Below are positions 1 through 64,000 of a stretch of 64,000 nucleotides of DNA, piece after piece (within the stretch, counting starts at the first letter, position 1; every line of letters starts with the position of its first letter). The stretch spans positions 2,914,001 to 2,978,000 of the forward strand of contig NZ_JACCBI010000001.1 in the NCBI RefSeq assembly GCF_013407835.1, written 5' to 3'. The position numbers and the translations under genes were made by a program. The notes beneath the pieces are model-generated. The model was not told the DNA's origin. It ran no database searches and worked only from the letters and a program-made list of their open reading frames with translations. The stretch is from Agromyces atrinae. Its GTDB lineage: Bacteria > Actinomycetota > Actinomycetes > Actinomycetales > Microbacteriaceae.

Positions 1-504
1 GGCGGCGACCCACTCGGCGACCTCGCCCGTCGCGCGCACGAGGCCCGCGCGCACGGGCGACTCGAACGCGACGATCGCGCCGACGGGGCGGCCGCCCGAG
101 CGGATCGGCGCGACGACGGCGTCGAAGCCGTCGGGCGAGCGCATGATCTCGGGGCGTGAGGCGACGAGGGCCGCGGCGGCGCAGCGCTCGGCGGTCGCCG
201 CGTGCTCCTCGGTTCCGCCGTCGATCGCGACGACACCGTTCTCGTCGGCGATCGCGAGGGTCGTGCAGCCGAGCAGGGCGCGGAGGTGCTTCGCGGCGCG
301 CGCGACCTCGGGGGAGTCGAGCCCGCCGCGCAGGTGCGTCGCAGCGCGCGAGGCGAGGTGCAGCGTCGTGTACGTCGCCTGTTCGGCATCCGTGCCGAGT
401 TCGCGCGAACCGAGCACGAGCCGGCGCGCGACGAGCAGCACGGCGACGCTCGCGAGACCCACGACGACGCCCGCGACGATCGCGATCACCACCGATTCGG
501 ACAC
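1..504 (-). CDS. LytS-type sensor histidine kinase, N-terminal part (cut by window edge)
   Basis: The gene starts with GTG at 504 and runs off the left edge, so only the first 168 codons are visible. Residues about 4-26 form one hydrophobic membrane segment (VVIAIVAGVVVG then ASVAVLLVA). A soluble region follows that reads like a GAF-type sensor domain (GCTTLAIADENGVVAIDGG, later VVAPIRSGGRPVGAIVAFES). This layout is usual for the actinobacterial LytS-family kinases found beside ActP-type acetate symporters. It is divergent from the DUF485 and symporter genes, which suggests that it senses and controls carboxylate uptake together with a LytR-type regulator outside the window. The kinase domain itself is not visible, so the kinase call rests on the visible part and the context. 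Confidence 0.72.
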   Translation of the reverse strand, partial: MSESVVIAIVAGVVVGLASVAVLLVARRLVLGSRELGTDAEQATYTTLHLASRAATHLRGGLDSPEVARAAKHLRALLGCTTLAIADENGVVAIDGGTEEHAATAERCAAAALVASRPEIMRSPDGFDAVVAPIRSGGRPVGAIVAFESPVRAGLVRATGEVAEWVAA

Positions 505-676
505 GCGTTCACCCTAGACCGACCGCCCGACACCCGCTCGGCGTGCCGCTCGACGCACGATCCGCGCCGCTCACCGACGGTAAGCGGTCGAACGCCCCGC
601 ACCGGCATCCGTTTTGTCAGAGTTGCCCCACCGAATCGAGCCGGGCGACGATGCCCGCCACCCCCGAGGAGACGCC

Positions 677-1054
677 ATGGGCAACGACGCCCGAAGTGCA
701 GGAACCGACACGATCGACTTCCCCGCCGTCCAACGGTCGGAGGAGTTCCAGACCCTCCGATCCCGCCACCGCAGATTCGTCTTCCCCGTGCTGGGGGCGT
801 GTCTCGTCTGGTACCTCGCCTACGTGCTGCTCGCCGGCTACGCGCACGACTTCATGTCGACGCCCGTCTTCGGATCGATCAACGTCGCGATCTTGCTCGG
901 CCTCGCGCAGGTCGTCACGACGTTCGCCGTCACGACCTGGTACGTGAGCTTCGCGAACCGCCGGCTCGACCCGATCGCCGCCGACATCCGCGGCGAGATC
1001 GAGGCGGGCGACTTCCGAGCGGATGACGCGGCGACCGAACGGGGGAACAGCTGA
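677..1054 (+). CDS. DUF485 domain membrane protein
   Basis: A 125-residue protein with two membrane segments (around residues 37-57, FVFPVLGACLVWYLAYVLLAG, and 72-94), the normal size and shape of DUF485 proteins. These accompany ActP acetate/cation symporters, probably as an accessory subunit whose exact role is not settled. ATG 677 is preferred because a GAGGAG ribosome site lies just upstream; a TTG at 614 would add 21 residues that do not look like the family. The stop overlaps the symporter start (TGATG), so the two are translationally coupled. The first 30 residues are polar and lie on one side of the membrane. Confidence 0.88.
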   Translation: MGNDARSAGTDTIDFPAVQRSEEFQTLRSRHRRFVFPVLGACLVWYLAYVLLAGYAHDFMSTPVFGSINVAILLGLAQVVTTFAVTTWYVSFANRRLDPIAADIRGEIEAGDFRADDAATERGNS

Positions 1055-2661
1055 TGCTGCGCTTCGCAGAGAGTTCGTCGTCGCCGGGTGACCCCTGGCT
1101 CAACATCGCGATCTTCGGCGCGTTCGTCGCCATCACGATGATCATCGTGTTCCGCGCGAGCCGGAACAACAAGACCGCGGCCGACTACTACGCGGCCGGG
1201 CGCTCCTTCACGGGAGGCCAGAACGGATCGGCGATCGCCGGCGACTACCTCTCGGCGGCGTCGTTCCTCGGCATCGTCGGGGCGATCGCGATCACGGGCT
1301 ATGACGGGTTCCTGTACTCGATCGGCTTCCTCGTCGCGTGGCTCGTCGCCCTGCTGCTCGTCGCCGAGCTGCTGCGCAACACCGGCAAGTACACGATGGC
1401 CGACGTGCTGTCGTTCCGGCTGAAGCAGAAGCCCGTGCGCATCGCCGCCGCGACGACGACCCTCGTCGTGTGCTTCTTCTACCTGCTCGCGCAGATGGCC
1501 GGAGCGGGCGGACTCGTGTCGCTGCTGCTCGGCATCGGCGACGCCGTCGGCCAGTCGGTCGTCATCACCGTCGTCGGTGCGCTCATGATCCTCTACGTGC
1601 TCGTCGGCGGCATGAAGGGCACGACGTGGGTGCAGATCATCAAGGCCGTGCTGCTCATCGCGGGCGCCGGCGTGATGACCGTGTGGGTGCTCGCGATCCA
1701 CGGCTTCGACTTCTCGGCGCTGCTCGACCAGGCGGTCGCGACGGCGAACAACCCCGCGATCCTCGACCCGGGCCTCAAGTACGGCGTCAACGACATCTCG
1801 AAGATCGACTTCCTCTCGCTCGGCCTCGCCCTCGTGCTCGGAACGGCGGCCCTGCCGCACGTTCTCATGCGCTTCTACACGGTGCCGACGGCGAAGGAGG
1901 CGCGGAAGTCGGTCGTCTGGGCGATCTGGCTCATCGGCATCTTCTACGTCTTCACCCTCGTGCTCGGCTTCGGCGCCGCGGCGCTCATCGGCCCCGAGGT
2001 CATCGCCGCCGCTCCCGGCGGGGCGAACTCGGCGGCACCGCTGCTCGCGTTCGAACTCGGCGGGCCCGTGCTGCTCGGACTCATCGCGGCGATCGCGTTC
2101 GCGACGATCCTCGCGGTCGTCGCCGGCCTCACGATCACGGCCGCGGCCTCGTTCGCGCACGACATCTACGCGTCGGTCGTCAAGAAGGGCAAGCCCGAGG
2201 CGGGCGCCGAGGTGAAGGTCGCGCGCCGCACGGTCGTCGTCATCGGCCTCGTGGCGATCGTCGGCGGTATCGGGGCGAACGGTCAGAACGTCGCGTTCCT
2301 CGTCGCACTCGCCTTCGCCGTCGCCGCGTCGGCGAACCTGCCGACGATCATCTACTCGCTGTTCTGGAAGCGGTTCACGACGCGCGGCGCGCTCTGGAGC
2401 ATGTACGGCGGGCTCATCTCGGCGATCGTGCTCATCGCGCTCTCGCCCGTCGTGTCGGGAAGCGAGACGGCCATGATCAAGGGCGTCGACTTCGCGATCT
2501 TCCCGCTCTCGAACCCCGGCATCGTGTCGATCCCGCTCGCGTTCCTGCTCGGCTGGATCGTGACGCTCGTCGACACCCGAAAGGAAGACCCGGTGAAGCA
2601 GGCCGAGATGGAGGTGCGCTCGCTCACCGGCATCGGCGCCGAGAAGGCCGTCGACCACTAG
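1054..2661 (+). CDS. actP: Cation/acetate symporter, SSS family
   Basis: A 535-residue sodium:solute symporter family protein with about 13 hydrophobic segments. It moves acetate or a related short carboxylate inward together with a cation. The family signature is near the N-terminus: the segment with TAADYYAAGRSFTGGQNG, then the loop AIAGDYLSAASFLGIVGAIA, is characteristic of the ActP/MctC branch. Length is normal. Its start overlaps the DUF485 stop by one base, so the pair forms one operon, divergent from the LytS-type kinase that probably controls it. Substrate could be acetate, pyruvate or propionate; the sequence does not separate these. Confidence 0.9.
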   Translation: MLRFAESSSSPGDPWLNIAIFGAFVAITMIIVFRASRNNKTAADYYAAGRSFTGGQNGSAIAGDYLSAASFLGIVGAIAITGYDGFLYSIGFLVAWLVALLLVAELLRNTGKYTMADVLSFRLKQKPVRIAAATTTLVVCFFYLLAQMAGAGGLVSLLLGIGDAVGQSVVITVVGALMILYVLVGGMKGTTWVQIIKAVLLIAGAGVMTVWVLAIHGFDFSALLDQAVATANNPAILDPGLKYGVNDISKIDFLSLGLALVLGTAALPHVLMRFYTVPTAKEARKSVVWAIWLIGIFYVFTLVLGFGAAALIGPEVIAAAPGGANSAAPLLAFELGGPVLLGLIAAIAFATILAVVAGLTITAAASFAHDIYASVVKKGKPEAGAEVKVARRTVVVIGLVAIVGGIGANGQNVAFLVALAFAVAASANLPTIIYSLFWKRFTTRGALWSMYGGLISAIVLIALSPVVSGSETAMIKGVDFAIFPLSNPGIVSIPLAFLLGWIVTLVDTRKEDPVKQAEMEVRSLTGIGAEKAVDH

Positions 2662-2663
2662 AC

Positions 2664-2742
2664 CACCGGCGGCGGAACTGGGTCCGCCGCCGGTGCACAA
2701 CTTCGACGGGGCCGGCATCGCCTGCCCGGGCCCCGTCGAAGT
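2664..2742 (+). terminator. Two hairpins after actP
   Basis: Two perfect stem-loops directly follow the actP stop. The first has 13-bp arms (2664-2676 with 2683-2695, arm CACCGGCGGCGGA, loop of 6). The second has 14-bp arms (2700-2713 with 2729-2742, arm ACTTCGACGGGGCC, loop of 15). Neither has a clean T-tract, although T-rich sequence follows at about 2745-2779. They are the likely transcription end of the DUF485-actP operon. The rest of the 2662-2964 gap holds one 61-bp palindromic repeat and no gene. Confidence 0.55.
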
Positions 2743-2779
2743 ACCCCCTCTCTCCCTTCTTCCTCTGCCTCCTCTTTTT

Positions 2780-2840
2780 GTCTCGGCGTCACGACACGCT
2801 GGCTTAGTGAGCTTTGGCCAGCGTGTCGTGACGCCGAGAC
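2780..2840. repeat. 61-bp palindromic repeat, family A copy 1
   Basis: Perfect 24-bp inverted arms (2780-2803 and 2817-2840) starting GTCTCGGCGTCACGACACGC, with a 13-base loop. Four more units of exactly 61 bp lie at 3947, 5987, 8956 and 9025. It sits between actP and the DMT transporter gene. Confidence 0.9.
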
Positions 2841-2964
2841 GGGAGGGCGGGCGGGGTAGGAGGGGCGCGGGCAGAGGGGATGACTCCTGCCGACGTTCGG
2901 CGGGAAACGGACAGCGTCGTCGGAATGGTCGGCGCAGTGCACGCGCGGGGCATACGGTTCTCGA

Positions 2965-3942
2965 GTGACGAGCTCCACGACATCCGCCCCCACCCCGACC
3001 GCGACGCCCGGGCGCCTCTCGATCTGGGCGCAGTTCATCGCGATGGGCGTCGTGTGGGGAGCGAGCTTCCTCTTCATGAAGGTCGCCCTCGAGGGCGTCG
3101 CCTTCGGGCAGGTGGCCTGGTCGCGGCTCGTGCTCGGCGCCCTCACCCTCGCGGTCATCATGCTCGTGATGCGGCCCCGCGTCGCCGGCCCGGGCGGGGT
3201 GCTCGGCCCGATCCTGCCGCGGGAGCCGATCGTCTACCTGCACTTCCTCGTCGTCACGCTCAGCGGATGCGTCGTGCCGTTCCTGCTCTACGCGTGGGCC
3301 GAGCAGTACGTCTCGTCGAGCCTCGCGTCGATCTACAACGCGACGACGCCCATCGCGACCGCCCTGCTCGCGACCCTCGCCTTCCGCGTCGAGAAGCTCG
3401 GTCGAATGCAGTGGGCGGGCGTCGTCGTCGGAATCCTCGGCGTGCTCGTCATCATCGGCCCCTGGCAGTACGCGGCGCTGACCGGTTCGCTCGCGGGGCA
3501 GATCGCGTGCGTCGCGGCCCCGCTCTGCTACGGCGTGATGTTCGGGTACACGCGGAAGTTCCTGAGCGGCCGGCCGATCCACGGCGTGACGTTCGCGTTC
3601 CTCAACATCGGCACGGGCGCCCTCGTCATGCTCGTGCTGACACCGGTCGTCGCGCTCGGTGCGCTCGAACTCGACCCACTGATCGTCGGGTCGCTGCTCG
3701 TGCTCGGCACGGTCGGAACGGGCCTCTGCTACATCTGGAACATCAACGTGCTGCGCGCCTGGGGGCCGACGAACACGTCGACGGTGACCTATGTGACACC
3801 CGTCGTCGGCGTCATCCTCGGGGTCGTCCTGCTGCACGAACGCTTCTCGTGGCACGAGCCGCTCGGTGCGATCCTCGTCGTCGTCGGCATCCTGCTCGCC
3901 CAGAATCGCCTGCGCCGCCGCCGCCCCGCTCCCGCCGCTTAA
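2965..3942 (+). CDS. DMT-superfamily (EamA) transporter
   Basis: A 325-residue protein with about ten hydrophobic segments arranged as two EamA repeats, the standard form of drug/metabolite transporters that export amino acids or metabolites. The first repeat begins with AQFIAMGVVWGASFLFMKVA, a typical EamA opening. The second starts around residue 175 (AGQIACVAAPLCYGVMFGYT). The C-terminus is short and basic (LRRRRPAPAA), as expected for a cytoplasmic tail. The start is GTG 2965. The gene stands alone between two copies of the 61-bp palindrome and is convergent with oleate hydratase. Substrate cannot be told from sequence. Confidence 0.88.
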   Translation: MTSSTTSAPTPTATPGRLSIWAQFIAMGVVWGASFLFMKVALEGVAFGQVAWSRLVLGALTLAVIMLVMRPRVAGPGGVLGPILPREPIVYLHFLVVTLSGCVVPFLLYAWAEQYVSSSLASIYNATTPIATALLATLAFRVEKLGRMQWAGVVVGILGVLVIIGPWQYAALTGSLAGQIACVAAPLCYGVMFGYTRKFLSGRPIHGVTFAFLNIGTGALVMLVLTPVVALGALELDPLIVGSLLVLGTVGTGLCYIWNINVLRAWGPTNTSTVTYVTPVVGVILGVVLLHERFSWHEPLGAILVVVGILLAQNRLRRRRPAPAA

Positions 3943-3946
3943 CCCG

Positions 3947-4007
3947 GTCTCGGCGTCACGACACGCTGGCCATCGGTGCGATAGCCAGCGTGTCGTGACG
4001 CCGAGAC
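3947..4007. repeat. 61-bp palindromic repeat, family A copy 2
   Basis: Same 24-bp arms as copy 1 (3947-3970 and 3984-4007) with a different 13-base loop. It fills the convergent gap between the EamA gene and oleate hydratase, so it could end transcription from both sides. Confidence 0.9.
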
Positions 4008-4023
4008 GGTGAGGTCTACCCGA

Positions 4024-5832
4024 TCAGGGGATCGCGTCGTCGGTGCGCGGGTGGGCGCGCAGGTCTCCGACGGCGGGAATGAGGCCGAAGTCGGTGACGA
4101 GCTGCCCGAGTTCGTTGTTCAGGAAGCGGTGCACGAGGTGCTTCTCGGCGAAGTGCCCGCCGGGAACCTTCACCGGCTCCTTGTCGCGCAGGATGTTGGT
4201 CGCGTGCAGCAAGAACCGGATGTCGTAGGTCGAGTTGAAAACCTCCGGCACACCGCGTTCGATTCCGAGCAGTTGGTACGTCGACTCCATGGCCGTCCGC
4301 ACCGAGTACTCCGTCGTGAAGATGCAGTCGCGCGTCGTCTCGGCGAACTGGCCGAGGAACGCGAAGTTCACGCTTTCCTCCGGCACGACCGCGGGGCGGT
4401 CGCCGGCCTGGCGCGGCATGAAGAACGCCGTGACGTACGGCATCATGACGGGCACCGTCTTCGCAGCGGTCGCGGCGAGCTCGGGGATGTCGGCTTCGGG
4501 CACACCCATCTGGTAGAGCCATTCCTGCGTGATTTCCTCGCCCGTGCAGTCCTGCATGGCCTTCTTCACGTATGCGCCGGGCACGTCGACGAAGAGGCTG
4601 TAGACCCAGACGACGATCTCCGTCGGCTTCTGCGCTGTGAAGTGCGGCTGGCGGTTGACCGTCCAGCTCATGAGCCAGGGCGAGTCGCGCGCCGTCACGA
4701 TTCCGCCGGTGACGACCTTCCCGGCGAACGGGTCGCGCTCGGCGATCTTCTCGATGTACGCCGGGATGCGCTCGTCGAGCGTCGTGATCGTCGCCGACTC
4801 CCACTTCGTCTTCTCGATGTCACCGCAGAAGACCTCGGGCCGACCGAAGCTCGGCGAGCGGCGGGCGATGCGCTTCCACAGATCCCACGCGGGTGCGGGG
4901 CCGTCGAGGAGGCGCGCGGCCGTGTGCTGGTCGCCGTCGTCGGAATTCTCGGTCAGCGAGCCGATCGTCATGAACGCCAGGTCGTTGTCGCTCAGGTCGA
5001 CGCCTCCGCGCTCGCCCTTCCGCTCCCACTCGATGCGCGTGGCGCGCTTCGCGCCGTCGGTGATGTCGAACTGCACGTCCGTCACCGTCGTGCTGAATTC
5101 GAACTTCACGCCCTGTTCGAGCAGGTAGGTGTACATCGGCAGCACGAACGACTCGTACTGGTTGTACTTCGTGAACTTGAGGGACGACATGTCGGGGAAC
5201 CCGCCGAGCTGGTGCACGAAACGGTGCAGGTACAGCTTCATCTCGAGGGCGGAGTGCCACTCCTCGAAGGCGAACATCGTGCGCCAGTACAGCCAGAAGT
5301 TGGTCGCGAGGAACTCCGGGCTGAAGACCTCGTCGATCCGCTTGTTCTCCATGTCCTCGCGGCTCGCGAGGAAGACGTGCACGATCTCTTTCTGGGTCTT
5401 CTCGCTCAGTCCGAACGTGAAGTTGGTACCGGCATCCTGACCCTGCTTCTCGGTGACGCGACGCTTCGAGAAGTTGGGGTCGTCCTTGTTGAGCCAGTAG
5501 AACTCGTCGAGCACGCTCGCGCCCTCGATCTCGAGCGACGGCACCGTGCGCATGAGATCCCACAGGCATTCCATGTGGTCTTCGAGTTCGCGTCCGCCGC
5601 GAATGACGAACCCCTTCTCGGGGTACTTGATGCCGTCGAGGGCACCGCCGGGCAGGGTGAGCTCCTCCAGGATCGTGATGCGATCACCGCTCATCTGTCC
5701 ATCTCGGATGAGGAAGATCGCCGCCGCCATGCTCGCGAGCCCCGCTCCGACGAGCCACGCCGACTTCTCATCCACCCCCTCAGGCTTCCGTGGCCGCGCG
5801 AATGCCTCGTAGTTTCCACTGCTGTAATGCAC
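4024..5832 (-). CDS. ohyA: Oleate hydratase (FAD-dependent)
   Basis: A 602-residue member of the myosin-cross-reactive-antigen family, which adds water across the cis-9 double bond of oleic or palmitoleic acid to give 10-hydroxy acids (EC 4.2.1.53) with FAD as structural cofactor. The dinucleotide-binding motif AWLVGAGLASMAAAIFL is at residues about 25-41, followed by the acidic segment ITILEELTLPGGALDG. The active-site region FVIRGGRELEDHMECLWDLM at about 75-94 holds the family's catalytic Glu. GTG 5832 (residues VHYSSGNYEAF) is chosen because GGGAGAGG lies upstream and family alignments begin at this YYSSGNYEAF-like motif; upstream in-frame codons are unlike the family. Single gene; a likely role is detoxifying unsaturated fatty acids. 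Confidence 0.95.
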   Translation of the reverse strand: MHYSSGNYEAFARPRKPEGVDEKSAWLVGAGLASMAAAIFLIRDGQMSGDRITILEELTLPGGALDGIKYPEKGFVIRGGRELEDHMECLWDLMRTVPSLEIEGASVLDEFYWLNKDDPNFSKRRVTEKQGQDAGTNFTFGLSEKTQKEIVHVFLASREDMENKRIDEVFSPEFLATNFWLYWRTMFAFEEWHSALEMKLYLHRFVHQLGGFPDMSSLKFTKYNQYESFVLPMYTYLLEQGVKFEFSTTVTDVQFDITDGAKRATRIEWERKGERGGVDLSDNDLAFMTIGSLTENSDDGDQHTAARLLDGPAPAWDLWKRIARRSPSFGRPEVFCGDIEKTKWESATITTLDERIPAYIEKIAERDPFAGKVVTGGIVTARDSPWLMSWTVNRQPHFTAQKPTEIVVWVYSLFVDVPGAYVKKAMQDCTGEEITQEWLYQMGVPEADIPELAATAAKTVPVMMPYVTAFFMPRQAGDRPAVVPEESVNFAFLGQFAETTRDCIFTTEYSVRTAMESTYQLLGIERGVPEVFNSTYDIRFLLHATNILRDKEPVKVPGGHFAEKHLVHRFLNNELGQLVTDFGLIPAVGDLRAHPRTDDAIP

Positions 5833-5986
5833 TGAATCCACCTCTCCCCATTGACGTGCTTCGACCCTGGTCACGCTACTGACGGCGGTCTCAGAGTGGT
5901 CCTGATGGGGTGGCAAATCCCCCGCGAAATCATCCCCGGGGCCTCGCGCACTCACCCCCGCGTCACCCGCCCAGGTCTCTCAACCG

Positions 5987-6047
5987 GTTTCGGCGTCATG
6001 TTTGTGCTGCTCGCGGCTCGCAAGCAGCACAAACGTGACGCCGAGAC
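5987..6047. repeat. 61-bp palindromic repeat, family A copy 3 (second inner-stem type)
   Basis: Arms 5987-6011 and 6023-6047 pair with two mismatches. The outer stem (GTYTCGGCGTCA) is shared with copies 1 and 2, but the inner stem is TTTGTGCTGC instead of the ACACGCTGGC type. Total length is again 61 bp. It lies between oleate hydratase and the methyltransferase. Confidence 0.85.
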
Positions 6048-6105
6048 GGAAGGGGCGGGGTGCGGGGTGCGAGGGCGAGGGGATGACGCGGGCGCGGGCG
6101 AGGGG

Positions 6106-6753
6106 TCAGGCGAGCCGGCGCATGCGGAGGACGCTGTCGCTGATCGTGCCGGCCGACCCGTCGGGAGCGGTGAACGGCCGCTCGATGAGCGCGCTCGTCA
6201 CGACCTCCCACTCGGCCTCGATCAGGTCGGGGTTGTCGGCGAAGAGCGCGGCGCGCATCTCGTCGGGGCCCGGGAGCGCATCGTGGGCGTGGGCGTGCTC
6301 CGCCGGCGTCGCCCAGTGCGGCACTCCGAAGTGCCCGACGATGACGAGCGTGCCGCCGGGCGCGACCGCCGTCGCGGCTCGACGCAAGATGCGCTCGCGG
6401 GGGAGCTCGACGAGCGAGTGCAGGAAGCACGAGCTGACGAGGTCGTACGACGTGGGCGGCTGCCAGTCGGAGAGGTCGGCGGCGACCCACGTGATGTCAT
6501 CGCCGGGAAGTTGGGCTGCGGCCCCCACGGCGAGCGCGGTCGGAGAGATGTCGACGGCCGTGACCCGCCAGCCGTGTCGGGCGAGCCACAGCGCGTCGCC
6601 GCCCTCGCCGCTGCCCAGGTCGAGCGCGGTGCCGGGCGCGAGGCCGTCGACCTCACGTGCCAGTGCGGCGTTGACGTCCCCGCTCCACGAGCGTCCGCCC
6701 TCGCGGTACCGGTTTTCCCAGTACTCGGCTGCTGTCGGTCCTTCAGTAGTCAT
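6106..6753 (-). CDS. Class I SAM-dependent methyltransferase
   Basis: A 215-residue protein with the Rossmann-type methyltransferase fold. Motif I is TALDLGSGEGGDALWLARHG (residues 42-61), followed by the acidic ribose-binding position in VTAVDIS (64-70), motif II with ADLSDWQ and the later VAPGGTLVIVGHFG strand. The N-terminal YWENRYREGG resembles TehB/thiopurine-methyltransferase-like proteins, so the substrate may be a small molecule. Start ATG 6753 (MTTEGPTAAEYW) is preferred over longer in-frame upstream options, which are GC-rich shadow. It is divergent from the ABC pair at 6911 with a 157-bp gap that contains an inverted CGGATGAC/GTCATCCG pair at about 6838-6867. Confidence 0.85.
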   Translation of the reverse strand: MTTEGPTAAEYWENRYREGGRSWSGDVNAALAREVDGLAPGTALDLGSGEGGDALWLARHGWRVTAVDISPTALAVGAAAQLPGDDITWVAADLSDWQPPTSYDLVSSCFLHSLVELPRERILRRAATAVAPGGTLVIVGHFGVPHWATPAEHAHAHDALPGPDEMRAALFADNPDLIEAEWEVVTSALIERPFTAPDGSAGTISDSVLRMRRLA

Positions 6754-6910
6754 GACGCCACCCTGCCGCTCGGTCGCCGGGGCCGCAAACCTCCGTGCCG
6801 ATTCGGCAATCGAGGGTCGCGCCCGAAATACACCGAGCGGATGACTCGGGCGGGCGTCCGTCATCCGCGAGGTCGATGCGCCCGCGGCATCCCCCGACGA
6901 CGCTGGAATC

Positions 6911-7603
6911 ATGTCGTCTTTCATCATCGAATCCACCGGTCTGCAGAAGTCGTTCGGCCCGACGCACGCCCTCGCGGGAGTCGATCTCGCGGTGCGCGCG
7001 GGGGAGTCGCTCGCGATCATGGGCGCGTCGGGGTCGGGCAAGACGACCCTGCTGCACGTGCTGTCGGGCGTCGTCGCGCCGGATGCCGGGAGCGTCGTCT
7101 TCCGCGGGCCGGGCGGCCCTGTCTCCGTGTCGGAGCTGAGCGACCGCGAGCGTGCGAGGCTCCGCCGCGAGGCGTTCGGCTTCGTGTTCCAGCAGGGCCT
7201 CCTGATCCCCGAGCTCACGGCGATCGAGAACGTCGCCCTCGCCCTCATGCTCACGGGTGCGCCGCGTGCGCTCGCCGAGGAGCGCGCGGCGGGATGGCTC
7301 GCCTCGCTCGGTCTCGCGGGACTCGAGTCGCGGCGCATCGGTCAGCTTTCGGGCGGCCAGGCCCAACGAGTCGCGATCGCCCGGGCGCAGGTCACGGGTG
7401 CCGCGGTCGTGTTCGCCGACGAGCCGACGGGCGCTCTCGACTCGCACACGTCGAGCGAGGTCATGGATGCGCTGCTCGGCTCGACCGTCGGTCAGGGCCG
7501 CACCCTCATCGTCGTCACGCACGACGCCGAGGTCGCCGCCCGCTGCTCGCGCACCCTGCGCATGCGCGACGGTCGCATCATCGAGACGCAGGTGGCCGCA
7601 TGA
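6911..7603 (+). CDS. ABC transporter ATP-binding protein (MacB/LolD type)
   Basis: A 230-residue ATPase of the type that works with FtsX-fold permeases. Walker A GASGSGKTT at residues about 38-46, signature LSGGQAQRVAIARAQ and Walker B VVFADEPTGALD are all intact. The next gene starts inside its last codons (ATGA overlap at 7600) and encodes the FtsX-type permease, so the two form one complex. Such pairs usually do mechanotransmission-type export of peptides or antibiotics, or resistance to them. No two-component genes are beside it, so the trigger is unknown. Confidence 0.9.
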   Translation: MSSFIIESTGLQKSFGPTHALAGVDLAVRAGESLAIMGASGSGKTTLLHVLSGVVAPDAGSVVFRGPGGPVSVSELSDRERARLRREAFGFVFQQGLLIPELTAIENVALALMLTGAPRALAEERAAGWLASLGLAGLESRRIGQLSGGQAQRVAIARAQVTGAAVVFADEPTGALDSHTSSEVMDALLGSTVGQGRTLIVVTHDAEVAARCSRTLRMRDGRIIETQVAA

Positions 7604-8919
7604 CGTTCCGCATCGCGTGGCTCCTCGCCCGACCGGGCACGACGGGCGTCGCCGCCCTCGTGCTGCCGATCATCGCGTTCGGCGTCGTCACGGCACTGCT
7701 CCTCACGGTGCTCGGCGGCGCGCAGTCGTTCTGGTCGTGGCGCGGCGACATCGCCGGGGCGTATCAGTTCCTCGCGGTCGTCGCCCTCGTGCTGCTCGTC
7801 GTTCCGCTCACGAGCCTCGGCGGATCGGCCGCGCGGCTCTCGGCCCGGCGCCGCGACGACCGACTCGCGACGCTGCGCTTGCTCGGGGCGACGACCGCGA
7901 CGGTCACGGGCGTCACCGTGCTCGAGTCGGTCGTTCTCGCCCTGGTCGGCGTCATCACCGGCATCCTCGGCTATCTCGCGCTCGTGCCGCTCGTGGGCCT
8001 CATCCCGTTCCGCGGCGAGGCGCTCGGCGCCGGTGCCGTGCTGCTGCAGCCCGCGCTTGTCGCGGGTGTCGCGGCTGGGATCGTCCTGCTCGCCGCGATC
8101 TCAGCTCTCCTCGGCCTGCGCTCGGTCGTGATCTCGCCGCTCGGAGTGCGCACGCGGCAGAACGCGCCCCGGATGCACTGGCTGCGCGTCGTCGTCGCGG
8201 TCGTCGGCTTCGCGGCTGCGGTGGGCCTCCTCAACATGCTGCAGGTCGCGGGCTCGCTCATCGCGATCATCGCTGTCATCGGCGTCGCGTTCGGCGCGAC
8301 CCTCGCCCTGCTCGGTCTCGTCGGTCCGTGGGTGATCGGGCTCGTCGCGCGCTCGCAGGCGCGCCGGGCGAAGACGGCCGTGCGGCTCCTCGCGGCGCGG
8401 GCGACGGCCGAGTCGCCGAAGGCCGCGTGGCGGCAGGTCTCGGGGGTGGCGATGACGAGCTTCATGGCCGTCTTCGCCGGGGTCGGCATCGCGCTGACGG
8501 ATGTCGCGGGCTCCGAGGATCTCGACTCCGAGACGGCGTACCTCTTCGCCGACATCCGCACGGGCGTGCTCATCACGGTCGTCGCGTCGTTCCTCATGGT
8601 CGCGTGCTCGGTCGGGGTCAACCAGTCGGCCGAGATCCTCGACCGGCGCGACCTGTACGCGAGCCTGTCGCGCTTCGGCATGGCGATCGAGACGATGGAT
8701 GCCGCTCGCCGGCGTTCCGTCATGTCGCCGCTGCGCATCACGGCGCTCGGTTCGGCGGTGTGCGCCGCGGTCGTGGTGTTCCCGCTCACGGGTCTCGCGC
8801 TCATCATCGCTCCGCTCTCGCTCGCCGTCATCGCCGGCGTGCTCGCCGCGGGCCTCGCCCTCGTCTGGCTCGGCCTCCGCGCGACCCGCCCCGTGCTCAC
8901 CCGCGTCGCCCAAGCCTGA
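7600..8919 (+). CDS. FtsX-like ABC transporter permease
   Basis: A 439-residue membrane protein with about ten hydrophobic segments. It opens with one segment (GVAALVLPIIAFGVVTALLL) and then a membrane block followed by SLGGSAARLSARRRDDRLAT. The stretch ARRRDDRLATLRLLGATTAT is the typical FtsX-domain cytoplasmic loop, and a second such loop (SAEILDRRDLYASLSRFGM) occurs in the C-terminal half. This two-block layout suits a single-chain partner for the ATPase encoded immediately upstream. There is no large extracellular domain as in MacB, so BceB- or actinobacterial-type exporters are closer. Substrate unknown. Confidence 0.88.
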   Translation: MTFRIAWLLARPGTTGVAALVLPIIAFGVVTALLLTVLGGAQSFWSWRGDIAGAYQFLAVVALVLLVVPLTSLGGSAARLSARRRDDRLATLRLLGATTATVTGVTVLESVVLALVGVITGILGYLALVPLVGLIPFRGEALGAGAVLLQPALVAGVAAGIVLLAAISALLGLRSVVISPLGVRTRQNAPRMHWLRVVVAVVGFAAAVGLLNMLQVAGSLIAIIAVIGVAFGATLALLGLVGPWVIGLVARSQARRAKTAVRLLAARATAESPKAAWRQVSGVAMTSFMAVFAGVGIALTDVAGSEDLDSETAYLFADIRTGVLITVVASFLMVACSVGVNQSAEILDRRDLYASLSRFGMAIETMDAARRRSVMSPLRITALGSAVCAAVVVFPLTGLALIIAPLSLAVIAGVLAAGLALVWLGLRATRPVLTRVAQA

Positions 8920-8955
8920 CCCGCACCCACCCCACCCGCCCGCACCCCCCCACCC

Positions 8956-9016
8956 GTCTCGGCGTCACGAATGTGCTCTTCGACCCCTCCGAACAGCACA
9001 AACGTGACGCCGAAAC
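8956..9016. repeat. 61-bp palindromic repeat, family A copy 4
   Basis: Outer arms GTCTCGGCGTCACG and its complement with the TGTGCT inner stem type of copy 3, more diverged in the centre. Length is 61 bp. It lies eight bases from copy 5. Confidence 0.85.
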
Positions 9017-9024
9017 GCTCGTCC

Positions 9025-9085
9025 GTTTCGGCGTCACGACACGCTGGGTAAGAGGGTTTTAGCCAGCGTGTCGTGACGCCGAGAC
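9025..9085. repeat. 61-bp palindromic repeat, family A copy 5
   Basis: ACACGCTGG inner stem type like copies 1 and 2, arms 9025-9047 and 9063-9085 with one mismatch. It is followed by TTTTGGGG, so on the plus strand it resembles an intrinsic terminator for the ABC operon. Confidence 0.85.
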
Positions 9086-9138
9086 TTTTGGGGCGGAGAA
9101 GGGGGCAACACGCAGGCGCGGGCGGTTAGGGTCGAGGA

Positions 9139-9441
9139 ATGGCAGAAGACCGTGACGCTCTCGACCAGCTCATCGCGATCCGCGGATCGATCGACAACAT
9201 CGACGCCGCCCTCGTGCACCTGCTCGCCGAACGTTTCAAGTTCACCCAGCAGGTCGGCCATCTGAAGGCCACGCACGGTCTGCCGGCATCCGACCCGGCC
9301 CGCGAGGCGCGCCAGATCGACCGCCTCCGTGCCCTCGCGATCGACGCGAACCTCGACCCCGCGTTCGCCGAGAAGTGGTTCAACTTCGTCGTCGCCGAGG
9401 TCATCCACCACCACGAGGTGCTCGCCGCGGGCGACGCATGA
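9139..9441 (+). CDS. Chorismate mutase, AroQ class
   Basis: A 100-residue all-helical protein of the AroQ fold that converts chorismate to prephenate for phenylalanine and tyrosine synthesis. The N-terminal helix DQLIAIRGSIDNIDAALVHL carries the usual Arg, and LLAERFKFTQQVGHLK holds the Arg/Lys active-site pair of the family. REARQIDRLRALA follows, and the last helix is FAEKWFNFVVAEVIHHH. It is a stand-alone mutase without a fused DAHP synthase or prephenate dehydratase. Its stop overlaps the SDR gene (ATGA), so it is the first gene of a three-gene operon. The coupling to an SDR has no obvious metabolic reason. Confidence 0.9.
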   Translation: MAEDRDALDQLIAIRGSIDNIDAALVHLLAERFKFTQQVGHLKATHGLPASDPAREARQIDRLRALAIDANLDPAFAEKWFNFVVAEVIHHHEVLAAGDA

Positions 9442-10388
9442 CCTGGAACCCGCAGCTCCTCCCCGCACAGCGCGGCACGACCGTGCTGGTGACGGGCGCG
9501 AACGCGGGTCTCGGTTACTTCACGAGCGAACAGCTCGCTCGTGCGGGCGCCCGTGTCATCCTGTCGGGTCGGAACCCGGCGAAGCTCGCCGCGGCGGCCA
9601 CCGCCGTGCGCCGCGCGGTGCCGAGCGCCGATATCGACACGCTCGTCATCGACGTCGCCGACCTCGACTCGGTGCGCGCCGGTGCGGCGACGCTCGGCGG
9701 CCGCCTCGACGCGGTCGTGCTGAACGCCGGCATCGTGCACCCGCCGCGCGACCGCACCCTGAGCGTCGACGGCCACGAACTCGTGCTCGCGACGAACGTC
9801 ATCGGTCACGTCGCCCTCGCCGACCTCACGCTGCCGCTCCTCGAACGCACCGCCGCCGAGCACGGAGCCGCGCGATTCGTGTGGCTCGGCAGTATCGTGA
9901 CGCGGCTCCGCGACTCCGACCTCACCGATCTGCAGCTCGAGCGCTCGTACGATTTCGCGACGGCGTACTCGCAGTCGAAGATCGCGATGCAGGTCTTCGG
10001 CTTCGAACTCGACCGGCGTCTGCGCGCGATCGGTTCGCCCGTCGCGTCGATCGTCGCCGAGCCCGGGTACTCGATCGGCGGGCGCACGCGCCGCGTCGAG
10101 GGGGTCAACGAGCCGTCGTGGACGAAGCGCATCGGCGACAACGCCCTGTTCTTCCTCGCCCAGGGCAAGGAGTCGGGCGCGTGGTCGCAGGTGCGCGCGA
10201 CGCTCGACCCGAGCATCGAAGGCGGCGAGTACTGGGGCCCGCGCTTCTTCACGCGCGGTCGGCCCGCTCGGCTCACGCCGACGCGCACCTCGACCGACCC
10301 GGTCATCGCGCGCCGCGTGTGGCGCGAATTGACGGATGCCGCGGGCGCGCGTTTCGCGGAGCTCGACGGCAGCGGGGGTGCACCGTGA
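9438..10388 (+). CDS. SDR-family NAD(P)-dependent oxidoreductase
   Basis: A 316-residue short-chain dehydrogenase. The cofactor motif is TVLVTGANAGLGYFTSEQLA (TGxxxGxG) at about residues 16-35, followed by RVILSGRNPAKLAAA, which suggests NADP preference. VLNAGIVHP is the structural NAG motif. The active-site region is less standard: WLGSIVTRL supplies the Ser and SYDFATAYSQSKIAM supplies YxxxK with Tyr and Lys spaced by three. The size and the LNAGI/SQSKIA pattern resemble retinol-dehydrogenase/WW-domain-oxidoreductase-like SDRs. Substrate unknown. It overlaps both neighbours by four bases. Confidence 0.87.
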   Translation: MTWNPQLLPAQRGTTVLVTGANAGLGYFTSEQLARAGARVILSGRNPAKLAAAATAVRRAVPSADIDTLVIDVADLDSVRAGAATLGGRLDAVVLNAGIVHPPRDRTLSVDGHELVLATNVIGHVALADLTLPLLERTAAEHGAARFVWLGSIVTRLRDSDLTDLQLERSYDFATAYSQSKIAMQVFGFELDRRLRAIGSPVASIVAEPGYSIGGRTRRVEGVNEPSWTKRIGDNALFFLAQGKESGAWSQVRATLDPSIEGGEYWGPRFFTRGRPARLTPTRTSTDPVIARRVWRELTDAAGARFAELDGSGGAP

Positions 10389-10789
10389 TCTCCCGCGAGT
10401 TGGCCGCCGCCCTGCGTGATGCCGGTCTCGTCTGGCATCCCTCGTCGGGCGACCGCTTCCAGATCGACCTGCCCGACCTCGACGCCGACGTCTTCACGGT
10501 GAGCGAGATGACGATCGAGCCGAAGCAGTACGCGACGGGAACGATCCTCGCGTTCAACGGCACGACCGAGTGGGCGCTCGACTCGGTCGCGCAGAGCGAC
10601 GCCGTGTGGCTGCCGCGTGAGGACCAGCTGCGTGAGCTCCTGCGCGCGACCTTCCGGGCGCTCCGCCGCCTCGACGACGCCTTCGAGGTCGAGGTCGTCA
10701 TCGCGGGCGAGACGCGCGTCTTCGAGCACCCCGAACCCGCCGAGGCCTACGGCCAGGCCGCGCTCGCGCTCATCGAGGCATCCGTCTAG
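10385..10789 (+). CDS. Small conserved actinobacterial protein, function unknown
   Basis: A 134-residue acidic soluble protein starting GTG 10385, overlapping the SDR stop by four bases. Visible features are SRELAAALRDAGLVWHPSSG at the N-terminus, the central DADVFTVSEMTIEPKQ and FNGTTEWALDSVAQSDAVWL, and a C-terminal helical tail with an acidic patch. There is no signal peptide or membrane segment. I recall homologues in related genera carrying the label pilus assembly protein CpaE, but there is no P-loop or response-regulator feature to support that, so I do not assign it. Probably expressed with chorismate mutase and the SDR. Confidence 0.78.
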   Translation: MISRELAAALRDAGLVWHPSSGDRFQIDLPDLDADVFTVSEMTIEPKQYATGTILAFNGTTEWALDSVAQSDAVWLPREDQLRELLRATFRALRRLDDAFEVEVVIAGETRVFEHPEPAEAYGQAALALIEASV

Positions 10790-10879
10790 GGCGCCCCTCG
10801 CGCGTTTCTTTCCCCGTGCCGCTCGCGCGCGCTCTTCTCGCGCCGCCCCGAACCTTACCCTCCGTGCGGCTGCACGGTC

Positions 10880-10992
10880 GGGTGAATCGATCCAGAGGTC
10901 GATCGCGCGGGGTGTGGAGTGCCCTGCACCAGGGTGGATTGACCTTTCGGCGGGAGGAGGGCACACGGCACCCCCGTGAATCGACCTCTCGG
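10880..10992. repeat. 71-bp repeat, family B copy 0, plus a half copy
   Basis: 10880-10950 begins GGTGAATCGATCCAGAGGTC (after one G) and ends GGATTGACCTTTCGG, matching three full 71-bp copies at 21.76-22.12 kb. A half unit (GTGAATCGACCTCTCGG) follows at 10976-10992. It occupies the convergent gap between the small conserved gene and the importer ATPase, where no gene is present. Confidence 0.82.
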
Positions 10993-11000
10993 TGATCGCC

Positions 11001-11771
11001 CTACGCCCGCCGCGCCCCGAGAGGCGTGAAGAGCAGCTGGGGTAGCCCGTCGAGTTCGGTGCGCTCGACGCCGATGCCGTAGACCCGTTCGATGATCGAC
11101 GGTTCGAGGACCTCCGACGGCGTGCCGCGGGCCACGACGCGCCCCGCCTCGAGCAGCACGAGGTCGTCGCAGTAGCGCGCGGCGAGGTTGAGGTCGTGCA
11201 GCACGACGATCGTCGTGAACGGCAGCGAGCGCACGAGCGTCAGGATCTCATGCTGGTACCGCACGTCGAGGTGGTTCGTCGGTTCGTCGAGCAGCACGTG
11301 ACGGGCCTGTTGGGCGAGCGCCCGCGCGATGAGCACCCGCTGCCGTTCGCCGCCCGAGAGGTCGTCGACCGAGCGATCGGCGAGATGCAGCACGCCGGCG
11401 AGTTCGAGCGCCTCCTCGGCGATCGACTCGTCGCCGGGGCGATAGCGGCTCCAGCCCGAGACGTGCACGCTCCGCCCGAGCAGTACCGATTCCCACGCGG
11501 TGAGCGGTAGTCCGCTCGGCTCCTCCTGCGCGACGGATGCCAGCCGCTTCGCCCGCTCGGTGTCGTGCAGGCCGTCGGCGTCGTCACCGTCGATGAGCAC
11601 GGTGCCGCCCGCGCGCCGGATCGCGCCGAGCACCGAGCGCAGCACCGACGACTTGCCCGAGCCGTTCGGCCCGATGAGACCGAGCGTCGTGCCGTCCTCG
11701 GCGGTGAGCGCCACGTCGGACGCGGCGAGGACCTGGCCGTAGCGCACGGCCAGGTCATCGACGCGGATCAT
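11001..11771 (-). CDS. ABC transporter ATP-binding protein, FecE/siderophore type
   Basis: A 256-residue ATPase of the siderophore/B12 importer class. Walker A GPNGSGKSSVL at about residues 34-44, signature DLSGGERQRVLIARALAQQ and Walker B HVLLDEPTNHLD are intact, with the class-typical switch His in VVLHDLNLAARYCDD. It is the last gene of a three-gene minus-strand operon; its start overlaps the stop of the substrate-binding protein gene (ATGA). It powers uptake through the permease at 12805. The metal or chelate is not determined by the ATPase. Confidence 0.92.
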   Translation of the reverse strand: MIRVDDLAVRYGQVLAASDVALTAEDGTTLGLIGPNGSGKSSVLRSVLGAIRRAGGTVLIDGDDADGLHDTERAKRLASVAQEEPSGLPLTAWESVLLGRSVHVSGWSRYRPGDESIAEEALELAGVLHLADRSVDDLSGGERQRVLIARALAQQARHVLLDEPTNHLDVRYQHEILTLVRSLPFTTIVVLHDLNLAARYCDDLVLLEAGRVVARGTPSEVLEPSIIERVYGIGVERTELDGLPQLLFTPLGARRA

Positions 11772-12757
11772 TCCGAGATTCTGCCGGTGGCCTCGAGCAC
11801 GGCGCGGAATCCGCGCACGGCGTCGGGGTCGGGCGAGAGGTCGCCGCCGAGCACGCCGACGACGCGGTCGTTGACGACGGCACTCAGTTCGGCCGCACCG
11901 GGCTCGCTGAGGAAGTGCGCCTTCGCCTCGTCGAACGTCTCGCCGTAGAGGCCGTAGGCGATCACGATCGTGTCGGGGTCGGCCGCGAGCAGCGTCTCGA
12001 TGTTCGCCTCGAGGTACACCGACGGCTCGTCGCCGTAGACGTTGTCGAAGCCGGCGCGATCGAGGATGTCGTTCGCGATGCCCTGGCCGCCACGGGCCGA
12101 GAGGGTCGACGACGACGAGAAGTAGTAGACGACGGCGGCCGTCTCACGCTCGGCATCGGCGGGAACGGATGACTCGAGCTCGGTGAGTTCGGCTCGGAGC
12201 TCGGTGAGACGCGCGTCGGCGGCATCCGTCGTGCCGAAGACCGTCGCGAGACGCTCGACGTCGGCGAAGATCGCGTCGAAGTCGGTCGGGTCGCTGAGCG
12301 CGGCGTCGTGGCTGCACTCGCCGTCGATGACGATGTTCGTGATGCCCGCCGCGGCGAGGTCGTCGTCGGTCGAGTTGAAGAGGCCGTAGCCCACGACGAT
12401 GTCGGCGCCCGCACCGACGATCTTCTCGGTCGTCGGGTCGGACGGGTCGACGATCTCGGCGTCGGTCGGCGGGTTCTCGAGGCCGTCGGGAAGCTCGGCG
12501 CCGAACTCGCCCGAGCGCGCGATGATGCGGTCGGAGGCGCCCGCGGCGTCGAGCAGCGAGACCGCCGACGTGCCGATCGTGAGGATCGTCTCGGGCTCGC
12601 TCTCGATCGTGAGCTCGGTGCCGCAGTTGTCGATCGTGAGCGGGTAGGCGCCGGCGCTCTCCGCCGAGGCGTCGCCGGGCGTCGAGCAGCCGGCGAGGCC
12701 GATCGCGGCGACCGCGGCGACGGCCGCGAACGCGAGACGGGTGGGTGCTGTGGTCAT
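11768..12757 (-). CDS. Metallophore ABC transporter substrate-binding lipoprotein (FecB type)
   Basis: A 329-residue periplasmic-binding-type lipoprotein: an n-region, a hydrophobic segment and the lipobox AIGLAGCSTPG near residues 18-28, so the mature protein is anchored at Cys 24. The mature part is cluster A-II (TroA-like helix-backbone) fold: DNCGTELTIESEPETILTIG is the usual opening, followed by AASDRIIARSG and GADIVVGYGLF. The length is normal for iron-siderophore binders. ATG 12757 follows an AGAGAGAA ribosome site. It may bind an iron siderophore, but its promoter shares the palindrome seen before the zinc genes, so a zinc or other metal-chelate is also possible. No cysteine or His cluster for free-metal binding is obvious. 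Confidence 0.9.
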   Translation of the reverse strand: MTTAPTRLAFAAVAAVAAIGLAGCSTPGDASAESAGAYPLTIDNCGTELTIESEPETILTIGTSAVSLLDAAGASDRIIARSGEFGAELPDGLENPPTDAEIVDPSDPTTEKIVGAGADIVVGYGLFNSTDDDLAAAGITNIVIDGECSHDAALSDPTDFDAIFADVERLATVFGTTDAADARLTELRAELTELESSVPADAERETAAVVYYFSSSSTLSARGGQGIANDILDRAGFDNVYGDEPSVYLEANIETLLAADPDTIVIAYGLYGETFDEAKAHFLSEPGAAELSAVVNDRVVGVLGGDLSPDPDAVRGFRAVLEATGRISE

Positions 12758-12804
12758 GGTTCTTCTCTCTTCTGATGGGTGGTGCGGTGTGACGGGGTGG
12801 CAGG

Positions 12805-13866
12805 TCAGCGGGCGAACATGCGGCGCACGAGCACGATGAGCATCGGCGTGCCGATGAGCGCGGTGAGCACGCCGAGGGGCAGTTCGCGCGGGGCGAAGGC
12901 GGTGCGGGCGAGGGCATCGGCCCAGACGAGCAGCAGCCCGCCGAGCAGCGCCGAGACGGGGAACGTGAGGCGGTGGCTCGAGCCGACCATGCGCCGCGCG
13001 ATGTGGGGCACGACGAGCCCGACGAAGCCGATCGACCCCGAGACGGCGACGGCCGCGGCGATCGTGACGCTCACGAGCAGGGCCGCGACGGTGCGGAACC
13101 GTGTCGGGTCGGTGCCGAGGGCGCGTGCCGTGTCGTCGCCGATCGCGATGGCGTCGAAGCGCCGCGACCAGGCGAAGAGCACGATCGCGGCGAGGGCGAC
13201 GGCTCCCGCGGCGATCGGCACCGAGGCCCAGCGGGCCTGCCCGAGCGAGCCGAGCATCCAGAACAGCACGGCGCGGGTTCCGTCGCGCGATTCGCTCGCG
13301 ACGACGAGGAAGTTGGTGAGGGCGGTGAGCGCGAAGCTCACGGCGATGCCCGCGAAGACCAGACGCGAGGGCACGAGCCGCCCGCCGATGCGCGCGATCG
13401 AGAAGACGAGCACGATCGCGAGGGATGCCCCGAGGAAGGCGCTTCCGGTGAGCCCGACCGCTCCCGCGCCGACGCCGAATCCGAAGAGGATGCTCGCCGC
13501 GGCGCCCGCCGATGCGCCCGATGAGATGCCGAGCAGGTAGGGGTCGGCGAGCGGGTTGCGCACGAGCGACTGCACGGCGACGCCCGTCATGGCGAGGGCC
13601 GAGCCCACGAGCACGCCGAGCAGCACGCGCGGCACGCGGATGAGCCACACGATGTTGTCGTCGGCCGGCGACCACGTGACGTCGACGGGTGCGCCGAGGT
13701 GGAAGGCGATGATGCGAGCGACGACGTCGGGGGCGATCGAGACCGGCCCGATCCCGACGGTGACGACGACGGATGTCACGAGCCCGACGACGAGCACGAC
13801 GATGAGCGTGCCCCGTCGGGTGCGCGCCCGGGCGAGCGAAGCGGGCCTCGCGGCGAGTGTCGTCAC
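12805..13866 (-). CDS. FecCD-family metallophore ABC transporter permease
   Basis: A 353-residue permease of the FecCD family with about ten membrane segments. Family motifs are RVPRVLLGVLVGSALAMTGV (about residues 98-117), NPLADPYLLGISSGASAG and the C-terminal GFVGLVVPHIARRMVG, which forms the ATPase-coupling loop. The start is GTG 13866. The single permease probably works as a homodimer, as no second FecCD gene is present. It is the first gene of the importer operon, 85 bp from the divergent ABC exporter gene, with a perfect 15-bp palindrome in the shared promoter region. Confidence 0.93.
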   Translation of the reverse strand: MTTLAARPASLARARTRRGTLIVVLVVGLVTSVVVTVGIGPVSIAPDVVARIIAFHLGAPVDVTWSPADDNIVWLIRVPRVLLGVLVGSALAMTGVAVQSLVRNPLADPYLLGISSGASAGAAASILFGFGVGAGAVGLTGSAFLGASLAIVLVFSIARIGGRLVPSRLVFAGIAVSFALTALTNFLVVASESRDGTRAVLFWMLGSLGQARWASVPIAAGAVALAAIVLFAWSRRFDAIAIGDDTARALGTDPTRFRTVAALLVSVTIAAAVAVSGSIGFVGLVVPHIARRMVGSSHRLTFPVSALLGGLLLVWADALARTAFAPRELPLGVLTALIGTPMLIVLVRRMFAR

Positions 13867-13889
13867 GGGTGGCGCCTCTCGGTCGATGT

Positions 13890-13909
13890 GGTGTACAACT
13901 GACTACACC
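13890..13909. promoter_or_regulatory. Second inverted repeat in the importer/RiPP promoter region
   Basis: GGTGTA and TACACC face each other with an 8-base spacer (13890-13895, 13904-13909), between the 15-bp palindrome and the permease start. It may be a second operator or only promoter sequence; nothing else supports it. Confidence 0.35.
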
Positions 13910-13913
13910 TTGT

Positions 13914-13928
13914 TGATAACGGTTATCA
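13914..13928. promoter_or_regulatory. Perfect 7-1-7 palindrome, putative metal-repressor (Zur/Fur-like) operator
   Basis: TGATAAC-G-GTTATCA is a perfect inverted repeat placed between two divergent operons (importer starting 13866, exporter/RiPP operon starting 13952). The 7-1-7 form is that of Fur-family operators. TGAGAAC-A-GTTATCA at 25084 differs in one arm base and the centre and lies before the AztD/AztC zinc operon, so Zur is the best guess. It does not match the DtxR-like boxes at 62.66-62.70 kb. Confidence 0.68.
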
Positions 13929-13951
13929 ATATCAAATTAGCATGGAGTCTC

Positions 13952-15685
13952 GTGATCCATTCACGCCTCATCCGACTGGGCCGCGGCGCCCGTCAACCGC
14001 TCGTCGTCGTCACGGTCCTCGGCCTCGTGCTGAGCGCCCTCGCGGTCATCCAGGCGTTCGCGCTCGCCACGGTCTTCAGCTGCATCGTCGCGGGCACCCC
14101 CATCGACGCCCTCGCTCCCGCCCTGGTGGTCGTCGCCGTCGCACTCCTCGTGCGCCCCGTGTTCGTCGCGCTCCGCGAACTCGCCGTACACTCCGTCGCC
14201 GGCGCCGTCACCCGCTCCGTGCGCGGCCGACTCCTCGACGCCGAGGCCGCCGCCGGCCCCCTCGCTCGGCCCGACGCCCGCACGGGCACCCGGCAGTCGC
14301 TCCTCACCGACGGCGTCGACGGGCTCGAACCGTACTTCGGTCGCTACGTGCCCCAGGTCGTCGTGACCGCCGTGACGGTCGTCGCCGTCGTCACGATCCT
14401 CATTGCCCTCGACCCCGTCGTCGGCCTCGTGACCGCGATCATCGCCGCGACGGTGCCGTTCGTTCCGCGCCTCTGGGACCGCGCGCTCCAGGCCCGCGGT
14501 GACGACCACTGGTCGGCCTACTCCGACATGAACGCCGACGTCGCCGACAGCCTCCGCGGCATGGAGACCCTCAAGCTCCTCGGCGCGACGACCGATCGCC
14601 GTCGCACCCTCACCGAGTCGAGCGCGCGGCTGCTGCACGCGACGCTCGGGCAGCTGCGACTCTCGCTCCTCGAATCCGGTCTGACCGGCTTCCTCCTCAT
14701 CGCCGGTCCGGCTGCCGCGCTCCTCGCCGCCGTCGTACGCATCGCATCGGGGGACCTCGCCGCGGCGAGCGTGTTCACGGTGACCCTTCTCGCCTTCGAG
14801 GCGTTCCGCCCGTTCCGCGAGCTCGCCAACCACTGGCACGCCGGCTACCTCGGAGTCTCGGCGGGCGGTCGGGTGCTCGCGGCACTCGACGGCGAGCCCG
14901 GTCGCGCGCGGTCGGTGCAGACGACGGATGACGCGCCGAGCGTCATCCCCGACGACGAGGCGATCGTGTTCGACGACGTGACGTTCCGCTACCCCGGCGC
15001 CGAGCAGGCGAGCCTTCACGGGTTCGACCTCCGCATCGCGCGGGGGTCGGTCGTCGCCGTCGTCGGCCCGTCGGGCGCGGGCAAGTCGACCCTCGTCAAC
15101 CTCGTGCTCGGCTTCGGCGACCCCGAGGAGGGCCGCGTCAGCGTGCTCGGACATGCCGCGCGCGATGCGGCACCCGGAACCGTCGCACTCGTCTCGCAGG
15201 ACCCCGTGCTCTTCTCGGGCACGATCCGTGAGAACCTCCGCCTCGTCGCGCCCGGGGCGAGTGATGACGACCTCGCCGCCGCCCTCGAGCGTGCCCATGC
15301 CGCCGACCTCGTGGCCCACGGCCTCGACTCACCCGTCGGCGACGGGGGAGCGCTGCTCTCGGGCGGCGAGCGTCAACGCGTCGCGATCGCCCGCGCGCTG
15401 CTCATGAACGCCCCGATCATCGTGCTCGACGAAGCATCGAGTGCTCTCGACGCGCGCGCCGAGCGCCACGTGCTGGGCGACCTCCGCGCCGCGACGCTGC
15501 CCGACGGGAGCGGGGTCACGGTGCTCGTCATCGCGCACCGCCTCGCGGCTCTCCGGCACGTCGACGAGGTCATCGTCGTCGACGACGGGCGCGTCGTCGA
15601 GCGCGGCGGTTTCGACGAGCTCGCCGCGGGTGACGGGCTGTTCGCTCGCCTCCTCGACGCGCAGACGGATCGAGTCGACGCGTGA
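13952..15685 (+). CDS. ABC exporter half-transporter (CydD-like), first subunit
   Basis: A 577-residue fusion of a six-segment membrane domain (residues about 15-310) and an ATPase. Walker A GPSGAGKSTLVN, signature LLSGGERQRVAIARA and Walker B IIVLDEASSALDA are intact. By sequence it resembles CydD of the CydDC cysteine/glutathione exporter, and automatic annotation would call it so. However, no cytochrome bd genes are in view and it is coupled to a peptide precursor and YcaO genes, so peptide export is a better contextual reading. GTG 13952 is used because GGAG precedes it; the ATG at 13942 is out of frame. The next gene starts within its stop. Confidence 0.88.
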   Translation: MIHSRLIRLGRGARQPLVVVTVLGLVLSALAVIQAFALATVFSCIVAGTPIDALAPALVVVAVALLVRPVFVALRELAVHSVAGAVTRSVRGRLLDAEAAAGPLARPDARTGTRQSLLTDGVDGLEPYFGRYVPQVVVTAVTVVAVVTILIALDPVVGLVTAIIAATVPFVPRLWDRALQARGDDHWSAYSDMNADVADSLRGMETLKLLGATTDRRRTLTESSARLLHATLGQLRLSLLESGLTGFLLIAGPAAALLAAVVRIASGDLAAASVFTVTLLAFEAFRPFRELANHWHAGYLGVSAGGRVLAALDGEPGRARSVQTTDDAPSVIPDDEAIVFDDVTFRYPGAEQASLHGFDLRIARGSVVAVVGPSGAGKSTLVNLVLGFGDPEEGRVSVLGHAARDAAPGTVALVSQDPVLFSGTIRENLRLVAPGASDDDLAAALERAHAADLVAHGLDSPVGDGGALLSGGERQRVAIARALLMNAPIIVLDEASSALDARAERHVLGDLRAATLPDGSGVTVLVIAHRLAALRHVDEVIVVDDGRVVERGGFDELAAGDGLFARLLDAQTDRVDA

Positions 15686-17478
15686 GTGCTCCCCGGGCAG
15701 CGCTCGGCCCCGTCATCCGTCTGCTCGGCGTCGTCGGGTCGGAGCGGGCGCTCTTCGTGCGCTCGACGCTCTCGATGACGGCGTATCAGCTCGCCGCCGC
15801 GGCGGCCTCGGGCACGAGTGCCGCGATCGCCGCGGCCGTCGCGTCGGGGCGCGGCGCCGACCCCGTGGTCGCCCTGCTCATCGCCGGTCTCGTGGCCGCG
15901 GTCGTCGCGGTCGCCCTCTTCACCTGGATCGAATCGTGGCTGAGCCACGTGCTCGCCTACCGCGTCATCGACGGCCTGAGGGTGCGCGTGTACGACGCGC
16001 TCGAGGCGATCACGCCCGCGCGCTCGGGTCGCCGACGTGCGGGAGCCGTCGCCGGAACAGCGCTCGGCGACGTCGAGACGCTCGAGTGGTTCTACGCCCA
16101 CACCCTCGGTTCGGCGATCAACGCGATCGTCTCGCCGGCGCTCGTCGGCGTCGTGCTCGTCGTGCTCGTCGGCCCCGTCGGCCTGCTCGTGCCGGCCGGA
16201 GTCGCGCTCCTCCTCGTCATCCCCGCGGTGCTCGGCTCGCTGCAGGCGCGTCAGGGTGCGCGCATCCGTGAGGAGCTCGGGTCGCTCCGGGCGACGGCGT
16301 TCGAGGGTGCCGAGGCGCAGCGCGAGATCCACGCGCTCGGGCTCGTCGGCCACCACCGTGCCGAGGTGCTCGCCGCGACGGGCCGTGTGCACCGCGCCAA
16401 GCGCGCGTTCGCCCTGCGCGCCGCGGGTGAGAGTGCGCTCGCCGACGTCGTCGTCGCCGTGACGACGCTCGGCTTCCTCACCGCGCTCGTGGCGCGTGTC
16501 GCCGCGGGCGAGGTCGACCCCGTTCTCGTTCCCGCCGCGATGGTGCTCGTCGGGGCGGCCATCGCACCCGCGGCCGGGGCCTTCGCGATGGTGCAGCGAC
16601 TCGGCGAGATGTCGGCCGCCGCGAGCCGCGTGCTCGACCTGCTCGACGAGACCGACCCCGTGCCGCCCGGCGGCGACGACGCCCCCGGCGACGGCCGCGG
16701 CGAGCTGCGCTTCGAGGGCGTCGGCTTCGGCTACGCGCCGGGCCCGCGCGTGCTCGACGGCCTCGACCTCGTCATCCGGCCGGGCGAGTCGGTCGCACTC
16801 GTCGGCGCGTCGGGCGCGGGCAAATCGACGATCGCACGCTTGCTCGTGCGCTTCTGGGACCCGGATGACGGTCGCATCGTGCTCGACGGCCGCCCACTGA
16901 CATCCGTCGACCCCGTGCGCGTGCGTCGCGAGATCGCCCTCGTCGCGCAGCATCCGTTCGTCTTCCGCGGCACCGTGCGCTCGAACCTGCTGATCGCCCG
17001 CCCGGATGCCGACGACGACGCGTTGCGCGGAGCCCTCGCCGACGCGGGCCTCGCCGAGACGGTCGAGTCGTGGCCGCTCGGTCTCGACCAGCCCATCGGC
17101 GAACGCGGCGCGACCCTGTCGGGCGGGCAGCGACAGCGCCTCGCGATCGCCCGCGCCTTCCTCCGCGATCCCGCCGTGCTCGTGCTCGACGAAGCCTCGG
17201 CCCACCTCGATGCGCTTCGCGAGAACGACCTCGCCGACACGATCGACCGCGTGCGCGCGGGGCGCACGACGATCGTCATCGCGCACCGCATCTCGACGAT
17301 CCGCCGCTCCGCGCGGGTCGTCATGCTCGGCGACGGCCGCGTCGTCGCCGACGGCAGCCACGACGACCTCCTCGCGAGCGAGCCGCGCTACCGCGCCCTG
17401 CTCGCGCGCGAGGACCACGGGGAACGGGTGGGCGCGGCAGGCGCCCGCCCCGACCCCACCGATGAGGAGAGGAGGTGA
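15682..17478 (+). CDS. ABC exporter half-transporter (CydC-like), second subunit
   Basis: A 598-residue half-transporter with an N-terminal membrane domain and a C-terminal ATPase. Walker A GASGAGKSTIARLL, signature TLSGGQRQRLAIARAF and Walker B VLVLDEASAHLDA are intact. GTG 15682 overlaps the stop of the first subunit, and the two should form a heterodimer. There is no N-terminal C39 peptidase domain, so any leader removal must be done elsewhere. Its stop lies inside the strong ribosome site of the 36-residue precursor gene five bases downstream, which links it to that peptide. CydC remains an alternative by homology. Confidence 0.88.
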   Translation: MSAPRAALGPVIRLLGVVGSERALFVRSTLSMTAYQLAAAAASGTSAAIAAAVASGRGADPVVALLIAGLVAAVVAVALFTWIESWLSHVLAYRVIDGLRVRVYDALEAITPARSGRRRAGAVAGTALGDVETLEWFYAHTLGSAINAIVSPALVGVVLVVLVGPVGLLVPAGVALLLVIPAVLGSLQARQGARIREELGSLRATAFEGAEAQREIHALGLVGHHRAEVLAATGRVHRAKRAFALRAAGESALADVVVAVTTLGFLTALVARVAAGEVDPVLVPAAMVLVGAAIAPAAGAFAMVQRLGEMSAAASRVLDLLDETDPVPPGGDDAPGDGRGELRFEGVGFGYAPGPRVLDGLDLVIRPGESVALVGASGAGKSTIARLLVRFWDPDDGRIVLDGRPLTSVDPVRVRREIALVAQHPFVFRGTVRSNLLIARPDADDDALRGALADAGLAETVESWPLGLDQPIGERGATLSGGQRQRLAIARAFLRDPAVLVLDEASAHLDALRENDLADTIDRVRAGRTTIVIAHRISTIRRSARVVMLGDGRVVADGSHDDLLASEPRYRALLAREDHGERVGAAGARPDPTDEERR

Positions 17479-17483
17479 CATCA

Positions 17484-17594
17484 ATGCAGAACATCACCGT
17501 CACGCAGATCGCGACCGAGCGTTCCGAGGAGCAGATCCTCGCGCCCAACGCGAACAACCACGGCCACGTGTCCACCGCGTTCGCCTGGGCGTAA
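17484..17594 (+). CDS. Candidate RiPP precursor peptide (36 residues)
   Basis: A short gene starting ATG 17484 with a near-perfect AGGAGGTGA ribosome site at 17470-17478 that overlaps the exporter stop. The peptide has a leader-like first half, MQNITVTQIATERSEE (1-16), then QILAPNA, and a distinct C-terminal part NNHGHVSTAFAWA (24-36) with two His, one Ser, one Thr, one Trp and no Cys. It lies between an exporter pair and two YcaO-family genes, the normal place of a RiPP precursor, and a strong stem-loop follows it. If the YcaO makes azolines, Ser 29 and Thr 30 are the only hydroxyl targets in the tail; backbone thioamide or amidine formation would not need Cys. I recognise no described precursor family. 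Confidence 0.75.
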   Translation: MQNITVTQIATERSEEQILAPNANNHGHVSTAFAWA

Positions 17595-17603
17595 GCCCAC
17601 CCT

Positions 17604-17637
17604 CGGGTGCCCCGCTCCTCCGCGGGCGGGGCACCCG
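17604..17637 (+). terminator. Stem-loop between precursor and YcaO genes (possible partial terminator)
   Basis: A perfect 12-bp stem (CGGGTGCCCCGC at 17604-17615 with its complement at 17626-17637) and 10-base loop starts ten bases after the precursor stop. There is no T-tract, so read-through is likely. Such structures between precursor and enzyme genes commonly keep precursor mRNA in excess. The gap from here to 17675 holds nothing else. Confidence 0.65.
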
Positions 17638-17674
17638 TACATCCCGCCGCCCCGTCTCAGAATGCGAATCGACC

Positions 17675-19882
17675 ATGACCCTCCGCACCTCACTCGCCAC
17701 CGCCGCCGAGGTCCGCGCCCTCCCCGGTGGGCGCACCCTCGTCACCACACCGGCCGACTCGTCGTTCGCCGTCGACGTCGCCCCCGACCAGGTGCTCCGC
17801 ATGCTCGACGCGTGGAGCGGCCTCGCGGACTCCGAACTCCTCCCCGACGGATGGCGTGAGAGCGCCGCCGTCCTGCTCGACGTGCTCGAACGCGATGGCG
17901 CGTTCGCCGCACCCGCCGAGATCCCCGACCTTCCGCCGCTCGCCGCGGACACGGATGACGGTGCGGGCGTCACCGCGGGTGATCTGCTCGTCATCGGAGA
18001 CCCCGACATCGTCGCGGCGGTGCACGCCGCGCTTCGAGCGATCGACGGCCCCGCCGTGCGCACCGTGCCGGCGGATGACTGGCAGCGCGTCATCCACCGC
18101 GCCTTCCGCACGGGCGAGCTGCTCGTGCACGCCGTGCGCGGCGGCGACGACGCGACGCTCATCGCCTTCGACCGGCTGTGCTCCGACGCGCGTACGCCGT
18201 GGGTCGCGCTCGAACTGACGCGATCGACCCTGTGGCTCGGGCCGTTCGTCGATCCCGGTCGTGGCGCGAACTACGAGGACTTCGCGGCGCGCCGCACGGC
18301 CGCGGCCTTCGACGCCGTCGCGCACCGGGCACTCCGCACGCCCGCCGTCGGCGGTGACTGCGGCTCAGTACCCGCGGCTCTCGGGGCCGCGTTCGCGAGC
18401 GCTGCGGACGTGCTCGCGGGCGCCCACCCGGCCGACCTCGTCATCGAGATCGACGCCGCGGGCGGAATGTCGCGGCACCCCGTGCTGCCGCTCCCGGGCA
18501 GCGTGACCGAGCACGTCGTCGCCCACTCGCCGGCCGATCTCGTCGACCGGGTGACGGGCCTCGTGCAGCGCACGCGCGACGTCGTGCACCACCCGTCGAT
18601 CCCGACCGCGCTCGCGACGGCGCAGAGCGACGTCTGCAACATGCGCCGCGTCTCGCGCTGGGCCAACAACACCTCGTGCCAGGGCTCAGCGTTCGGCGAT
18701 GTGACGCAGGCGCGCGACAGCGCCGTGGGCGAGGCCGTCGAACGGTACTGCGGCAACCTGCTCGACACGCTGCCCGTGACCTACGGCTCCTTTGCCGAGC
18801 TCAGTCGAGGCCCCGTGCGCGTGCTCGACCCCGACTCTCTCGTTCTGTACTCCGACACCCAGTACGACACCCCCGGCTTCCCCTTCGTGCGGCTCACCCA
18901 CGACCTGCCCGTGCACTGGGTGCCCGGCCGTTCGCTCACGACGGGCGAGGAGCTGCTCGTGCCCGCGAGCATGGTCTACGTCAACTGGTTCACCGCCGGA
19001 TACTCGAGCGCCCCGGTGACGAACTTCTGCCCCTTCGCGGGCATCGCCGCAGGCCCGAACCTCGACTACGCGATCACGTCGGCGCTCGAGGAGATCATCG
19101 AGCGCCACGTCACGATGGTGTGGTGGCTGAACGCGCACCCGTTCGACGCCGTCGACCCGGGCGCGCTCGCCGAGGTGTGGCGGGGCGTGCCGGATGACGC
19201 GGGCCAGCGCCCCTCGATCATCATGCTCGACAACGAGTTCGGGGTGCCGGTCGCGGCCGGCGTCCTGCACAACGACGTCGACGACCTCGTCAACGTGGGC
19301 TTCGCGAGCCGGCACACCGCCGAGGCCGCGGCCTCGAAGGCGTGGACCGAGGCGTGCACCCTGCAGGAGGGCAGTCGCGATCTGCTGCGTGCCGACGGAG
19401 CGCACTGGGATGCCATGGCCCGCGGCGAACTCAACAGCCGCTCCTTCAAGCCGTGGCGTGCCGATCGCCGCTACCTCGACTCGTATCGCGACGACATGCG
19501 CGACTGCGACGACCTCATGGTGCAGCAGCAGGTGTTGCTCGATCCGCGAGCCGTGCGTCGCGTCGCACCGCTCCTCGACCGACCGGTGACGCGCACCTTC
19601 GCCGACATCTCCTCTCTGCCCGCACGCACGCCCGCCGCCTACCAGCGGGCGATCGAGGATGCCGGTCACGAGGTCATCGTCGTCGACATCACGTCGCCCG
19701 ACATCGCCTCGACGGGTATGGCCGCGGTGCGCGTGATCGTGCCGGGAACCGTCGGCAACGCTCCCGCGGCGTTCCCGTTCCTCGGTCACGGCCGGGTGCA
19801 GGACCTCGCCGTCGAACTCGGCTGGCGCGAGACGCGACTCGACGAATCGGAACTCAACCACTTCCCGCTGCCGCACGCATGA
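17675..19882 (+). CDS. Fused E1-like leader-binding domain plus YcaO cyclodehydratase (RiPP-modifying enzyme)
   Basis: A 735-residue protein. Residues 1-220 resemble the E1-like/RRE partner of azole-forming enzymes: DLLVIGDPDIVAAVHAAL at 103-120 is a dinucleotide-type strand-turn, and LWLGPFVDPGRGANYEDF at 186-203 matches the family's GP-PG loop but lacks its usual Cys. Residues about 300-735 are a YcaO domain, which uses ATP to activate peptide backbone amides for azoline, thioamide or amidine formation. The Mg-ATP motifs are present: SAVGEAVERYCG (349-360), LEEIIERHV (471-479) and QEGSRD. The C-terminus ends FPLPHA, a PxP-like tail. ATG 17675 agrees with an N-terminus of this type. The degenerate YcaO next to it overlaps by four bases. 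Confidence 0.88.
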   Translation: MTLRTSLATAAEVRALPGGRTLVTTPADSSFAVDVAPDQVLRMLDAWSGLADSELLPDGWRESAAVLLDVLERDGAFAAPAEIPDLPPLAADTDDGAGVTAGDLLVIGDPDIVAAVHAALRAIDGPAVRTVPADDWQRVIHRAFRTGELLVHAVRGGDDATLIAFDRLCSDARTPWVALELTRSTLWLGPFVDPGRGANYEDFAARRTAAAFDAVAHRALRTPAVGGDCGSVPAALGAAFASAADVLAGAHPADLVIEIDAAGGMSRHPVLPLPGSVTEHVVAHSPADLVDRVTGLVQRTRDVVHHPSIPTALATAQSDVCNMRRVSRWANNTSCQGSAFGDVTQARDSAVGEAVERYCGNLLDTLPVTYGSFAELSRGPVRVLDPDSLVLYSDTQYDTPGFPFVRLTHDLPVHWVPGRSLTTGEELLVPASMVYVNWFTAGYSSAPVTNFCPFAGIAAGPNLDYAITSALEEIIERHVTMVWWLNAHPFDAVDPGALAEVWRGVPDDAGQRPSIIMLDNEFGVPVAAGVLHNDVDDLVNVGFASRHTAEAAASKAWTEACTLQEGSRDLLRADGAHWDAMARGELNSRSFKPWRADRRYLDSYRDDMRDCDDLMVQQQVLLDPRAVRRVAPLLDRPVTRTFADISSLPARTPAAYQRAIEDAGHEVIVVDITSPDIASTGMAAVRVIVPGTVGNAPAAFPFLGHGRVQDLAVELGWRETRLDESELNHFPLPHA

Positions 19883-21648
19883 CGCGGATCGCCGTGTACG
19901 CGCTCGGTGCCGACCGGCTCGTCGTCTGCGGCGACGCGGGCGAGCGCTGGGTGCTCGACGTCGGTGCGGAGCGGCTGGGTGAGCCCGCGGTCGTGCAGGT
20001 GCTCGACGGGCTGCGCGCGTCGGGGCCCGATGCGGTCTCGCCCGTGTGCGGGGAGCACGATGCGATCGTCGGTTCGCTCGCGGACGTCGTCGAACTCGGT
20101 GCGCGTGACGCCGATGCGGGGGCGAGTGTCGTCGTGTGGCGCTACGGCTCGCGGCACGTGCGGATGCTCCTCGACGGGCGTGGCCGGCATCGGAATGCGC
20201 TCGACGCGCGCGACGCGCTGCTCTCGACGGTCGACGATGCCGAGATGGCTCGGGCCTTCGCGCGTCATCCGCTCGTGGACGACGTCGTGCTCGCGCGCAC
20301 CGGGCGGCTCGACGCTCCTACGCCGGGGGTGCTGCAGTGCGCGGATGACGGAGGCTGGGGCGATCACGCGATCGATCCGGCTCCACTCGTCGACGCGCTC
20401 ACCGGCATCCTCCACCGGGTACGGAAGCGCCCGGTCGACCTCGCGCTGCCGCCCGGATTCGAGCACTGGCATGCCGAGCTGCCGTTCCTGTCGAGCATCG
20501 ACGCGCGGTGGCTGCCCGATCCGCTCGCGCCCGCGGGGGCGTTCATCGGCGCGGTCGAGTCGGGGCGAGAGGCCGCGATCCGGTCGGGGGTCGCGCACTA
20601 CTGCGGCGCGTACCTCGGGCAGGGTGCGCGCGTCTACGCGTCCGAGGCGGAGCTCGCGGGCGAGCGTGTGCTGACGATCGCGCAGTGGCGCCCGCACGAC
20701 CCCGTGCTCGATCGGGAGCCTGGGTTTCCGTTCGCGCCCGTCGCGCCGGACGAGCGGCTGTGGTGGCTGCGCGGCAGCGACGACGACGGGCCGTGCGTCA
20801 CACCGCTGAGCCTCGTGCACGCGGGATACCTGCAGGCCGCGCTGCCGGGCATGCGCGCGACGAACGGACACAACCTCGGCGGGCTGCAGGCCGGAGCGAG
20901 TCTCGCCGAGGCCGTCGAGCGGGCGTGCGCCCACGTCGTCGCTCATGATGCCGTCGCGCGATGGTGGGATTCGGGTGACGCACTGGGCGAGGTGCCGGTG
21001 CCGTCGGTCGTCGCGGACGCGTGGGGCGGCTCCGACCTCGCGCTGCGCGTGCTCGCCGTGCCGGCGGTCGGCGGGTTGCCCGTTCGGCTCGCGGTTGTCG
21101 ACGACGGGCACGCGAACATCGTCTCGCTCGGCTTCGCGGGGCACGCCGACGCCGACGAGGCCGGGGTGCTCGCCGTCGTCGAGGCGCTCATCCAGCACGC
21201 GTCGGCGCGGGATCTCGATCGGCCCGACAGTCTCATCCGCGATGCCGGGAAGCTCGGCAACGGGGGAGTCGCGGGGCTGCGGGAGCACTCGCCCGCGCGC
21301 GACTACGCCGACGCCTTCGGTGACGATCACCGCGGACTCATCGACCCCATGGCGCACGTGCAGTTCGGCCTCGACCCGCGCGTCGTGGCCGAGACGCGGC
21401 GGCGTGTGGTGGGTGCGGGGGTTCCTGCGGGCTCAACCTCGGCTGCGGCGGCGACTTCGGCGGCGACCTCGGCTCGGAGGGCGCTCCGCGACACGGGGCA
21501 CCGCGTCGTCACGGTCGACGTCACGACCGATCGGGTGCGTCGCGCCGGGATGCACGCCGCCCGCGTTCTCGTTCCCGGCCTCGCGCGGCTGCAGCCCGCC
21601 GCGTTCCCGCTCACCGTCGGAGGCGGCACCCCCTACCCCGGCTGGTGA
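19879..21648 (+). CDS. Second YcaO-like protein with degenerate ATP motifs
   Basis: A 589-residue protein whose C-terminal two-thirds align by pattern with the preceding YcaO. AIRSGVAHYCGAYLG (233-247) corresponds to SAVGEAVERYCG, but both Glu and the Arg are replaced. TNGHNLGGLQAGASLAEAV (328-346) keeps the NG-AxG loop, but the EIIERH-type helix reads HVVAHDAVARWW. It ends GGTPYPGW, again PxP-like. The N-terminal 220 residues are not clearly assignable. The losses suggest a non-catalytic YcaO that binds or positions the peptide and pairs with the upstream enzyme. It starts in the upstream stop (ATGA) and is the last gene of the operon. Confidence 0.78.
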   Translation: MTRIAVYALGADRLVVCGDAGERWVLDVGAERLGEPAVVQVLDGLRASGPDAVSPVCGEHDAIVGSLADVVELGARDADAGASVVVWRYGSRHVRMLLDGRGRHRNALDARDALLSTVDDAEMARAFARHPLVDDVVLARTGRLDAPTPGVLQCADDGGWGDHAIDPAPLVDALTGILHRVRKRPVDLALPPGFEHWHAELPFLSSIDARWLPDPLAPAGAFIGAVESGREAAIRSGVAHYCGAYLGQGARVYASEAELAGERVLTIAQWRPHDPVLDREPGFPFAPVAPDERLWWLRGSDDDGPCVTPLSLVHAGYLQAALPGMRATNGHNLGGLQAGASLAEAVERACAHVVAHDAVARWWDSGDALGEVPVPSVVADAWGGSDLALRVLAVPAVGGLPVRLAVVDDGHANIVSLGFAGHADADEAGVLAVVEALIQHASARDLDRPDSLIRDAGKLGNGGVAGLREHSPARDYADAFGDDHRGLIDPMAHVQFGLDPRVVAETRRRVVGAGVPAGSTSAAAATSAATSARRALRDTGHRVVTVDVTTDRVRRAGMHAARVLVPGLARLQPAAFPLTVGGGTPYPGW

Positions 21649-21756
21649 CGCGCGCCGCGCCCGTGGCGCCCGCTCCCGTCATCCCGCGCCGCCCGCCGCC
21701 CCGCCGCCCCTCGTGCTGCGCCCCCGCCCTCGTTCCTTTCCCCTTCACGTTTCCCC

Positions 21757-21827
21757 GGGTGAATCGATCCAGAGGTCAATCCCCCAGGGTGGCGGGCCCA
21801 CAACACCCGTATGGATTGACCTTTCGG
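21757..21827. repeat. 71-bp repeat, family B copy 1
   Basis: Runs from GGGTGAATCGATCCAGAGGT to ATTGACCTTTCGG; AGGTCAATC near the left end pairs with GATTGACCT near the right. The 663-bp gap 21649-22311 holds this, copies 2 and 3, a 16-bp tandem repeat and no gene. Confidence 0.85.
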
Positions 21828-21928
21828 TCGGCGCGGTGGCCGAAACGGGTGAGGTGAGCGGGCAGGGTGAGGTGGGGTGGGCAGGGCGAGGTGGGCGTGC
21901 ACGCGTCATCCCTCGGCTCCTCTTTCTC

Positions 21929-21999
21929 GGGTGAATCGATCCAGAGGTCAATCGCTCGGGGTGGTGAGCTCTCGGCACCGGTGTGGATTGACCTTTCGG
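21929..21999. repeat. 71-bp repeat, family B copy 2
   Basis: Same ends and length as copy 1, with a different centre. The preceding spacer (GTGCACGCGTCATCC then TCGGCTC) recurs before copy 3, so the spacer was partly duplicated too. Confidence 0.85.
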
Positions 22000-22045
22000 T
22001 GAGGGAGGTGCGCGTGCACGCGTCATCCGTCGGCTCTCCTTCTCC

Positions 22046-22116
22046 GGGTGAATCGATGCAGTGGGCGATCGCTCGGGGTGGTGGGCCCCGGGCACCCGTA
22101 TGGATTGACCTTTCGG
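22046..22116. repeat. 71-bp repeat, family B copy 3
   Basis: Same length; the left arm is diverged (GATGCAGTGGGCGATCG in place of GATCCAGAGGTCAATC) while the right end GGATTGACCTTTCGG is intact. Confidence 0.82.
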
Positions 22117-22160
22117 TGGGGGAGGGCGCGCGCGAGCGGATGACGCGGGCGCGCGCACCT

Positions 22161-22224
22161 CGCAAACAGGGCCGTTCGCAAACAGGGCCGTTCGCAAACA
22201 GGGCCGTTCGCAAACAGGGCCGTT
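22161..22224. repeat. Four perfect tandem copies of a 16-bp unit
   Basis: CGCAAACAGGGCCGTT repeated four times without change or spacer, 88 bp upstream of the alcohol dehydrogenase start. It could be an iteron-like regulator array or a slipped-strand tandem expansion. Confidence 0.92.
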
Positions 22225-22311
22225 CACCTCGAGGTAACCCGCCGTTGGCGACCGCGGCCTACGGTGACCCGACAAGAGCGCCGCGGTCGCGGCGACGGGG
22301 AGGGGAGCCCG

Positions 22312-23469
22312 ATGCCGCACACTGTCGTGCGCGCGCGAGAGCGCGAGATCATGGTGACACCGGCGCCCGTGGCGATGGTCTGGAACGAACCCGGCCGTCC
22401 GCATGACGCGATCGCGACTCCGGGAGTCACTCTCGGTCGCGGCGAAGCGCTCGTCGAGGTCGAACTCGCGACGGTGTGCGGTTCGGACGTGCACACGGTG
22501 CGCGGTGAGCGTCCGGCGCCGACTCCGCTGGTGCTCGGCCACGAACAGGTCGGTCGCGTCGTCGCGCTCGGCCCCGAGGCTGTTCGCGCCGACGGCTCGC
22601 CGCTCGAACTCGGCGACCGGGTCGTCTGGTCGGTGTCGGTCTCGTGCGGTGCGTGCGATCGGTGCACGCGGGGCATCCCGCAACGCTGCCGTTCCCTCGC
22701 GAAGTACGGCCACGAGCGCGTGCACCGCGGCTGGGAGCTGAGCGGCGGCTTCGCGACCCACGTGCAGTTGCGCGCCGGAACGGCGATCGTGCCCGTCGGC
22801 GAGACGCTGCCCGCAACGGTCGCGGCTCCGGCGTCGTGCGCGACGGCGACTGCGGTCGCCGCTCTCGACGCGGCATCCCACATCGCGCTCGAGGGCGCGA
22901 CAGTGCTCATCACCGGTGCGGGCATGATCGGACTCACGGCGACCGCGATGGCGACGGATGCCGGTGCGACGGTCGTCGTCTCGGAGCCCGACCCCGCACG
23001 ACGTGCTCTCGCCCTGCGGTTCGGCGCGACCGCGGTCGCCGACTCGCGGGTCGCGAGTTCGGCGAGCGAGGGCGTCGGCGGAGTGCTCGAGAGCGTCATG
23101 CGACGCGGCGCCGCCGAACCGCTCGTCGCGATCGAGGCGTCGGGGTCGGCTCGCGCAGTGCGCACGGCGATCGGAGCCGTGGGGGTCGGCGGTGTCGTCG
23201 TCCTCGTCGGCAGCGTGACCCCCGGCAGCGAGGTGCGCATCGACCCGGAGGACCTCGTCCGCCGCATGGTGACCCTCACGGGCGTGCACAACTACGCGCC
23301 GCGTCACCTCGTCGACGCCGTCGACTACCTGCGTCACGCGAGCCTGCTGCGGCCCTTCGACGAACTCGTCGGAGGAACGGTCACGCTCGACGAGCTCGAC
23401 CAGGCGCTGCGCGCTGCGGCGTCCGGGCTGCACGTGCGCGTCGGGGTCGCACCCCAGCGAAGGCACTGA
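22312..23469 (+). CDS. Zinc-dependent alcohol dehydrogenase family protein
   Basis: A 385-residue medium-chain dehydrogenase. The catalytic zinc site is given by ATVCGSDVHTVRG and LGHEQVGRV (Cys, His-Glu), and the structural zinc by the four Cys in SCGACDRCTRGIPQRCRS. The nucleotide-binding motif is VLITGAGMIGLTATAMA. The sequence resembles the branch often named phosphonate-catabolism-associated alcohol dehydrogenase, but no phosphonate gene is nearby, so the substrate is open. ATG 22312 follows GGGGAGGGG. It stands between a tandem repeat array and the zinc-uptake genes and is convergent with aztA. Since it needs two zinc ions per subunit, its position beside the zinc genes may be meaningful. 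Confidence 0.86.
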   Translation: MPHTVVRAREREIMVTPAPVAMVWNEPGRPHDAIATPGVTLGRGEALVEVELATVCGSDVHTVRGERPAPTPLVLGHEQVGRVVALGPEAVRADGSPLELGDRVVWSVSVSCGACDRCTRGIPQRCRSLAKYGHERVHRGWELSGGFATHVQLRAGTAIVPVGETLPATVAAPASCATATAVAALDAASHIALEGATVLITGAGMIGLTATAMATDAGATVVVSEPDPARRALALRFGATAVADSRVASSASEGVGGVLESVMRRGAAEPLVAIEASGSARAVRTAIGAVGVGGVVVLVGSVTPGSEVRIDPEDLVRRMVTLTGVHNYAPRHLVDAVDYLRHASLLRPFDELVGGTVTLDELDQALRAAASGLHVRVGVAPQRRH

Positions 23470-23532
23470 GCGGCGGACGGGCGCCGAGCGGCGGATGTCG
23501 GAAGAGCGCCGCGAATCGGGAGCGCCGACCGA

Positions 23533-24225
23533 TCAGTGCGCCGGAAGGAATGCCTCGCTGAGCCGCGCCTCATCGAGCGCCTCGGCCGGTGAGCCCTCGA
23601 AGGCGATGCGCCCGCGCGCCATGAGCACGCAGCGGTCGGCCCGTCGTGCGCTCTCGAGGTGGTGCGTCGCCGTGACGACCGTCGTCCCGCGAGAGACCTC
23701 GTCGGCGATGACGTCGTCGATGATCTGCTGAGCCTCGGAATCGAGGCCCGTCGCGGGTTCGTCGAGCAGCAGCAGAGGAGCCCGTTGCGCGAGGCCCTGC
23801 GCGACGAGGGCTCGTTGCCGTTGCCCGCCCGAGAGCTCCCCGAGCCGTCGGTCGGCGAGGTCGGTGAGACCGAGGCGGTCGATGCACGCGTCGATGAGGG
23901 TGTGGTCGGCGCGCGTCATCCGTCGCCAGAGGCCGCGCTCGGCCCAGCGGCCCATCGCGACCGTGTCGCGCACGGTGACCGGCAGCCGGTCGGAGGCCTC
24001 GCTCCGCTGCACGACGAACGCGACGCCGGGGGCCGCGAGCTCGACGTGACCGGCGCTCGGTCGCTCGACGCCGGCGATCACCGAGAGCAGTGTCGACTTG
24101 CCCGAGCCGTTCGGGCCGAGAAGCGCGGTGTGGGTGCCGGGCGCGAGGTCGAGGTCCACACCGTCGAGCGCGCGCACGCGCCCGTACGAGACGACGGCGC
24201 CGCGGACCGACGCGCTGAGAACCAT
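23533..24225 (-). CDS. aztA: Zinc ABC transporter ATP-binding protein AztA
   Basis: A 230-residue ATPase of the manganese/zinc/iron-importer class. Walker A GPNGSGKSTLLS, signature LSGGQRQRALVAQGLAQR, Walker B LLLLDEPATGLDSEAQQ and the switch His in VVTATHHLESARR are intact. The call as AztA rests on the neighbouring AztB, AztC and AztD genes. Candidate starts are ATG 24225 (MVLSASVRG) and ATG 24237, with no ribosome site before either; TAGTCT lies upstream at a -10-like distance, so a leaderless transcript is possible. It is divergent from aztB, with the metal-operator-like sequence over its start. Convergent with the dehydrogenase gene. Confidence 0.88.
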   Translation of the reverse strand: MVLSASVRGAVVSYGRVRALDGVDLDLAPGTHTALLGPNGSGKSTLLSVIAGVERPSAGHVELAAPGVAFVVQRSEASDRLPVTVRDTVAMGRWAERGLWRRMTRADHTLIDACIDRLGLTDLADRRLGELSGGQRQRALVAQGLAQRAPLLLLDEPATGLDSEAQQIIDDVIADEVSRGTTVVTATHHLESARRADRCVLMARGRIAFEGSPAEALDEARLSEAFLPAH

Positions 24226-24236
24226 AATCATTACCA
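24222..24236. promoter_or_regulatory. Zur-like AT-rich element over the aztA start
   Basis: CCATAATCATTACCA contains an ATAAT-C-ATTA core in an otherwise GC-rich region and lies in the 27-bp divergent promoter between aztA (24225) and aztB (24253). The match to the perfect box at 13914 is only partial (inner four bases of each arm form the palindrome). Confidence 0.5.
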
Positions 24237-24252
24237 TTTAGACTAGCCCCTC

Positions 24253-25062
24253 GTGACCTGGCTCCTCGAACCCTTCGCGACCGAATTCATGGTGCGCGCC
24301 CTCCTCGGCGGCGCGCTCGTGTCGCTCGTCTGCGCCGTCGTCGGCACATGGGTCGTGGTGCGCGGCCTGGCCTTCCTCGGCGAGGCGATGGCGCACGGCA
24401 TGCTGCCCGGCGTCGCGACCGCGGCTCTGCTCGGCGCGCCCGCCGCGCTCGGTGCCGGCGTCGCCGCGGTCGCCATGGCCGTCGGCGTCACGGCCGTCTC
24501 GCGTCGCGCGAAGCTCGCCCAGGACACCTCGATCGGCCTGCTCTTCGTCGGCATGCTCGCCCTCGGTGTCATCATCGTGTCGGCGTCACGCGGCTTCGCG
24601 GTCGACCTCACGGCGGTGCTGTTCGGAGACATCCTCGCGATCACGTGGGCCGATGTCGGCTGGCTCGCCGTCGCCGCAGTCGTCGCCGTCGTCTTCTGCG
24701 CACTCATGCACCGCGCGTTCGTCGCACTCGCGTTCGATCAGCGGAAGGCCGCGACGCTCGGGCTCCGTCCCGCGTTCGCGCACTACGCGCTACTCGGAGC
24801 CGTCGCGCTCGCCGTCGTCGCGTCGTATCAGGCCGTCGGTACGCTGCTCGTCGTCGGATTCCTCATCGCTCCGCCCGCGACGGCCGCCCTCTGGGTGCGT
24901 CGCCTGCCGTCGATCATGGCGCTCGCGGTCGGGTTCGGAGTGCTCGCGACCGTCGTCGGCCTGCTCGTCTCGTGGCACCTCGGCAGCGCCGCGGGGGCCA
25001 CGATCGCCGCGAGTGCCATCGCGTTCTTCGCGGTCTCGGCGCTCGTCCGCCGTGCGGTGTGA
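24253..25062 (+). CDS. aztB: Zinc ABC transporter permease AztB
   Basis: A 269-residue permease of the ABC-3 (ZnuB) family with about eight membrane segments. Family features are ALLGGALVSLVCAVVGTWVV at the N-terminus, RGLAFLGEAMAHGMLPG (about 37-53), RRAKLAQDTSIGLLFVGMLA and DQRKAATLGLRP. It moves zinc delivered by AztC, powered by AztA. The start is GTG 24253. Unlike usual ABC operons, the ATPase gene is on the opposite strand and the binding protein is third downstream in this direction. A 72-bp gap with an operator-like palindrome separates it from the AztD-like gene. Confidence 0.9.
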   Translation: MTWLLEPFATEFMVRALLGGALVSLVCAVVGTWVVVRGLAFLGEAMAHGMLPGVATAALLGAPAALGAGVAAVAMAVGVTAVSRRAKLAQDTSIGLLFVGMLALGVIIVSASRGFAVDLTAVLFGDILAITWADVGWLAVAAVVAVVFCALMHRAFVALAFDQRKAATLGLRPAFAHYALLGAVALAVVASYQAVGTLLVVGFLIAPPATAALWVRRLPSIMALAVGFGVLATVVGLLVSWHLGSAAGATIAASAIAFFAVSALVRRAV

Positions 25063-25083
25063 CCGTCCGCGCCGATTTGAGAA

Positions 25084-25098
25084 TGAGAACAGTTATCA
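25084..25098. promoter_or_regulatory. 7-1-7 palindrome before the AztD/AztC operon, putative Zur operator
   Basis: TGAGAAC-A-GTTATCA, six of seven arm positions paired; the right arm is identical to that of the perfect palindrome at 13914. It is 36 bp before the GTG start of the AztD-like gene, a normal place for a repressor site. Confidence 0.68.
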
Positions 25099-25134
25099 AT
25101 AAGGTCGGAGTCACGCCACCCGGAAAGTGACACC

Positions 25135-26364
25135 GTGCCCCACCTCTCAGCGCCTTGGCGCGCCACCCCCCTTCTCTTCGCCGTTCTCGCCACGACCGCC
25201 CTCGCCGCTTGCGCGACGAGCCCCGCCGAACCCGCAGGCGACGCCGACACCGCGAAGCCGCACGGCTACGTCGAGGGCGCGAGCGAGATGCCCGAGCCGC
25301 AATCGCGCCTCGTCTACTCCGATGCCGCCGGCGACGTGCGTCTGCTCGACCTGCTGAGCGAGGCCGACGAGCCGCTCGCGAGCGTCGGCCCGATCACCGG
25401 CACGTCGAGCGACGGCCGCTTCACCTTCGCCGCCGGCGCCGACGGCGTCAGTGTCATCGACGCGGGTGCCTGGACCGTCGACCACGGCGACCACATGCAC
25501 TACTACCTCGCCGAGGCGCGCAGCGTCGGCACCGTCGACGGCGCGGCCGCGGCGGCGGTCGCCTCCTCCGCGACCCGCACGGCCGTCTTCTTCGCGGATG
25601 ACGGTGAGGCCGTCATCCTCGACCGCGACGCCCTCGGCACGGATGACGTCGCCGAACTCACCCGCTTCGAGACCGCACCGCACGCCGGTGTCGTGGTTCC
25701 CTTCGCCGACGGCTTCCTCGCGACGATGCCCGGTGCCGACGGCATCGCCGATCGTGTCGCGCTGCTCGACGCCGATGGCGCACCCGTCGACGGAGTCGGG
25801 GCGGCGTGCCCGGCCGTCGGCGGTGAGCGCCAGACGCGCGTCGGCGTCGTGTTCTCGTGCGCGGACGGCGCGCTGCTCGCGACCGAGACCGACGGCGAGG
25901 TCGCCTTCGAGCACGTCGCCTACCCCGAGGGAGCGGCGACACGAGCCGGAGCCCTCGACAACCGCGCCGGTCGACCGGCCGTCGGGGCCGTCGCGGGAGA
26001 CGCGGGTGCCTGGCAGTTCGACTCGCGCGCTCGGGAGTGGACCTTCATCGCGACCGACACGCCCCTCGTCGCCGTGAGCGCCGTCGGCGACGACGAGCAC
26101 CTCCTCGTCGCGGTCGACTCCACCGGACGCGTGCTCGTGCTGAGCGCCCCCGACGCGGCCGTCATCGCCGCGAGTGAACCGCTGCTCGCGTCATCCGCCG
26201 CCGAGCGCCCCGCCGAGATCGGCCTCGTCGTCGACGCGTCCCGCGCGTACGTCTCGGGGCCCGCCGAGAGCGTGATCCTCGAGATTGACTACCGCGACGG
26301 TGCGCGAGTGGCGAGGTCGTTCGCGACCCCGGTCGCGCCGATCGGCCTGGAGCTCGCCGGATGA
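25135..26364 (+). CDS. AztD-like zinc-chaperone lipoprotein, first copy
   Basis: A 409-residue lipoprotein: signal segment TPLLFAVLATTALAACATSP with lipobox LAAC, then a low-complexity linker and a beta-propeller-like mature part. The stretch VIDAGAWTVDHGDHMHYYLA (about residues 105-124) carries a His/Asp-rich metal site typical of AztD zinc chaperones, which hand zinc to AztC outside the membrane. A second His motif lies at FETAPHAGVVVPFADG. GTG 25135 is used. It overlaps the AztC start by four bases (ATGA). It is more diverged from the usual AztD than the copy at 27322, so a separate role is possible. Confidence 0.82.
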   Translation: MPHLSAPWRATPLLFAVLATTALAACATSPAEPAGDADTAKPHGYVEGASEMPEPQSRLVYSDAAGDVRLLDLLSEADEPLASVGPITGTSSDGRFTFAAGADGVSVIDAGAWTVDHGDHMHYYLAEARSVGTVDGAAAAAVASSATRTAVFFADDGEAVILDRDALGTDDVAELTRFETAPHAGVVVPFADGFLATMPGADGIADRVALLDADGAPVDGVGAACPAVGGERQTRVGVVFSCADGALLATETDGEVAFEHVAYPEGAATRAGALDNRAGRPAVGAVAGDAGAWQFDSRAREWTFIATDTPLVAVSAVGDDEHLLVAVDSTGRVLVLSAPDAAVIAASEPLLASSAAERPAEIGLVVDASRAYVSGPAESVILEIDYRDGARVARSFATPVAPIGLELAG

Positions 26365-27269
26365 CGCGCCGCATCGCCCTCGCCCTGCTCGCCGCCTCGG
26401 CCCTCGTGCTGAGCGGATGCTCGTCCGCCGCGAACGACCGACCGAGCGTCGTCGTGACGACGAACATCCTCGGCGACGTCGTCTCCGAACTCGTCGGAGA
26501 CGAGGCCGACGTGCTCGTGCTCATGCCGCCGAACGCCGACCCGCACTCGTTCGAGATCTCGGCGCAGGAGGCCGCGCGCATCGGCCGCGCCGACCTGCTC
26601 GTCACGAACGGCCTCGGTCTCGAAGAGGGGCTGCAGTCGCACGTCGACGCGGCGGTCTCCGACGGTGTGGACACGATCGCGGCGGGAGACCTCGTCGACG
26701 TCATCGCGTACGACGACGAGAGCGGGAGCGGCGCGCCCGACCCGCACTTCTGGACCGACCCCGCGCGCATGCTCGACGTCGTCGACGGACTGGGGGAGCG
26801 TCTCGCCGCGATCGACGGCATCGACGCGGACACGGTCGAGGCGAACACGGCGGCGTACCGGGGCGAGATCGAGCAGCTCGAGACATCCATGGCCGACGCG
26901 TTCGCGGCGATCCCGCGCGAGCGCCGCGCCCTCGTCACCAACCACCACGTCTTCGGCTACCTCGCCGAACGCTTCGACTTCACGGTCGTGGGCGCGGTCA
27001 TCCCGAGCGGCACGACCCTCGCTGCGCCGAGCGCCTCCGACCTCGCGTCGCTGAGCGCCGCGCTCCGCGAGACCGGCGTCACCGCGATCTTCGCCGACTC
27101 GTCGCAGCCCGACCGGCTCGCCCAGGTGATCGCCGAGGAGGCCGGGCGCGACGTCCGCGTCATCCCGCTCTTCACCGAATCGCTCACCGCACCCGGCGAG
27201 GGGGCCGCGACGTACCTCGAGATGATGCGCGCCAACACCGACCTGCTCGTCGACGGCCTCGCGCCCTGA
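26361..27269 (+). CDS. aztC: Zinc ABC transporter substrate-binding lipoprotein AztC
   Basis: A 302-residue lipoprotein of the cluster A-I (ZnuA/TroA) family. The lipobox is LVLSGCSS near residues 15-22. Metal-ligand motifs are in the expected order: NADPHSFEIS (first His), DPHFWTDP (second His), NHHVFGYLAERF (third His) and the C-terminal TAIFADSSQ with an acidic ligand. There is no long His-rich loop, which fits AztC, where the AztD chaperone supplies zinc, rather than ZnuA. It overlaps the AztD-like gene upstream and is 52 bp from the second AztD gene downstream, so all three should be cotranscribed. Confidence 0.92.
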   Translation: MTRRIALALLAASALVLSGCSSAANDRPSVVVTTNILGDVVSELVGDEADVLVLMPPNADPHSFEISAQEAARIGRADLLVTNGLGLEEGLQSHVDAAVSDGVDTIAAGDLVDVIAYDDESGSGAPDPHFWTDPARMLDVVDGLGERLAAIDGIDADTVEANTAAYRGEIEQLETSMADAFAAIPRERRALVTNHHVFGYLAERFDFTVVGAVIPSGTTLAAPSASDLASLSAALRETGVTAIFADSSQPDRLAQVIAEEAGRDVRVIPLFTESLTAPGEGAATYLEMMRANTDLLVDGLAP

Positions 27270-27321
27270 GCTGTTCCTGCCCACGCACCCGCACCACGCA
27301 CCACGGAAAGAGAGAACCACC

Positions 27322-28512
27322 ATGCCCCGCACCACCCACTACCGTCTCGCCGGAGGAGCCGCGATCGCCGCGACGCTCCTGCTCGCCGGCTGCGCCTCGT
27401 CACCCGGCGCGACCACCGAGTCGACCGCGACGCCCGACGCCGCCGCGGCCTCCGATACGCGCGTCACCCTCACCTACGACGGAGGCCTCTACGTGCTCGA
27501 CGGCGAGACGCTCGACGTGCTCGCCGACATCCCCCTCGAGGGCTTCAACCGAGTGAACACCGCGGGCGACGGCCGTCACGTCTTCGTCACGACGACCGAC
27601 GGGTTCCAGGTGCTCGACACCGGAGCTGGCGCGGGCGAGCCCGAACTCACCGACGTGCTGTTCCCCGCGGTCGAGGCCGGCCACGTCGTCAAGCACGAGG
27701 GCAAGACCGTGCTCTTCGCCGACGGAACGGGCGACATCACGATCTTCGACACCGACGCGGTGACGAACGAGGGCCTGCCCGAGTCGGAGACGGTCGCGTC
27801 CGAAGCGGCGCACCACGGCGTCGCGATCGAGCTCGCCGACGGCACGCTGCTGTCGACGATCGGCACGAGCGAGGCCCGCACGGGTGTGCGCGTGCTCGAC
27901 GAGTCGCGCACCGAGACCGCTCGCAACGAGGAGTGCCCCTCCGTTCACGGTGAGGGAACCGTGAAGGGCGAGGTCGCCGTCTTCGGCTGCAGCGACGGCG
28001 TGCTCGTGTACGCCGACGGCGAGTTCACGAAGGTCGCCGCCCCCGACGCCTACGGCCGCACGGGCAACGCGTACGTGACCGACACCTCGAGCCTCATGGT
28101 CGGCGACTACAACTCGAACCCCGACTCGGAGGGCTACCTCCTCTCGAAGCTCGCCCTCGTCGACACCGAGACGAAAACCATGCAGGTCGTCGACCTCCCC
28201 GAGGGTGTCGAGTACACCTGGCGGGATGTCGCGCGCGGACCCTCCGACGAGATCCTCGTGCTCTCGGCCGACGGCTCGCTCTACGTGCTCGACGAGACCG
28301 GAGCGGTGACCGACTCGTACCCCGTCATCGAGGCGTGGGAGAGCCCCGTCGAATGGCAGGACGCCCACCCGGCCCTCTCGGTCGTCGACGGAGTCGCCTA
28401 CGTGACCGAACCGGCCGCGAAGAAGATCCACGCGATCGACGTCGCGACGGGTGAGATCCTCACCTCTGCCACCCTCGACGCGGCGCCCAACGAGATCGCC
28501 GTCGTCAACTGA
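27322..28512 (+). CDS. aztD: Zinc metallochaperone AztD
   Basis: A 396-residue lipoprotein (signal with LLLAGCASSP lipobox) with a propeller-like mature domain. The motifs EAGHVVKHEGKTVLFADGTG and SEAAHHGVAIELADGTLLST hold the His residues expected of the AztD metal site, and the pair of Cys in NEECPSVHG and VFGCSDGV also fits AztD proteins. It would bind zinc outside the membrane and pass it to AztC. ATG 27322 follows GGAAAGAGAG. It is the last gene of the zinc operon and is followed by a hairpin. Confidence 0.88.
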   Translation: MPRTTHYRLAGGAAIAATLLLAGCASSPGATTESTATPDAAAASDTRVTLTYDGGLYVLDGETLDVLADIPLEGFNRVNTAGDGRHVFVTTTDGFQVLDTGAGAGEPELTDVLFPAVEAGHVVKHEGKTVLFADGTGDITIFDTDAVTNEGLPESETVASEAAHHGVAIELADGTLLSTIGTSEARTGVRVLDESRTETARNEECPSVHGEGTVKGEVAVFGCSDGVLVYADGEFTKVAAPDAYGRTGNAYVTDTSSLMVGDYNSNPDSEGYLLSKLALVDTETKTMQVVDLPEGVEYTWRDVARGPSDEILVLSADGSLYVLDETGAVTDSYPVIEAWESPVEWQDAHPALSVVDGVAYVTEPAAKKIHAIDVATGEILTSATLDAAPNEIAVVN

Positions 28513-28527
28513 CATCCGCTCGTTTCC

Positions 28528-28562
28528 GACGGCGTCCCTGGGTGAATCCTGGGGGCGCCGTC
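28528..28562 (+). terminator. Hairpin after aztD
   Basis: GACGGCGTCCC (28528-28538) can pair with GGGGCGCCGTC (28552-28562), one G-U pair, loop of 13. It starts 15 bp after the aztD stop and has no T-tract. Confidence 0.45.
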
Positions 28563-28588
28563 CACGTACGGAGCGTAGGCTGCGGGCT

Positions 28589-29293
28589 GTGATCGTGATC
28601 AGCTACAACCTCCGAAAGCACCGCGCCATCGGCGAACTCGCGGCGCTCGAAGAGAAGCACTCGCCCGACCTGGTGTGCCTGCAGGAGTGCGACACGAAGG
28701 CCCTGCCCGAGCGCATCGGCTCGCTCGAACTCGCCGATTCGACGACCGGCAATCGCCTCGGACTCGCGGTCTACTACCGCGCCGACCGGTACGAGAACCG
28801 CGGCGTGCGGGCGTTCGCGCTCAAGAAGTCGCTGCACGACCGGGTGCTCCGCCCCGCGCACGAACGCCTCATCGGCGTGCGGCTGCTCGACCGGGCTGCG
28901 AGCCGCGAGCTCATCGTCGCGTCGTTCCACGCCGCCCCGCTCACCGCGCTCAACTCGCTGCGGCGTCACCAGATCAAGTCGGCGCTCGGCGAGCTGCAGT
29001 TCCTCGGACCGGGCCTGCCGACGCTCATGGTCGGCGACTACAACTACCCGGTCTTCAAGGAGAACCTCACCGAGAAGGTCCGGGATGCCGGGTACGAGCT
29101 CACACTCAGCGACAGCCGCACGTACACGCGCTACAAGTTCTTCCGCGGCCACTACGACTTCGCGACGAGCGCCGGCCTCGACATCGACGCCGTCGAGACG
29201 CTGCCGCGCGGGTCGTCCGACCACATGCCGATCCGCGTGACGGCGCGCTACACCGAGGCTCCTCCCGCCGACGACGTCGACATCGCGATCTGA
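28589..29293 (+). CDS. Endonuclease/exonuclease/phosphatase-family protein
   Basis: A 234-residue protein of the EEP fold (metal-dependent phosphoesterases such as exonuclease III and DNase I). Motifs run in order: VISYNLRKH (Asn), LVCLQEC (metal-binding Glu), SFHAAPLT (His), LMVGDYNYP (Asp/Asn pair) and GSSDHMPIRVTA (catalytic SDH). There is no signal peptide. GTG 28589 is chosen, with a second GTG two codons later also possible; no strong ribosome site is seen. Substrate may be nucleic acid or a small phosphoester. It stands alone. Confidence 0.82.
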   Translation: MIVISYNLRKHRAIGELAALEEKHSPDLVCLQECDTKALPERIGSLELADSTTGNRLGLAVYYRADRYENRGVRAFALKKSLHDRVLRPAHERLIGVRLLDRAASRELIVASFHAAPLTALNSLRRHQIKSALGELQFLGPGLPTLMVGDYNYPVFKENLTEKVRDAGYELTLSDSRTYTRYKFFRGHYDFATSAGLDIDAVETLPRGSSDHMPIRVTARYTEAPPADDVDIAI

Positions 29294-29389
29294 GGGGTCG
29301 GGGGTCTACCGGTCGCTGCCTCACGGCCGCCGCCGTGGCGGGGCGTGCCTGCCGCCGCCCCCGCGGCCCGTTCCCCTGCCCCGTCCGTT

Positions 29390-29445
29390 GTGTTGCCACT
29401 CGTGGTGGGTGCTGAGCCCCGCGCACCCGCCACCATGGGCAACAT
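29390..29445. repeat. 56-bp palindromic repeat, family C copy 1
   Basis: GTGTTGCCACTCGTGGTGGG pairs with the complementary right end that closes GGGCAACAT. The 29294-30217 gap (924 bp) holds copies 1-7 of this family, then a promoter and operator for the GH30 gene; no gene was seen there. Confidence 0.85.
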
Positions 29446-29462
29446 ACGCGCCAGGTCGACCT

Positions 29463-29522
29463 GCGAGTTGCCACGAATGCCCCGTTCCAGCGCTCGCGCA
29501 CGGTGCTTTCGTGGCAATTCGC
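29463..29522. repeat. 60-bp palindromic repeat, family C copy 2
   Basis: Begins GCGAGTTGCCACGAATGCCC and ends GTGGCAATTCGC; the 60-bp type of the family. Confidence 0.88.
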
Positions 29523-29604
29523 AGGGGCGGGTGGCGGATGACGCGCGCTCGCGTCATCCGGCGGCGCCGTCGCCGCACTCGCGGTCGGGTCCCGTCCGGC
29601 TCGT

Positions 29605-29660
29605 GTGTTGCCACTTTCGGCCCGTCGCGGGCGCCTCGCACGGGCCGAAACTGGCAACAC
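29605..29660. repeat. 56-bp palindromic repeat, family C copy 3
   Basis: GTGTTGCCACTTTCGGCCCG with right arm CGGGCCGAAACTGGCAACAC; long near-perfect stem. Confidence 0.88.
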
Positions 29661-29686
29661 GACCCGTCTCCGTGCCCGACTGCCCT

Positions 29687-29746
29687 GCGAGTTGCCACGA
29701 ATGCCCCGTCGTGGTGCTCGCGCACGGTGCTTTCGTGGCAATTCGC
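29687..29746. repeat. 60-bp palindromic repeat, family C copy 4
   Basis: Matches copy 2 at an offset of exactly 224 bp, with a changed centre. Confidence 0.88.
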
Positions 29747-29828
29747 GGGGGTGGGTGGCGGATGACGCGCGCTCGCGTCATCCGTCGGCGCAGTCGCCGC
29801 ACTCGCGGTCGGGTCCCGTCCGGCTCGG

Positions 29829-29884
29829 GTGTTGCCACTCGTGGTGGGTGCTGGGCCCTGCGCACTCACCACCGTTGGCAACAT
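29829..29884. repeat. 56-bp palindromic repeat, family C copy 5
   Basis: Lies 224 bp from copy 3 but has the CTCGTGGTGGGT inner sequence of copy 1. Confidence 0.87.
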
Positions 29885-29932
29885 CCCGACCGTGCCGCCG
29901 TCTGCCCGCCCGCCGCCGCGCTCAAGCCCGCC

Positions 29933-29988
29933 GTATTGCCACTTTCGGCCCGTCGTGGGCGCCCCGCACGGGCCGAAACTGGCAACAC
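29933..29988. repeat. 56-bp palindromic repeat, family C copy 6
   Basis: Near copy of copy 3, with GTATTGCC in place of GTGTTGCC at the left end. Confidence 0.87.
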
Positions 29989-30014
29989 GACCCGTCTCCG
30001 TGCCCGACTGCCCT

Positions 30015-30074
30015 GCGAGTTGCCACGAATGCCCCGTTCCAGCGCTCGCGCACGGGGCATTCGTGGCAATTCGC
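30015..30074. repeat. 60-bp palindromic repeat, family C copy 7
   Basis: The most symmetrical 60-bp copy: AATGCCCCG on the left pairs with CGGGGCATT on the right. Confidence 0.88.
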
Positions 30075-30131
30075 AGGGTGGGGTGGGGGATGCGGCGGGC
30101 TGGGGCATCCGTCTCTCGGCGTGTCATGTGG

Positions 30132-30161
30132 TTGACGGCCGCCCGCGAACCCCCCTAGTGT
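30132..30161 (+). promoter_or_regulatory. Promoter of the GH30 gene
   Basis: TTGACG at 30132-30137 and TAGTGT at 30156-30161 are separated by 18 bases, a standard housekeeping -35/-10 pair. The start point would fall near 30168, just before the LacI-type operator. Confidence 0.6.
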
Positions 30162-30171
30162 TAGCGCAAAC

Positions 30172-30187
30172 ATGTTTACGTAAACAT
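30172..30187. promoter_or_regulatory. LacI-family operator
   Basis: ATGTTTACGTAAACAT is a perfect 16-bp palindrome with the central CG of LacI/GalR-family operators. Its place just after the predicted -10 is right for repression of the GH30 gene, with a sugar as inducer. No LacI-type regulator gene is in the window. Confidence 0.72.
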
Positions 30188-30217
30188 CGTCCGCGGCGTC
30201 GCGGGGAAGGAACCTCG

Positions 30218-33200
30218 ATGAAGAGATTCGGCAGAGCAGGGAGAACGGTCGCGCAAGCGGCCGTCACTGCTGTAGCGGCTGCGGCGATCGGAGCGGGAGC
30301 CTTCGCGGCACCGGCTCAGGCCGCCCCGGTGAACACGGTCACCGTCACACCCAACCCCTGGTACGCGAGCGAGTCGTTCCAGGGCTGGGGCACGAGCCTC
30401 GTCTGGTTCGCGAACGCGACCGGCGGATACCCCGCCGAGCTCCGCGAAGAGCTGTACCAGGCGGTCTTCGGCGATGAGGGTCTCGACCTGAACATCGCCC
30501 GCTACAACATCGGCGGCGGCAACGCCTCCGACGTGACCGACTACCTCCGTGCCGGCGGTGCAGTCGAGGGCTGGTGGGCCGCCGACCCGAACGGTGAAGC
30601 CGGAACCTACGACGGCGTCTCGACGAAGTACGCCGACCGCAACGCTCTCCTCGCCGCGTGGGACCCGTCCGATGAGTCGCACTACGACTGGTCGGCCGAC
30701 GAGACCCAGCGCTGGTGGATCGAGCGCCTCGTCGAGGACGAGCGCATCACCCACTGGGAGGCCTTCGCCAACTCGGCCCCCTACTTCATGACCGAGAGCG
30801 GCTACGTCTCGGGTGGGTTCAACGCGTCATCCGAGCAGTTGAAGCCCGCCGCCGACCAGAAGTTCGTCGAGTACCTGACGCGCGTCACCGAGCACATCGA
30901 GGACGAGTACGGCATCGACTTCACGACGATCGACCCGTTCAACGAGCCGAACACGAACTACTGGGGCACGACGCTCCAGAACGGCAAGCCCGTCGGCGGA
31001 CGCCAGGAGGGCATGCACGTCGGCCCCGTGCGTCAGACGCAGATCGTCGACGCGCTCTACGCCGAGCTGCAGAAGCCGGGCACCACGACCGACGCGGTCA
31101 TCGCCGCGATGGACGAGACGAACCCCGGCACCTTCGTCACGAACTGGAACGCGTACAGCCCCGCGCAGCGCGCCAAGGTCGAGCAGATGAACGTGCACAC
31201 CTACGGCACGAGCGGCCGCCTCAACGTGCGCGACCTCGCGAAGCAGGCCGACACGAACCTCTGGATGAGCGAGATCGAGGGCAGCTGGGTCAACGGCTGG
31301 AACCCGAACTCGATGCTCAACGGTCTCGGCATCGCGTCGCGCATCAACGACGACCTCCGCGAGCTCGAGCCCGGCGCCTGGGTGCTGTGGCAGCCCGTCG
31401 AGGACCTCTACAACATGCAGCCGCAGGGCGAGAACCTCAACTGGGGTTCGGTCTTCATCGACCTCGACTGCAAGCCGTACACCGAGGGCGGCGCGACCGT
31501 CTGGAAGTCCGAGCGTCGCGTGAACGCGGCGGGCGGCAACTCGGCGTCGGTCGAGGAGTGCACCGTCGAGGTCAACTCGAAGTACAACACCCTCCGCAAC
31601 TACACGCACTTCATCCGTCCGGGCGACCACATCGTGCCGACGACGAGCACGGCGACGACCGCCGCTCTCGGCGCCGACGGCCGCACCGCGACCCTCGTGC
31701 ACAGCAACGCGGCGACGACCGAGCAGCAGGTCGTCATCGACCTGTCGAAGTTCGGTGCGATCGAGGCGGGGGCGGATGTCACGGCCTACGTCACCACTCA
31801 GGCCGACTCCGTCGATGACCCGTCGGGCAACGCCCTCGTCGAGCAGGCGCCCGTCGCCGTCGACGTCGCCGCGAAGACCGCCACGGTCACGGTTCCCGCT
31901 CAGTCGGTGACGACCCTCGTCGTCGACGGCGTTTCGGGTGTCGCCGACTCCGCAGCAGCTGTCGTCGACGGTCACTCGTACCAGCTCATCGGAACGCAGA
32001 GCAGCAAGGCGCTCACGTCGGGCACGTCGAACGTGACGATCACCACGGCGTCGACGACGGCCGGTCTCGCCGAGCGTCAGGCGTGGACCTTCCACGAGCT
32101 GCCCGCGGGCGAGCAGTCGGCGACGAAGAAGTACGTCGTGACCGACTCCACCGGTCGTGCGCTCTCGGCGTCGAGCAGCGGCATCAGCTACTCGAACGTC
32201 TCGGTCGAGCAGGCGGCCCAGTCGCCGTCATCCGTCTGGATCCTCAACACGACCGACGGTGCGCGCTACACGCTCGTGAACTCCTCGACCGCGACGTCGC
32301 TCGACGTCAACGGACAGGGCACGGCCGACGGCACGACGGTCGGTGTGTGGTCGTCGAACGGCGGATCGAACCAGTCGTGGACCTTCCGCGACCTGACCGC
32401 GCTGCCGGTCGACCTCGCCGTGCGCACGGTTCCGGGCGTCGCTCCCGTCCTTCCCGAGACGGTCGCGCCGCGGTACGCCTGGGGCGCTGCTGGGGCAGTG
32501 CCCGTGGCGTGGGCGGATGTCGCGGAAGACGGCTGGCAGCAGGCGGGATCCTTCACCGTCGCCGGCACCGCAACGGATGTCTACGGCCAGGAGTTCACCG
32601 TGACGGCGACCGTCGAGGTCGCGGGTCTCACGGCGACCGACCCGGTGTCGATCACGCTGTACCAGGGTGCTTCGCTCGCCATCGCGACGGCCTCGGCTCC
32701 GGCCACGGTTCCCGCTCGTGCGGGTGCGTCCTCGCTGAGCTTCGACGTGCCGGTGACGTGGGACTGGAGCGGCCTCGCCGACTCCGACCTCGCCGAACTG
32801 GGTGTCGTGACGGTGCCGGGAACGGCGACCGCCGATGGCGCCGAACTGGCTGCCGAACTGTCGATCATCGTGACCGAGGCGACCGTCGAGAACATCGCGA
32901 CGCGTTCGACGACCACGGCGACGGCGACCTCGTCCGAGTCGGGCTTCGGCGTCGACCGCACCCGCAACGGCGACCGGTTCGACAAGGGATGGTCGAACTG
33001 GGTCTCGTCGAACAAGCCGGCCCAGTCGACTCTCACGTACTCGTTCCCGGCGTCGGACATCGCGGGCTCTGCGATCTACTTCTTCGCGGACGGCAACACG
33101 ACGAGCTGGGCTCAGTCGCTGCGTTTCGAGTACCGTGACGCGGTGACCGGCCAGTGGGTCACGGCCCCGGGCTACGAGAACGACGTCGCCGTGCCGGTTC

Positions 33201-34372
33201 CGTCGGCGGGTGCTCCCGTCGTCGAGGCCAGCTGGCCCGCCGTTCGTGCGACGGGGCTCCGCACGGTGCTGAACGCGTACGCGAACACGCACCAGGTCGT
33301 CTCCGAGGTCGAGATCTACGGCGTGACCGCGTCGGCGTCGAACGTCGACTCGCTGCAGTCGCTGCGCGTCAACGGCGAGCCGATCGCGCTCGAGGCCGAT
33401 GTTCTCGACTACGAGACCTCGGTCGTGGGTTCGGCCTACCCGACGATCTCGGCGTTCGCGACCGACACGGCCGCCCGCGTCTCGATCGAGCAGGCGAGCG
33501 ACGAGAACGGAGGCGTCGCGACGATCACCGTCACGGCCGCTGCCGGCTCGGAGCGCACCTACACGGTGACCGTCTCGCGCGGCATCGCCATCGCCTCGGC
33601 GGACTTCACGGGCAAGCCGACCGTCGATGCGCCGGTGAGCGTCGTGGTCGTCACCGACCCGACCGAGACCGAGCTGTCGTACGTCTGGTCGCTCGACGGC
33701 GAGACGCTGACGGATGTCACGGGCGACTCCTACACCCCGACGGCCGATGACGAGGGCAAGTCGCTCGCTGTCGCCGTCACGGCGACCGCCGACGGATTCA
33801 CCGAGGCATCGACGACGGTCTCGTCGGTCGTGCTGGCGAAGCCGGTCGAGCCCGGTGAGCCCGGTGAGCCTGGCGAGCCCGGAGAACCCGGCGAACCCGG
33901 AGAGCCTGGAGAGCCTGGTGAGCCTGGTGAGCCTGGTGAACCCGGTGAACCCGGCGAGCCCGGTCTGCCCGGCACCGGCGACCTCGCTGTCGTGCTCGGC
34001 TCGACGAGCGTCGTCGCGGGTGGCACGCTCTCGGTGAAGGCCGACGGTTTCACGGCCAACGGTTCGACGCGCATCGAGCTGCACTCCGAGCCGATCGTGC
34101 TCGCGATGCCCACGGCGAACGCCGAAGGCTCGCTGAGCTCGACCGTGACGATCCCGGCCTCGACGCCGGCCGGCACGCACACGATCGTCGTCGTCGACGT
34201 CGCGACGGGAGCCTCGGCTTCGGCCGAGATCACCGTCACCGCGGCCTCGCCCGGCGCCGGTCTCGCGGGCACCGGCTTCGCGGGAGCAGGAGCAGCCGGC
34301 CTCGCCGTGCTCCTCGCCCTCGGTGGCCTCGGGCTCGTGATCGCTCGCAGCCGTCGTCGCATCGAAGGCTGA
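30218..34372 (+). CDS. Secreted, cell-wall-sorted GH30-type glycoside hydrolase with lectin and Ig-like domains
   Basis: A 1384-residue exoenzyme. Order: signal peptide (1-36, ends AQAA); catalytic (beta/alpha)8 domain (about 38-530) with FNEPNTNYWG as acid/base region and LWMSEIEGSW as nucleophile region; beta-sandwich to about 570; ricin-type lectin domain (about 571-726); Ig-like domains (727-887); discoidin-like domain (888-1038); cadherin-like domain (1041-1124); a further Ig-like domain; a GEP tripeptide repeat linker (about 1211-1248) ending GLPGTGD; a last Ig-like domain; then LAGTG, a hydrophobic segment and RSRRR, a class-E-sortase-type signal. FANSAPYFMTESGYVSGG suggests endo-beta-1,6-galactanase-like GH30, though other GH30 substrates are possible. 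ATG 30218 follows GGGGAAGG. Confidence 0.85.
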   Translation: MKRFGRAGRTVAQAAVTAVAAAAIGAGAFAAPAQAAPVNTVTVTPNPWYASESFQGWGTSLVWFANATGGYPAELREELYQAVFGDEGLDLNIARYNIGGGNASDVTDYLRAGGAVEGWWAADPNGEAGTYDGVSTKYADRNALLAAWDPSDESHYDWSADETQRWWIERLVEDERITHWEAFANSAPYFMTESGYVSGGFNASSEQLKPAADQKFVEYLTRVTEHIEDEYGIDFTTIDPFNEPNTNYWGTTLQNGKPVGGRQEGMHVGPVRQTQIVDALYAELQKPGTTTDAVIAAMDETNPGTFVTNWNAYSPAQRAKVEQMNVHTYGTSGRLNVRDLAKQADTNLWMSEIEGSWVNGWNPNSMLNGLGIASRINDDLRELEPGAWVLWQPVEDLYNMQPQGENLNWGSVFIDLDCKPYTEGGATVWKSERRVNAAGGNSASVEECTVEVNSKYNTLRNYTHFIRPGDHIVPTTSTATTAALGADGRTATLVHSNAATTEQQVVIDLSKFGAIEAGADVTAYVTTQADSVDDPSGNALVEQAPVAVDVAAKTATVTVPAQSVTTLVVDGVSGVADSAAAVVDGHSYQLIGTQSSKALTSGTSNVTITTASTTAGLAERQAWTFHELPAGEQSATKKYVVTDSTGRALSASSSGISYSNVSVEQAAQSPSSVWILNTTDGARYTLVNSSTATSLDVNGQGTADGTTVGVWSSNGGSNQSWTFRDLTALPVDLAVRTVPGVAPVLPETVAPRYAWGAAGAVPVAWADVAEDGWQQAGSFTVAGTATDVYGQEFTVTATVEVAGLTATDPVSITLYQGASLAIATASAPATVPARAGASSLSFDVPVTWDWSGLADSDLAELGVVTVPGTATADGAELAAELSIIVTEATVENIATRSTTTATATSSESGFGVDRTRNGDRFDKGWSNWVSSNKPAQSTLTYSFPASDIAGSAIYFFADGNTTSWAQSLRFEYRDAVTGQWVTAPGYENDVAVPVPSAGAPVVEASWPAVRATGLRTVLNAYANTHQVVSEVEIYGVTASASNVDSLQSLRVNGEPIALEADVLDYETSVVGSAYPTISAFATDTAARVSIEQASDENGGVATITVTAAAGSERTYTVTVSRGIAIASADFTGKPTVDAPVSVVVVTDPTETELSYVWSLDGETLTDVTGDSYTPTADDEGKSLAVAVTATADGFTEASTTVSSVVLAKPVEPGEPGEPGEPGEPGEPGEPGEPGEPGEPGEPGEPGEPGLPGTGDLAVVLGSTSVVAGGTLSVKADGFTANGSTRIELHSEPIVLAMPTANAEGSLSSTVTIPASTPAGTHTIVVVDVATGASASAEITVTAASPGAGLAGTGFAGAGAAGLAVLLALGGLGLVIARSRRRIEG

Positions 34373-34378
34373 ATGACC

Positions 34379-34413
34379 CTGCGGGGTCGGGCGTTCGCCG
34401 CCCGGCCCCGCAG
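34379..34413 (+). terminator. Hairpin after the GH30 gene
   Basis: Arms of 15 bases (CTGCGGGGTCGGGCG and complement, one mismatch that forms G-U) with a 5-base loop, starting six bases after the stop. No T-tract. Confidence 0.65.
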
Positions 34414-34458
34414 CACCACGTGTCATCCGGTTCGGGTTGGGGCCCGACCGTTGTGACG

Positions 34459-34506
34459 GACACCCCGCCGACACGCCGCTCACCCGGCATCCGTCGGCGG
34501 GGTGTC
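34459..34506 (+). terminator. Second hairpin after the GH30 gene
   Basis: GACACCCCGCCGAC (34459-34472) pairs perfectly with 34493-34506, followed by GTGCTTTCTT. The T-rich run makes it the better terminator of the two. Confidence 0.55.
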
Positions 34507-34557
34507 GTGCTTTCTTCCGCCATAACGGCAGCGCAGGGCGCCGCGTAGGCTCGTCTC

Positions 34558-35103
34558 GTGACCGAAGCGGATGACGGCAGCGAGGCCCGCGCCCACAGTG
34601 ATGCGGTCGCTGCTGCACGCGCGAGCATCGCCCGCGCCGTCGCCGAACTCTCGGCGGCGGGTGCCCGCGATGAGGCGCTCGGCGAGCTGCTGCCCGAGCG
34701 TCGCGTGCTCGGCATCACGCGGCCGCCGCGCATGCGTGCACTCGGTCGGGTGTGGCGCCTCGGTGTGCTGCTGCTCGCCGTCGACGGAACGCTCTACGAA
34801 GCGGGTGCAGTGACGCGCGCAGTCATGCCGAAGCGCATCAACGTGCCGTCGCTCTCGGCCGAGCAGCGCCGCGCCCTGAGCGCGGCCGCTGCACGCGGGC
34901 CGTTCGCCGAGGGCGAGTCGGTCGACTTCGACGCCGTACCGATCGACCTCGGTGAGCTCGCCACGAGCGGCACGGCCGGTCCGCTCACGGTCGAGGCGTC
35001 GGCCGTGATGGTGCGCTGGAGCGCGTCGTCCGCTCTCGTGCCGCTCGAGGCGTACCTCGCCGACCGCGTCGACCTGCTCGCGCACCCGCCCGGCGGCGCG
35101 TGA
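34558..35103 (+). CDS. Conserved actinobacterial protein of unknown function
   Basis: A 181-residue protein from GTG 34558. The N-terminal helix is Ala/Arg/Glu-rich (AAARASIARAVAELSAAG). A central conserved-looking core follows: RVLGITRPPRMRALGRVWRL, then LLAVDGTLYEAGAVTRAV and VPSLSAEQRRALSAAAARGP. There is no signal peptide; one moderately hydrophobic stretch (GVLLLAVDGTLY) is too short for a membrane segment. I do not recognise a domain. It is convergent with the sulfurtransferase, with two bases between stops. Confidence 0.75.
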   Translation: MTEADDGSEARAHSDAVAAARASIARAVAELSAAGARDEALGELLPERRVLGITRPPRMRALGRVWRLGVLLLAVDGTLYEAGAVTRAVMPKRINVPSLSAEQRRALSAAAARGPFAEGESVDFDAVPIDLGELATSGTAGPLTVEASAVMVRWSASSALVPLEAYLADRVDLLAHPPGGA

Positions 35104-35105
35104 GC

Positions 35106-35954
35106 TCAGTCGGTCGTCGCGACCGGTCGGTCGGGGTGGTTCGACCACTGGCTCCACGAGCCCGGGTAGAGGGTCGCGTCGAAACCGGCGATGGCGAGCG
35201 CGGCGATCTGGTGCGCCGCGGTGACGCCCGAGCCGCAGTAGACCGCGACCGGGGTGTCGTCGGTCACGCCGAGGGCTTCGAACTCCGCGCGCAGGTCGTC
35301 GGCGGCCTTGAAGCCGCCGCCCGAGACGAGGTTGGCGCCCGTCGGGCGGTTGACCGCTCCGGGGATGTGACCGGCTCGCGGATCGATCGGCTCGACCTCT
35401 CCGCGGTAGCGTTCGCCCGCGCGAGCGTCGATGAGGACGCCGGTCTCGGGGAACACCGCAGCGCCGTCGATGTCGACGGTCGGCAGCCCGCCCGATCGGA
35501 GCACGACGTCTCCCTCGACGGGTTCGACGGCGCCCTCCTCGAGCGGAAGCCCCGCGGCACGCCACGCGCGCAAGCCGCCGTCGAGGATGCGGACGTCGGC
35601 GACGCCCGCGGCGCGCAGCAGCCACCACGCGCGGGCGGCCGACATGGCGTTGAGGTCGTCCGTCACGACGACGGAGTTGCCCTGCGAGACGCCCCAGCGA
35701 CGGGCCGCCGCCTGCAGGTGCTCGGTCGACGGCAGCGGATGACGTCCGTCGGTCGGCTCTCCGTGCTCGGCGAGCTCGCCGTCGAGGTCGACGTATACCG
35801 CGCCGGGAATGTGGCCGGCGGCGTGGTCGTCACGACCGTCGGGCTTGTCGAGTCGCCAGCGCACATCGAGCACGACGGGAGCGTCGTCGCTGCCGATCGC
35901 CGCGGCGAGGGCGTCGGGGGAGATGAGGATCTCAGCGGTGCGGTCGGTGCTCAT
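35106..35954 (-). CDS. Sulfurtransferase with two rhodanese domains
   Basis: A 282-residue tandem rhodanese protein of the SseA type, transferring sulfur from thiosulfate or 3-mercaptopyruvate to cyanide or thiol acceptors. The N-terminal, inactive domain covers about 10-125 (VVLDVRWRLD, HIPGAVYVDLDGEL). The C-terminal domain (about 155-275) holds VLIDARAGERYRG, HIPGAVNRP and the active loop VYCGSGVTA with the catalytic Cys. CGSGVTA is more often seen in mercaptopyruvate-type enzymes. Start ATG 35954 (MSTDRTAEILISPD) is preferred to the upstream GTG at 36011. Single gene. Confidence 0.9.
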   Translation of the reverse strand: MSTDRTAEILISPDALAAAIGSDDAPVVLDVRWRLDKPDGRDDHAAGHIPGAVYVDLDGELAEHGEPTDGRHPLPSTEHLQAAARRWGVSQGNSVVVTDDLNAMSAARAWWLLRAAGVADVRILDGGLRAWRAAGLPLEEGAVEPVEGDVVLRSGGLPTVDIDGAAVFPETGVLIDARAGERYRGEVEPIDPRAGHIPGAVNRPTGANLVSGGGFKAADDLRAEFEALGVTDDTPVAVYCGSGVTAAHQIAALAIAGFDATLYPGSWSQWSNHPDRPVATTD

Positions 35955-36112
35955 GGCGGTGCCTCTCTCGCGTGGGCGGGGACTTGCGACGATAGTCGAC
36001 GCCACCGTCATCGCCGCCCACGGCCGTAACAGAGCGCTCGATAGGCTGGGGCTGCGACCGACCGCCCGGGGATGACGGCCGGAGACGCACCGCGCGCAGC
36101 AGGGGGAACATC

Positions 36113-36922
36113 ATCGACGACATCCGATCACTGCCCGAATTCGCTGCCGCCCAGGGCTGGTCGTATGCCGCGACCACCGAGCTGCCCGCCCGCGAGGGCA
36201 TGTGGGAGAAGGTCGCACACGGCGTCGTGCGCGATCGGGTGAGCGGCATCGGCTGGGAGGCCGGCCGCATCACGGGCGGAGATCGTCGCGTCGAGACGGT
36301 CGAACAGCGGGGTCGCGTGACCGTGACCAAGCGCGTGAGCATCAGCACACCTCAGCGGAGCGTCAACCTCGGCTATCTGGCGATCACGCTCCCGCGCCGC
36401 CTGCCGCACATGGTGCTCGATGGGCGGTCGAACGGCCGCGGCATGCTCGTGCGCCCAAGACGAGACCAACGACTCGACCTCGAGGGCGACTTCAACTCGC
36501 ACTTCCGGCTCTTCGTGCCGAAGGGCTACGAGCGCGACGCGCTCTACGTGTTCACCCCCGACCTCATGGCGCTGCTCATCGACGAGACCGGCGACATGGA
36601 TGTCGAGGTGCGCGACGATCGCCTCATCGTCTTCCGCCCCGGCGGCTTCGACCTGTCGAATCCCGCGACGTGGCAGCGGTTCGAGCGCATTCGCGAGACG
36701 CTCGGCGCGAAGGCCCTGACCCGCACCGATCGGTACGTCGACGAACGGGCGGCGCAGCCGCTCGGCTCGGTCGCGGCGCCGGGCGACGTGGGAGCGGACG
36801 GAGCACGCCTCAAGACCCGTCTGCCGTGGGGCGTCTGGCTCGGCATCGGCATCGCCGCGGGAGCGCTCGTCTTCGCGGGAACGATCGTTACCGTCGTCCT
36901 CACGGCCATCGGCACGCGCTGA
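36113..36922 (+). CDS. Membrane-anchored protein of unknown function, apparent ATC start
   Basis: The reading frame is open from 35996 but has no ATG, GTG or TTG until ATG 36200. AGGGGGA at 36101-36107 sits six bases before ATC 36113, and the residues from there (DDIRSLPEFAAAQGWSYAAT) look like a real protein start, so a rare ATC start giving 269 residues is proposed; the alternative is 240 residues from 36200. The protein is mostly soluble, with beta-rich segments (SVNLGYLAITLPRRLPHMVL, FRLFVPKGYERDALYVFTPD), then a C-terminal membrane segment (GVWLGIGIAAGALVFAGTIV) and only a few residues after it. No known domain recognised. Confidence 0.7.
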   Translation: MDDIRSLPEFAAAQGWSYAATTELPAREGMWEKVAHGVVRDRVSGIGWEAGRITGGDRRVETVEQRGRVTVTKRVSISTPQRSVNLGYLAITLPRRLPHMVLDGRSNGRGMLVRPRRDQRLDLEGDFNSHFRLFVPKGYERDALYVFTPDLMALLIDETGDMDVEVRDDRLIVFRPGGFDLSNPATWQRFERIRETLGAKALTRTDRYVDERAAQPLGSVAAPGDVGADGARLKTRLPWGVWLGIGIAAGALVFAGTIVTVVLTAIGTR

Positions 36923-36924
36923 GC

Positions 36925-36950
36925 GAGCCGACATCGAGCGTCGTCGGCTC
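36925..36950 (+). terminator. Hairpin after the membrane-anchored protein
   Basis: GAGCCGAC (36925-36932) pairs with GTCGGCTC (36943-36950), loop of 10. The 36923-37244 gap also holds a small hairpin ACCCCC-GTTC-GGGGGT at 37029-37044 and the operator at 37137; no gene. Confidence 0.45.
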
Positions 36951-37136
36951 CGTCGTCGACCTCGTCGGGAGCACGCGATAGCACGCTTCAATGACCTGGC
37001 TCGGAGCCGATTGCCAGGAAAGCGGTTCACCCCCGTTCGGGGGTAATCGTGCAACCGCTCTCATCCCTCTCCTGCTGCGCTCCGAGCCGAGCATGCGGCG
37101 ATGAACGACGCATCGACGACCCGCATCGCCTGATCT

Positions 37137-37148
37137 GCAAGCGCTTGC
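37137..37148. promoter_or_regulatory. LacI-type operator before the alpha-amylase gene
   Basis: GCAAGCGCTTGC is a perfect 12-bp palindrome with central CG, in a region where TGCAAGCGCTTGCG reads like MalR/CcpA-type sites. It is 97 bp upstream of the amylase start, a plausible site for maltose-responsive repression. Confidence 0.6.
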
Positions 37149-37244
37149 GACGCTCGCTCGACGCGCCTACCGTGGCCCTCGATCGACGGCTGGCGCCCAT
37201 GGCGCCGCCCGGATCGTGCATTCATCGACGCGAAGGAGCGCCCC

Positions 37245-38747
37245 ATGACCACCGCACATTCCGCCGACACGGCGACCATCGACACCACTCCCGCCGAGCG
37301 ACCTCCGCGGCGGCGCTTCCTTGCCGGGTGCGCGGCACTCGCCGCCGGCATCCTCGTCGCCGCAGCCGCGACGACCGCGCCCGCCACCCCGGCGCACGCC
37401 GCGGCGCCCGGCCCGAAGGACACGATCGCCGTGCTCTTCTCGTACACCTGGAACGCGATCGCCGACGAGTGCACGAACACGCTCGGTCCCGCCGGATACG
37501 GTTTCGTTCAGACCTCGCCACCGCAGGAGCACGTGCAGGGCCCGCAGTGGTGGACCTACTACCAGCCGGTGAGCTACGACCTCGAGAGCCGCATGGGCAC
37601 CGAGGCCGAGTTCGCGAGCATGGTCGAGACGTGCCGGCAGGCCGGAGTCGGCGTCATCGTCGATGCCGTCATCAACCACATGTCGGGCCAGTCGGCCGGC
37701 GGTGTCGGGTGGGCGGGAACCTCGTTCGGCCACTACGACTACCCGGGACTCTACGGCTCGAACGACTTCCACGACTGCCGGAAGGACATCACGAACTACC
37801 AGGATCGCGGCGACGTGCAGAACTGCAACCTCGTGAACCTCGCCGACCTCGACACGGGCTCCGATTACGTTCAAGGCCAGATCGCCGGATACCTCAACAC
37901 GCTCATCGGGCTCGGCGTCGCCGGGTTCCGCTTCGATGCGGTGAAGCACATCTCGTCGGAGGACATGTCGGGCATCCTCTCGAAGGTCGAGAACCGTGAC
38001 TCCCTCTACATCGTGCAGGAGGTCATCCGCGCGAACGAGCCGATCCAGCCCGAGGAGTACCTCGCCTACGGCGACATCCACGAGTTCTCGTTCGCCCGCA
38101 CCCTCAAGGATCGCTTCGGCTCCGGCGACATCGCCGGTCTCGTCGAGGGCGGCGGCATCGGTGCCGGATGGAATGGGTTCCTCGACAACTCGCACGCCGC
38201 GGTCTTCGTCGACAACCATGACACCGAGCGCAACGGCGAGACGCTGAGCTACAAGGACGGCGCGCGCTACGACCTCGCCCAGATCTTCACACTCGCATGG
38301 AACTACGGATCGCCCTCGGTTCACTCCGGCTACGAGTTCGGCGGCAAGGACGAAGGCCCCGTGACCGATGGATCGGGCCGCGTCGTCGACCCCGTTCAGG
38401 GCCAGGGCAACTGGACCTTCACGCACGCGAAGCGCGACATCGCCAACATGGTCGGCTTCCGCGTCGAGACGTACGGCACCGAGATCACCGACGCCTGGAC
38501 GAACGGGGGCAGTGCCATCGCCTTCGGACGCGGAGACGCCGGCTTCGTCGCGATCAACACCGGCGGCGAGTTCACCGAGACCTTCTCGACGAGCCTCCCC
38601 GACGGCGAGTACGTCAACGTCATCACCGGTGAGAACGCCGGCGGCGCGTGGACGGGCGACACCGTGACCGTCTCCGGTGGTCAGGTCACGCTGACCGTGC
38701 CGAGCGAGGGTGCTGTCGCCCTGCACGTCGGCGCGCTCGCCGGCTGA
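37245..38747 (+). CDS. Secreted alpha-amylase, GH13
   Basis: A 500-residue exoenzyme cutting alpha-1,4 bonds in starch. The signal peptide is of twin-arginine type: ERPPRRRFLAGCAALAAG, cleaved near AHAAAPG (about residue 50). The GH13 barrel regions follow in order: VGVIVDAVINHM (region I, Asn-His), GFRFDAVKH (region II, nucleophile Asp), IVQEVI (region III, acid/base Glu) and FVDNHDTER (region IV, Asp). The C-terminal beta-sandwich is AFGRGDAGFVAINTGGEF and onward. No starch-binding module is attached. Length is typical of streptomycete-like bacterial amylases. A LacI-type palindrome precedes it. Confidence 0.92.
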   Translation: MTTAHSADTATIDTTPAERPPRRRFLAGCAALAAGILVAAAATTAPATPAHAAAPGPKDTIAVLFSYTWNAIADECTNTLGPAGYGFVQTSPPQEHVQGPQWWTYYQPVSYDLESRMGTEAEFASMVETCRQAGVGVIVDAVINHMSGQSAGGVGWAGTSFGHYDYPGLYGSNDFHDCRKDITNYQDRGDVQNCNLVNLADLDTGSDYVQGQIAGYLNTLIGLGVAGFRFDAVKHISSEDMSGILSKVENRDSLYIVQEVIRANEPIQPEEYLAYGDIHEFSFARTLKDRFGSGDIAGLVEGGGIGAGWNGFLDNSHAAVFVDNHDTERNGETLSYKDGARYDLAQIFTLAWNYGSPSVHSGYEFGGKDEGPVTDGSGRVVDPVQGQGNWTFTHAKRDIANMVGFRVETYGTEITDAWTNGGSAIAFGRGDAGFVAINTGGEFTETFSTSLPDGEYVNVITGENAGGAWTGDTVTVSGGQVTLTVPSEGAVALHVGALAG

Positions 38748-38770
38748 GTTCGGCACGGCCGCATCCGGCA

Positions 38771-38820
38771 CGAGAACCACGGATGCCGCGGGTGATGTCT
38801 CCCCGCGGCATCCGTTCTCG
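38771..38820 (+). terminator. Hairpin after the alpha-amylase gene
   Basis: ACGGATGCCGCGGG (38779-38792) pairs perfectly with 38802-38815, extended outward by CGAGAA/TTCTCG. It begins 24 bp after the stop. Confidence 0.6.
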
Positions 38821-38858
38821 TCTGAGAGCACTGATAGCATTGCTGTCAGGTGGTGATG

Positions 38859-39095
38859 ATGGCGACAATCACGGTTCGCGGGCTCGACGAGGTCACGAAG
38901 GCGCGGCTGCGTGTCCGTGCTGCCGAGAACGGCCGATCGACGGAGGCCGAAGTGCGTGCGATCCTCGACGCCGCCGTGGCGTCCGACTCCGGCAGGAATG
39001 CGCTCGGAAGCAGACTCGAAGCCATACTCGGCGGCCTCGAACCGCTCGAGATCCCCGCGCGCGCCGAGCGTCCGCGCAGCGCTGACCTCGCATGA
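38859..39095 (+). CDS. FitA/VapB-type antitoxin, ribbon-helix-helix
   Basis: A 78-residue protein starting MATITVRGLDEVTKARLRVR, the opening beta-strand and helix of the FitA ribbon-helix-helix DNA-binding fold, with AAENGRSTEAEVRAILDAAV as the second helix. The C-terminal tail (LEPLEIPARAERPR) is suited to wrap the toxin. It overlaps the PIN toxin start by four bases. ATG 38859 is chosen; GTG 38850 and ATG 38856 are also in frame behind AGGTGGTG. Such pairs usually repress their own promoter. Confidence 0.87.
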   Translation: MATITVRGLDEVTKARLRVRAAENGRSTEAEVRAILDAAVASDSGRNALGSRLEAILGGLEPLEIPARAERPRSADLA

Positions 39096-39517
39096 TCGTC
39101 CTCGACACGAACGTGATCTCCGAGTTCCTCCGGCCGGAACCCTCGCGGGCGGTTCGCGAGTGGCTCGACGCGCAGACGGCGATCGATGTGACGACGACGG
39201 CCATCACGGTGGCGGAGCTCCGGCTCGGAGTGATGCGACTCCCCGACGGAGCGCGGCGCCGCGAGATCCGACGCGGAGTCGATCAGGCCCTCGACCTCTT
39301 CCGCGGTCGCATCCTTCCCTTCGACGAGCGAGCCGCGACGACTTACGCCGACGTCGTGACGACGCGCGATGCGCGAGGCCGCCCGATCTCCGGGGCGGAT
39401 GCGCAGATCGCAGCGATCGCACACTCTCAGCGCGGCGTTCTCGCGACCCGCAACACGCGCGACTTCGAGCACCTCGATCTCGAGCTCATCGACCCCTGGA
39501 CGGTCGCGCAGCCCTGA
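39092..39517 (+). CDS. FitB/VapC-type PIN-domain toxin
   Basis: A 141-residue PIN-domain ribonuclease. The acidic metal site is made of MIVLDTNVISEFL (first Asp), TVAELRLGVMRL (Glu), and SGADAQIAAIAHSQ (Asp) with TRNTRDFEHL (last Asp). This is the FitB/VapC pattern, an RNase held in check by the antitoxin encoded just before it. Length is normal. It is convergent with the DUF4166 gene, six bases apart. Confidence 0.9.
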   Translation: MIVLDTNVISEFLRPEPSRAVREWLDAQTAIDVTTTAITVAELRLGVMRLPDGARRREIRRGVDQALDLFRGRILPFDERAATTYADVVTTRDARGRPISGADAQIAAIAHSQRGVLATRNTRDFEHLDLELIDPWTVAQP

Positions 39518-39522
39518 CCCGG

Positions 39523-40191
39523 CTACTCCCGGCGTTCGTGTCGCCGGGGCTTCAGTCTCGCCGGAGCATCGTGGGCCTCGACGAACTCGCACGTGAACGA
39601 GCCGGTGTAGCCGAAGAGGAAGCCGAAGCGCCGGTTGGTCACCTCGAGGCGCACGCGGAAACACTCGGCCTCGTCGTCGTACCACTCGCGCAGATCGGCG
39701 TACCCGCTGAACAGCATCGGGAAGCGGAAGGCGAGCGGCCCCGCGTAGAAGCGCTGCGCCTCCGAGCGCAGCAGCAGCGAACCGTCATCCCCGACCCGCA
39801 GGTCGAGGTCGACGGCGAGATGCTGATGGGTGCCGAGGTAGTCGAGCACGCCCCCCTCGGCGAGCACCATGGTCGCGTCGAATCGGCTCGGTCGTCGCCC
39901 GACTTGGTACTCGCGCACGAACGTGACCGTCTCGCGACCGAACGGGTCCCGGTAGGGATAGTTCTCGATGCGGAACGGCACGTCCTGACCGACATCCGGA
40001 ACGAGGATGTTGCGCAACCGCCCGAACTGCAGGAACGGCACCGTCCACCACGGCCCGCGCCGCACGCTCGCCATCGTTCCTCTGCCGATGCACGCGTAGC
40101 CCGAGTCGAGGCCGACACCGAATCGCTTCTGCATCATCGGGTGCAGGCGCGCGAAGTCGTCGCCGAGGGCCGTCGCGAAGATCGAGGTCAC
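39523..40191 (-). CDS. DUF4166 domain protein
   Basis: A 222-residue protein from GTG 40191. It opens with FATALGDDFARLHPMMQKRFG, the usual start of DUF4166 proteins, then RRGPWWTVPFLQFGRLRNIL and the C-terminal NRRFGFLFGYTGSFTCEFVE. There are no clear membrane segments, and the Tyr/Phe-rich beta pattern fits a lipocalin- or calycin-like fold. Biochemical function is unknown. It overlaps the SRPBCC gene by four bases, and both look like small-ligand binding folds. Confidence 0.8.
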   Translation of the reverse strand: MTSIFATALGDDFARLHPMMQKRFGVGLDSGYACIGRGTMASVRRGPWWTVPFLQFGRLRNILVPDVGQDVPFRIENYPYRDPFGRETVTFVREYQVGRRPSRFDATMVLAEGGVLDYLGTHQHLAVDLDLRVGDDGSLLLRSEAQRFYAGPLAFRFPMLFSGYADLREWYDDEAECFRVRLEVTNRRFGFLFGYTGSFTCEFVEAHDAPARLKPRRHERRE

Positions 40192-40793
40192 GGTGCCGCC
40201 AATCGGTCGAGCGTCGCCGGCGCGTCATCCATCGCCCGGCCCCGCCTCGGGGCGCGTCGGGTGCGCGCGGCGCGGGGTCGATCGGCCCGCCAGAACGCGA
40301 CGACGGATGACAGCGGCGAGCGTTCCGGTTCGGCCCCGGTCTCGGCCCAGATGCGCAGGCGGTCGAAACTCCACGCCGTCATCCAGCCGATGAGTCGTCG
40401 CACGACGAGGGCGTCGGCGAACCGGCCCCACCCTGGGGTGTAGTCGAAGCCGGTGATGAAGCGCGTGCCCGACTCCGTCGGAACGTAGCGCCAGTACCCG
40501 CGGCCGTCGCCGAGCGGAGACAGCCGGTCGCGCGTCGTGAACCGCAGCGCCGAGGTGCGGGTGCCGTCGGGGCGGACGCGTTCGCCGAGCGACGTTCCCG
40601 TGCCGCGGAGCGTGTGGCCCGGCATCCGCCGTTCGTAGTCGAAGCGGTACCCGCCGCCGTCGAGCTCGCCGCTCGGGGCGATGCGCGAGAAGCGGAGGTC
40701 CCACCGGGTGTGCAGGTCAGGGGTCTGCGTGAGCTCCCAGACGCGATCGATGTCGGCGGCGATCTCGATCTCGACATAGATGGCGCGGGTCAT
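40188..40793 (-). CDS. SRPBCC-family (START-like) protein
   Basis: A 201-residue protein with the START-like helix-grip fold: YVEIEIAADIDRVWELTQTP is the usual first strand and helix, followed by TRWDLRFSRIAPSGELDGGG, and GTRFITGFDYTPGWGRFADA leads to the long C-terminal helix. Members bind hydrophobic ligands or act as polyketide cyclase-like enzymes. The tail is Arg/Ala-rich and looks disordered. It is the first gene of a two-gene operon with the DUF4166 gene. Confidence 0.82.
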   Translation of the reverse strand: MTRAIYVEIEIAADIDRVWELTQTPDLHTRWDLRFSRIAPSGELDGGGYRFDYERRMPGHTLRGTGTSLGERVRPDGTRTSALRFTTRDRLSPLGDGRGYWRYVPTESGTRFITGFDYTPGWGRFADALVVRRLIGWMTAWSFDRLRIWAETGAEPERSPLSSVVAFWRADRPRAARTRRAPRRGRAMDDAPATLDRLAAP

Positions 40794-40838
40794 CCCTCAA
40801 GCTTGCCCCGATTCGGAGCCGCCCGGGTGCCGAACCCT

Positions 40839-40898
40839 GCGAGTTGCCACGAATGCCCCGTCGCGGGCGCCCCGCACGGTGCGTTCGCGGCAACTCGC
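40839..40898. repeat. 60-bp palindromic repeat, family C copy 8
   Basis: Isolated copy, 10.8 kb from the main array: GCGAGTTGCCACGAATGCCC to CGCGGCAACTCGC. It lies between the OsmC and SRPBCC genes. Confidence 0.88.
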
Positions 40899-40909
40899 GG
40901 GGTGGAGAG

Positions 40910-41455
40910 TCAGGCGAGTGAGACGCTCACCGGCACGGGGTTCGCGAACAGATCGAGGACGGGGCAGTGCTCGTCGACCGCGGCGCGCAACTCGTCGTAG
41001 CGTTCGGCCGACTCGGGGCCCGTGAGCGAGACGACGAGTCGCACGCCCGAGAAGCCGGCGCGACCCGACTCGTCGATGCCGAAGAGCTTCGTCACGTTGA
41101 GGTCGCCCTGTGCCTCGATCGAGATGTCGTCGACGACGATGCCGAGCGCCTGCGCGTACAGACGGTAGACGACGATCTGGCACGAGATGAGGGCGCCGAG
41201 CGCGAACTCCACGGGGCTCGCGGCGACGTCGTCACCGGCGAGGGCGGCGGGCTCGTCGACGATGAAACGGTGCTTGCCCGCACGGATCTCGCTCGCGACG
41301 GAGCCAGCGCCCCGACCCGTCACTGTGTAGGTGAGGTCGGCGGTGGAGGGGTTCGCGGCGATGCGTTCACCCCAGGCGGCTCCGGCCTCGGTGAGTCGGC
41401 GGGCCCGCTCGTCGGCGGTCGAAGCGGGAATGGTGGGAGCGTCAGTAAGGGTCAT
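40910..41455 (-). CDS. OsmC-family peroxiredoxin-like protein
   Basis: A 181-residue OsmC/Ohr-fold protein that reduces organic hydroperoxides with two Cys residues. SPVEFALGALISCQIVVYRL holds the first conserved Cys and VDEHCPVLDLF the second. The N-terminal extension resembles the YhfA-like/OsmC branch rather than Ohr. Start ATG 41455 (MTLTDAPTIPAST) is preferred to a GTG at 41491 because the earlier residues (RSRHGGASVLG) do not fit. Single gene, no OhrR regulator nearby. Confidence 0.88.
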   Translation of the reverse strand: MTLTDAPTIPASTADERARRLTEAGAAWGERIAANPSTADLTYTVTGRGAGSVASEIRAGKHRFIVDEPAALAGDDVAASPVEFALGALISCQIVVYRLYAQALGIVVDDISIEAQGDLNVTKLFGIDESGRAGFSGVRLVVSLTGPESAERYDELRAAVDEHCPVLDLFANPVPVSVSLA

Positions 41456-41533
41456 GCCGAGCACGCTAGCGCCGCCATGCCGAGATCGCACCGGCCCGCG
41501 TCATCCGCCGCAATGCACCGTCGCGGTCGACCC

Positions 41534-42541
41534 CTACGCGAGGTCGTACGCGACGAGTCCGGGGCGACGGGATGCCGCGGAGGCGACCGCACGCACGAGA
41601 TCGGGGTAGGTCGGCAGGAAGTCGGCGACGGGCGACGAGCTGTTCATGCCGAGGAGGTAACGGTGACGACGGCCCGACTCCTCGACGACCTCGAGGCGCC
41701 GCGCGCTGTTCGTGTACGTCGGGGGCGTGAGGCGGATGCTCCGCACCGAGTCGTACGGGAAGGTGTGCTCGTCGACGATGATCGCCGTCGAGCCGACCGT
41801 GATGAGGTTCGGCACCCGGCGGTTGATGCGGCTCTGCGAGATGCCGACGACGACGAGACCGACGATGAGGATGAGCGGCACGGCCGACCCCACGACGATC
41901 GCGGTGATCGGGTCGCTCTCGATGAGCGCGAACGCGACGAGCGCCGTGACGACGACGGCGGCGACGAGCACCCAGAGCAGGATGGCGCCGCGCTTCCGCA
42001 GCTTCGACGAATCAGGACGGAACTGGGTCGACGTGCTGCTGCCCGCGGCGATCCTCGCCTCATCGGCGTCGGTCGGCGCGGTGTCGGTCTCGATCGGGCG
42101 GAGGAGCGCGATGAGGGCCGAGAACGTCGCCGCCGAGTACCCGCCGAGCGGAATCCGCGTCTCGCCGCCCTCGTTCGCCGCGATGAGTGTGCGCGTCGCA
42201 CCCGAGGGGATGCCGTTGGTCGACTGCCGCACGACGTACGAGCCGAATGTCGTCGATGCGCGCGGCCACGTGTGCACGGCCTTCCCGCCCCGGCGCACCT
42301 CGACGAGGTCGTCGGTCACGACGACGCGGAGGTATCCGAACCAGAACGCCTGGGCGGCGAAGAACGCCGTCGTCACGGTGATGAGCGCGATCGCGGTCAG
42401 CGGACGTGCGTCACCGCGCAGGCGCACGAGATCGTCGAGCAGCGGGAACACGAGCCAGATGATGAGTGCCGCCGACACGAGCGACCCCACGACGAACACG
42501 CCGATCCGCCCCGCGATGCTCGGGCCGAACGTGCGTGGCAC
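41534..42541 (-). CDS. Membrane protein with PH-like domains, function unknown
   Basis: A 335-residue protein with two membrane pairs: one near the N-terminus (VFVVGSLVSAALIIWLVFPL, then AIALITVTTAFFAAQAFWFG) and one in the middle (GAILLWVLVAAVVVTALVAF, then IVVGSAVPLILIVGLVVVGI). Each pair is followed by a soluble segment with PH-like strand patterns (RVVVTDDLVEVRRGGKAVHT and NLITVGSTAIIVDEHTFPYD). This duplicated layout suggests bacterial-PH domain proteins. GTG 42541. It starts three bases after purL and may be cotranscribed with it. Confidence 0.78.
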   Translation of the reverse strand: MPRTFGPSIAGRIGVFVVGSLVSAALIIWLVFPLLDDLVRLRGDARPLTAIALITVTTAFFAAQAFWFGYLRVVVTDDLVEVRRGGKAVHTWPRASTTFGSYVVRQSTNGIPSGATRTLIAANEGGETRIPLGGYSAATFSALIALLRPIETDTAPTDADEARIAAGSSTSTQFRPDSSKLRKRGAILLWVLVAAVVVTALVAFALIESDPITAIVVGSAVPLILIVGLVVVGISQSRINRRVPNLITVGSTAIIVDEHTFPYDSVRSIRLTPPTYTNSARRLEVVEESGRRHRYLLGMNSSSPVADFLPTYPDLVRAVASAASRRPGLVAYDLA

Positions 42542-42544
42542 GAC

Positions 42545-44860
42545 TCAGTACCCGACGACAGGACCGAACGCGTCGGCGAGGGGCGCGCGGTTCACGCCGC
42601 GCAGCTCGTCGATCGATACCGTGAACAGGTCCTGCACCTCGAGCGACTCGCTCGCGGCATCCGTGACGCCGATGCGGGCGACCGTGTAGCCGCGTCCGTC
42701 GCAGAGGCCACGGAACTTGACGTCGTCCTCGCGGGGAACCGAGACGATGACGCGCCCCTGCGACTCCGAGAAGAGCGCCGTCGTCGCGTCGATGCCGTCG
42801 CGCTCGAGCACCTCGCCGAGGAAGACGCGTGCGCCCACGCCGAAGCGCGAGACGCTCTCGGCGAGGGCGGCCGCGAGGCCGCCGTCGGAGAGGTCGTGCG
42901 CCGAGTCGATGAGACCCTCGATGGATGCCGCGTGCAGCAGTTCCGCGAGCTTCTTCTCTCCCGCGAGATCGACCGCCGGCGGGCGACCGCCGAGGTGGTC
43001 GTGGACGACGCCGGCCCAGGCCGAACCGTCGAGCTCGAGCGCGGTGGTGCCGAGCAGGTAGATGTTGTGTCCGTCGTCCTGCCAGCCCGAGGGCACGCGG
43101 CGGGCGACGTCGTCGATGACACCGAGCACGGCGACGACGGGCGTCGGGTGGATCGGCACGTCGCCGGTCTGGTTGTAGAACGACACGTTGCCGCCCGTGA
43201 CGGGGATCTCGAGCTCGAGGCACGCGTCGGCGAGACCCTCGACGGCCTGGGCGAACTGCCACATGACCTCGGGGTTCTCGGGGCTGCCGAAGTTCAGGCA
43301 GTCGGAGACGGCGGCGGGAACCGCACCGGTCGCGGCGACGTTGCGGTACGCCTCGGCGAGGGCGAGCTGCGCGCCGGCCTTGGGGTCGAGCTGGCAGTAG
43401 CGGCCGTTCGCGTCGGTCGCGATCGAGACGCCGAGACCCGACTCCTCGTCGACACGGATCATGCCCGCGTCGTCGGGGTACGAGAGCGCCGTGTTGCCGA
43501 GCACGTATTTGTCGTACTGGCTCGTCACCCACGAGGCGTCAGCGAGGTTCGGCGAACCGAGCAGTGCGAGGAACTGCGAACGCAGCTCAGCGGCATCCCG
43601 GGGGAGAGCTGAGGCCGAGTCGGCCTGCAGTGCGTCGATCCACGCGGGGTAGGCGACGGGGCGGTCGTAGACCGGGCCGTCGACGGCGACGGTGCGCGGG
43701 TCGACGTTCACGATCTCCTGGCCGTGCCAGTCGATGACGAGGCGGCCGGTGTCGGTGACCTCGCCGAGCACGCTCGTCTCGACGTCCCACTTGGCGGTGA
43801 CGGCGAGGAAGCCCTCGAGCTTGTCGGGGTGCACGATCGCCATCATGCGCTCCTGGCTCTCCGACATCAGGATCTCTTCGGCGGTGAGCGACGGGTCGCG
43901 CAGCAGCACGTTGTCGAGCGTGATCTTCATGCCGCCGTCGCCGTTGGAGGCGAGCTCCGACGTCGCGCACGAGATGCCGGCCGCGCCGAGGTCTTGGATG
44001 CCCTCGACGAGGTCGCCGCGGTAGAGCTCGAGGCAGCACTCGATGAGCACCTTCTCGGCGAACGGGTCGCCGACCTGGACGGCGGGACGCTTCGTGGGGC
44101 CGCCCTCGTCGAACGAGTCGGAGGCCAGGATCGATGCTCCGCCGATGCCGTCGCCACCCGTGCGGGCGCCGAAGAGCACGACCTTGTTGCCGACGCCGCG
44201 GGCGTTGGCGAGGTGCAGGTCTTCGTGGCGCAGCACGCCGACCGCGAGGGCGTTGACGAGCGGGTTGGCCTGGTAGACCGAGTCGAACCAGGTCTCGCCG
44301 CCGATGTTCGGCAGGCCGAGGCAGTTGCCGTAGAACGAGATGCCCGAGACGACGCCGTGCACGACGCGTGCGGTGTCGGGGTCGTCGATGGCGCCGAAGC
44401 GCAGCGCGTCCATGACGGCGACGGGGCGGGCGCCCATCGAGATGATGTCGCGCACGATGCCGCCGACGCCGGTCGCGGCGCCCTGGAAGGGCTCGATGTA
44501 GCTCGGGTGGTTGTGCGACTCGATCTTGAAGGTCACGGCCCAGCCCTCGCCGACATCGATGACGCCCGCGTTCTCGCCCATGCCGACCATGAGGTTCTTC
44601 TTCATGTCGGGCGAGACCTTCTCGCCGAACTGGCGGAGGTAGCGCTTCGACGACTTGTACGAGCAGTGCTCGCTCCACATCACCGAGTACATGGCGAGCT
44701 CGCCCGACGTGGGGCGACGGCCGAGGATCTTCTTGATCTGCTCGTACTCGTCGGGCTTCAACCCGAGGGCGCCGTAGGGCTGCTCCTTCTCGGGTGTCGC
44801 CTTCGCGTTCTCGACGGTGTCGGGGACGGGTACGGTCTGCGCTGCGGGAGGGGTGGTCAC
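42545..44860 (-). CDS. purL: Phosphoribosylformylglycinamidine synthase subunit PurL
   Basis: A 771-residue small-type PurL, which uses ATP and ammonia from PurQ to convert FGAR to FGAM in step 4 of purine synthesis, in complex with PurQ and PurS. Recognisable blocks are [40 protein letters not shown] (ATP/Mg site) and [20 protein letters not shown]; the second AIRS-like half has [14 protein letters not shown] and [17 protein letters not shown]. The start is GTG 44860. It is separated from purQ and purS by Hsp20, apt and a DUF3817 gene. Confidence 0.96.
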
Positions 44861-44985
44861 GAATGCTCCAGAGTGGCGACGAGACGAGTGCTCGAGCGGA
44901 TGCCTGACCCACCGAGTCTACCGGGGCCGGAGACAGTGGATGCCGCGTGCGACGAGCGCACGCGGCATCCTGCCCTACGGGCCGA

Positions 44986-45396
44986 TCAGACGGTGATCGG
45001 CTGCGGCTGATCGGTCGAGATCTCGATCTTGCGCGGCTTGGCCTTCTCGCTGACGGGGATCGTCACGCTCAGGACGCCGTTCGTGTAGTTGGCCGAGATC
45101 TTCTCCGTGTCGATGCCCTGGCCGAGGCTCAACTGACGGAGGAACGTTCCGGCCTCGCGCTCGCGCGTGAGCCACTTCACCCCGTCTCCTGCGGCGAGCG
45201 TGCGCTCGGCGCGGATCGTGAGGAGCTGGCCGTCGACGTCGATGTCGACCGATCCCGGATCGATGCCGGGAAGGTCGGCCGTCAGCACGTAGTGGTCGCC
45301 GTCGCGGTAGAGGTCCATGGCAATGCTGCGCGGGCCTCGGCGACCCTCGACGAGAGCGGAGGCGAGGTCACGGAAGGGGTCGTAGGTGCGGGTCAT
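44986..45396 (-). CDS. Hsp20/alpha-crystallin small heat-shock protein
   Basis: A 136-residue ATP-independent chaperone that holds unfolding proteins. The alpha-crystallin domain covers about 30-125: MDLYRDGDHYVLTADLPGID, VDIDVDGQLLTIRAERT and the family core LSVTIPVSEKAKPRKIEI with the dimer-loop FLRQLSLGQGID. ATG 45396 follows AGGAAAGGAC. Its upstream region carries both an HspR-type HAIR and an HrcA-type CIRCE-like site, so it should be heat-induced through both repressors. Confidence 0.93.
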   Translation of the reverse strand: MTRTYDPFRDLASALVEGRRGPRSIAMDLYRDGDHYVLTADLPGIDPGSVDIDVDGQLLTIRAERTLAAGDGVKWLTREREAGTFLRQLSLGQGIDTEKISANYTNGVLSVTIPVSEKAKPRKIEISTDQPQPITV

Positions 45397-45436
45397 CGTC
45401 GGTGTCCTTTCCTGTCGTTATCTCTGAGTGCGTGTA

Positions 45437-45457
45437 GTTGAGTCGATGTGACTCAAC
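45437..45457. promoter_or_regulatory. HAIR element (HspR operator)
   Basis: TTGAGT-N7-ACTCAA inside the perfect GTTGAGTC-GATGT-GACTCAAC, matching the HspR site CTTGAGT-N7-ACTCAAG at all positions except the outer C/G. It is 40 bp upstream of the Hsp20 start. Confidence 0.88.
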
Positions 45458-45467
45458 TATGAAGATA

Positions 45468-45493
45468 TTAGCACTCTCGCCGGAGAGTGCCAA
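45468..45493. promoter_or_regulatory. CIRCE-like element (HrcA operator)
   Basis: TTAGCACTC and GAGTGCCAA separated by 8 bases; the consensus is TTAGCACTC-N9-GAGTGCTAA, so it has one changed base and one base less in the spacer. It lies directly upstream of the HAIR element. Confidence 0.8.
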
Positions 45494-45606
45494 TCCATCG
45501 CGGGGTGCTGGTGAGGAGTCAGTAGTTGGACGAAACGAACGCCCGGAGGCGCATCTACTGACCCCTCACGAGCCGTCCGCGGCACGGAGGCGCGTAGCCT
45601 GTATCG

Positions 45607-46137
45607 GTGAACACTCCGAGCGCCGCTGAGCGCGTGCACGACCTCATCGAGCTCATCCCCGACTTCCCGTCGCCGGGCATCCTCTTCCGCGACCTGACGC
45701 CCGTCTTCGCCGACGGCCCGGCCCTCATGGCGCTCGCTGAAGCGCTCGTCGCTCCCTTCGAGGGGCGCTTCGACTACATCGGCGGCCTCGAGGCCCGCGG
45801 CTTCCTCCTCGCGGGCGCGGCCTCCGCCGTCTGCGGCAAGGGCGTGCTCACGGTGCGGAAGGCCGGCAAGCTGCCGCGCAACACGATCGGCGAGAGCTAC
45901 GCGCTCGAGTACGGCGAGGCGCGCCTCGAGGTGCACGCCGGCCAGCTGCCCGCGGGGTCTCGAGTGCTCATCGTCGACGACCTGCTCGCGACGGGCGGCA
46001 CGGCGGGTGCTGCGGCGCGGCTCGTCGAACGAGCCGGGTGGCACGTCACCGGCATGGCGTTCGCGCTCGAACTCAACGACCTCCCCGGCCGCCAGGTGCT
46101 CTCCGACTACGAGGTCTTCAGCCTGCTGAACGCGTAG
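45607..46137 (+). CDS. apt: Adenine phosphoribosyltransferase
   Basis: A 176-residue salvage enzyme making AMP from adenine and PRPP. DLIELIPDFPSPGILFRDLT is the typical Apt N-terminus, IGGLEARGFLLAGA binds the base and VLIVDDLLATGGTAGAAARL is the PRPP-binding motif. GTG 45607 fits the family start. It is divergent from the Hsp20 gene and convergent with the DUF3817 gene. Confidence 0.93.
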   Translation: MNTPSAAERVHDLIELIPDFPSPGILFRDLTPVFADGPALMALAEALVAPFEGRFDYIGGLEARGFLLAGAASAVCGKGVLTVRKAGKLPRNTIGESYALEYGEARLEVHAGQLPAGSRVLIVDDLLATGGTAGAAARLVERAGWHVTGMAFALELNDLPGRQVLSDYEVFSLLNA

Positions 46138-46153
46138 CCGGGCCGCCCCGTCG

Positions 46154-46615
46154 TCAGGCCTTGCCGCCGGGCGGGCCGATGACGAGCAGCGCCGAGAACA
46201 CGACCACGACGCCGACCGCGACGATCGCACCGACGATGACCGGGTGCCGCAGCACGAAGCGCAGCGTCACGTTGACGAACGATCCGTCGCGCGGGTGATC
46301 GGTCGCCTCGCGGCGCCATCCGCCGGCGAGACGCCCGGTGCGGTCGGCCCAGATGTCGAACGGGATCGTCGCATACGGGATGACGGCCGAGAACAGACCG
46401 ACGATGATCGTGCCGATCCTCCAGCGCTGGTTGACGCCCACGAAGACGACCGAGACGGCGTAGACGAGGAACACGAATCCGTGGATCCCGCCGCCGATCG
46501 CGACACCCCAGTCGCCGACCTCGGCGATGTACTTGAGGAACATGCCCGTGAGGAGCAGGGTCCACGTGATCGCCTCCGCGATCGCGACAGTACGGAAGAA
46601 GATCTGGGGCGTCAT
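46154..46615 (-). CDS. DUF3817 integral membrane protein
   Basis: A 153-residue protein with four membrane segments. It opens with FFRTVAIAEAITWTLLLTGM, the usual start of DUF3817 proteins, followed by EVGDWGVAIGGGIHGFVFLV and RWRIGTIIVGLFSAVIPYAT. A final segment (VIVGAIVAVGVVVVFSALLV) follows a charged loop. Function unknown; members are often beside transporters or purine genes in actinobacteria. Confidence 0.82.
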   Translation of the reverse strand: MTPQIFFRTVAIAEAITWTLLLTGMFLKYIAEVGDWGVAIGGGIHGFVFLVYAVSVVFVGVNQRWRIGTIIVGLFSAVIPYATIPFDIWADRTGRLAGGWRREATDHPRDGSFVNVTLRFVLRHPVIVGAIVAVGVVVVFSALLVIGPPGGKA

Positions 46616-46651
46616 GGGGCTCCGGCGGGGTCTCAGGCGTGAGCCTCCAGG

Positions 46652-46849
46652 CTAACCGTGCGACTGCTGACGAAGCCCTGGGAGTCCGGGGCGGCCGAGG
46701 CCCCTACGTGTTCGACCCGCTGCCGTCATCCGTCGTGCCGGTGCCGGTGCCGCCGGTGCCGCCGCGAACGCCGTCGTCGGGGCTGTCGCGGGTGCAGCCG
46801 TCGGCCCCGCGGGGAGCGGCGTCGTGGCGTGCTCGGATGTCGTGGTCAT
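46652..46849 (-). CDS. Possible small Ala/Pro/Thr-rich protein
   Basis: A 65-residue frame starting ATG 46849 behind a strong AAGGAGGAACG ribosome site. The product begins MTTTSEHATTPLPAGPTAAP and is low-complexity with a basic Gly/Arg tail. It could be a real small protein or the relic of one. The surrounding 46616-46960 gap has no other candidate. The ribosome site is the only solid evidence. Confidence 0.4.
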   Translation of the reverse strand: MTTTSEHATTPLPAGPTAAPATAPTTAFAAAPAAPAPARRMTAAGRTRRGLGRPGLPGLRQQSHG

Positions 46850-46960
46850 CGTTCCTCCTTCGAGGCGTCCGCCTCACGGAACGATGGTCGACGCGCACCC
46901 TCTGCGCGACCTATGAACGACCCCTGCGCACCCTCGGTGCGACCCGGAGGTTCGCTGCGC

Positions 46961-47659
46961 CTACGCCTCGACGAGCGAGCTGCGGATGACGCTCGAGAAG
47001 AACCCGAGGCCGTCGACGCCCGAACGCATGGCGACGTCGGTGTCGGGGCCGAAGCCCGGCTCGACCGCGTGCTCGGGGTGCGGCATGAGGCCCACGACGT
47101 TTCCGCGCGCGTTCGTCACGCCCGCGATGTCGCGGAGCGACCCGTTCGGGTTCACGCCGACGTAGCGGAAGGCGACGAGGCCCTCGCCCTCGAGTCGATC
47201 GAGCGTCTCGGCGGACGCGATGAATCCGCCCTCGCCGTTCTTCAGCGGGATCGTGATCTCCTGGCCGTCGTCGAACGCATTGGTCCAGTCGGTCGACGTG
47301 TTCTCGACGCGCAGCACCTGATCGCGGCAGACGAACGAGCCGTGGTCGTTGCGCACGAGGCCACCCTCGACAAGGTGCGCTTCGGCGAGCATCTGGAACC
47401 CGTTGCAGATTCCGAGCACGGGAAGGCCCTTGTTCGCGGCATCCACGACCTCGGTCATGATCGGCGACAGGCTCGCGATCGCGCCCGCGCGGAGGTAGTC
47501 GCCGTAGCTGAACCCTCCGGGCAGCACGAGGGCGTCGACGCCTTCGAGGTCGTGCGAGCCGTGCCACAGGGCGACGGGCTCGGCGCCGGCGAGACGAACG
47601 GCGCGCTGGGCGTCGCGATCGTCGAGCGAGCCCGGGAAGGTGATGACGCCGATGCGCAT
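46961..47659 (-). CDS. purQ: Phosphoribosylformylglycinamidine synthase subunit PurQ
   Basis: A 232-residue class-I glutamine amidotransferase that supplies ammonia to PurL. It opens [20 protein letters not shown]. The nucleophile elbow is [17 protein letters not shown] with catalytic Cys; the His-Glu pair is in [15 protein letters not shown]. The start overlaps the purS stop by one base. Length is normal. Confidence 0.95.
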
Positions 47660-47925
47660 CAGTGGGTCTCGCCTGCGGCGGTCTCGTAGTGGATGCCCAC
47701 GACGTCTTCGATGACGGAGTTCGACAGCACCTCGTCGGCGAGCTTCTCGACCTCGGCGCGCACGGCGTCGTCGATCGGTCCGTCGACCGTGAGTTCGAAG
47801 CGCTTGCCGATACGCACGCCGCTGATGGCAGTGTGGCCGGTGCGCGCGAGGGCGCCGGCGACGGCCTTCCCCTGCGGGTCGAGCAGTTCGGCCTTGGGCA
47901 TGACGTCGACCGTGATCGTGGGCAC
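47659..47925 (-). CDS. purS: Phosphoribosylformylglycinamidine synthase subunit PurS
   Basis: An 88-residue small subunit that bridges PurL and PurQ. It reads [20 protein letters not shown] from GTG 47925, then [20 protein letters not shown] and [17 protein letters not shown], the usual PurS pattern. An upstream start at 48030 would add 35 residues foreign to the family. First gene of the purS-purQ pair. Confidence 0.94.
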
Positions 47926-48050
47926 CGAGTTTCTCCGTCCGGTACGGGGCAAGGGGATGACGCCGATTCTACCGGTCACGGGAGCCCGCGCGGTTCGCGC
48001 GGGTGCGGCGCCGCCCCGACCGCCTTGCATCCCAGGTATTCCCGGCGTAA

Positions 48051-48066
48051 TATTCCGACCGGAATA
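48051..48066. promoter_or_regulatory. Palindrome before the PadR gene, putative autoregulatory operator
   Basis: TATTCC-GACC-GGAATA is a perfect inverted repeat 33 bp before the PadR start, with a further half site TATTCC at about 48038. It stands out as AT-rich in this region. Confidence 0.65.
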
Positions 48067-48099
48067 ACCACACCCTCCCCGTCACGTCGTGAAAGCCGC

Positions 48100-48699
48100 A
48101 TGCCCCCTCGTACCATCGCCCCCCTCGCCGTCGCAGCCCTCGCGCTCCTCGCCGAGCGCGCGATGCACCCCTACGAGATGTACCAACTGTTGATCAAGCG
48201 CCACGAGGACAAGGTCGTGAAGCTCAGCGCCGGCACGCTCTACCGCGCCATCGAGCGCCTCGATGCCGACGGTCTCATCGTCGCCGAGGGCACCGAGCGC
48301 GAGGGCAACCGTCCCGAACGCACGCTCTACGCGATCACCGCCGCGGGTCACGATGCGCTCCGGGCGAGGATCGCCGCGATGCTCGGCGAGCACGTCAACG
48401 AGTTCCCGCAGTTCTCCCTCGCGATCGGCGAGGCCCACAATCTGCCGCGCGCCGAGGTCATCGATCTCCTCACCGCGCGACTCCGTTCGCTCGACGAGGT
48501 CGTGTCGTACATCGACGCGCACCTTCCGGGCCCCCTCGAGGAGTCCGGCGTCGAACGACGCTGGATCCTCAACGTCGACTACACGCGCACCATGCTCCTC
48601 GCCGAAGCGGCGTGGGTCAGGACGACGCGTGACCAGATCTCCTCGGGCGACATCCCGTGGCGTACCGACGGCGACCTGCTCGCCGGAAGAGAGAAGTAA
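48100..48699 (+). CDS. PadR-family transcriptional regulator
   Basis: A 199-residue regulator. The winged-helix domain covers 1-90: LAVAALALLAERAMHPYEMY, KLSAGTLYRAIERLDADGLI (recognition helix) and RPERTLYAITAAGHDALRAR (wing). A C-terminal helical dimerisation part includes LTARLRSLDEVVSYIDAHLP. ATG 48100 is used. The MFS gene follows after two bases, so it most likely represses its own operon and is released by the exported drug. Confidence 0.92.
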   Translation: MPPRTIAPLAVAALALLAERAMHPYEMYQLLIKRHEDKVVKLSAGTLYRAIERLDADGLIVAEGTEREGNRPERTLYAITAAGHDALRARIAAMLGEHVNEFPQFSLAIGEAHNLPRAEVIDLLTARLRSLDEVVSYIDAHLPGPLEESGVERRWILNVDYTRTMLLAEAAWVRTTRDQISSGDIPWRTDGDLLAGREK

Positions 48700-48701
48700 C
48701 G

Positions 48702-50189
48702 ATGGAGAACGTCACCCGCCCCTGGCCCGCCCTCTGGGCGCTCGTCATCGGCTTCTTCATGATCCTCGTCGACTCGACGATCGTGTCGATCGCGAACCCC
48801 GCGATCCTGCGCGACCTCGACACCGACATCACGGCCGTCATCTGGGTGACAAGTGCGTACCTGCTCGCCTACGCCGTGCCGCTGCTCATCACGGGCCGTC
48901 TCGGCGACCGTTTCGGCCCGAAGCGCGTGTACCTCGTCGGCCTCGTCATCTTCACGCTCGCGTCGCTGTGGTGCGGCTTCGCCGGTGACATCGGCATGCT
49001 CATCGCGGCTCGCGCCGTGCAGGGCCTCGGCGCCGCGCTCATGACGCCGCAGACGATGTCGGTCATCACGCGCATCTTCCCGCCCGACAAGCGCGGCGCG
49101 GCGATGGGTCTCTGGGGTGCCGTCGCGGGTGTCGCGACGCTCGTCGGCCCGATCCTCGGCGGACTGCTCGTCGACTCGCTCGGGTGGGAGTGGATCTTCT
49201 TCGTGAACGTGCCCGTCGGCATCGTCGCGTTCATCCTCGCGGTGCGTCTCGTGCCGAACCTCACGACGCACGCGCACCGCTTCGACTGGCTCGGCGTCGT
49301 GCTGAGCGCCGTCGGCCTCTTCCTCGTGATCTTCGGGATCCAGGAGGGCGAGACGTTCGAATGGGGCACGATCGTCGGCCCGATCTCGGTGTGGGGCCTC
49401 ATCATCACGGGTCTCGTCGTGCTCGTCGGCTTCGTCGTGTGGCAGCGCTTCAACCGCGCCGAGCCGCTCCTGCCGCTCGGCCTCTTCCGTGACCGTAACT
49501 TCGCCCTCTCGAACGCCGCGATCACGGTGCTCGGCCTCGCGATCGTCGCCATGCCGCTCCCGCTCGCGTTCTACTACCAGGTCGGCCGTGGCCTCGAGCC
49601 GACCCAGGCGGCCCTCATGCTCGCGCCGATGGCGGTCGTCACCGGTATCGCCTCGCCGCTCGTCGGCAAGCTCGCCGACCGCGTCAACCCGCGCTGGATC
49701 GCGTTCACGGGGTTCCTCGTCGTCGCGGCATCCCTCTCGTGGATGGCGACGCTCCTCACGCCCGACTCGCCGTTCTGGCTGCTCCTCATCCCGGCCGCCT
49801 TCCTCGGTCTCGGGATGTCGGGGCTCTGGGCGCCGCTCGCGACGACGGCGACCCGCAACCTGCCGCCCGCCCTCGCGGGTGCCGGCTCCGGCGTCTACAA
49901 CATGACCCGCCAGGTCGGTTCGGTGTTCGGCTCGGCCGCGATCGCCGCGCTCCTCAACTCGCGCCTCGCCGCCGAGCTTCCCGGCTTCGACACGGGTGCC
50001 GCCGAGCAGGGCGGGGCGCTCCCGGCCGAAGCCGCCGCGGGCTTCAGCGCCGCGATGGGTCAGTCGCTCATCCTGCCGATCATCGCCTTCGTCGTCGGAG
50101 CCCTCGTCGTGCTGTTCTTCGCGAAGCCGAAGCAGACCGTCGCGTGGGGTGCCCCGACGCCCGCGGCTCCGGTCGCCGCCGAGGGGTAG
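48702..50189 (+). CDS. MFS multidrug exporter, DHA2 (14-segment) family
   Basis: A 495-residue transporter with about 14 membrane segments. DHA2 signatures are FMILVDSTIVSIANPAILRD in segment 1, the antiporter motif VITRIFPPDKRGAAMGLWGA, GVATLVGPILGGLLVD (motif C) and SGVYNMTRQVGSVFGSAAIA. It exports drugs in exchange for protons. ATG 48702 lies two bases after the PadR stop. Substrate unknown. Confidence 0.93.
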   Translation: MENVTRPWPALWALVIGFFMILVDSTIVSIANPAILRDLDTDITAVIWVTSAYLLAYAVPLLITGRLGDRFGPKRVYLVGLVIFTLASLWCGFAGDIGMLIAARAVQGLGAALMTPQTMSVITRIFPPDKRGAAMGLWGAVAGVATLVGPILGGLLVDSLGWEWIFFVNVPVGIVAFILAVRLVPNLTTHAHRFDWLGVVLSAVGLFLVIFGIQEGETFEWGTIVGPISVWGLIITGLVVLVGFVVWQRFNRAEPLLPLGLFRDRNFALSNAAITVLGLAIVAMPLPLAFYYQVGRGLEPTQAALMLAPMAVVTGIASPLVGKLADRVNPRWIAFTGFLVVAASLSWMATLLTPDSPFWLLLIPAAFLGLGMSGLWAPLATTATRNLPPALAGAGSGVYNMTRQVGSVFGSAAIAALLNSRLAAELPGFDTGAAEQGGALPAEAAAGFSAAMGQSLILPIIAFVVGALVVLFFAKPKQTVAWGAPTPAAPVAAEG

Positions 50190-50192
50190 GGC

Positions 50193-51449
50193 TCAGAGCG
50201 CGGTGAGCGTGTCGCGCACGGCGCGCATGCCGAGCCAGACCTCGTCGAAACTCGTCGACAGGGGCGACAGTCCGATGCGCAGCCCGTGCGGGTCGCGGTA
50301 GTCGGGGATGACGTCGTCGGCCCAGAGCCGCGCGGTCACCTCGCGCATCGCCGGGTGGCTCAGCGTCACGTGACCACCGCGCTCGGCGGCATCCGTCGGC
50401 GACGCGACCTCGACGCCGAGCGGGGCGAGCCACTCGGCCGAGAGGGCGAGCGCGTACTCGGTGAGGGCGATCGACTTCTCGCGGATCGCGGTGATGCCGA
50501 CCTCCTCGATGAGCGCGATGGTGTCGCGCATGGCGAGCATGCCGACGACCGGCGGAGTACCGCTGATGAATCGACGGATCCCGGCGGCGGGCGTGTACTC
50601 GGGACCCATGGCGAACACGTCGGCGGTGCCCATCCAGCCCTGGATCGGCTGGGCCAACGTCTGCTGCAGGTCGCGGCGCACGTAGGCGAATGCGGGGGAG
50701 CCCGGGCCGCCGTTGAGGTACTTGTAGGTGCAGCCGACGGCGAGGTCGACGTTCCAGGCATCGAGGTCGACCGGCACGGCGCCGGCCGAGTGGCAGAGGT
50801 CCCACAGCACGAGGGCTCCGGCCGCGTGCACGATCTCGGTGATGCGCGGCACGTCGGCGAGGTGGCCCGAACGGTACGCCACCTGGCTCAGCACGACGAG
50901 GGCGGTGTCGTCGCCCACCGCGGCCTCGACCTGCTCGGCCGTGACGCCGGCCGACGTGTCGACGTCGATCCAGCGGAGCGTCATGCCGCGCTCGGCCGCG
51001 ATGCCCTCGAGCACGTAGCGATCGGTCGGGAAGTTGTCGCGGTCGACGACGATCACGCGGCGATCGGGGCCGGCCGCGTCGACGGCCGCGCGGCACAGCT
51101 TGTAGAGCAGAACCGTCGTCGAGTCGCCGATGACGGTCTGACCGGCGGCCGCACCGAGGGCTGCGCGGCCCAGGTCGTCGCCGATGACGAACGGCAGCTC
51201 CATCCACTGCTCGTCCCAGCCGCGGATGAGGCGCGTGCCCCACTGCTCGCGGAGGAAGAGCTCGATGCGGGTGATGCTCGCACTGAGCGGTCGCCCGAGG
51301 GAGTTGCCGTCGAAGTAGGCGAGCGGGGTGCCCGCAGGTGCGTCGAGCGCGGCGCCCGCGCCGTCGGCGCCGAAGAAGCGCGAGCGGTGCGAGGCGAGCG
51401 GGTCGGCCGCATCGAGTCGGGCGGCGTGGTCGCGAGAGGTGTCGGTCAT
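50193..51449 (-). CDS. kynU: Kynureninase
   Basis: A 418-residue PLP enzyme that splits kynurenine into anthranilate and alanine. YFDGNSLGRPLSAS is the conserved N-terminal loop; IGDSTTVLLYKLCRAAVDAA binds phosphate, LVLWDLCHSAGAVPVDL holds the PLP-contacting Asp and His, and GCTYKYLNGGPGSPAFAYVR contains the Schiff-base Lys. ATG 51449 overlaps the amidohydrolase stop by four bases. Third gene of the kynA-amidohydrolase-kynU operon. Confidence 0.96.
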   Translation of the reverse strand: MTDTSRDHAARLDAADPLASHRSRFFGADGAGAALDAPAGTPLAYFDGNSLGRPLSASITRIELFLREQWGTRLIRGWDEQWMELPFVIGDDLGRAALGAAAGQTVIGDSTTVLLYKLCRAAVDAAGPDRRVIVVDRDNFPTDRYVLEGIAAERGMTLRWIDVDTSAGVTAEQVEAAVGDDTALVVLSQVAYRSGHLADVPRITEIVHAAGALVLWDLCHSAGAVPVDLDAWNVDLAVGCTYKYLNGGPGSPAFAYVRRDLQQTLAQPIQGWMGTADVFAMGPEYTPAAGIRRFISGTPPVVGMLAMRDTIALIEEVGITAIREKSIALTEYALALSAEWLAPLGVEVASPTDAAERGGHVTLSHPAMREVTARLWADDVIPDYRDPHGLRIGLSPLSTSFDEVWLGMRAVRDTLTAL

Positions 51450-52417
51450 CGGATCTCCTCGAGGTCTTCGACGGGCACGACGCAGGAGCGCGCGAGCCAC
51501 GCGGGCAGATCGGTGGGTGCGGTGGGTCGCGGCCCGGGTACGAACGTGGCGATGCCGTCGTCGGGCTGGGCGGCGGCGGGCCACGGGTCGACGAGGGCGG
51601 CGAGGATGCCGCGGGCGCCGAAACCGGCATCCTGGAGCGCCGCGATCTCGACGGCGTTCACGCCGACGGGCAAGTCGCCGTTGCCGAGGTCGGTGCCGTA
51701 GACGACGCGGCCGCCCGCCTCGCGGAAGCGGCTCAGATTGTCGAGGGCGGTGTCGCGGCCTGCGCCCTCGTGGATCGCGAGGGTCGAGATCCAGACCTGG
51801 CGTGCGGCGGCGCGGGCGATGAGGCTCGACGGCACGTGTTCGGTCCACGGCGTGTGGACGAGGGCGTCGATCTCGGCGTCGAGCGCGAGCCGCGTCATCC
51901 CCTCGCCCTCGACGTGGGCGGCGACCGGCAGGTCGTGGATGCGCGCCGCAGCGACGATCGCTCGGAGCGTGTCGAGGTCGAGGACGGGCCCGTCGGAGTT
52001 CAGCGTGACCTTGATGACGCTCGCCCCGAAGGCCGCCTGCTCGTCGACCGCGATGCGCGCCGCGTCGGGAAGCGCGTCGGCGGGGGATGACGTCGTGGGC
52101 GTGATCTCGCGGGCGGCTCCCTCGGGCAGCCAGGATCGCCCCACGGGGTACCCGCCCGGTGCGGTGAGGAAGGCGCCCGCGTAAGCGACGCGAGCGCGCC
52201 CCGCGGACTCCGCGAAGCGGCTGATCGTCGCCGGGTTCGCGCCGAGATCGACGACGCCCGCGATGCCGTGCGCGCCGAGACCCGACGGATCGACGAGCGC
52301 GAGGTGCACGTGGTGGTCGATGAACGGCGGCAACCGGGTGCCCGTCTCGCCCGCGTGTTCACCGGCGAGCGAACGACGCACGCTCCGGGCTTCGTCGCCG
52401 AGGTCGACCCGATTCAC
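51446..52417 (-). CDS. Amidohydrolase-family protein in the kynurenine operon
   Basis: A 323-residue amidohydrolase-superfamily protein. PPFIDHHVHLAL gives the HxH metal pair; later DLPVAAHVEGEGM and VHTPWTEHVP supply His residues and VVYGTDLGNGDLPVG the final Asp. It lies between tryptophan dioxygenase and kynureninase, exactly where N-formylkynurenine must be deformylated, and no KynB gene is seen. It may therefore act as kynurenine formamidase, which is inference. The start is GTG 52417, four bases after kynA. Confidence 0.85.
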   Translation of the reverse strand: MNRVDLGDEARSVRRSLAGEHAGETGTRLPPFIDHHVHLALVDPSGLGAHGIAGVVDLGANPATISRFAESAGRARVAYAGAFLTAPGGYPVGRSWLPEGAAREITPTTSSPADALPDAARIAVDEQAAFGASVIKVTLNSDGPVLDLDTLRAIVAAARIHDLPVAAHVEGEGMTRLALDAEIDALVHTPWTEHVPSSLIARAAARQVWISTLAIHEGAGRDTALDNLSRFREAGGRVVYGTDLGNGDLPVGVNAVEIAALQDAGFGARGILAALVDPWPAAAQPDDGIATFVPGPRPTAPTDLPAWLARSCVVPVEDLEEIR

Positions 52418-52421
52418 GACG

Positions 52422-53276
52422 TCATCGTCCGATCTCGGTGCGCACCGCGAAGAGCTCGGGGAAGAACGTGAGATCGAGGGCGCGCTGCAGGAACGGCACG
52501 CCGCTCGAGCCGCCCGTGCCCGGCTTGTGGCCGATGATGCGCGCGACCGTCTTCAGGTGACGGAACCGCCAGAGCTGGAAGTTGTCCTCGAGGTCGACGA
52601 GCTCTTCGCACGTCTCGTACGCCGACCAGTTCGCGTCGGCGTCGGCGTAGATCGCCGTGAAGACGGGCACGAGGTCCTCGCGGAAGGTCCAGGCCCGCGT
52701 GACGTCGCGCTCGAGCACCTCGGTCGGGATCGGGTAGCCCGCGCGAGCGAGGTAGCGCAGGAACTCGTCATAGATGGTGGGGGCCGCGAGCAGATTCGAG
52801 AGCAGCTCGTGCGCGCCGGGCTCGCTCTCGAAGACCGTCAGCATGCGCTCGTTCTTGTTGCCGAGGAGGAACTCGACGGCGCGGTACTGATACGACTGGA
52901 AGCCGCTCGACGAGCCGAGGTAACCGCGGAACTCGGCGTACTCGGTGGGGGTCAGGGTCGCGAGCACCGACCACTGCTCGGTCAGCGTGCGCTGGATGTG
53001 CTTGACCCGCGCGATGCGCTTGAGCGCGGGAGCGAGCTGATCGGAACGCAGCAGAGCGCACGCGCTCTCGAGCTCGTGGAGCACGAGCTTCAACCACAGC
53101 TCAGTGGTCTGGTGCTGCACGATGAAGAGCAGCTCGTCATGGTGCTCGGGCGCGCTGACGGGCTTCTGAGCCGACAGCAGCGTGTCGAGATCGAGGTAGC
53201 CCCCGTAACTCATTCGACCGCTCAGGTCGGTGACGACGCCCTCTTCGATATCCCGCGTGTTCTCATCGACACTCAC
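52422..53276 (-). CDS. kynA: Tryptophan 2,3-dioxygenase
   Basis: A 284-residue heme enzyme opening the indole ring of tryptophan to N-formylkynurenine. [20 protein letters not shown] and [20 protein letters not shown] hold the distal His and substrate contacts; [20 protein letters not shown] is the family core, and [20 protein letters not shown] near the C-terminus carries the proximal heme His followed by [11 protein letters not shown]. The start at 53276 is GTG. A perfect palindrome lies 27 bp upstream. Confidence 0.96.
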
Positions 53277-53302
53277 CCGTTCAGCCTACGGGGCGTCTGA
53301 CC

Positions 53303-53316
53303 TTTCACCTGTGAAA
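53303..53316. promoter_or_regulatory. Palindrome before kynA
   Basis: TTTCAC-CT-GTGAAA, a perfect 14-bp inverted repeat between kynA and the divergent TetR gene; a likely operator of the kyn operon. Confidence 0.6.
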
Positions 53317-53323
53317 TGCGAGG

Positions 53324-53368
53324 CGCCCTGCCGCCCCCGGGTTGGGGGTCGTATGGGACGGCAGGGCG
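53324..53368. repeat. Long hairpin in the kynA/tetR gap
   Basis: CGCCCTGCCG (53324-53333) pairs perfectly with 53359-53368 across a 25-base loop. It may be structural or part of a 5' leader; function not evident. Confidence 0.45.
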
Positions 53369-53417
53369 ACTCGATGCGAGCATCGCCGTACTTTCGGGTA
53401 AAGCGGAGATGCCAGTC

Positions 53418-53428
53418 CGTATCATACG
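53418..53428. promoter_or_regulatory. Small palindrome before the TetR gene
   Basis: CGTAT-C-ATACG, 20 bp upstream of the TetR start; possible autoregulatory site. Confidence 0.42.
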
Positions 53429-53448
53429 CCGTCAGGTACCCTAAGGGA

Positions 53449-54087
53449 ATGCACTCCGCAGGAGGCGCGACCCGACGCGACGCCCGCCGAAATCATGAAC
53501 GACTGCTCGTCGAAGCGAAAACTCTCTTCGCCGAACAGGGCATCGAGGCCTCCCTCGATGAACTTGCCACTCGTGCCGGCGTCGGGGCCGGCACCGTGTA
53601 CCGGCATTTTCCCTCCCGCGACGATCTCGTTCGCGAGCTCTACGACCGCGCGATCGAGTCTCTCGACGACCTCGCCGACGAGATCCTCGCCGCCCCCAGC
53701 GGATGGCGGGGAGTCGAGGTCTACGTCGAGCGACTGTCGCAGTGGGTGATCTCCGATCCCGGCATCCCCGCGCTCCTTCGGCGCATGGGGCAGATCGATC
53801 CCGACTACCGTCCTGCGGCGCGCTTCGAGAAGCCGATCGCCGAACTCGTCGAGCGCGCCCACCGCGAAGGCACCCTGCGCACCGACGTCGACGGCGTCGA
53901 CCTGACCGTCATCGTCGGCATGATCGGCTCGCTCGCCCAGTTCGGCGGGGCGTACCTGCCGTTCTGGCGCCGCCAGCTCGGCATCGTGCTCGACGGACTG
54001 CGCGCCGAGCCCGGGCGGGCGACCGAACTGCCCGGCCCCGGGCAGGACATGGACGGGTACCACGCGATGGTGCATCAGCCCGAGTAG
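53449..54087 (+). CDS. TetR/AcrR-family transcriptional regulator
   Basis: A 212-residue repressor. The DNA-binding domain spans about 8-60: RRNHERLLVEAKTLFAEQGI, then SLDELATRAGVGAGTVYRHF (helix-turn-helix) and PSRDDLVRELYDRAIESLDD. The C-terminal ligand domain includes PGIPALLRRMGQIDP. ATG 53449 gives the usual N-terminus. It is divergent from kynA and convergent with the VOC gene; either, or an unlinked gene, could be its target. Confidence 0.9.
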   Translation: MHSAGGATRRDARRNHERLLVEAKTLFAEQGIEASLDELATRAGVGAGTVYRHFPSRDDLVRELYDRAIESLDDLADEILAAPSGWRGVEVYVERLSQWVISDPGIPALLRRMGQIDPDYRPAARFEKPIAELVERAHREGTLRTDVDGVDLTVIVGMIGSLAQFGGAYLPFWRRQLGIVLDGLRAEPGRATELPGPGQDMDGYHAMVHQPE

Positions 54088-54093
54088 GGGCTA

Positions 54094-54160
54094 CTCCGCT
54101 ACGCGACTGAGCCTGCCTGCTCCGCTACGCGACTGTGCTCACCTGCTCCGCTGCGCGGAC
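54094..54160. repeat. Three 26-bp-period tandem repeats over the VOC gene 3' end
   Basis: CTCCGCTACGCGACT at 54094 and 54120, and a variant CTCCGCTGCGCGGAC at 54146, exactly 26 bp apart. The VOC stop codon (54125-54127) lies in the middle unit. Confidence 0.85.
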
Positions 54161-55012
54161 GAGCACCTGGTTGGCCCACGGGTCGTCGAACGTGAGCGTG
54201 CGGCCGTCGTCGCGGGCGGGAACGCCGAAGTGCGTCATCCGCTCGCCGAGTTCTCCGAGGTCGTCATTGCCCGGCACGACGATCTCGACGCGGCCGAGTC
54301 CGAGGGCGAGTCCGCGGCGGCCGGCGCCCCGGCTCTCCCACGTGTTCATCGCCATGTGGTGGTGGTACCCGCCCGCCGAGACGAAGAGCGCCGAGTCGCC
54401 CATCGCGAACGTCGTCTCGAAGCCGAGGCGATCGACGTAGAACTGCTTCGCGCTCGCAATGTCGCCCACCGAGAGGTGCACGTGACCGACGACGGCATCG
54501 CCCGACACGGCTCCGCCCGCGAGGTGCGTGCGCAGGTACTCGTTGGGGTCGAGGAAGATCGTCGTCATGTCGATCTGGCCGTGGGTCCAGCTCCACGCCG
54601 AGCGCTCGCGGTCGACGTAGAGCTCGACGCCGTTGCCCTCGGGGTCGGTGAAGTAGAACGCCTCGCTCACGAGGTGATCGGCGCTGCCCGTGAAGGTTCC
54701 GGGGTAGTGCGACGCGACCGAGTAGAGCGCCGTCGCGAGAGCGGCCTGCGAGTGGAACAGGACGGCCGTGTGGTACAGCCCGGCGCTGCGCGGTTCGGCG
54801 CTCCGCAGCTCGGGGGCGTGCTCGAGGATGACGACGGGGGTCGTTCCGCGGCCGAGCACTGCGACGGGGCCGGTGTGGCTGAGCACGTCGAGGGTGACGC
54901 CGTCGCGGTAGTAGGCGATCATGCGGTCGAGGTCGCCGACGCGCAGGGTCACCGCACCCATGCCGGTGTCGGCGGCCAGCAGGTCGTTACGGGGCGCATT
55001 GGTTGTAGTCAC
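54125..55012 (-). CDS. VOC-family (glyoxalase/extradiol dioxygenase-like) protein
   Basis: A 295-residue protein with two VOC modules. GAVTLRVGDLDRMIAYYRDG and LYHTAVLFHSQAALATAL mark the first, GHVHLSVGDIASAKQFYVDR and GGYHHHMAMNTWESRG the second; FYFTDPEGNGVELYVDRERS carries the usual metal Glu. This is the CatE-like layout of catechol-2,3-dioxygenase relatives. GTG 55012 is chosen; TATATT stands just upstream and no ribosome site is present, so the transcript may be leaderless. A GTTGT-N4-ACAAC palindrome covers the start, suggesting repression at the promoter. Confidence 0.86.
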   Translation of the reverse strand: MTTTNAPRNDLLAADTGMGAVTLRVGDLDRMIAYYRDGVTLDVLSHTGPVAVLGRGTTPVVILEHAPELRSAEPRSAGLYHTAVLFHSQAALATALYSVASHYPGTFTGSADHLVSEAFYFTDPEGNGVELYVDRERSAWSWTHGQIDMTTIFLDPNEYLRTHLAGGAVSGDAVVGHVHLSVGDIASAKQFYVDRLGFETTFAMGDSALFVSAGGYHHHMAMNTWESRGAGRRGLALGLGRVEIVVPGNDDLGELGERMTHFGVPARDDGRTLTFDDPWANQVLVRAAEQVSTVA

Positions 55013-55015
55013 AAC
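55002..55015. promoter_or_regulatory. Palindrome over the VOC gene start
   Basis: GTTGT-AGTC-ACAAC, perfect arms, overlapping the start codon and next to the -10-like TATATT. It resembles sites of MarR/HxlR-type regulators; no such regulator is in view. Confidence 0.5.
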
Positions 55016-55105
55016 TAATATAACCACGGATGACGCGCGATATTCCCGTGCGCCGCGCCCGCGTCATCCGCCCACCTTTTCCCCACTCGCCACCCGCCGG
55101 CGTGT

Positions 55106-55188
55106 CGGCGGATAAGGAGATTCCGCCTCACCTGCGGCGTGTCATACGCCTCGACGCGGCGCGTCACCCGCGTTCTCCTTATCCGTCG
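55106..55188. repeat. Long palindromic element, single copy in the window (family D)
   Basis: CGGCGGATAAGGAGA (55106-55120) pairs with TCTCCTTATCCGTCG (55174-55188) with one mismatch, around a partly self-complementary centre. Length and position (VOC/purC gap) are like the other palindrome families. Confidence 0.7.
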
Positions 55189-55269
55189 CGCGCGGACAGA
55201 GGGCGCGCGAAAGGGGAGGTTGCGTGGGGGAAAGGGAGGGGATGACGCGAGCGGGCGAGACCCGCGGGC

Positions 55270-56190
55270 TCAGACGCCCGTCGTGAGGCGCGTGATGAGC
55301 TCGCGGTAGCGGCCGGCCGTCTTCTCGACGATCTCGCTCGGCAGGGTCGGCGGCTCGATGTCGCCGTCCCAGTTGGCCGAGAGCCAGTCGCGCACGATCT
55401 GCTTGTCGAAGCTCGCGAGCCGGTCGGGGCCGCCCGCGGCGTAGGCGTGGGCATCCCAGAAGCGGCTCGAGTCGCTCGTGAGCACCTCGTCGCCGAGGGT
55501 GACGATGCCGGTCTCGCGATCGGCGCCGAACTCGAACTTGGTGTCGGCGAGGATCACGCCGCGCGCCGCAGCGATCGCCGAGGCCTGCGCGAAGATGTCG
55601 AGCGAGAGGGTGCGCAGCTGCTCGGCGACGACCTCTCCGACGAGCTCCACGGTGCGCTCGTACGAGATGTTCTCGTCGTGCTCGCCCATCGGCGCTTTCC
55701 ACGCGGGCGTGTAGAGCGGCTCGGGCAGGCGGTCGCCGTCCTGCAGGCCGGCGGGCAGCGGAATGCCGCACACGGTCTGCGACTGGCGGTACTCCTTCCA
55801 GCCCGATCCGGTGAGGTAGCCGCGCACGACACACTCGACGGGGAACATGTCGAGGGGGCGCACGAGCATCGAGCGGCCGACGAACGGTGCCGGGACCTCG
55901 GGCACGCCGGTGGCGTCGTGATCGAGGTGGTTCGGCACGGTCGACAGCTGCGAGAACCACCAGAGGCTCAGCTCGGTCAGCAGTTCGCCCTTGCCGGGGA
56001 TGCCGGGCTCGAGCACGTGGTCGAACGCGCTCACGCGATCGCTCGCGACGACGAGCACGGCGGGGGCCGTGAGGAACGGGTCGCCCGTCCACGAGTCGTC
56101 GTCGGTCATCGAGTCGGTCGGAACGTACAGGTCGCGGACCTTGCCCGAGTAGACGTGGGTCCAGCCGCCGAGGGATTCACTCACGGGCAT
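55270..56190 (-). CDS. purC: Phosphoribosylaminoimidazole-succinocarboxamide synthase
   Basis: A 306-residue SAICAR synthetase joining aspartate to CAIR in purine synthesis. HVYSGKVRDLYVP is the nucleotide-binding opening; VVASDRVSAFDHVLEPGIPG and MFPVECVVRGYLTGSGWKEY are conserved blocks, and ILADTKFEFGADRETG gives metal ligands. The size matches the actinobacterial PurC form. ATG 56190. Upstream neighbour is purD, same strand. Confidence 0.96.
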   Translation of the reverse strand: MPVSESLGGWTHVYSGKVRDLYVPTDSMTDDDSWTGDPFLTAPAVLVVASDRVSAFDHVLEPGIPGKGELLTELSLWWFSQLSTVPNHLDHDATGVPEVPAPFVGRSMLVRPLDMFPVECVVRGYLTGSGWKEYRQSQTVCGIPLPAGLQDGDRLPEPLYTPAWKAPMGEHDENISYERTVELVGEVVAEQLRTLSLDIFAQASAIAAARGVILADTKFEFGADRETGIVTLGDEVLTSDSSRFWDAHAYAAGGPDRLASFDKQIVRDWLSANWDGDIEPPTLPSEIVEKTAGRYRELITRLTTGV

Positions 56191-56217
56191 CAGTCTACGG
56201 ATGACGCGTGCGCGCGG

Positions 56218-56279
56218 TATGCGCCGTTTCGTGTCGATTGCGCCAGCGCGGCTGGCGCGAACCGCACGACGTGGCGTAT
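56218..56279. repeat. Palindromic element in the purD/purC gap (family E, single copy)
   Basis: A perfect core GCGCCAGC-GCG-GCTGGCGC at 56240-56258, extended by imperfectly paired flanks that begin TATGCGCC and end GGCGTA. Total about 62 bp. Confidence 0.6.
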
Positions 56280-56298
56280 CGGCGTGACGTTGTGCGCC

Positions 56299-57567
56299 TC
56301 AGTCGGCGACGCGCGCCGCGATGTCGGTGCGGAACTGCCCGCCCTCGAGTTCGATGCGCTCGAGTGCCTCGTAGGCACGCGCCCGCGCTCCGGCGAAGTC
56401 GGGCCCGACGGCGACGACGTTCAGCACGCGGCCGCCCGTCGCGACGAGGGAATCCTCCGACTGGCTCGTCGCGGCGTGAGCGATGTGCACGCCCTCGACT
56501 CCCGCGGCAGCGTCGAGACCGGCGATCACGCGACCGGTCACCGGCTGCTCGGGGTAGCCCTCGCTCGCGAGCACGACGGTCACGGCCGCGTCGCTCGAGA
56601 AATCGGGGCGCGCGAGCGAGCCGAGCCCGCCGGTGGATGCCGCGAGCAGAAGTCCCGACAGAGGAGTGACGAGCCGCGGCAGCACGACCTGCGTCTCGGG
56701 GTCGCCGAATCGCGCGTTGAACTCGATGACGCGGATGCCGTTCTCGGTGAGGATGAGCCCCGCGTAGAGCAGGCCGATGAAGGGCGTGCCCTCCGCGGCG
56801 AGCTGACGCACGGTCGGCTGCGCGACGGTCTGGATGACCTCGTCGACGAACGCCTGCTCGCTGCCGAACCGTTCGTCGAGCCACGGCAGCGGCGAGTAGG
56901 CGCCCATGCCTCCGGTGTTCGGCCCGGCGTCGCCGTCGGCGAGGCGCTTGTAGTCCTGCGCGGGGGAGAGGGGCAGCACGTTCTCACCGTCGGCGAAGAA
57001 GAAGAGCGAGACCTCCTGGCCGTCGAGGAACTCCTCGATGAGCACGCTGCCGTGCTGCAGCCAGTAGGTCGCGTGGGCGATCGCCGCGTCGCGGTCGCTC
57101 GTGACGAGCACGCCCTTGCCCGCGGCGAGACCGTCGGCCTTGACGACGTAGGGGGCGCCGAACTCGTCGAGCGTCGACTCGACCTCGGCGAGGGTCGCGG
57201 TGCGCGCTGCGCGGCCGGTGGGCACGCCCGCGGCATCCATGATGCGCTTGGCGAAGGTCTTCGAACCCTCGAGGGCGGCGGCTGCCTGGCCGGGGCCGAA
57301 GACAGGGATGCCGCGCGAGCGGACGGCGTCGGCGACACCCGCGACGAGGGGTGCCTCGGGGCCGATCACGACGAGCTCGACGCCGCTCGAGACGGCGTAG
57401 TCGGTGACGAGCACGGGGTCGTTCGCGTCGAGCGCGAGCGTCGTGACGTCGGCCGCGATGCCGGCGTTACCGGGGGCGGCGACGATCTCGTGGCCGGCCT
57501 CCTCGGCGAGCAGTGCGGTGATGATGGCGTGCTCACGCGCGCCGGAGCCGAGTACCAGGATCTTCAC
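56299..57567 (-). CDS. purD: Phosphoribosylamine-glycine ligase
   Basis: A 422-residue ATP-grasp enzyme making GAR from phosphoribosylamine and glycine. [20 protein letters not shown] is the family opening; [40 protein letters not shown] and [20 protein letters not shown] are ATP-grasp blocks; [14 protein letters not shown] and [20 protein letters not shown] complete the site. The start is GTG 57567. Followed by purC on the same strand. Confidence 0.96.
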
Positions 57568-57622
57568 CGGTTCAGGCTACCCGACCGCTCGATCGTGAGA
57601 CACGAGAGGTACCGTGGTCGTC

Positions 57623-57976
57623 ATGGCACGCGCACGCATCTCAGACGACGCCGGAACGGTCGCGGTTCAGGCTGCTCGCGCGGGCGAGGTCGACCGCAAC
57701 ACGCTCGCGACGGCCGTGCGCTACAGCCTGCAGCTGCTCGCCGAGAAGGCCCCCGGCAACACCCTCGAGGTGCGGGTGCCGCCCTTCGCCGCGGTGCAGT
57801 GCGTCGAGGGGCCGCGGCACACGCGCGGCACCCCGCCCAACGTCATCGAGACGGATGCCGCGACGTGGCTCGACCTCGCGGCGGGCACGATCACGTGGGC
57901 CGAGGCTCGCGCCAGTGGTCGCGCGAGCGCGTCGGGTCAGCGCGCCGAACTCGGAGACCTGCTTCCTGTCGTCTGA
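57623..57976 (+). CDS. Sterol-carrier-family-like small protein
   Basis: A 117-residue protein from ATG 57623. RAGEVDRNTLATAVRYSLQL and PGNTLEVRVPPFAAVQCVEG lead into TDAATWLDLAAGTITWAEAR, which matches the SCP2-like fold's end pattern (a short Leu-rich stretch with Thr-Trp). Actinobacterial homologues of this length sit beside purD, as here. It probably binds a lipid or hydrophobic molecule; the function is not known. Confidence 0.82.
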   Translation: MARARISDDAGTVAVQAARAGEVDRNTLATAVRYSLQLLAEKAPGNTLEVRVPPFAAVQCVEGPRHTRGTPPNVIETDAATWLDLAAGTITWAEARASGRASASGQRAELGDLLPVV

Positions 57977-58074
57977 CGCGTCGCACGCACCTGCCCGGCC
58001 CGGCCTGACCGTTCTGGCGGATGCCCGGGCCGACGCGCCGCGGCGACCCGCTGCAGCGCGGCGCGTCGCACGCG

Positions 58075-61000
58075 TCATCCGCCGGAACGGCCGCGCGGAG
58101 CGACCGGCAGCAGACCCGTCGCGACGAGCCCCGCTCCCGCACCGGCGATGAGGGTGAGGAGGCCGAGCATGCCCGCGACGAGGGCGAGCGCCATGACGAG
58201 AGGCGTCGAGTCGAGCGGCGCCGACGACCTCACGACGGTCGTCGTCTCGATGATCGTGCCCGCGTCGGCCACGGCAGCCGCGAGCGCCGCGGCAGCCGGT
58301 GTGGTAGCAGCGAGCGCCGCGATCGACGCACGCTTCACGACGGGAGGTGCGGCGGCCACGGCGGTCGTCGCCCGGCGCGGCTCGCCCGGCGGCTTCTTCA
58401 CCTCGATGACGATCGTCGGCGTCTCGGGCTGCTCCTCGCCGGGTTCGGTCGGGGTCGGAGGCGTGAAGCTCGACGCCTCGTAGCCGACCGTGATCGGCAG
58501 GGCGGGCTTCGCCGAGTCGGTCTGTCCGCCGCTCGAGAACCAGTACGAGAACTGTCCGGCGATCTGCTGGAAGTCGACGAAGTCCTGCGGGAACGCTCCC
58601 CAGTGCGGTCCCTCACGTAGCTGGTCGTCCTGCCGGATCGTCTCGCCGCGGTAGGCCGGCAGCACCGTGAACCCGTCGGAGCGCAGCGCAACCGAAGGCA
58701 GCTCGGCGAGGGTGACCTCGCGCGGAGCGATCTCGTCCCACTTCGACAGGTCGTCCATGTCGCTGCCGAAGCCGCTCACCGTCGCCGTAAGCCGGCCCAC
58801 GCCGTCCTCGACGACGAGCACCGGGTCGGTCGCGTACCAGAACGTCAGTCCGCCGTAGAAGGCGACCGAGAAGCTCCCGGTCCACCGGATCTCGGCGTCG
58901 CCCGCCGCGGGGTCGACCGAGCCGGTGCCGCCGCTGATGACGACCTGCGCATCGGTGAACGACGAGTTGGCGTTCGAGGTCACGGGCAGCCCGCGCCGGT
59001 CGAGGCAGCGCGTGTCGAAGTCGGCGAGCACGTACGCCCCCGACGCGTCGGGCTTCTCGATGCGCACGTCGCCCGACTCGGCCGAGTATCGATTCTCGGT
59101 CAGCACGGCGCCGCGGCCGATGTCGGGGATCTTGCCCGCGGTGGGGAAGTTGCAACCGCCGAAGAACGCTCCGTTGTTGGCCTCGTTGCTGATGCCCCAG
59201 CGCAGCACGGCGTCATCGAGTTCGAGCGGGCCGGCATCCGCGCGGCGCACCTCGATCGTCGTGACGACGGGCAGGTCACCCTCGGCGAACAGTGCGAGGC
59301 GGTACTCGCCGTCATCCGGCGCCCCGATCGTGACGGAACCGGTGGCGATGCCGTCGACGATGTCGAAGGTTCCGAGGAAGTCGGGGGCACCGTAGAACCA
59401 GATCTCGCCGTCGACGGCCGCGCCGCTCCACGTGATGCGCGGGGTGAGAGTCGTGCCGGGTTCGACGGTCGCGCTCTCGAGCCCGAGCTCGGCTGCGGTG
59501 ACGGCGCGCGCGGCGCCCGACGCGACAGCGGCATCGAGCTCGGCGATCGTGCCGAAGGCGGGCGGCACGGTGCCCGGCTCGGCGCGGTCGAGCGTGCGTC
59601 CGATCGGGCTCGCGTCGGAGAAGTCGCCGAGGCCCGCCGCATTCCGGGCGGCGATCGCGACGGTGTAGCCGGTCGCGCGCTCGAGGCCCTCGAACGTCGT
59701 GCTCGGGCCCGTTTCGGTCGCGGCGATCTCGCGGGCGTCGACGACCTCGCCGGTCGCGGCGTTCCGCAGTTCGAGGGCGTACGCCGTGACGGCCGAGCCG
59801 CCGGCGCGCGCCTCGTCGAGGGCCGGAGCCGACCACGTCAGACGGTCGGTTCCCGCGGCGACGGGGGCGGGTGGCGCGGGCGGCGCCCACGGCGCACGGA
59901 TGCCGGTCGTCGCGATGCCGCCGGCGGGCCGAGCCGCCGAACTCGTGCGGTAGAGACGCGTGCCGTCGACCTCGGTGTACGGAGTGATCGTCACGGTGTA
60001 GCGGCTCGCGCCGGGCAACCCGGTCACAACGTGGCGGAGCGCACCGCTCGTCGACAGCCCCGTGCCCGTGTCGACGACCGCCGCGATCGCGTTCGTCGTC
60101 GCTGCGGCGTTGTCGGGGCGGAAGACGTTGACCCGCAGCAGGTAGCCGGTCGAGGCGGTCGCTCCCGCGACGGCGTTCCACGAGACGGCGAACCCGTCGG
60201 CCGTGGCGTCGCCGACCGAGATCGACCCGACGGTGACGCCCGTCGTCGGCGAGTCGGTCGGAGCGATCGAGGTGACCGCGCTCGTGGCGCGGGGGCTCGC
60301 GCCGAGGCCGTTGACAGCCGTGACCGTCGCGAAGAGTCGACCGGTCGCCGAGACGATCGGAACCGGCGCGAAACGATGCGAGCGGATGTCTGCTCCGAGC
60401 GTCACCGACGCGACGAGGTTGCCCGTGGCGACGCCCGTGCCCGAGTAGAGCTCTACCCGATACGCCGTGATCGCGGAGCCGCCGTCGCTCGCCGGCGCCG
60501 TCCACGTGGCGTCGAGCGCGAGACCCTCGGTAGCCGTCAGCGCGATCGAGGCGGGGGCCGCCGGGGCCCCGTTCGCCGTCCGCACGACCTCGGATGGCAG
60601 TGATTCGGGGCTCGCGAGTTCGCCCGCGTAGGCCGTGACGCGAGCGGTGTAGTCGGTCGCGGCGGTAAGGCCCGAGACCGTGTGCGTCGTGCCGAACAGC
60701 AGCGGATCGAGCGCGGGGCTCGTCGACACCAGCGCACCGGCCCGGTAGGTCGTCACGATGTAGTGCGTGACGGTCGGACCCGTCGACAGCGCCGGCCACG
60801 AGACCTCGATGCTGCTGGAGGACGTCGGGCGTGCCGTCGGGCGGTCGGGGCGCGGCAGCGCGCTCGCCGCGGTGCCGAGCGGCGTGCTCGCCGAGCCGAG
60901 CAGGTCGAGCACGGTCGGCGAGACAGGGGCGCGAAGGGGGGATGCCGCGGGCGGGGATGACGCGGGCGTTTCGGCCTCGACCGAAGCGGGCGTCGCCGCG

Positions 61001-61614
61001 TCGGCGTCGACGGGAGCGGGCTCGCTCGGCGCGGGTTCCGTCGGCGCGTGTTCCGTCGGTGCAGGTTCTGTGGCGCCGGGTTCGGTGGTCTCCGGCGTCT
61101 CGCTCCTGGCGATGGTCGTGTAGAACTCCACCGTGTCGGAGTCGACGGCCCGCTCGGCGGTGCCCGAGCGCAGCAGCACACGGTAGTCGTGCTCGGCCTC
61201 GAGCCCGGTGATCGCGATGGCGACGAGATCGGCGATGTCGGCGACCGCAGCATCGGCACCCGCGGCGAGGTCGACGCGCTCGAGCGCGAGCGGGGCGGCT
61301 GCGGCCCACGCGTCGTCGGCCGCGACCCCGGCGACCGGCAACTCGGCGAGTGCGAGTTCGACGGCGGACTCGTCACCGCTCGTCGTCACGACGATGCGTG
61401 TGTCGGCGCTGAGCTCGGCATTGGCCGGCCACGTGACGACGACGCGCGTCGACTCGACCGATGTCACCGTGAGAGCGGGCGGGCGCCCGACCCCGGCGTC
61501 GGTCTCCGCGCTCGACGCGAGCGCTCCCGCGGTGAGCGCCCCGATCGCGAGGGTCGCGGCGAGGAGTGCGGCAAGCGGCCGCACGGCTGCATTCGATCTC
61601 GGGAGGAACGTCAT
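58075..61614 (-). CDS. Large secreted protein with fibronectin-III domains and an HtaA heme-binding domain
   Basis: A 1179-residue surface protein. A signal peptide (1-36), one Ig/FN3-like region, a Thr/Pro/Glu-rich stalk (about 170-225), then about four fibronectin-III domains (for example SSSSIEVSWPALSTGPTVTH and TEGLALDATWTAPASDGGSA). An HtaA domain spans about 800-1010: VLRWGISNEANNGAFFGG, DAEIRWTGSFSVAFYGGLTF and FSYWFSSGGQTDSAKPALPI. The C-terminus is a Pro-rich linker and one membrane segment (LVMALALVAGMLGLLTLIAG) with a basic tail, so it is membrane-anchored, not sortase-linked. The stop is at 58075. It overlaps the upstream 320-residue gene by four bases. Confidence 0.86.
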   Translation of the reverse strand: MTFLPRSNAAVRPLAALLAATLAIGALTAGALASSAETDAGVGRPPALTVTSVESTRVVVTWPANAELSADTRIVVTTSGDESAVELALAELPVAGVAADDAWAAAAPLALERVDLAAGADAAVADIADLVAIAITGLEAEHDYRVLLRSGTAERAVDSDTVEFYTTIARSETPETTEPGATEPAPTEHAPTEPAPSEPAPVDADAATPASVEAETPASSPPAASPLRAPVSPTVLDLLGSASTPLGTAASALPRPDRPTARPTSSSSIEVSWPALSTGPTVTHYIVTTYRAGALVSTSPALDPLLFGTTHTVSGLTAATDYTARVTAYAGELASPESLPSEVVRTANGAPAAPASIALTATEGLALDATWTAPASDGGSAITAYRVELYSGTGVATGNLVASVTLGADIRSHRFAPVPIVSATGRLFATVTAVNGLGASPRATSAVTSIAPTDSPTTGVTVGSISVGDATADGFAVSWNAVAGATASTGYLLRVNVFRPDNAAATTNAIAAVVDTGTGLSTSGALRHVVTGLPGASRYTVTITPYTEVDGTRLYRTSSAARPAGGIATTGIRAPWAPPAPPAPVAAGTDRLTWSAPALDEARAGGSAVTAYALELRNAATGEVVDAREIAATETGPSTTFEGLERATGYTVAIAARNAAGLGDFSDASPIGRTLDRAEPGTVPPAFGTIAELDAAVASGAARAVTAAELGLESATVEPGTTLTPRITWSGAAVDGEIWFYGAPDFLGTFDIVDGIATGSVTIGAPDDGEYRLALFAEGDLPVVTTIEVRRADAGPLELDDAVLRWGISNEANNGAFFGGCNFPTAGKIPDIGRGAVLTENRYSAESGDVRIEKPDASGAYVLADFDTRCLDRRGLPVTSNANSSFTDAQVVISGGTGSVDPAAGDAEIRWTGSFSVAFYGGLTFWYATDPVLVVEDGVGRLTATVSGFGSDMDDLSKWDEIAPREVTLAELPSVALRSDGFTVLPAYRGETIRQDDQLREGPHWGAFPQDFVDFQQIAGQFSYWFSSGGQTDSAKPALPITVGYEASSFTPPTPTEPGEEQPETPTIVIEVKKPPGEPRRATTAVAAAPPVVKRASIAALAATTPAAAALAAAVADAGTIIETTTVVRSSAPLDSTPLVMALALVAGMLGLLTLIAGAGAGLVATGLLPVAPRGRSGG

Positions 61615-62573
61615 GCCGCGTCATCCGTCTCGGGGGTCGGCCCCGCGGGTACAGCGACTGCGCGCGCTCGCCGTCGACCCGAGACGACGGCCCAGACGAG
61701 GAAGGCGAGGGCGGCGACGGCGATGACGCCGATGCCGATCACGACCCACATCATCGTCTGCACGAGATGCTGCTGCGCCGCGGCGGCTTCGGTGTCGCCC
61801 GACGCCTCCTCGTAGACCGTGCGCGACAGCGTCGTCGGGGTGGGCGTCGGCGTCGCGGTGGGTGCTGCGGTGGCGGCCGGTGCCGCGGCGGCATCGGGTG
61901 CCGTGGCGGCACCGGCGTCGGTGCCCTCGACGGGAGCAGCGGCCGCACCGTCATCCTCGCCGTAGAGTCCGCGGAAGTCGATCGGCGTGAACGTCTCGTT
62001 GTTCGCGTTCTTCACGCCGTGCGCGCCGAACGTGATGATGCCGCACTGCACCTCGAGGCAGTCGACGGCCGTCGGCTTGCCCTCGCGGTCGTAGCTCTCG
62101 AACCGCGCGCCGGGAACCGAGATCGTCGACGACCACGACCCGTCGGCCGCGACCTCGCCGCCGTTCGCGGCGTAAGCGGTGTCGCTTCCGGGGAACGTGA
62201 CGAAGAGCAGGTACCCGACCGGGTTCGATTCGTCGTCGGGCACGTACCGGTAGTCCTGCCCGGTGATGCCGCCGGATGACGGTCGCCAGCCGTCACCCGA
62301 GACCCACCCGAACCCCACGTAGATGCCGCCGTGTCCGCCCTGGATCGACTGGAACCCGCTGCCGGTGAGGCGCAGCTCGGTGAGGTACTCGGGGTCGGCG
62401 ACGTTCTGCAGGTCGGCCCGCCCCTCGACCGTGACCGATACGCTCGGCGCCGCCCACGCTGCCGTCGGCGCGGCGATGGCGATGCCCGCACCGAGGGCGA
62501 GGGTGGCCACGAGGGCGCCGAAGCGCGACCCGATCGAGCGGCGACGAGACGGGGTGTGTGCGGGCGATCGCAT
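61611..62573 (-). CDS. Secreted membrane-anchored protein of the heme-uptake locus
   Basis: A 320-residue protein: signal peptide ending AWAAPSV; a beta-sandwich domain (about 34-205) with GGHGGIYVGFGWVSGDGWRP and the Cys pair in DCLEVQCGIITFGAHGVKNA, a pattern known from proteins encoded beside HtaA; an Ala/Thr/Pro-rich stalk; and one membrane segment (MMWVVIGIGVIAVAALAFLV) with a basic cytoplasmic tail. It probably forms part of the surface heme relay, which is inference from its operon. ATG 62573. Its promoter region contains the DtxR-like boxes. Confidence 0.82.
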   Translation of the reverse strand: MRSPAHTPSRRRSIGSRFGALVATLALGAGIAIAAPTAAWAAPSVSVTVEGRADLQNVADPEYLTELRLTGSGFQSIQGGHGGIYVGFGWVSGDGWRPSSGGITGQDYRYVPDDESNPVGYLLFVTFPGSDTAYAANGGEVAADGSWSSTISVPGARFESYDREGKPTAVDCLEVQCGIITFGAHGVKNANNETFTPIDFRGLYGEDDGAAAAPVEGTDAGAATAPDAAAAPAATAAPTATPTPTPTTLSRTVYEEASGDTEAAAAQQHLVQTMMWVVIGIGVIAVAALAFLVWAVVSGRRRARAVAVPAGPTPETDDAA

Positions 62574-62656
62574 GCTGGATTTCCTTCACGTGACGGCGGG
62601 AGCTGCGCGTTGACGGGGGTCTGCGCCACGAAGGGTGCTGAACGTCACGAGCAGTT

Positions 62657-62675
62657 AAAGGTTTGCCTTACCTTA
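62657..62675. promoter_or_regulatory. DtxR/IdeR-like iron box 1
   Basis: AAAGGTTTGCCTTACCTTA matches 13 of 19 positions of the IdeR consensus TTAGGTTAGGCTAACCTAA. Located in the divergent promoter region of the two HtaA-locus operons. Confidence 0.68.
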
Positions 62676-62681
62676 CTAAGT

Positions 62682-62700
62682 TAAGGCTAAGCTAACCTCG
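62682..62700. promoter_or_regulatory. DtxR/IdeR-like iron box 2
   Basis: TAAGGCTAAGCTAACCTCG matches 14 of 19 consensus positions, with the right half GCTAACCT intact. Together with box 1 it indicates iron repression of both operons. Confidence 0.75.
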
Positions 62701-62753
62701 CCGCCGTGTCACGGACCGCGGCATTTCCCACTCGCCTGCACCCAGGAGTTGAT

Positions 62754-64000
62754 GTGTCCCTGCCTTCACGCGGAAAGCGACTGCTGCCTTCCGTTGCCCT
62801 CGCGCTAGCAGCCTCACTCGGCCTCTCGGGCCTCGCCGCGGCTCCGGCCTTCGCGGCCGAGACCTCGATCGACGACGCAGTCTTCCGATGGGGGGTGAAT
62901 GCCGAATCGAACGCGCGAGCCTTCGCGCCGGGCACCTGGAACTTCCTCTCGGCGGGAGTCGTGCCGAAGGAGTCGGCCGCCGACCTCGTCGTCGAGAGCG
63001 ACTGGCGTCAGAGCGACGGCGCCGTCTCGATCGAGAAGCGTCAGGCCGACGACACGTTCGCCGCCGCGACGTGGTTGGGCCTCAGGACCGACAAGAACGG
63101 CACCACGACGACGACCGGCAATGGCCTGAACTCGGGCCACGAGGTCGTCATCGGGGGAGGAACCGGCACGATCGATCCCGACGCGGGAACAGCATCGATC
63201 AGCTGGACCGGTTCGTTCTCGGTCGTCTACTACAGCGGCATGACGCAGTTCTGGGTCAAGAACCCGCACCTCGAGGTCGCTGAGGACGGCACGGGCACCG
63301 TGACCGCGACCCTCGGCGGCTGGGGCAGCTCGATGGAGGACCCCGAGCTCTTCGTGACGCTCGACGAGGCGCCCGGCACGGTCATCGCGCAGCTCAGCGA
63401 TGTCGTCGTCGACGAATCGGGCATCACGGTCCAGCCCGACTACCTCGGTGTCGTCACCGATGTCGAGGGCCAGACCGCTCCGGGCTCGCCGAACCACGGC
63501 TCGTTCCCGCAGTCGTTCGTCGACTTCCAGAAGCTCACCGGTCAGAACTCGTACTGGTTCTCCTCCGGCGGCGCGGCCGATGCACGCAAGGTGCCGACGC
63601 CCATCACGGTGGCCTACGACGCCAGCGCACCCGAGGTGATCGCGCCGTCGATCACGGCGCCGCCGCAGTCGACGAGTGTCGCTGAGGGCGAGCCCGCGAC
63701 GTTCGCGGTCACGGCCACCGGCGACGAGCCCCTGACCTACCGCTGGCAGCGCTCGGTCGATGGCGCCGAGTGGGCAGACATCGACGGAGCGGATGACGCG
63801 GAGTACGCGATCACGTCGACCACGGCATCCGACACCGGAGCCTCCTTCCGCGTAATCGTGTCGAACCCGGCGGGTGAGGTCGTCTCCGACGCTGCCGTGC
63901 TCACCGTCATCCCCACGCCGACGAACCCGTCGGAGCCCATCGACGGCGCGACGATCGAACTCGGCTTCAACAACGTGCACCAGGGCGCTTCGCCCTTCGG
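62754..64000 (+). CDS. HtaA-domain secreted heme-binding protein (cut by window edge)
   Basis: A gene starting GTG 62754 with AGGAG at 62744-62748; an in-frame GTG at 62706 is the alternative. The 415 visible codons give a signal peptide (about 1-40, ending PAFAAE), an HtaA domain (about 45-295: FRWGVNAESNARAFAPG, ISWTGSFSVVYYSGMTQFW, QNSYWFSSGGAADARKVPTP) and an Ig-like domain (about 297-385: PSITAPPQSTSVAEGEPA, LTYRWQRSVDGAEW). A further segment begins GATIELGFNNVHQGASPFG. It is divergent from the other HtaA-locus genes, with shared DtxR-like boxes. HtaA proteins capture heme from hemoproteins at the cell surface. The C-terminus is outside the window. Confidence 0.9.
   Translation, partial: MSLPSRGKRLLPSVALALAASLGLSGLAAAPAFAAETSIDDAVFRWGVNAESNARAFAPGTWNFLSAGVVPKESAADLVVESDWRQSDGAVSIEKRQADDTFAAATWLGLRTDKNGTTTTTGNGLNSGHEVVIGGGTGTIDPDAGTASISWTGSFSVVYYSGMTQFWVKNPHLEVAEDGTGTVTATLGGWGSSMEDPELFVTLDEAPGTVIAQLSDVVVDESGITVQPDYLGVVTDVEGQTAPGSPNHGSFPQSFVDFQKLTGQNSYWFSSGGAADARKVPTPITVAYDASAPEVIAPSITAPPQSTSVAEGEPATFAVTATGDEPLTYRWQRSVDGAEWADIDGADDAEYAITSTTASDTGASFRVIVSNPAGEVVSDAAVLTVIPTPTNPSEPIDGATIELGFNNVHQGASPF

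Follow-up and report, generated by a model that had tools for sequence, protein, structure and literature searches.

A putative Zur-controlled RiPP locus in Agromyces atrinae: a candidate ribosomally made zincophore

Methanobactin, the bufferins and the MNIO thiooxazole peptides are ribosomally made, metal-binding products that are modified by MNIO-type enzymes, the metal being chiefly copper. Zincophores under Zur regulation have been described in coelibactin, staphylopine and pseudopaline (PMC8000910), and in Anabaena a secreted protein, ZepA, takes part in zinc uptake (PMC10957091). On the enzymatic side, the mobilisin clusters of Actinobacteria are described as having a fused cyclodehydratase near a short peptide poor in Cys, Ser and Thr (Cox 2015, PMC4603692), and in the std cluster of Streptomyces thermodiastaticus a YcaO enzyme is reported to modify the Asn backbone in a conserved core motif (PMC13174530). 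Here we describe a locus in a 64,000-nucleotide stretch of A. atrinae DNA (the window). Its gene set appears suited to making, modifying, exporting and probably re-importing a small peptide that contains histidine, and carries an apparent zinc-starvation switch, so that the product is probably a zinc scavenger of undescribed kind, synthesised on ribosomes and then modified by enzymes. We put the probability that this is a Zur-controlled RiPP acting as a zincophore at roughly 0.7, judging from sequence-level evidence, namely the gene set, conservation of the peptide, the active-site residues of one YcaO protein (Y1) and degeneracy of the other (Y2), shared Zur-type boxes, and co-occurrence of FecB with YcaO. 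A search of the open-licence literature found no such system.

The operon and its divergent neighbours

A first-pass annotation had proposed an operon of five genes at 13952-21648, and ORF calls confirm five genes on the forward strand with those limits and with spacings of -4, +5, +80 and -4 bases (Table 1). The interval encloses the operon and omits the importer genes and the Zur-like box. Features beyond that annotation are the divergent FecE-FecB-FecCD genes (11001-13866, reverse strand), the box itself, an RNA hairpin and the degeneracy of Y2. The hairpin is also present in all seven relatives chosen for folding alongside the window, some with shortened spacers, and could possibly limit downstream expression.

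No peptidase domain was found in ABC1. The larger operon proteins match ABC-transporter and YcaO families above the Pfam cut-offs, with no MNIO family listed among the matches, and neither the operon proteins nor the Pfam-scanned neighbours match TfuA (PF07812), for which reason YcaO-TfuA thioamidation was rejected for the window. Neighbouring ORFs at 4009, 7257 and 28675 have no Pfam match and may be wrong frames.

Table 1. Features of the locus, in window coordinates
Feature	Position	Strand	Evidence
FecE-type ATPase of a metallophore/B12-type importer	11001..11771	-	TIGR03873 (NCBIfam) 252.7 bits, below cut-off 372.4; same place in relatives
FecB-type substrate-binding lipoprotein, LAGC lipobox (read from sequence)	11768..12757	-	PF01497 69.7 bits, cut-off 27.5
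FecCD-type permease	12805..13866	-	PF01032 294.6 bits, cut-off 26.5
Zur-like box TGATAACGGTTATCA in the divergent promoter	13914..13928	.	pattern shared with zinc genes
ABC1, exporter half, CydD-like	13952..15685	+	TIGR02857 367.7 bits, below cut-off 435; PF00664 and PF00005
ABC2, exporter half, MsbA/CydC-like	15682..17478	+	TIGR02204 291.1 bits and TIGR02868 288.5 bits, both below cut-off; PF00664 and PF00005
Precursor peptide, 36 aa, MQNITVTQIATERSEEQILAPNANNHGHVSTAFAWA	17484..17594	+	ORF call, SD site, conservation in relatives
Strong RNA hairpin in the precursor-Y1 spacer	17604..17637	+	window spacer folds at -34.6 kcal/mol, z -2.65
Y1, RRE-like N-terminus, E1-like (about 97-282) and active-type YcaO (about 284-735)	17675..19882	+	
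Y2, degenerate (pseudo-)YcaO partner, C-terminal PYPGW	19879..21648	+	PF02624 79.3 bits, cut-off 25.7

The precursor peptide and the two YcaO-family proteins

The proposed 36-codon precursor, said to have a near-perfect ribosome site and no Cys, is borne out on both counts, with AGGAGG at 17470-17475, 8 nt ahead of the ATG. The leader probably covers about residues 1-19, which would leave the 17-residue core APNANNHGHVSTAFAWA after a predicted cleavage point. The 15 closest relatives whose upstream DNA is covered share the motif APN-x-[NH][NH]H-[GA]-H...F-x-W, and the absence or lack of conservation that could have overturned the proposal was not encountered among them; the peptides of more distant relatives follow the looser AP..[NH]H...W. 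In an alignment of the window peptide with 33 relatives' peptides taken from beside YcaO genes (that of L029, IAPQNHPDARLSFVW..., was omitted for its long tail), P is kept in 34 of 34, A in 33, and H and W in 31 each, while the two positions preceding the conserved H are N or H in 33 and 34 peptides.

A search pattern requiring [NH]H...W in a short ORF behind an SD-like site, devised with the class I peptides and five class II peptides already known, was matched in 45 of the 79 loci retrieved, within an interval reaching from 4 kb upstream to 0.9 kb downstream of the point where the YcaO ORF begins, and only once in the other 2.74 million strand-bases. Some of the 34 loci lacking a match end at contig edges, and many hold only distant YcaO relatives. 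A chance ORF was rejected on these locus-specific matches together with the conservation in the aligned peptides. Across 60 genomes of the genus, the 36-residue query matched only itself. The match in L057 resembles chance. At least two peptide branches are discernible in Actinomycetota, APN.NHHGH...W (class I) and VHSSNHAT...AWR (class II), and distant actinobacterial clusters repeat the gene plan.

Y1, a LynD-like fusion of E1-like and YcaO domains, is intact (PF02624 177.6 bits, cut-off 25.7) and has its ATP/Mg-type active-site residues in place, as compared among the window protein and 35 of 215 proteins found, taken from the 120 matches listed. Its first 96 residues, which the structural match rows shown leave uncovered, are predicted to be RRE-like from a beta-beta-beta-helix order of secondary structure. 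A plasmid collection gave three distant YcaO matches; the YcaO encoded on a Rhodococcus plasmid shares only 31% identity with Y1, across 62% of the Y1 length. Y2 aligns with Y1 in hhalign (E 2e-51) and was modelled at pLDDT 88.3, but none of the 16 aligned Y2 copies (one from the window, the others from 15 of the 17 relatives that have a Y2-like ORF; L017 and L013, the latter on the same contig as L015, were omitted) has Glu at the positions matching E353, E356, E472, E473 and E476, and the counterpart of E559 is kept in four. By its sequence, Y2 is thus a degenerate pseudo-YcaO partner, and two active YcaO enzymes were rejected on the loss of these ATP/Mg-type glutamates; the earlier description of two YcaO proteins holds for the family and overstates the number of enzymes, because the second is such a partner.

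The features of Y1 would also fit an ordinary azoline peptide system (LAP/TOMM), in which it would turn core Ser/Thr into oxazolines, zinc control being incidental or the oxazolines serving as ligands. Y1 exceeds the SagD-family cut-off (NCBIfam), resembles LynD/TruD in structural comparison and unites a putative leader-binding region and E1-like domain with a YcaO whose ATP-site residues are intact, and 33 of the 34 aligned cores contain at least one Ser, Thr or Cys. This explanation is nonetheless unlikely: no Ser/Thr/Cys column in the core is filled in more than 16 of 34 sequences, the L031 core APHNHAVQAAVFGWN contains none of the three, and Cys occurs in L032 only. Nor was a SagB-type (PF00881) match found in the operon proteins or the Pfam-scanned part of the neighbours, albeit that enzyme is not required for azolines. 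Given that core Ser/Thr/Cys is unconserved and one relative has none, azoline formation, one of the outcomes put forward in the first-pass annotation, is doubtful, while its RiPP operon with a conserved precursor, an exporter pair and an E1-like/YcaO fusion stands.

Zinc-linked control and the importer

The pattern TGATAANNNTTNTCA occurs at three places in the 3.65 Mb genome, its reversed control at none, and the other two sites precede a znuA-like gene and an AztD-like/AztC zinc operon; the RiPP promoter therefore shares a Zur-type box with zinc genes elsewhere in this genome. The znuA-like operon has a Fur-family gene downstream of it, whose only matches, all below cut-off, are to iron-regulator models. 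With a matrix built from the two zinc-gene sites, the RiPP promoter excluded, the corresponding promoter outranked all other tiles of its locus (29-57 in total) in 19 of 23 relatives, and in 22 it was among the best three; these are the loci, out of 79, with ABC1 just upstream of Y1, including L063 of class II, and the promoter interval of L009 was set by hand. Column-permuted matrices, run on these 23 loci, gave a mean of 5.4 first ranks (maximum 16), this mean being what AT-rich promoters yield by themselves, and none of 300 reached 19, so that AT-richness as sole cause was rejected. In class II, a Zur-like site ranked first in 13 and in the top three in all of 15 loci; these loci were hand-listed for a class II-type match in the peptide-pattern scan, six were tested at two places, and L063 is counted here as well.

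Among nine other high-scoring sites inspected in relatives' loci, four precede zinc-linked genes, namely a Cys-less L32 paralogue and AztD in L018, a COG0523-type GTPase in L005, and L33-L31 genes adjoining a COG0523-type gene in L070 (ribosomal protein names and the L070 gene names were assigned by eye). An evident zinc gene is absent at the other five (L005 21920, L009 628, L030 13624 and 18059, L070 6953). It should be noted that there are exceptions at the operon itself: no Zur-like site was found near the peptide in L023, L024, L027 and L037, and those of L022, L028 and L035 are weak or distant, all seven being loci without FecCD; L032, L045 and L052 have the importer and no box seen at the operon, the L032 promoter ranking 21 of 54 by the zinc-only matrix and L045 being covered for only 0.5 kb upstream of the peptide. 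The earlier hint at metal starvation is probably right, and the box points most likely to zinc.

All 15 of the closest loci whose upstream DNA is covered show the divergent Fec/ABC layout. One relative that carries the operon, L006, is Salinibacterium amurskyense DSM 16400. FecCD and FecE accompany 24 of 33 class I relatives and FecB 18; FecCD was not found within the covered DNA of nine (the seven above, L034 and L070). In L025, L030, L031, L033, L036 and L059 the divergent FecCD may differ as an importer, because it is only 30-35% identical and FecB was undetected. Class II loci carry FecCD and FecE in 13 of 15 cases, downstream of the YcaO genes, with FecB detected in two. Among 249 genomes of the family, an orthologue of FecB (68%) occurs in just one other than the window's own, and both hold a close YcaO; the remainder have neither at the thresholds used, barring one 45% YcaO. 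The nearest NCBIfam models to FecBCE are named 'putative F420-0 transporter', that closest to FecB (TIGR03868) being below its cut-off.

ABC exporter pairs are usual in RiPP antibiotics, and the nine class I relatives with the peptide/YcaO family and no FecCD would fit a peptide that zinc-starved cells produce as an antimicrobial or signal; FecBCE would then have only the promoter in common with it and would import a different metallophore, whether the cell's own or a foreign one. This is quite unlikely, in that FecB and a close YcaO co-occur (in two genomes, which is few), class II retains FecCD/FecE beside YcaO despite a different gene order, and conservation falls on N/H residues, where a variable core undergoing diversification is not seen. 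Very improbable is a zinc-regulated metallophore for copper, cobalt or nickel, since the box is common to zinc uptake genes and also lies at zinc-sparing-type ribosomal protein paralogue genes in two relatives' loci, even though importers of FecCD/BtuC type carry many ligands, judging by family names, and His-containing peptides bind Cu2+ well.

The proposed zincophore and its relation to described systems

The window thus joins a conserved precursor, a modifying enzyme, an exporter and an importer, as a RiPP metallophore would, the importer being unseen in nine of 33 relatives. What we infer for the zincophore reading comprises the binding of Zur and of zinc, the export and import steps, and the chemistry. 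Under zinc starvation, Zur would leave the box and both divergent units would be switched on; the RRE/E1-like part of Y1 would recognise the leader, and its YcaO domain, partnered by Y2, would carry out an ATP-driven change at one or several amides in the core backbone. ABC1-ABC2 would export the product, whose His side chains, probably with the altered backbone, would hold Zn2+, as the N/H conservation and the Zur-like box suggest. Re-import by the same gene set is probable: FecB would take up the zinc complex and FecCD/FecE would import it, alongside AztABCD for zinc itself. As to the chemistry, we rank a non-azoline amide change (amidine or thioamide) above ATP-dependent cleavage, as reported for MusD, and this above oxazoline formation at non-conserved Ser/Thr.

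More tentatively, and at somewhat less than even odds, this may be the first RiPP zincophore class, occurring across Actinomycetota in at least two branches, in which an Asn/His-directed E1-like/YcaO backbone change, made in the absence of a Ser/Thr/Cys nucleophile, builds the zinc site, with a catalytically dead YcaO partner in the first branch. The small-molecule zincophores met in papers are NRPS or opine products; a RiPP one, if true, would encode its site in a gene, so that zinc-binding sites could be read from, and edited in, a 17-residue core. It would also give a function to orphan YcaO clusters and to importers nearest the 'putative F420-0 transporter' models, and it poses the question of how YcaO acts on a core lacking Ser/Thr/Cys.

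Y1 shares its fold and ATP/Mg-type residues with LynD, TruD and MusD (4v1u, 4bs9, 7u58), whereas the window differs in a core with no conserved Cys/Ser/Thr, an extra pseudo-YcaO partner and other neighbouring genes. Methanobactin, bufferins and MNIO peptides differ in their modifying enzyme: the window has YcaO with a Zur-like box, and a counterpart of the methanobactin MNIO (MbnB) is not among the Pfam matches of the larger operon proteins. Coryneazolisins, with two D proteins, were rejected as a match, as their cores are described as rich in Cys/Ser/Thr and accompanied by dehydratases, unlike the window (PMC4603692). Mobilisin, whose description fits class I in part and which may be identical with it, is reported with a B protein, and the available part of that account links it to neither an importer nor zinc (PMC4603692). 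The std cluster is described with TfuA, an MNIO and a carbamoyltransferase (PMC13174530); TfuA is seen in the distant locus L054 and was not found among the scanned proteins of the window. ZepA is likewise ribosomal, more abundant in a zur mutant and extracellular in its role in zinc uptake, as far as described, but is an exoprotein rather than a small enzyme-modified peptide (PMC10957091). Coelibactin, staphylopine and pseudopaline are made by NRPS or opine-type enzymes, in contrast to the ribosomal precursor of the window. Their biosynthesis is described as zinc-repressed, as proposed here, and the staphylopine operon also includes an ABC importer (PMC8000910).

Operon proteins and the divergent importer

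The five forward-strand ORFs, their spacings (-4, +5, +80 and -4 bases) and the 36-residue peptide agree with the first-pass annotation, which had recognized this gene set and overlooked the divergent FecE, FecB and FecCD genes, the promoter box and a spacer hairpin. Y1, the E1-like/YcaO fusion, contains a SagD-type maturase domain (TIGR03604, 242.9 bits) exceeding the NCBIfam cut-off of 219.25, and Y2, the degenerate YcaO protein, reaches 96.2 bits with the same NCBIfam model, below the cut-off. The exporter halves ABC1 and ABC2 are CydDC/MsbA-like, with best NCBIfam models below their cut-offs, and a Pfam search found no peptidase domain in either. A structural neighbor of Y1 is MusD, for which PMC10885120 reports ATP-dependent peptide cleavage; such cleavage would be a second option for the chemistry of Y1. 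The same genome encodes a third YcaO-family protein (C1:1609038-1609886; locus L003 1381-2955, reverse strand; 57.4 bits), and no ABC, Fec or peptide genes were recognized near it in the short stretch seen. The 80-nt spacer between the peptide and Y1 genes gives a strong hairpin on folding, as do the spacers of seven chosen relatives (8/8 folded including the window, z -1.98 to -5.06). Hairpins 3' of RiPP precursor genes often restrict downstream expression.

Features upstream of the RiPP operon (window coordinates)
Feature	Position	Location	Basis
FecE	11001-11771	divergent, directly upstream of operon	NCBIfam/Pfam
FecB	11768-12757	divergent, directly upstream of operon	NCBIfam/Pfam
FecCD	12805-13866	divergent, directly upstream of operon	NCBIfam/Pfam
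Zur-like box TGATAACGGTTATCA	13914-13928	85-bp gap, FecCD/ABC1	sequence match

The best or near-best NCBIfam models for the FecBCE set (11001-13866), none of which reaches its cut-off, bear the name 'putative F420-0 ABC transporter', a label that may misdirect the annotation of RiPP-linked importers. Among the 33 relatives with class I (APN.NHHGH...W-type) peptides, FecCD and FecE accompany 24 and FecB 18; six of these 24 have a divergent FecCD of only 30-35% identity and no detected FecB, and in nine of the 33 FecCD was not found in the locus stretches examined. Across 249 family genomes, the only FecB orthologue besides that of the window's own genome (68%) is in G253, which also carries a 74% Y1; eight others have FecB-like proteins at 33-37%, and FecB was not found at the same threshold in G266, which has a 45% YcaO. 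This co-occurrence is compatible with FecB as a candidate receptor of the product, one independent genome counting for little.

Recurrence of the gene set and conservation of the peptide

One profile search of genome contigs with a 36-sequence Y1 alignment yielded 79 loci. Recurrence of the gene set with a conserved short peptide, a check proposed in the first-pass annotation, is borne out by the 15 closest loci that include upstream sequence (L005-L012, L014-L020), all of which keep FecE-FecB-FecCD divergent from ABC1-ABC2-peptide-Y1. A Y2-like ORF follows Y1 in 17/17 of L005-L021, overlapping the Y1 stop by 1-8 nt in 15 (L017 and L020 differ; scripted ORF calls), and no Y2 match was present 3' of Y1 in the other 20 loci scanned (L022-L037, L045, L052, L059, L070). 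Class I loci are actinobacterial, judged by record name, except for two from Acidobacteriota (L028, L035). Taxonomically near the window, the system is rare: Y1 relatives occur in 3/249 family genomes at E<=1e-100 and in 20/394 genomes of the class at E<=1e-60, the window's genome counted in both, and the 36-residue peptide is confined to that genome among 60 of the genus.

In the alignment of the window peptide with 33 relatives, the Pro of 'AP' is invariant (34/34), its Ala is kept in 33/34, one His in 31/34 and a Trp in 31/34, and the two positions before the conserved His are N or H in 33/34 and 34/34. Ser/Thr/Cys residues reach at most 16/34 in any core column; the L031 core, APHNHAVQAAVFGWN, has none of these residues, and Cys appears only in L032. 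A short [NH]H...W ORF with an SD-like site lies around YcaO in 45/79 loci, compared with 1 elsewhere in 2.74 million strand-bases, the pattern having been written post hoc, after examples were seen, and one of the 45 (L057) looking accidental. The 34 loci without a match include contig-end loci (e.g., L013, L021, L026), many distant YcaO clusters and loci whose peptide takes another form (L029, L032, L045, L052); the aligned L070 peptide is also missed by the pattern. L045 (Actinomyces gerencseriae) and L052 (Schaalia cardiffensis) have LAPNSNHHP... peptides in a layout where the genes for YcaO, the importer and the exporter share one orientation.

Zur-like boxes

Across the 3.65 Mb genome, TGATAANNNTTNTCA is matched three times, once at 13914-13928 (reversed-pattern control, 0), and TGATAACNGTTATCA with up to three mismatches 20 times, versus 3 in the control. 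The second of the three places is 19 bp before a gene for a His-rich ZnuA-like protein (L084; AztC scores highest among the models, at 236.9 bits, short of its cut-off), which is followed by metal-importer-type ATPase and permease genes and a Fur-family gene; from its position the latter is presumably Zur, and the genome has a second Fur-family gene. The third (25084-25098) precedes an AztD-like gene and aztC. The zinc uptake genes aztA (reverse strand), aztB, AztD-like, aztC and aztD occupy 23533-28512, ~1.9 kb past the RiPP operon, with weaker Zur-like boxes at 24216-24222 between aztA and aztB. Four 'gggtgaatcgat ... ggattgacctttcgg' stretches, starting at 10880, 21757, 21929 and 22046 (ranges 10880-10950 and 21757-22117), lie to either side of the operon. 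The segment 22162-22225 consists of four copies of a 16-bp unit, gcaaacagggccgttc.

A matrix built from the two zinc sites alone, the RiPP site excluded, ranks the RiPP promoter tile first in 19/23 relatives' loci and third or better in 22/23; column-permuted matrices keeping the AT bias gave a mean of 5.4 and a maximum of 16, never reaching 19 in 300. Nine other high-scoring sites in relatives' loci were inspected, four of which precede zinc-linked genes: in L018 a Cys-less L32 paralogue (ribosomal name by eye) and AztD, in L005 a CobW/COG0523-type GTPase gene, and in L070 L33-L31 genes next to a further COG0523-type gene (names by eye). Established targets of Zur include COG0523 genes and zinc-free paralogues of ribosomal proteins (PMC2770081). 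The other five sites have no evident zinc gene (L005 21920, L009 628, L030 13624 and 18059, L070 6953). Among the nine class I relatives without FecCD in the stretches examined, eight of which were scored, three have weak or distant Zur-like sites and four have none near the peptide; in L070, one of those in which FecCD was not found, a strong site lies 3.7 kb upstream, at the ribosomal and COG0523-type genes. No Zur-like box was seen in L032, L045 and L052, where the importer is present. Because some relatives lack FecCD and some the box, the peptide/YcaO family is wider than its zinc-linked members.

A second branch and comparison with known systems

Class II peptides (VHSSNHAT...AWR-type, e.g., MKVKKLKVQARNAAVHSSNHATVAPAKTAWR) come from Actinomadura, Herbidospora, Spongiactinospora, Planobispora, Thermocatellispora, Actinocorallia, Micromonospora, Acrocarpospora and Nocardioides (L051, L053, L054, L056, L058, L060, L062-L064, L067-L069, L071, L078, L081). 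The Zur-like site at their peptide/ABC1 promoter ranks first in 13/15 and in the top three in 15/15, the permuted matrices having covered the set of 23 loci above; FecCD and FecE are present in 13/15 and FecB in 2/15, the L060 stretch being incomplete at the sequence end. L054 additionally encodes a further YcaO, TfuA and a peptidase S15-like protein, and since the further YcaO and TfuA are present, its product likely contains thioamides. A YcaO-TfuA pair thioamidating Asn is reported in PMC13174530, and YcaO enzymes can therefore act on Asn backbones.

The sequence evidence extends to the gene set, to conservation, to the state of the active sites and to the promoter boxes; Zur binding is inferred, together with modification, export, zinc binding and re-import of the product. 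Among the matches listed from the open-licence literature, no YcaO or other RiPP zincophore was found described. Zinc scavenging by a ribosomally made product already has a precedent in ZepA, a secreted zinc-uptake protein (PMC10957091). The nearest published text to class I concerns the mobilisins (Cox 2015, PMC4603692), in which a short Cys/Ser/Thr-poor peptide lies beside a fused cyclodehydratase in Actinobacteria, the excerpt giving no function; mobilisins and class I may overlap.
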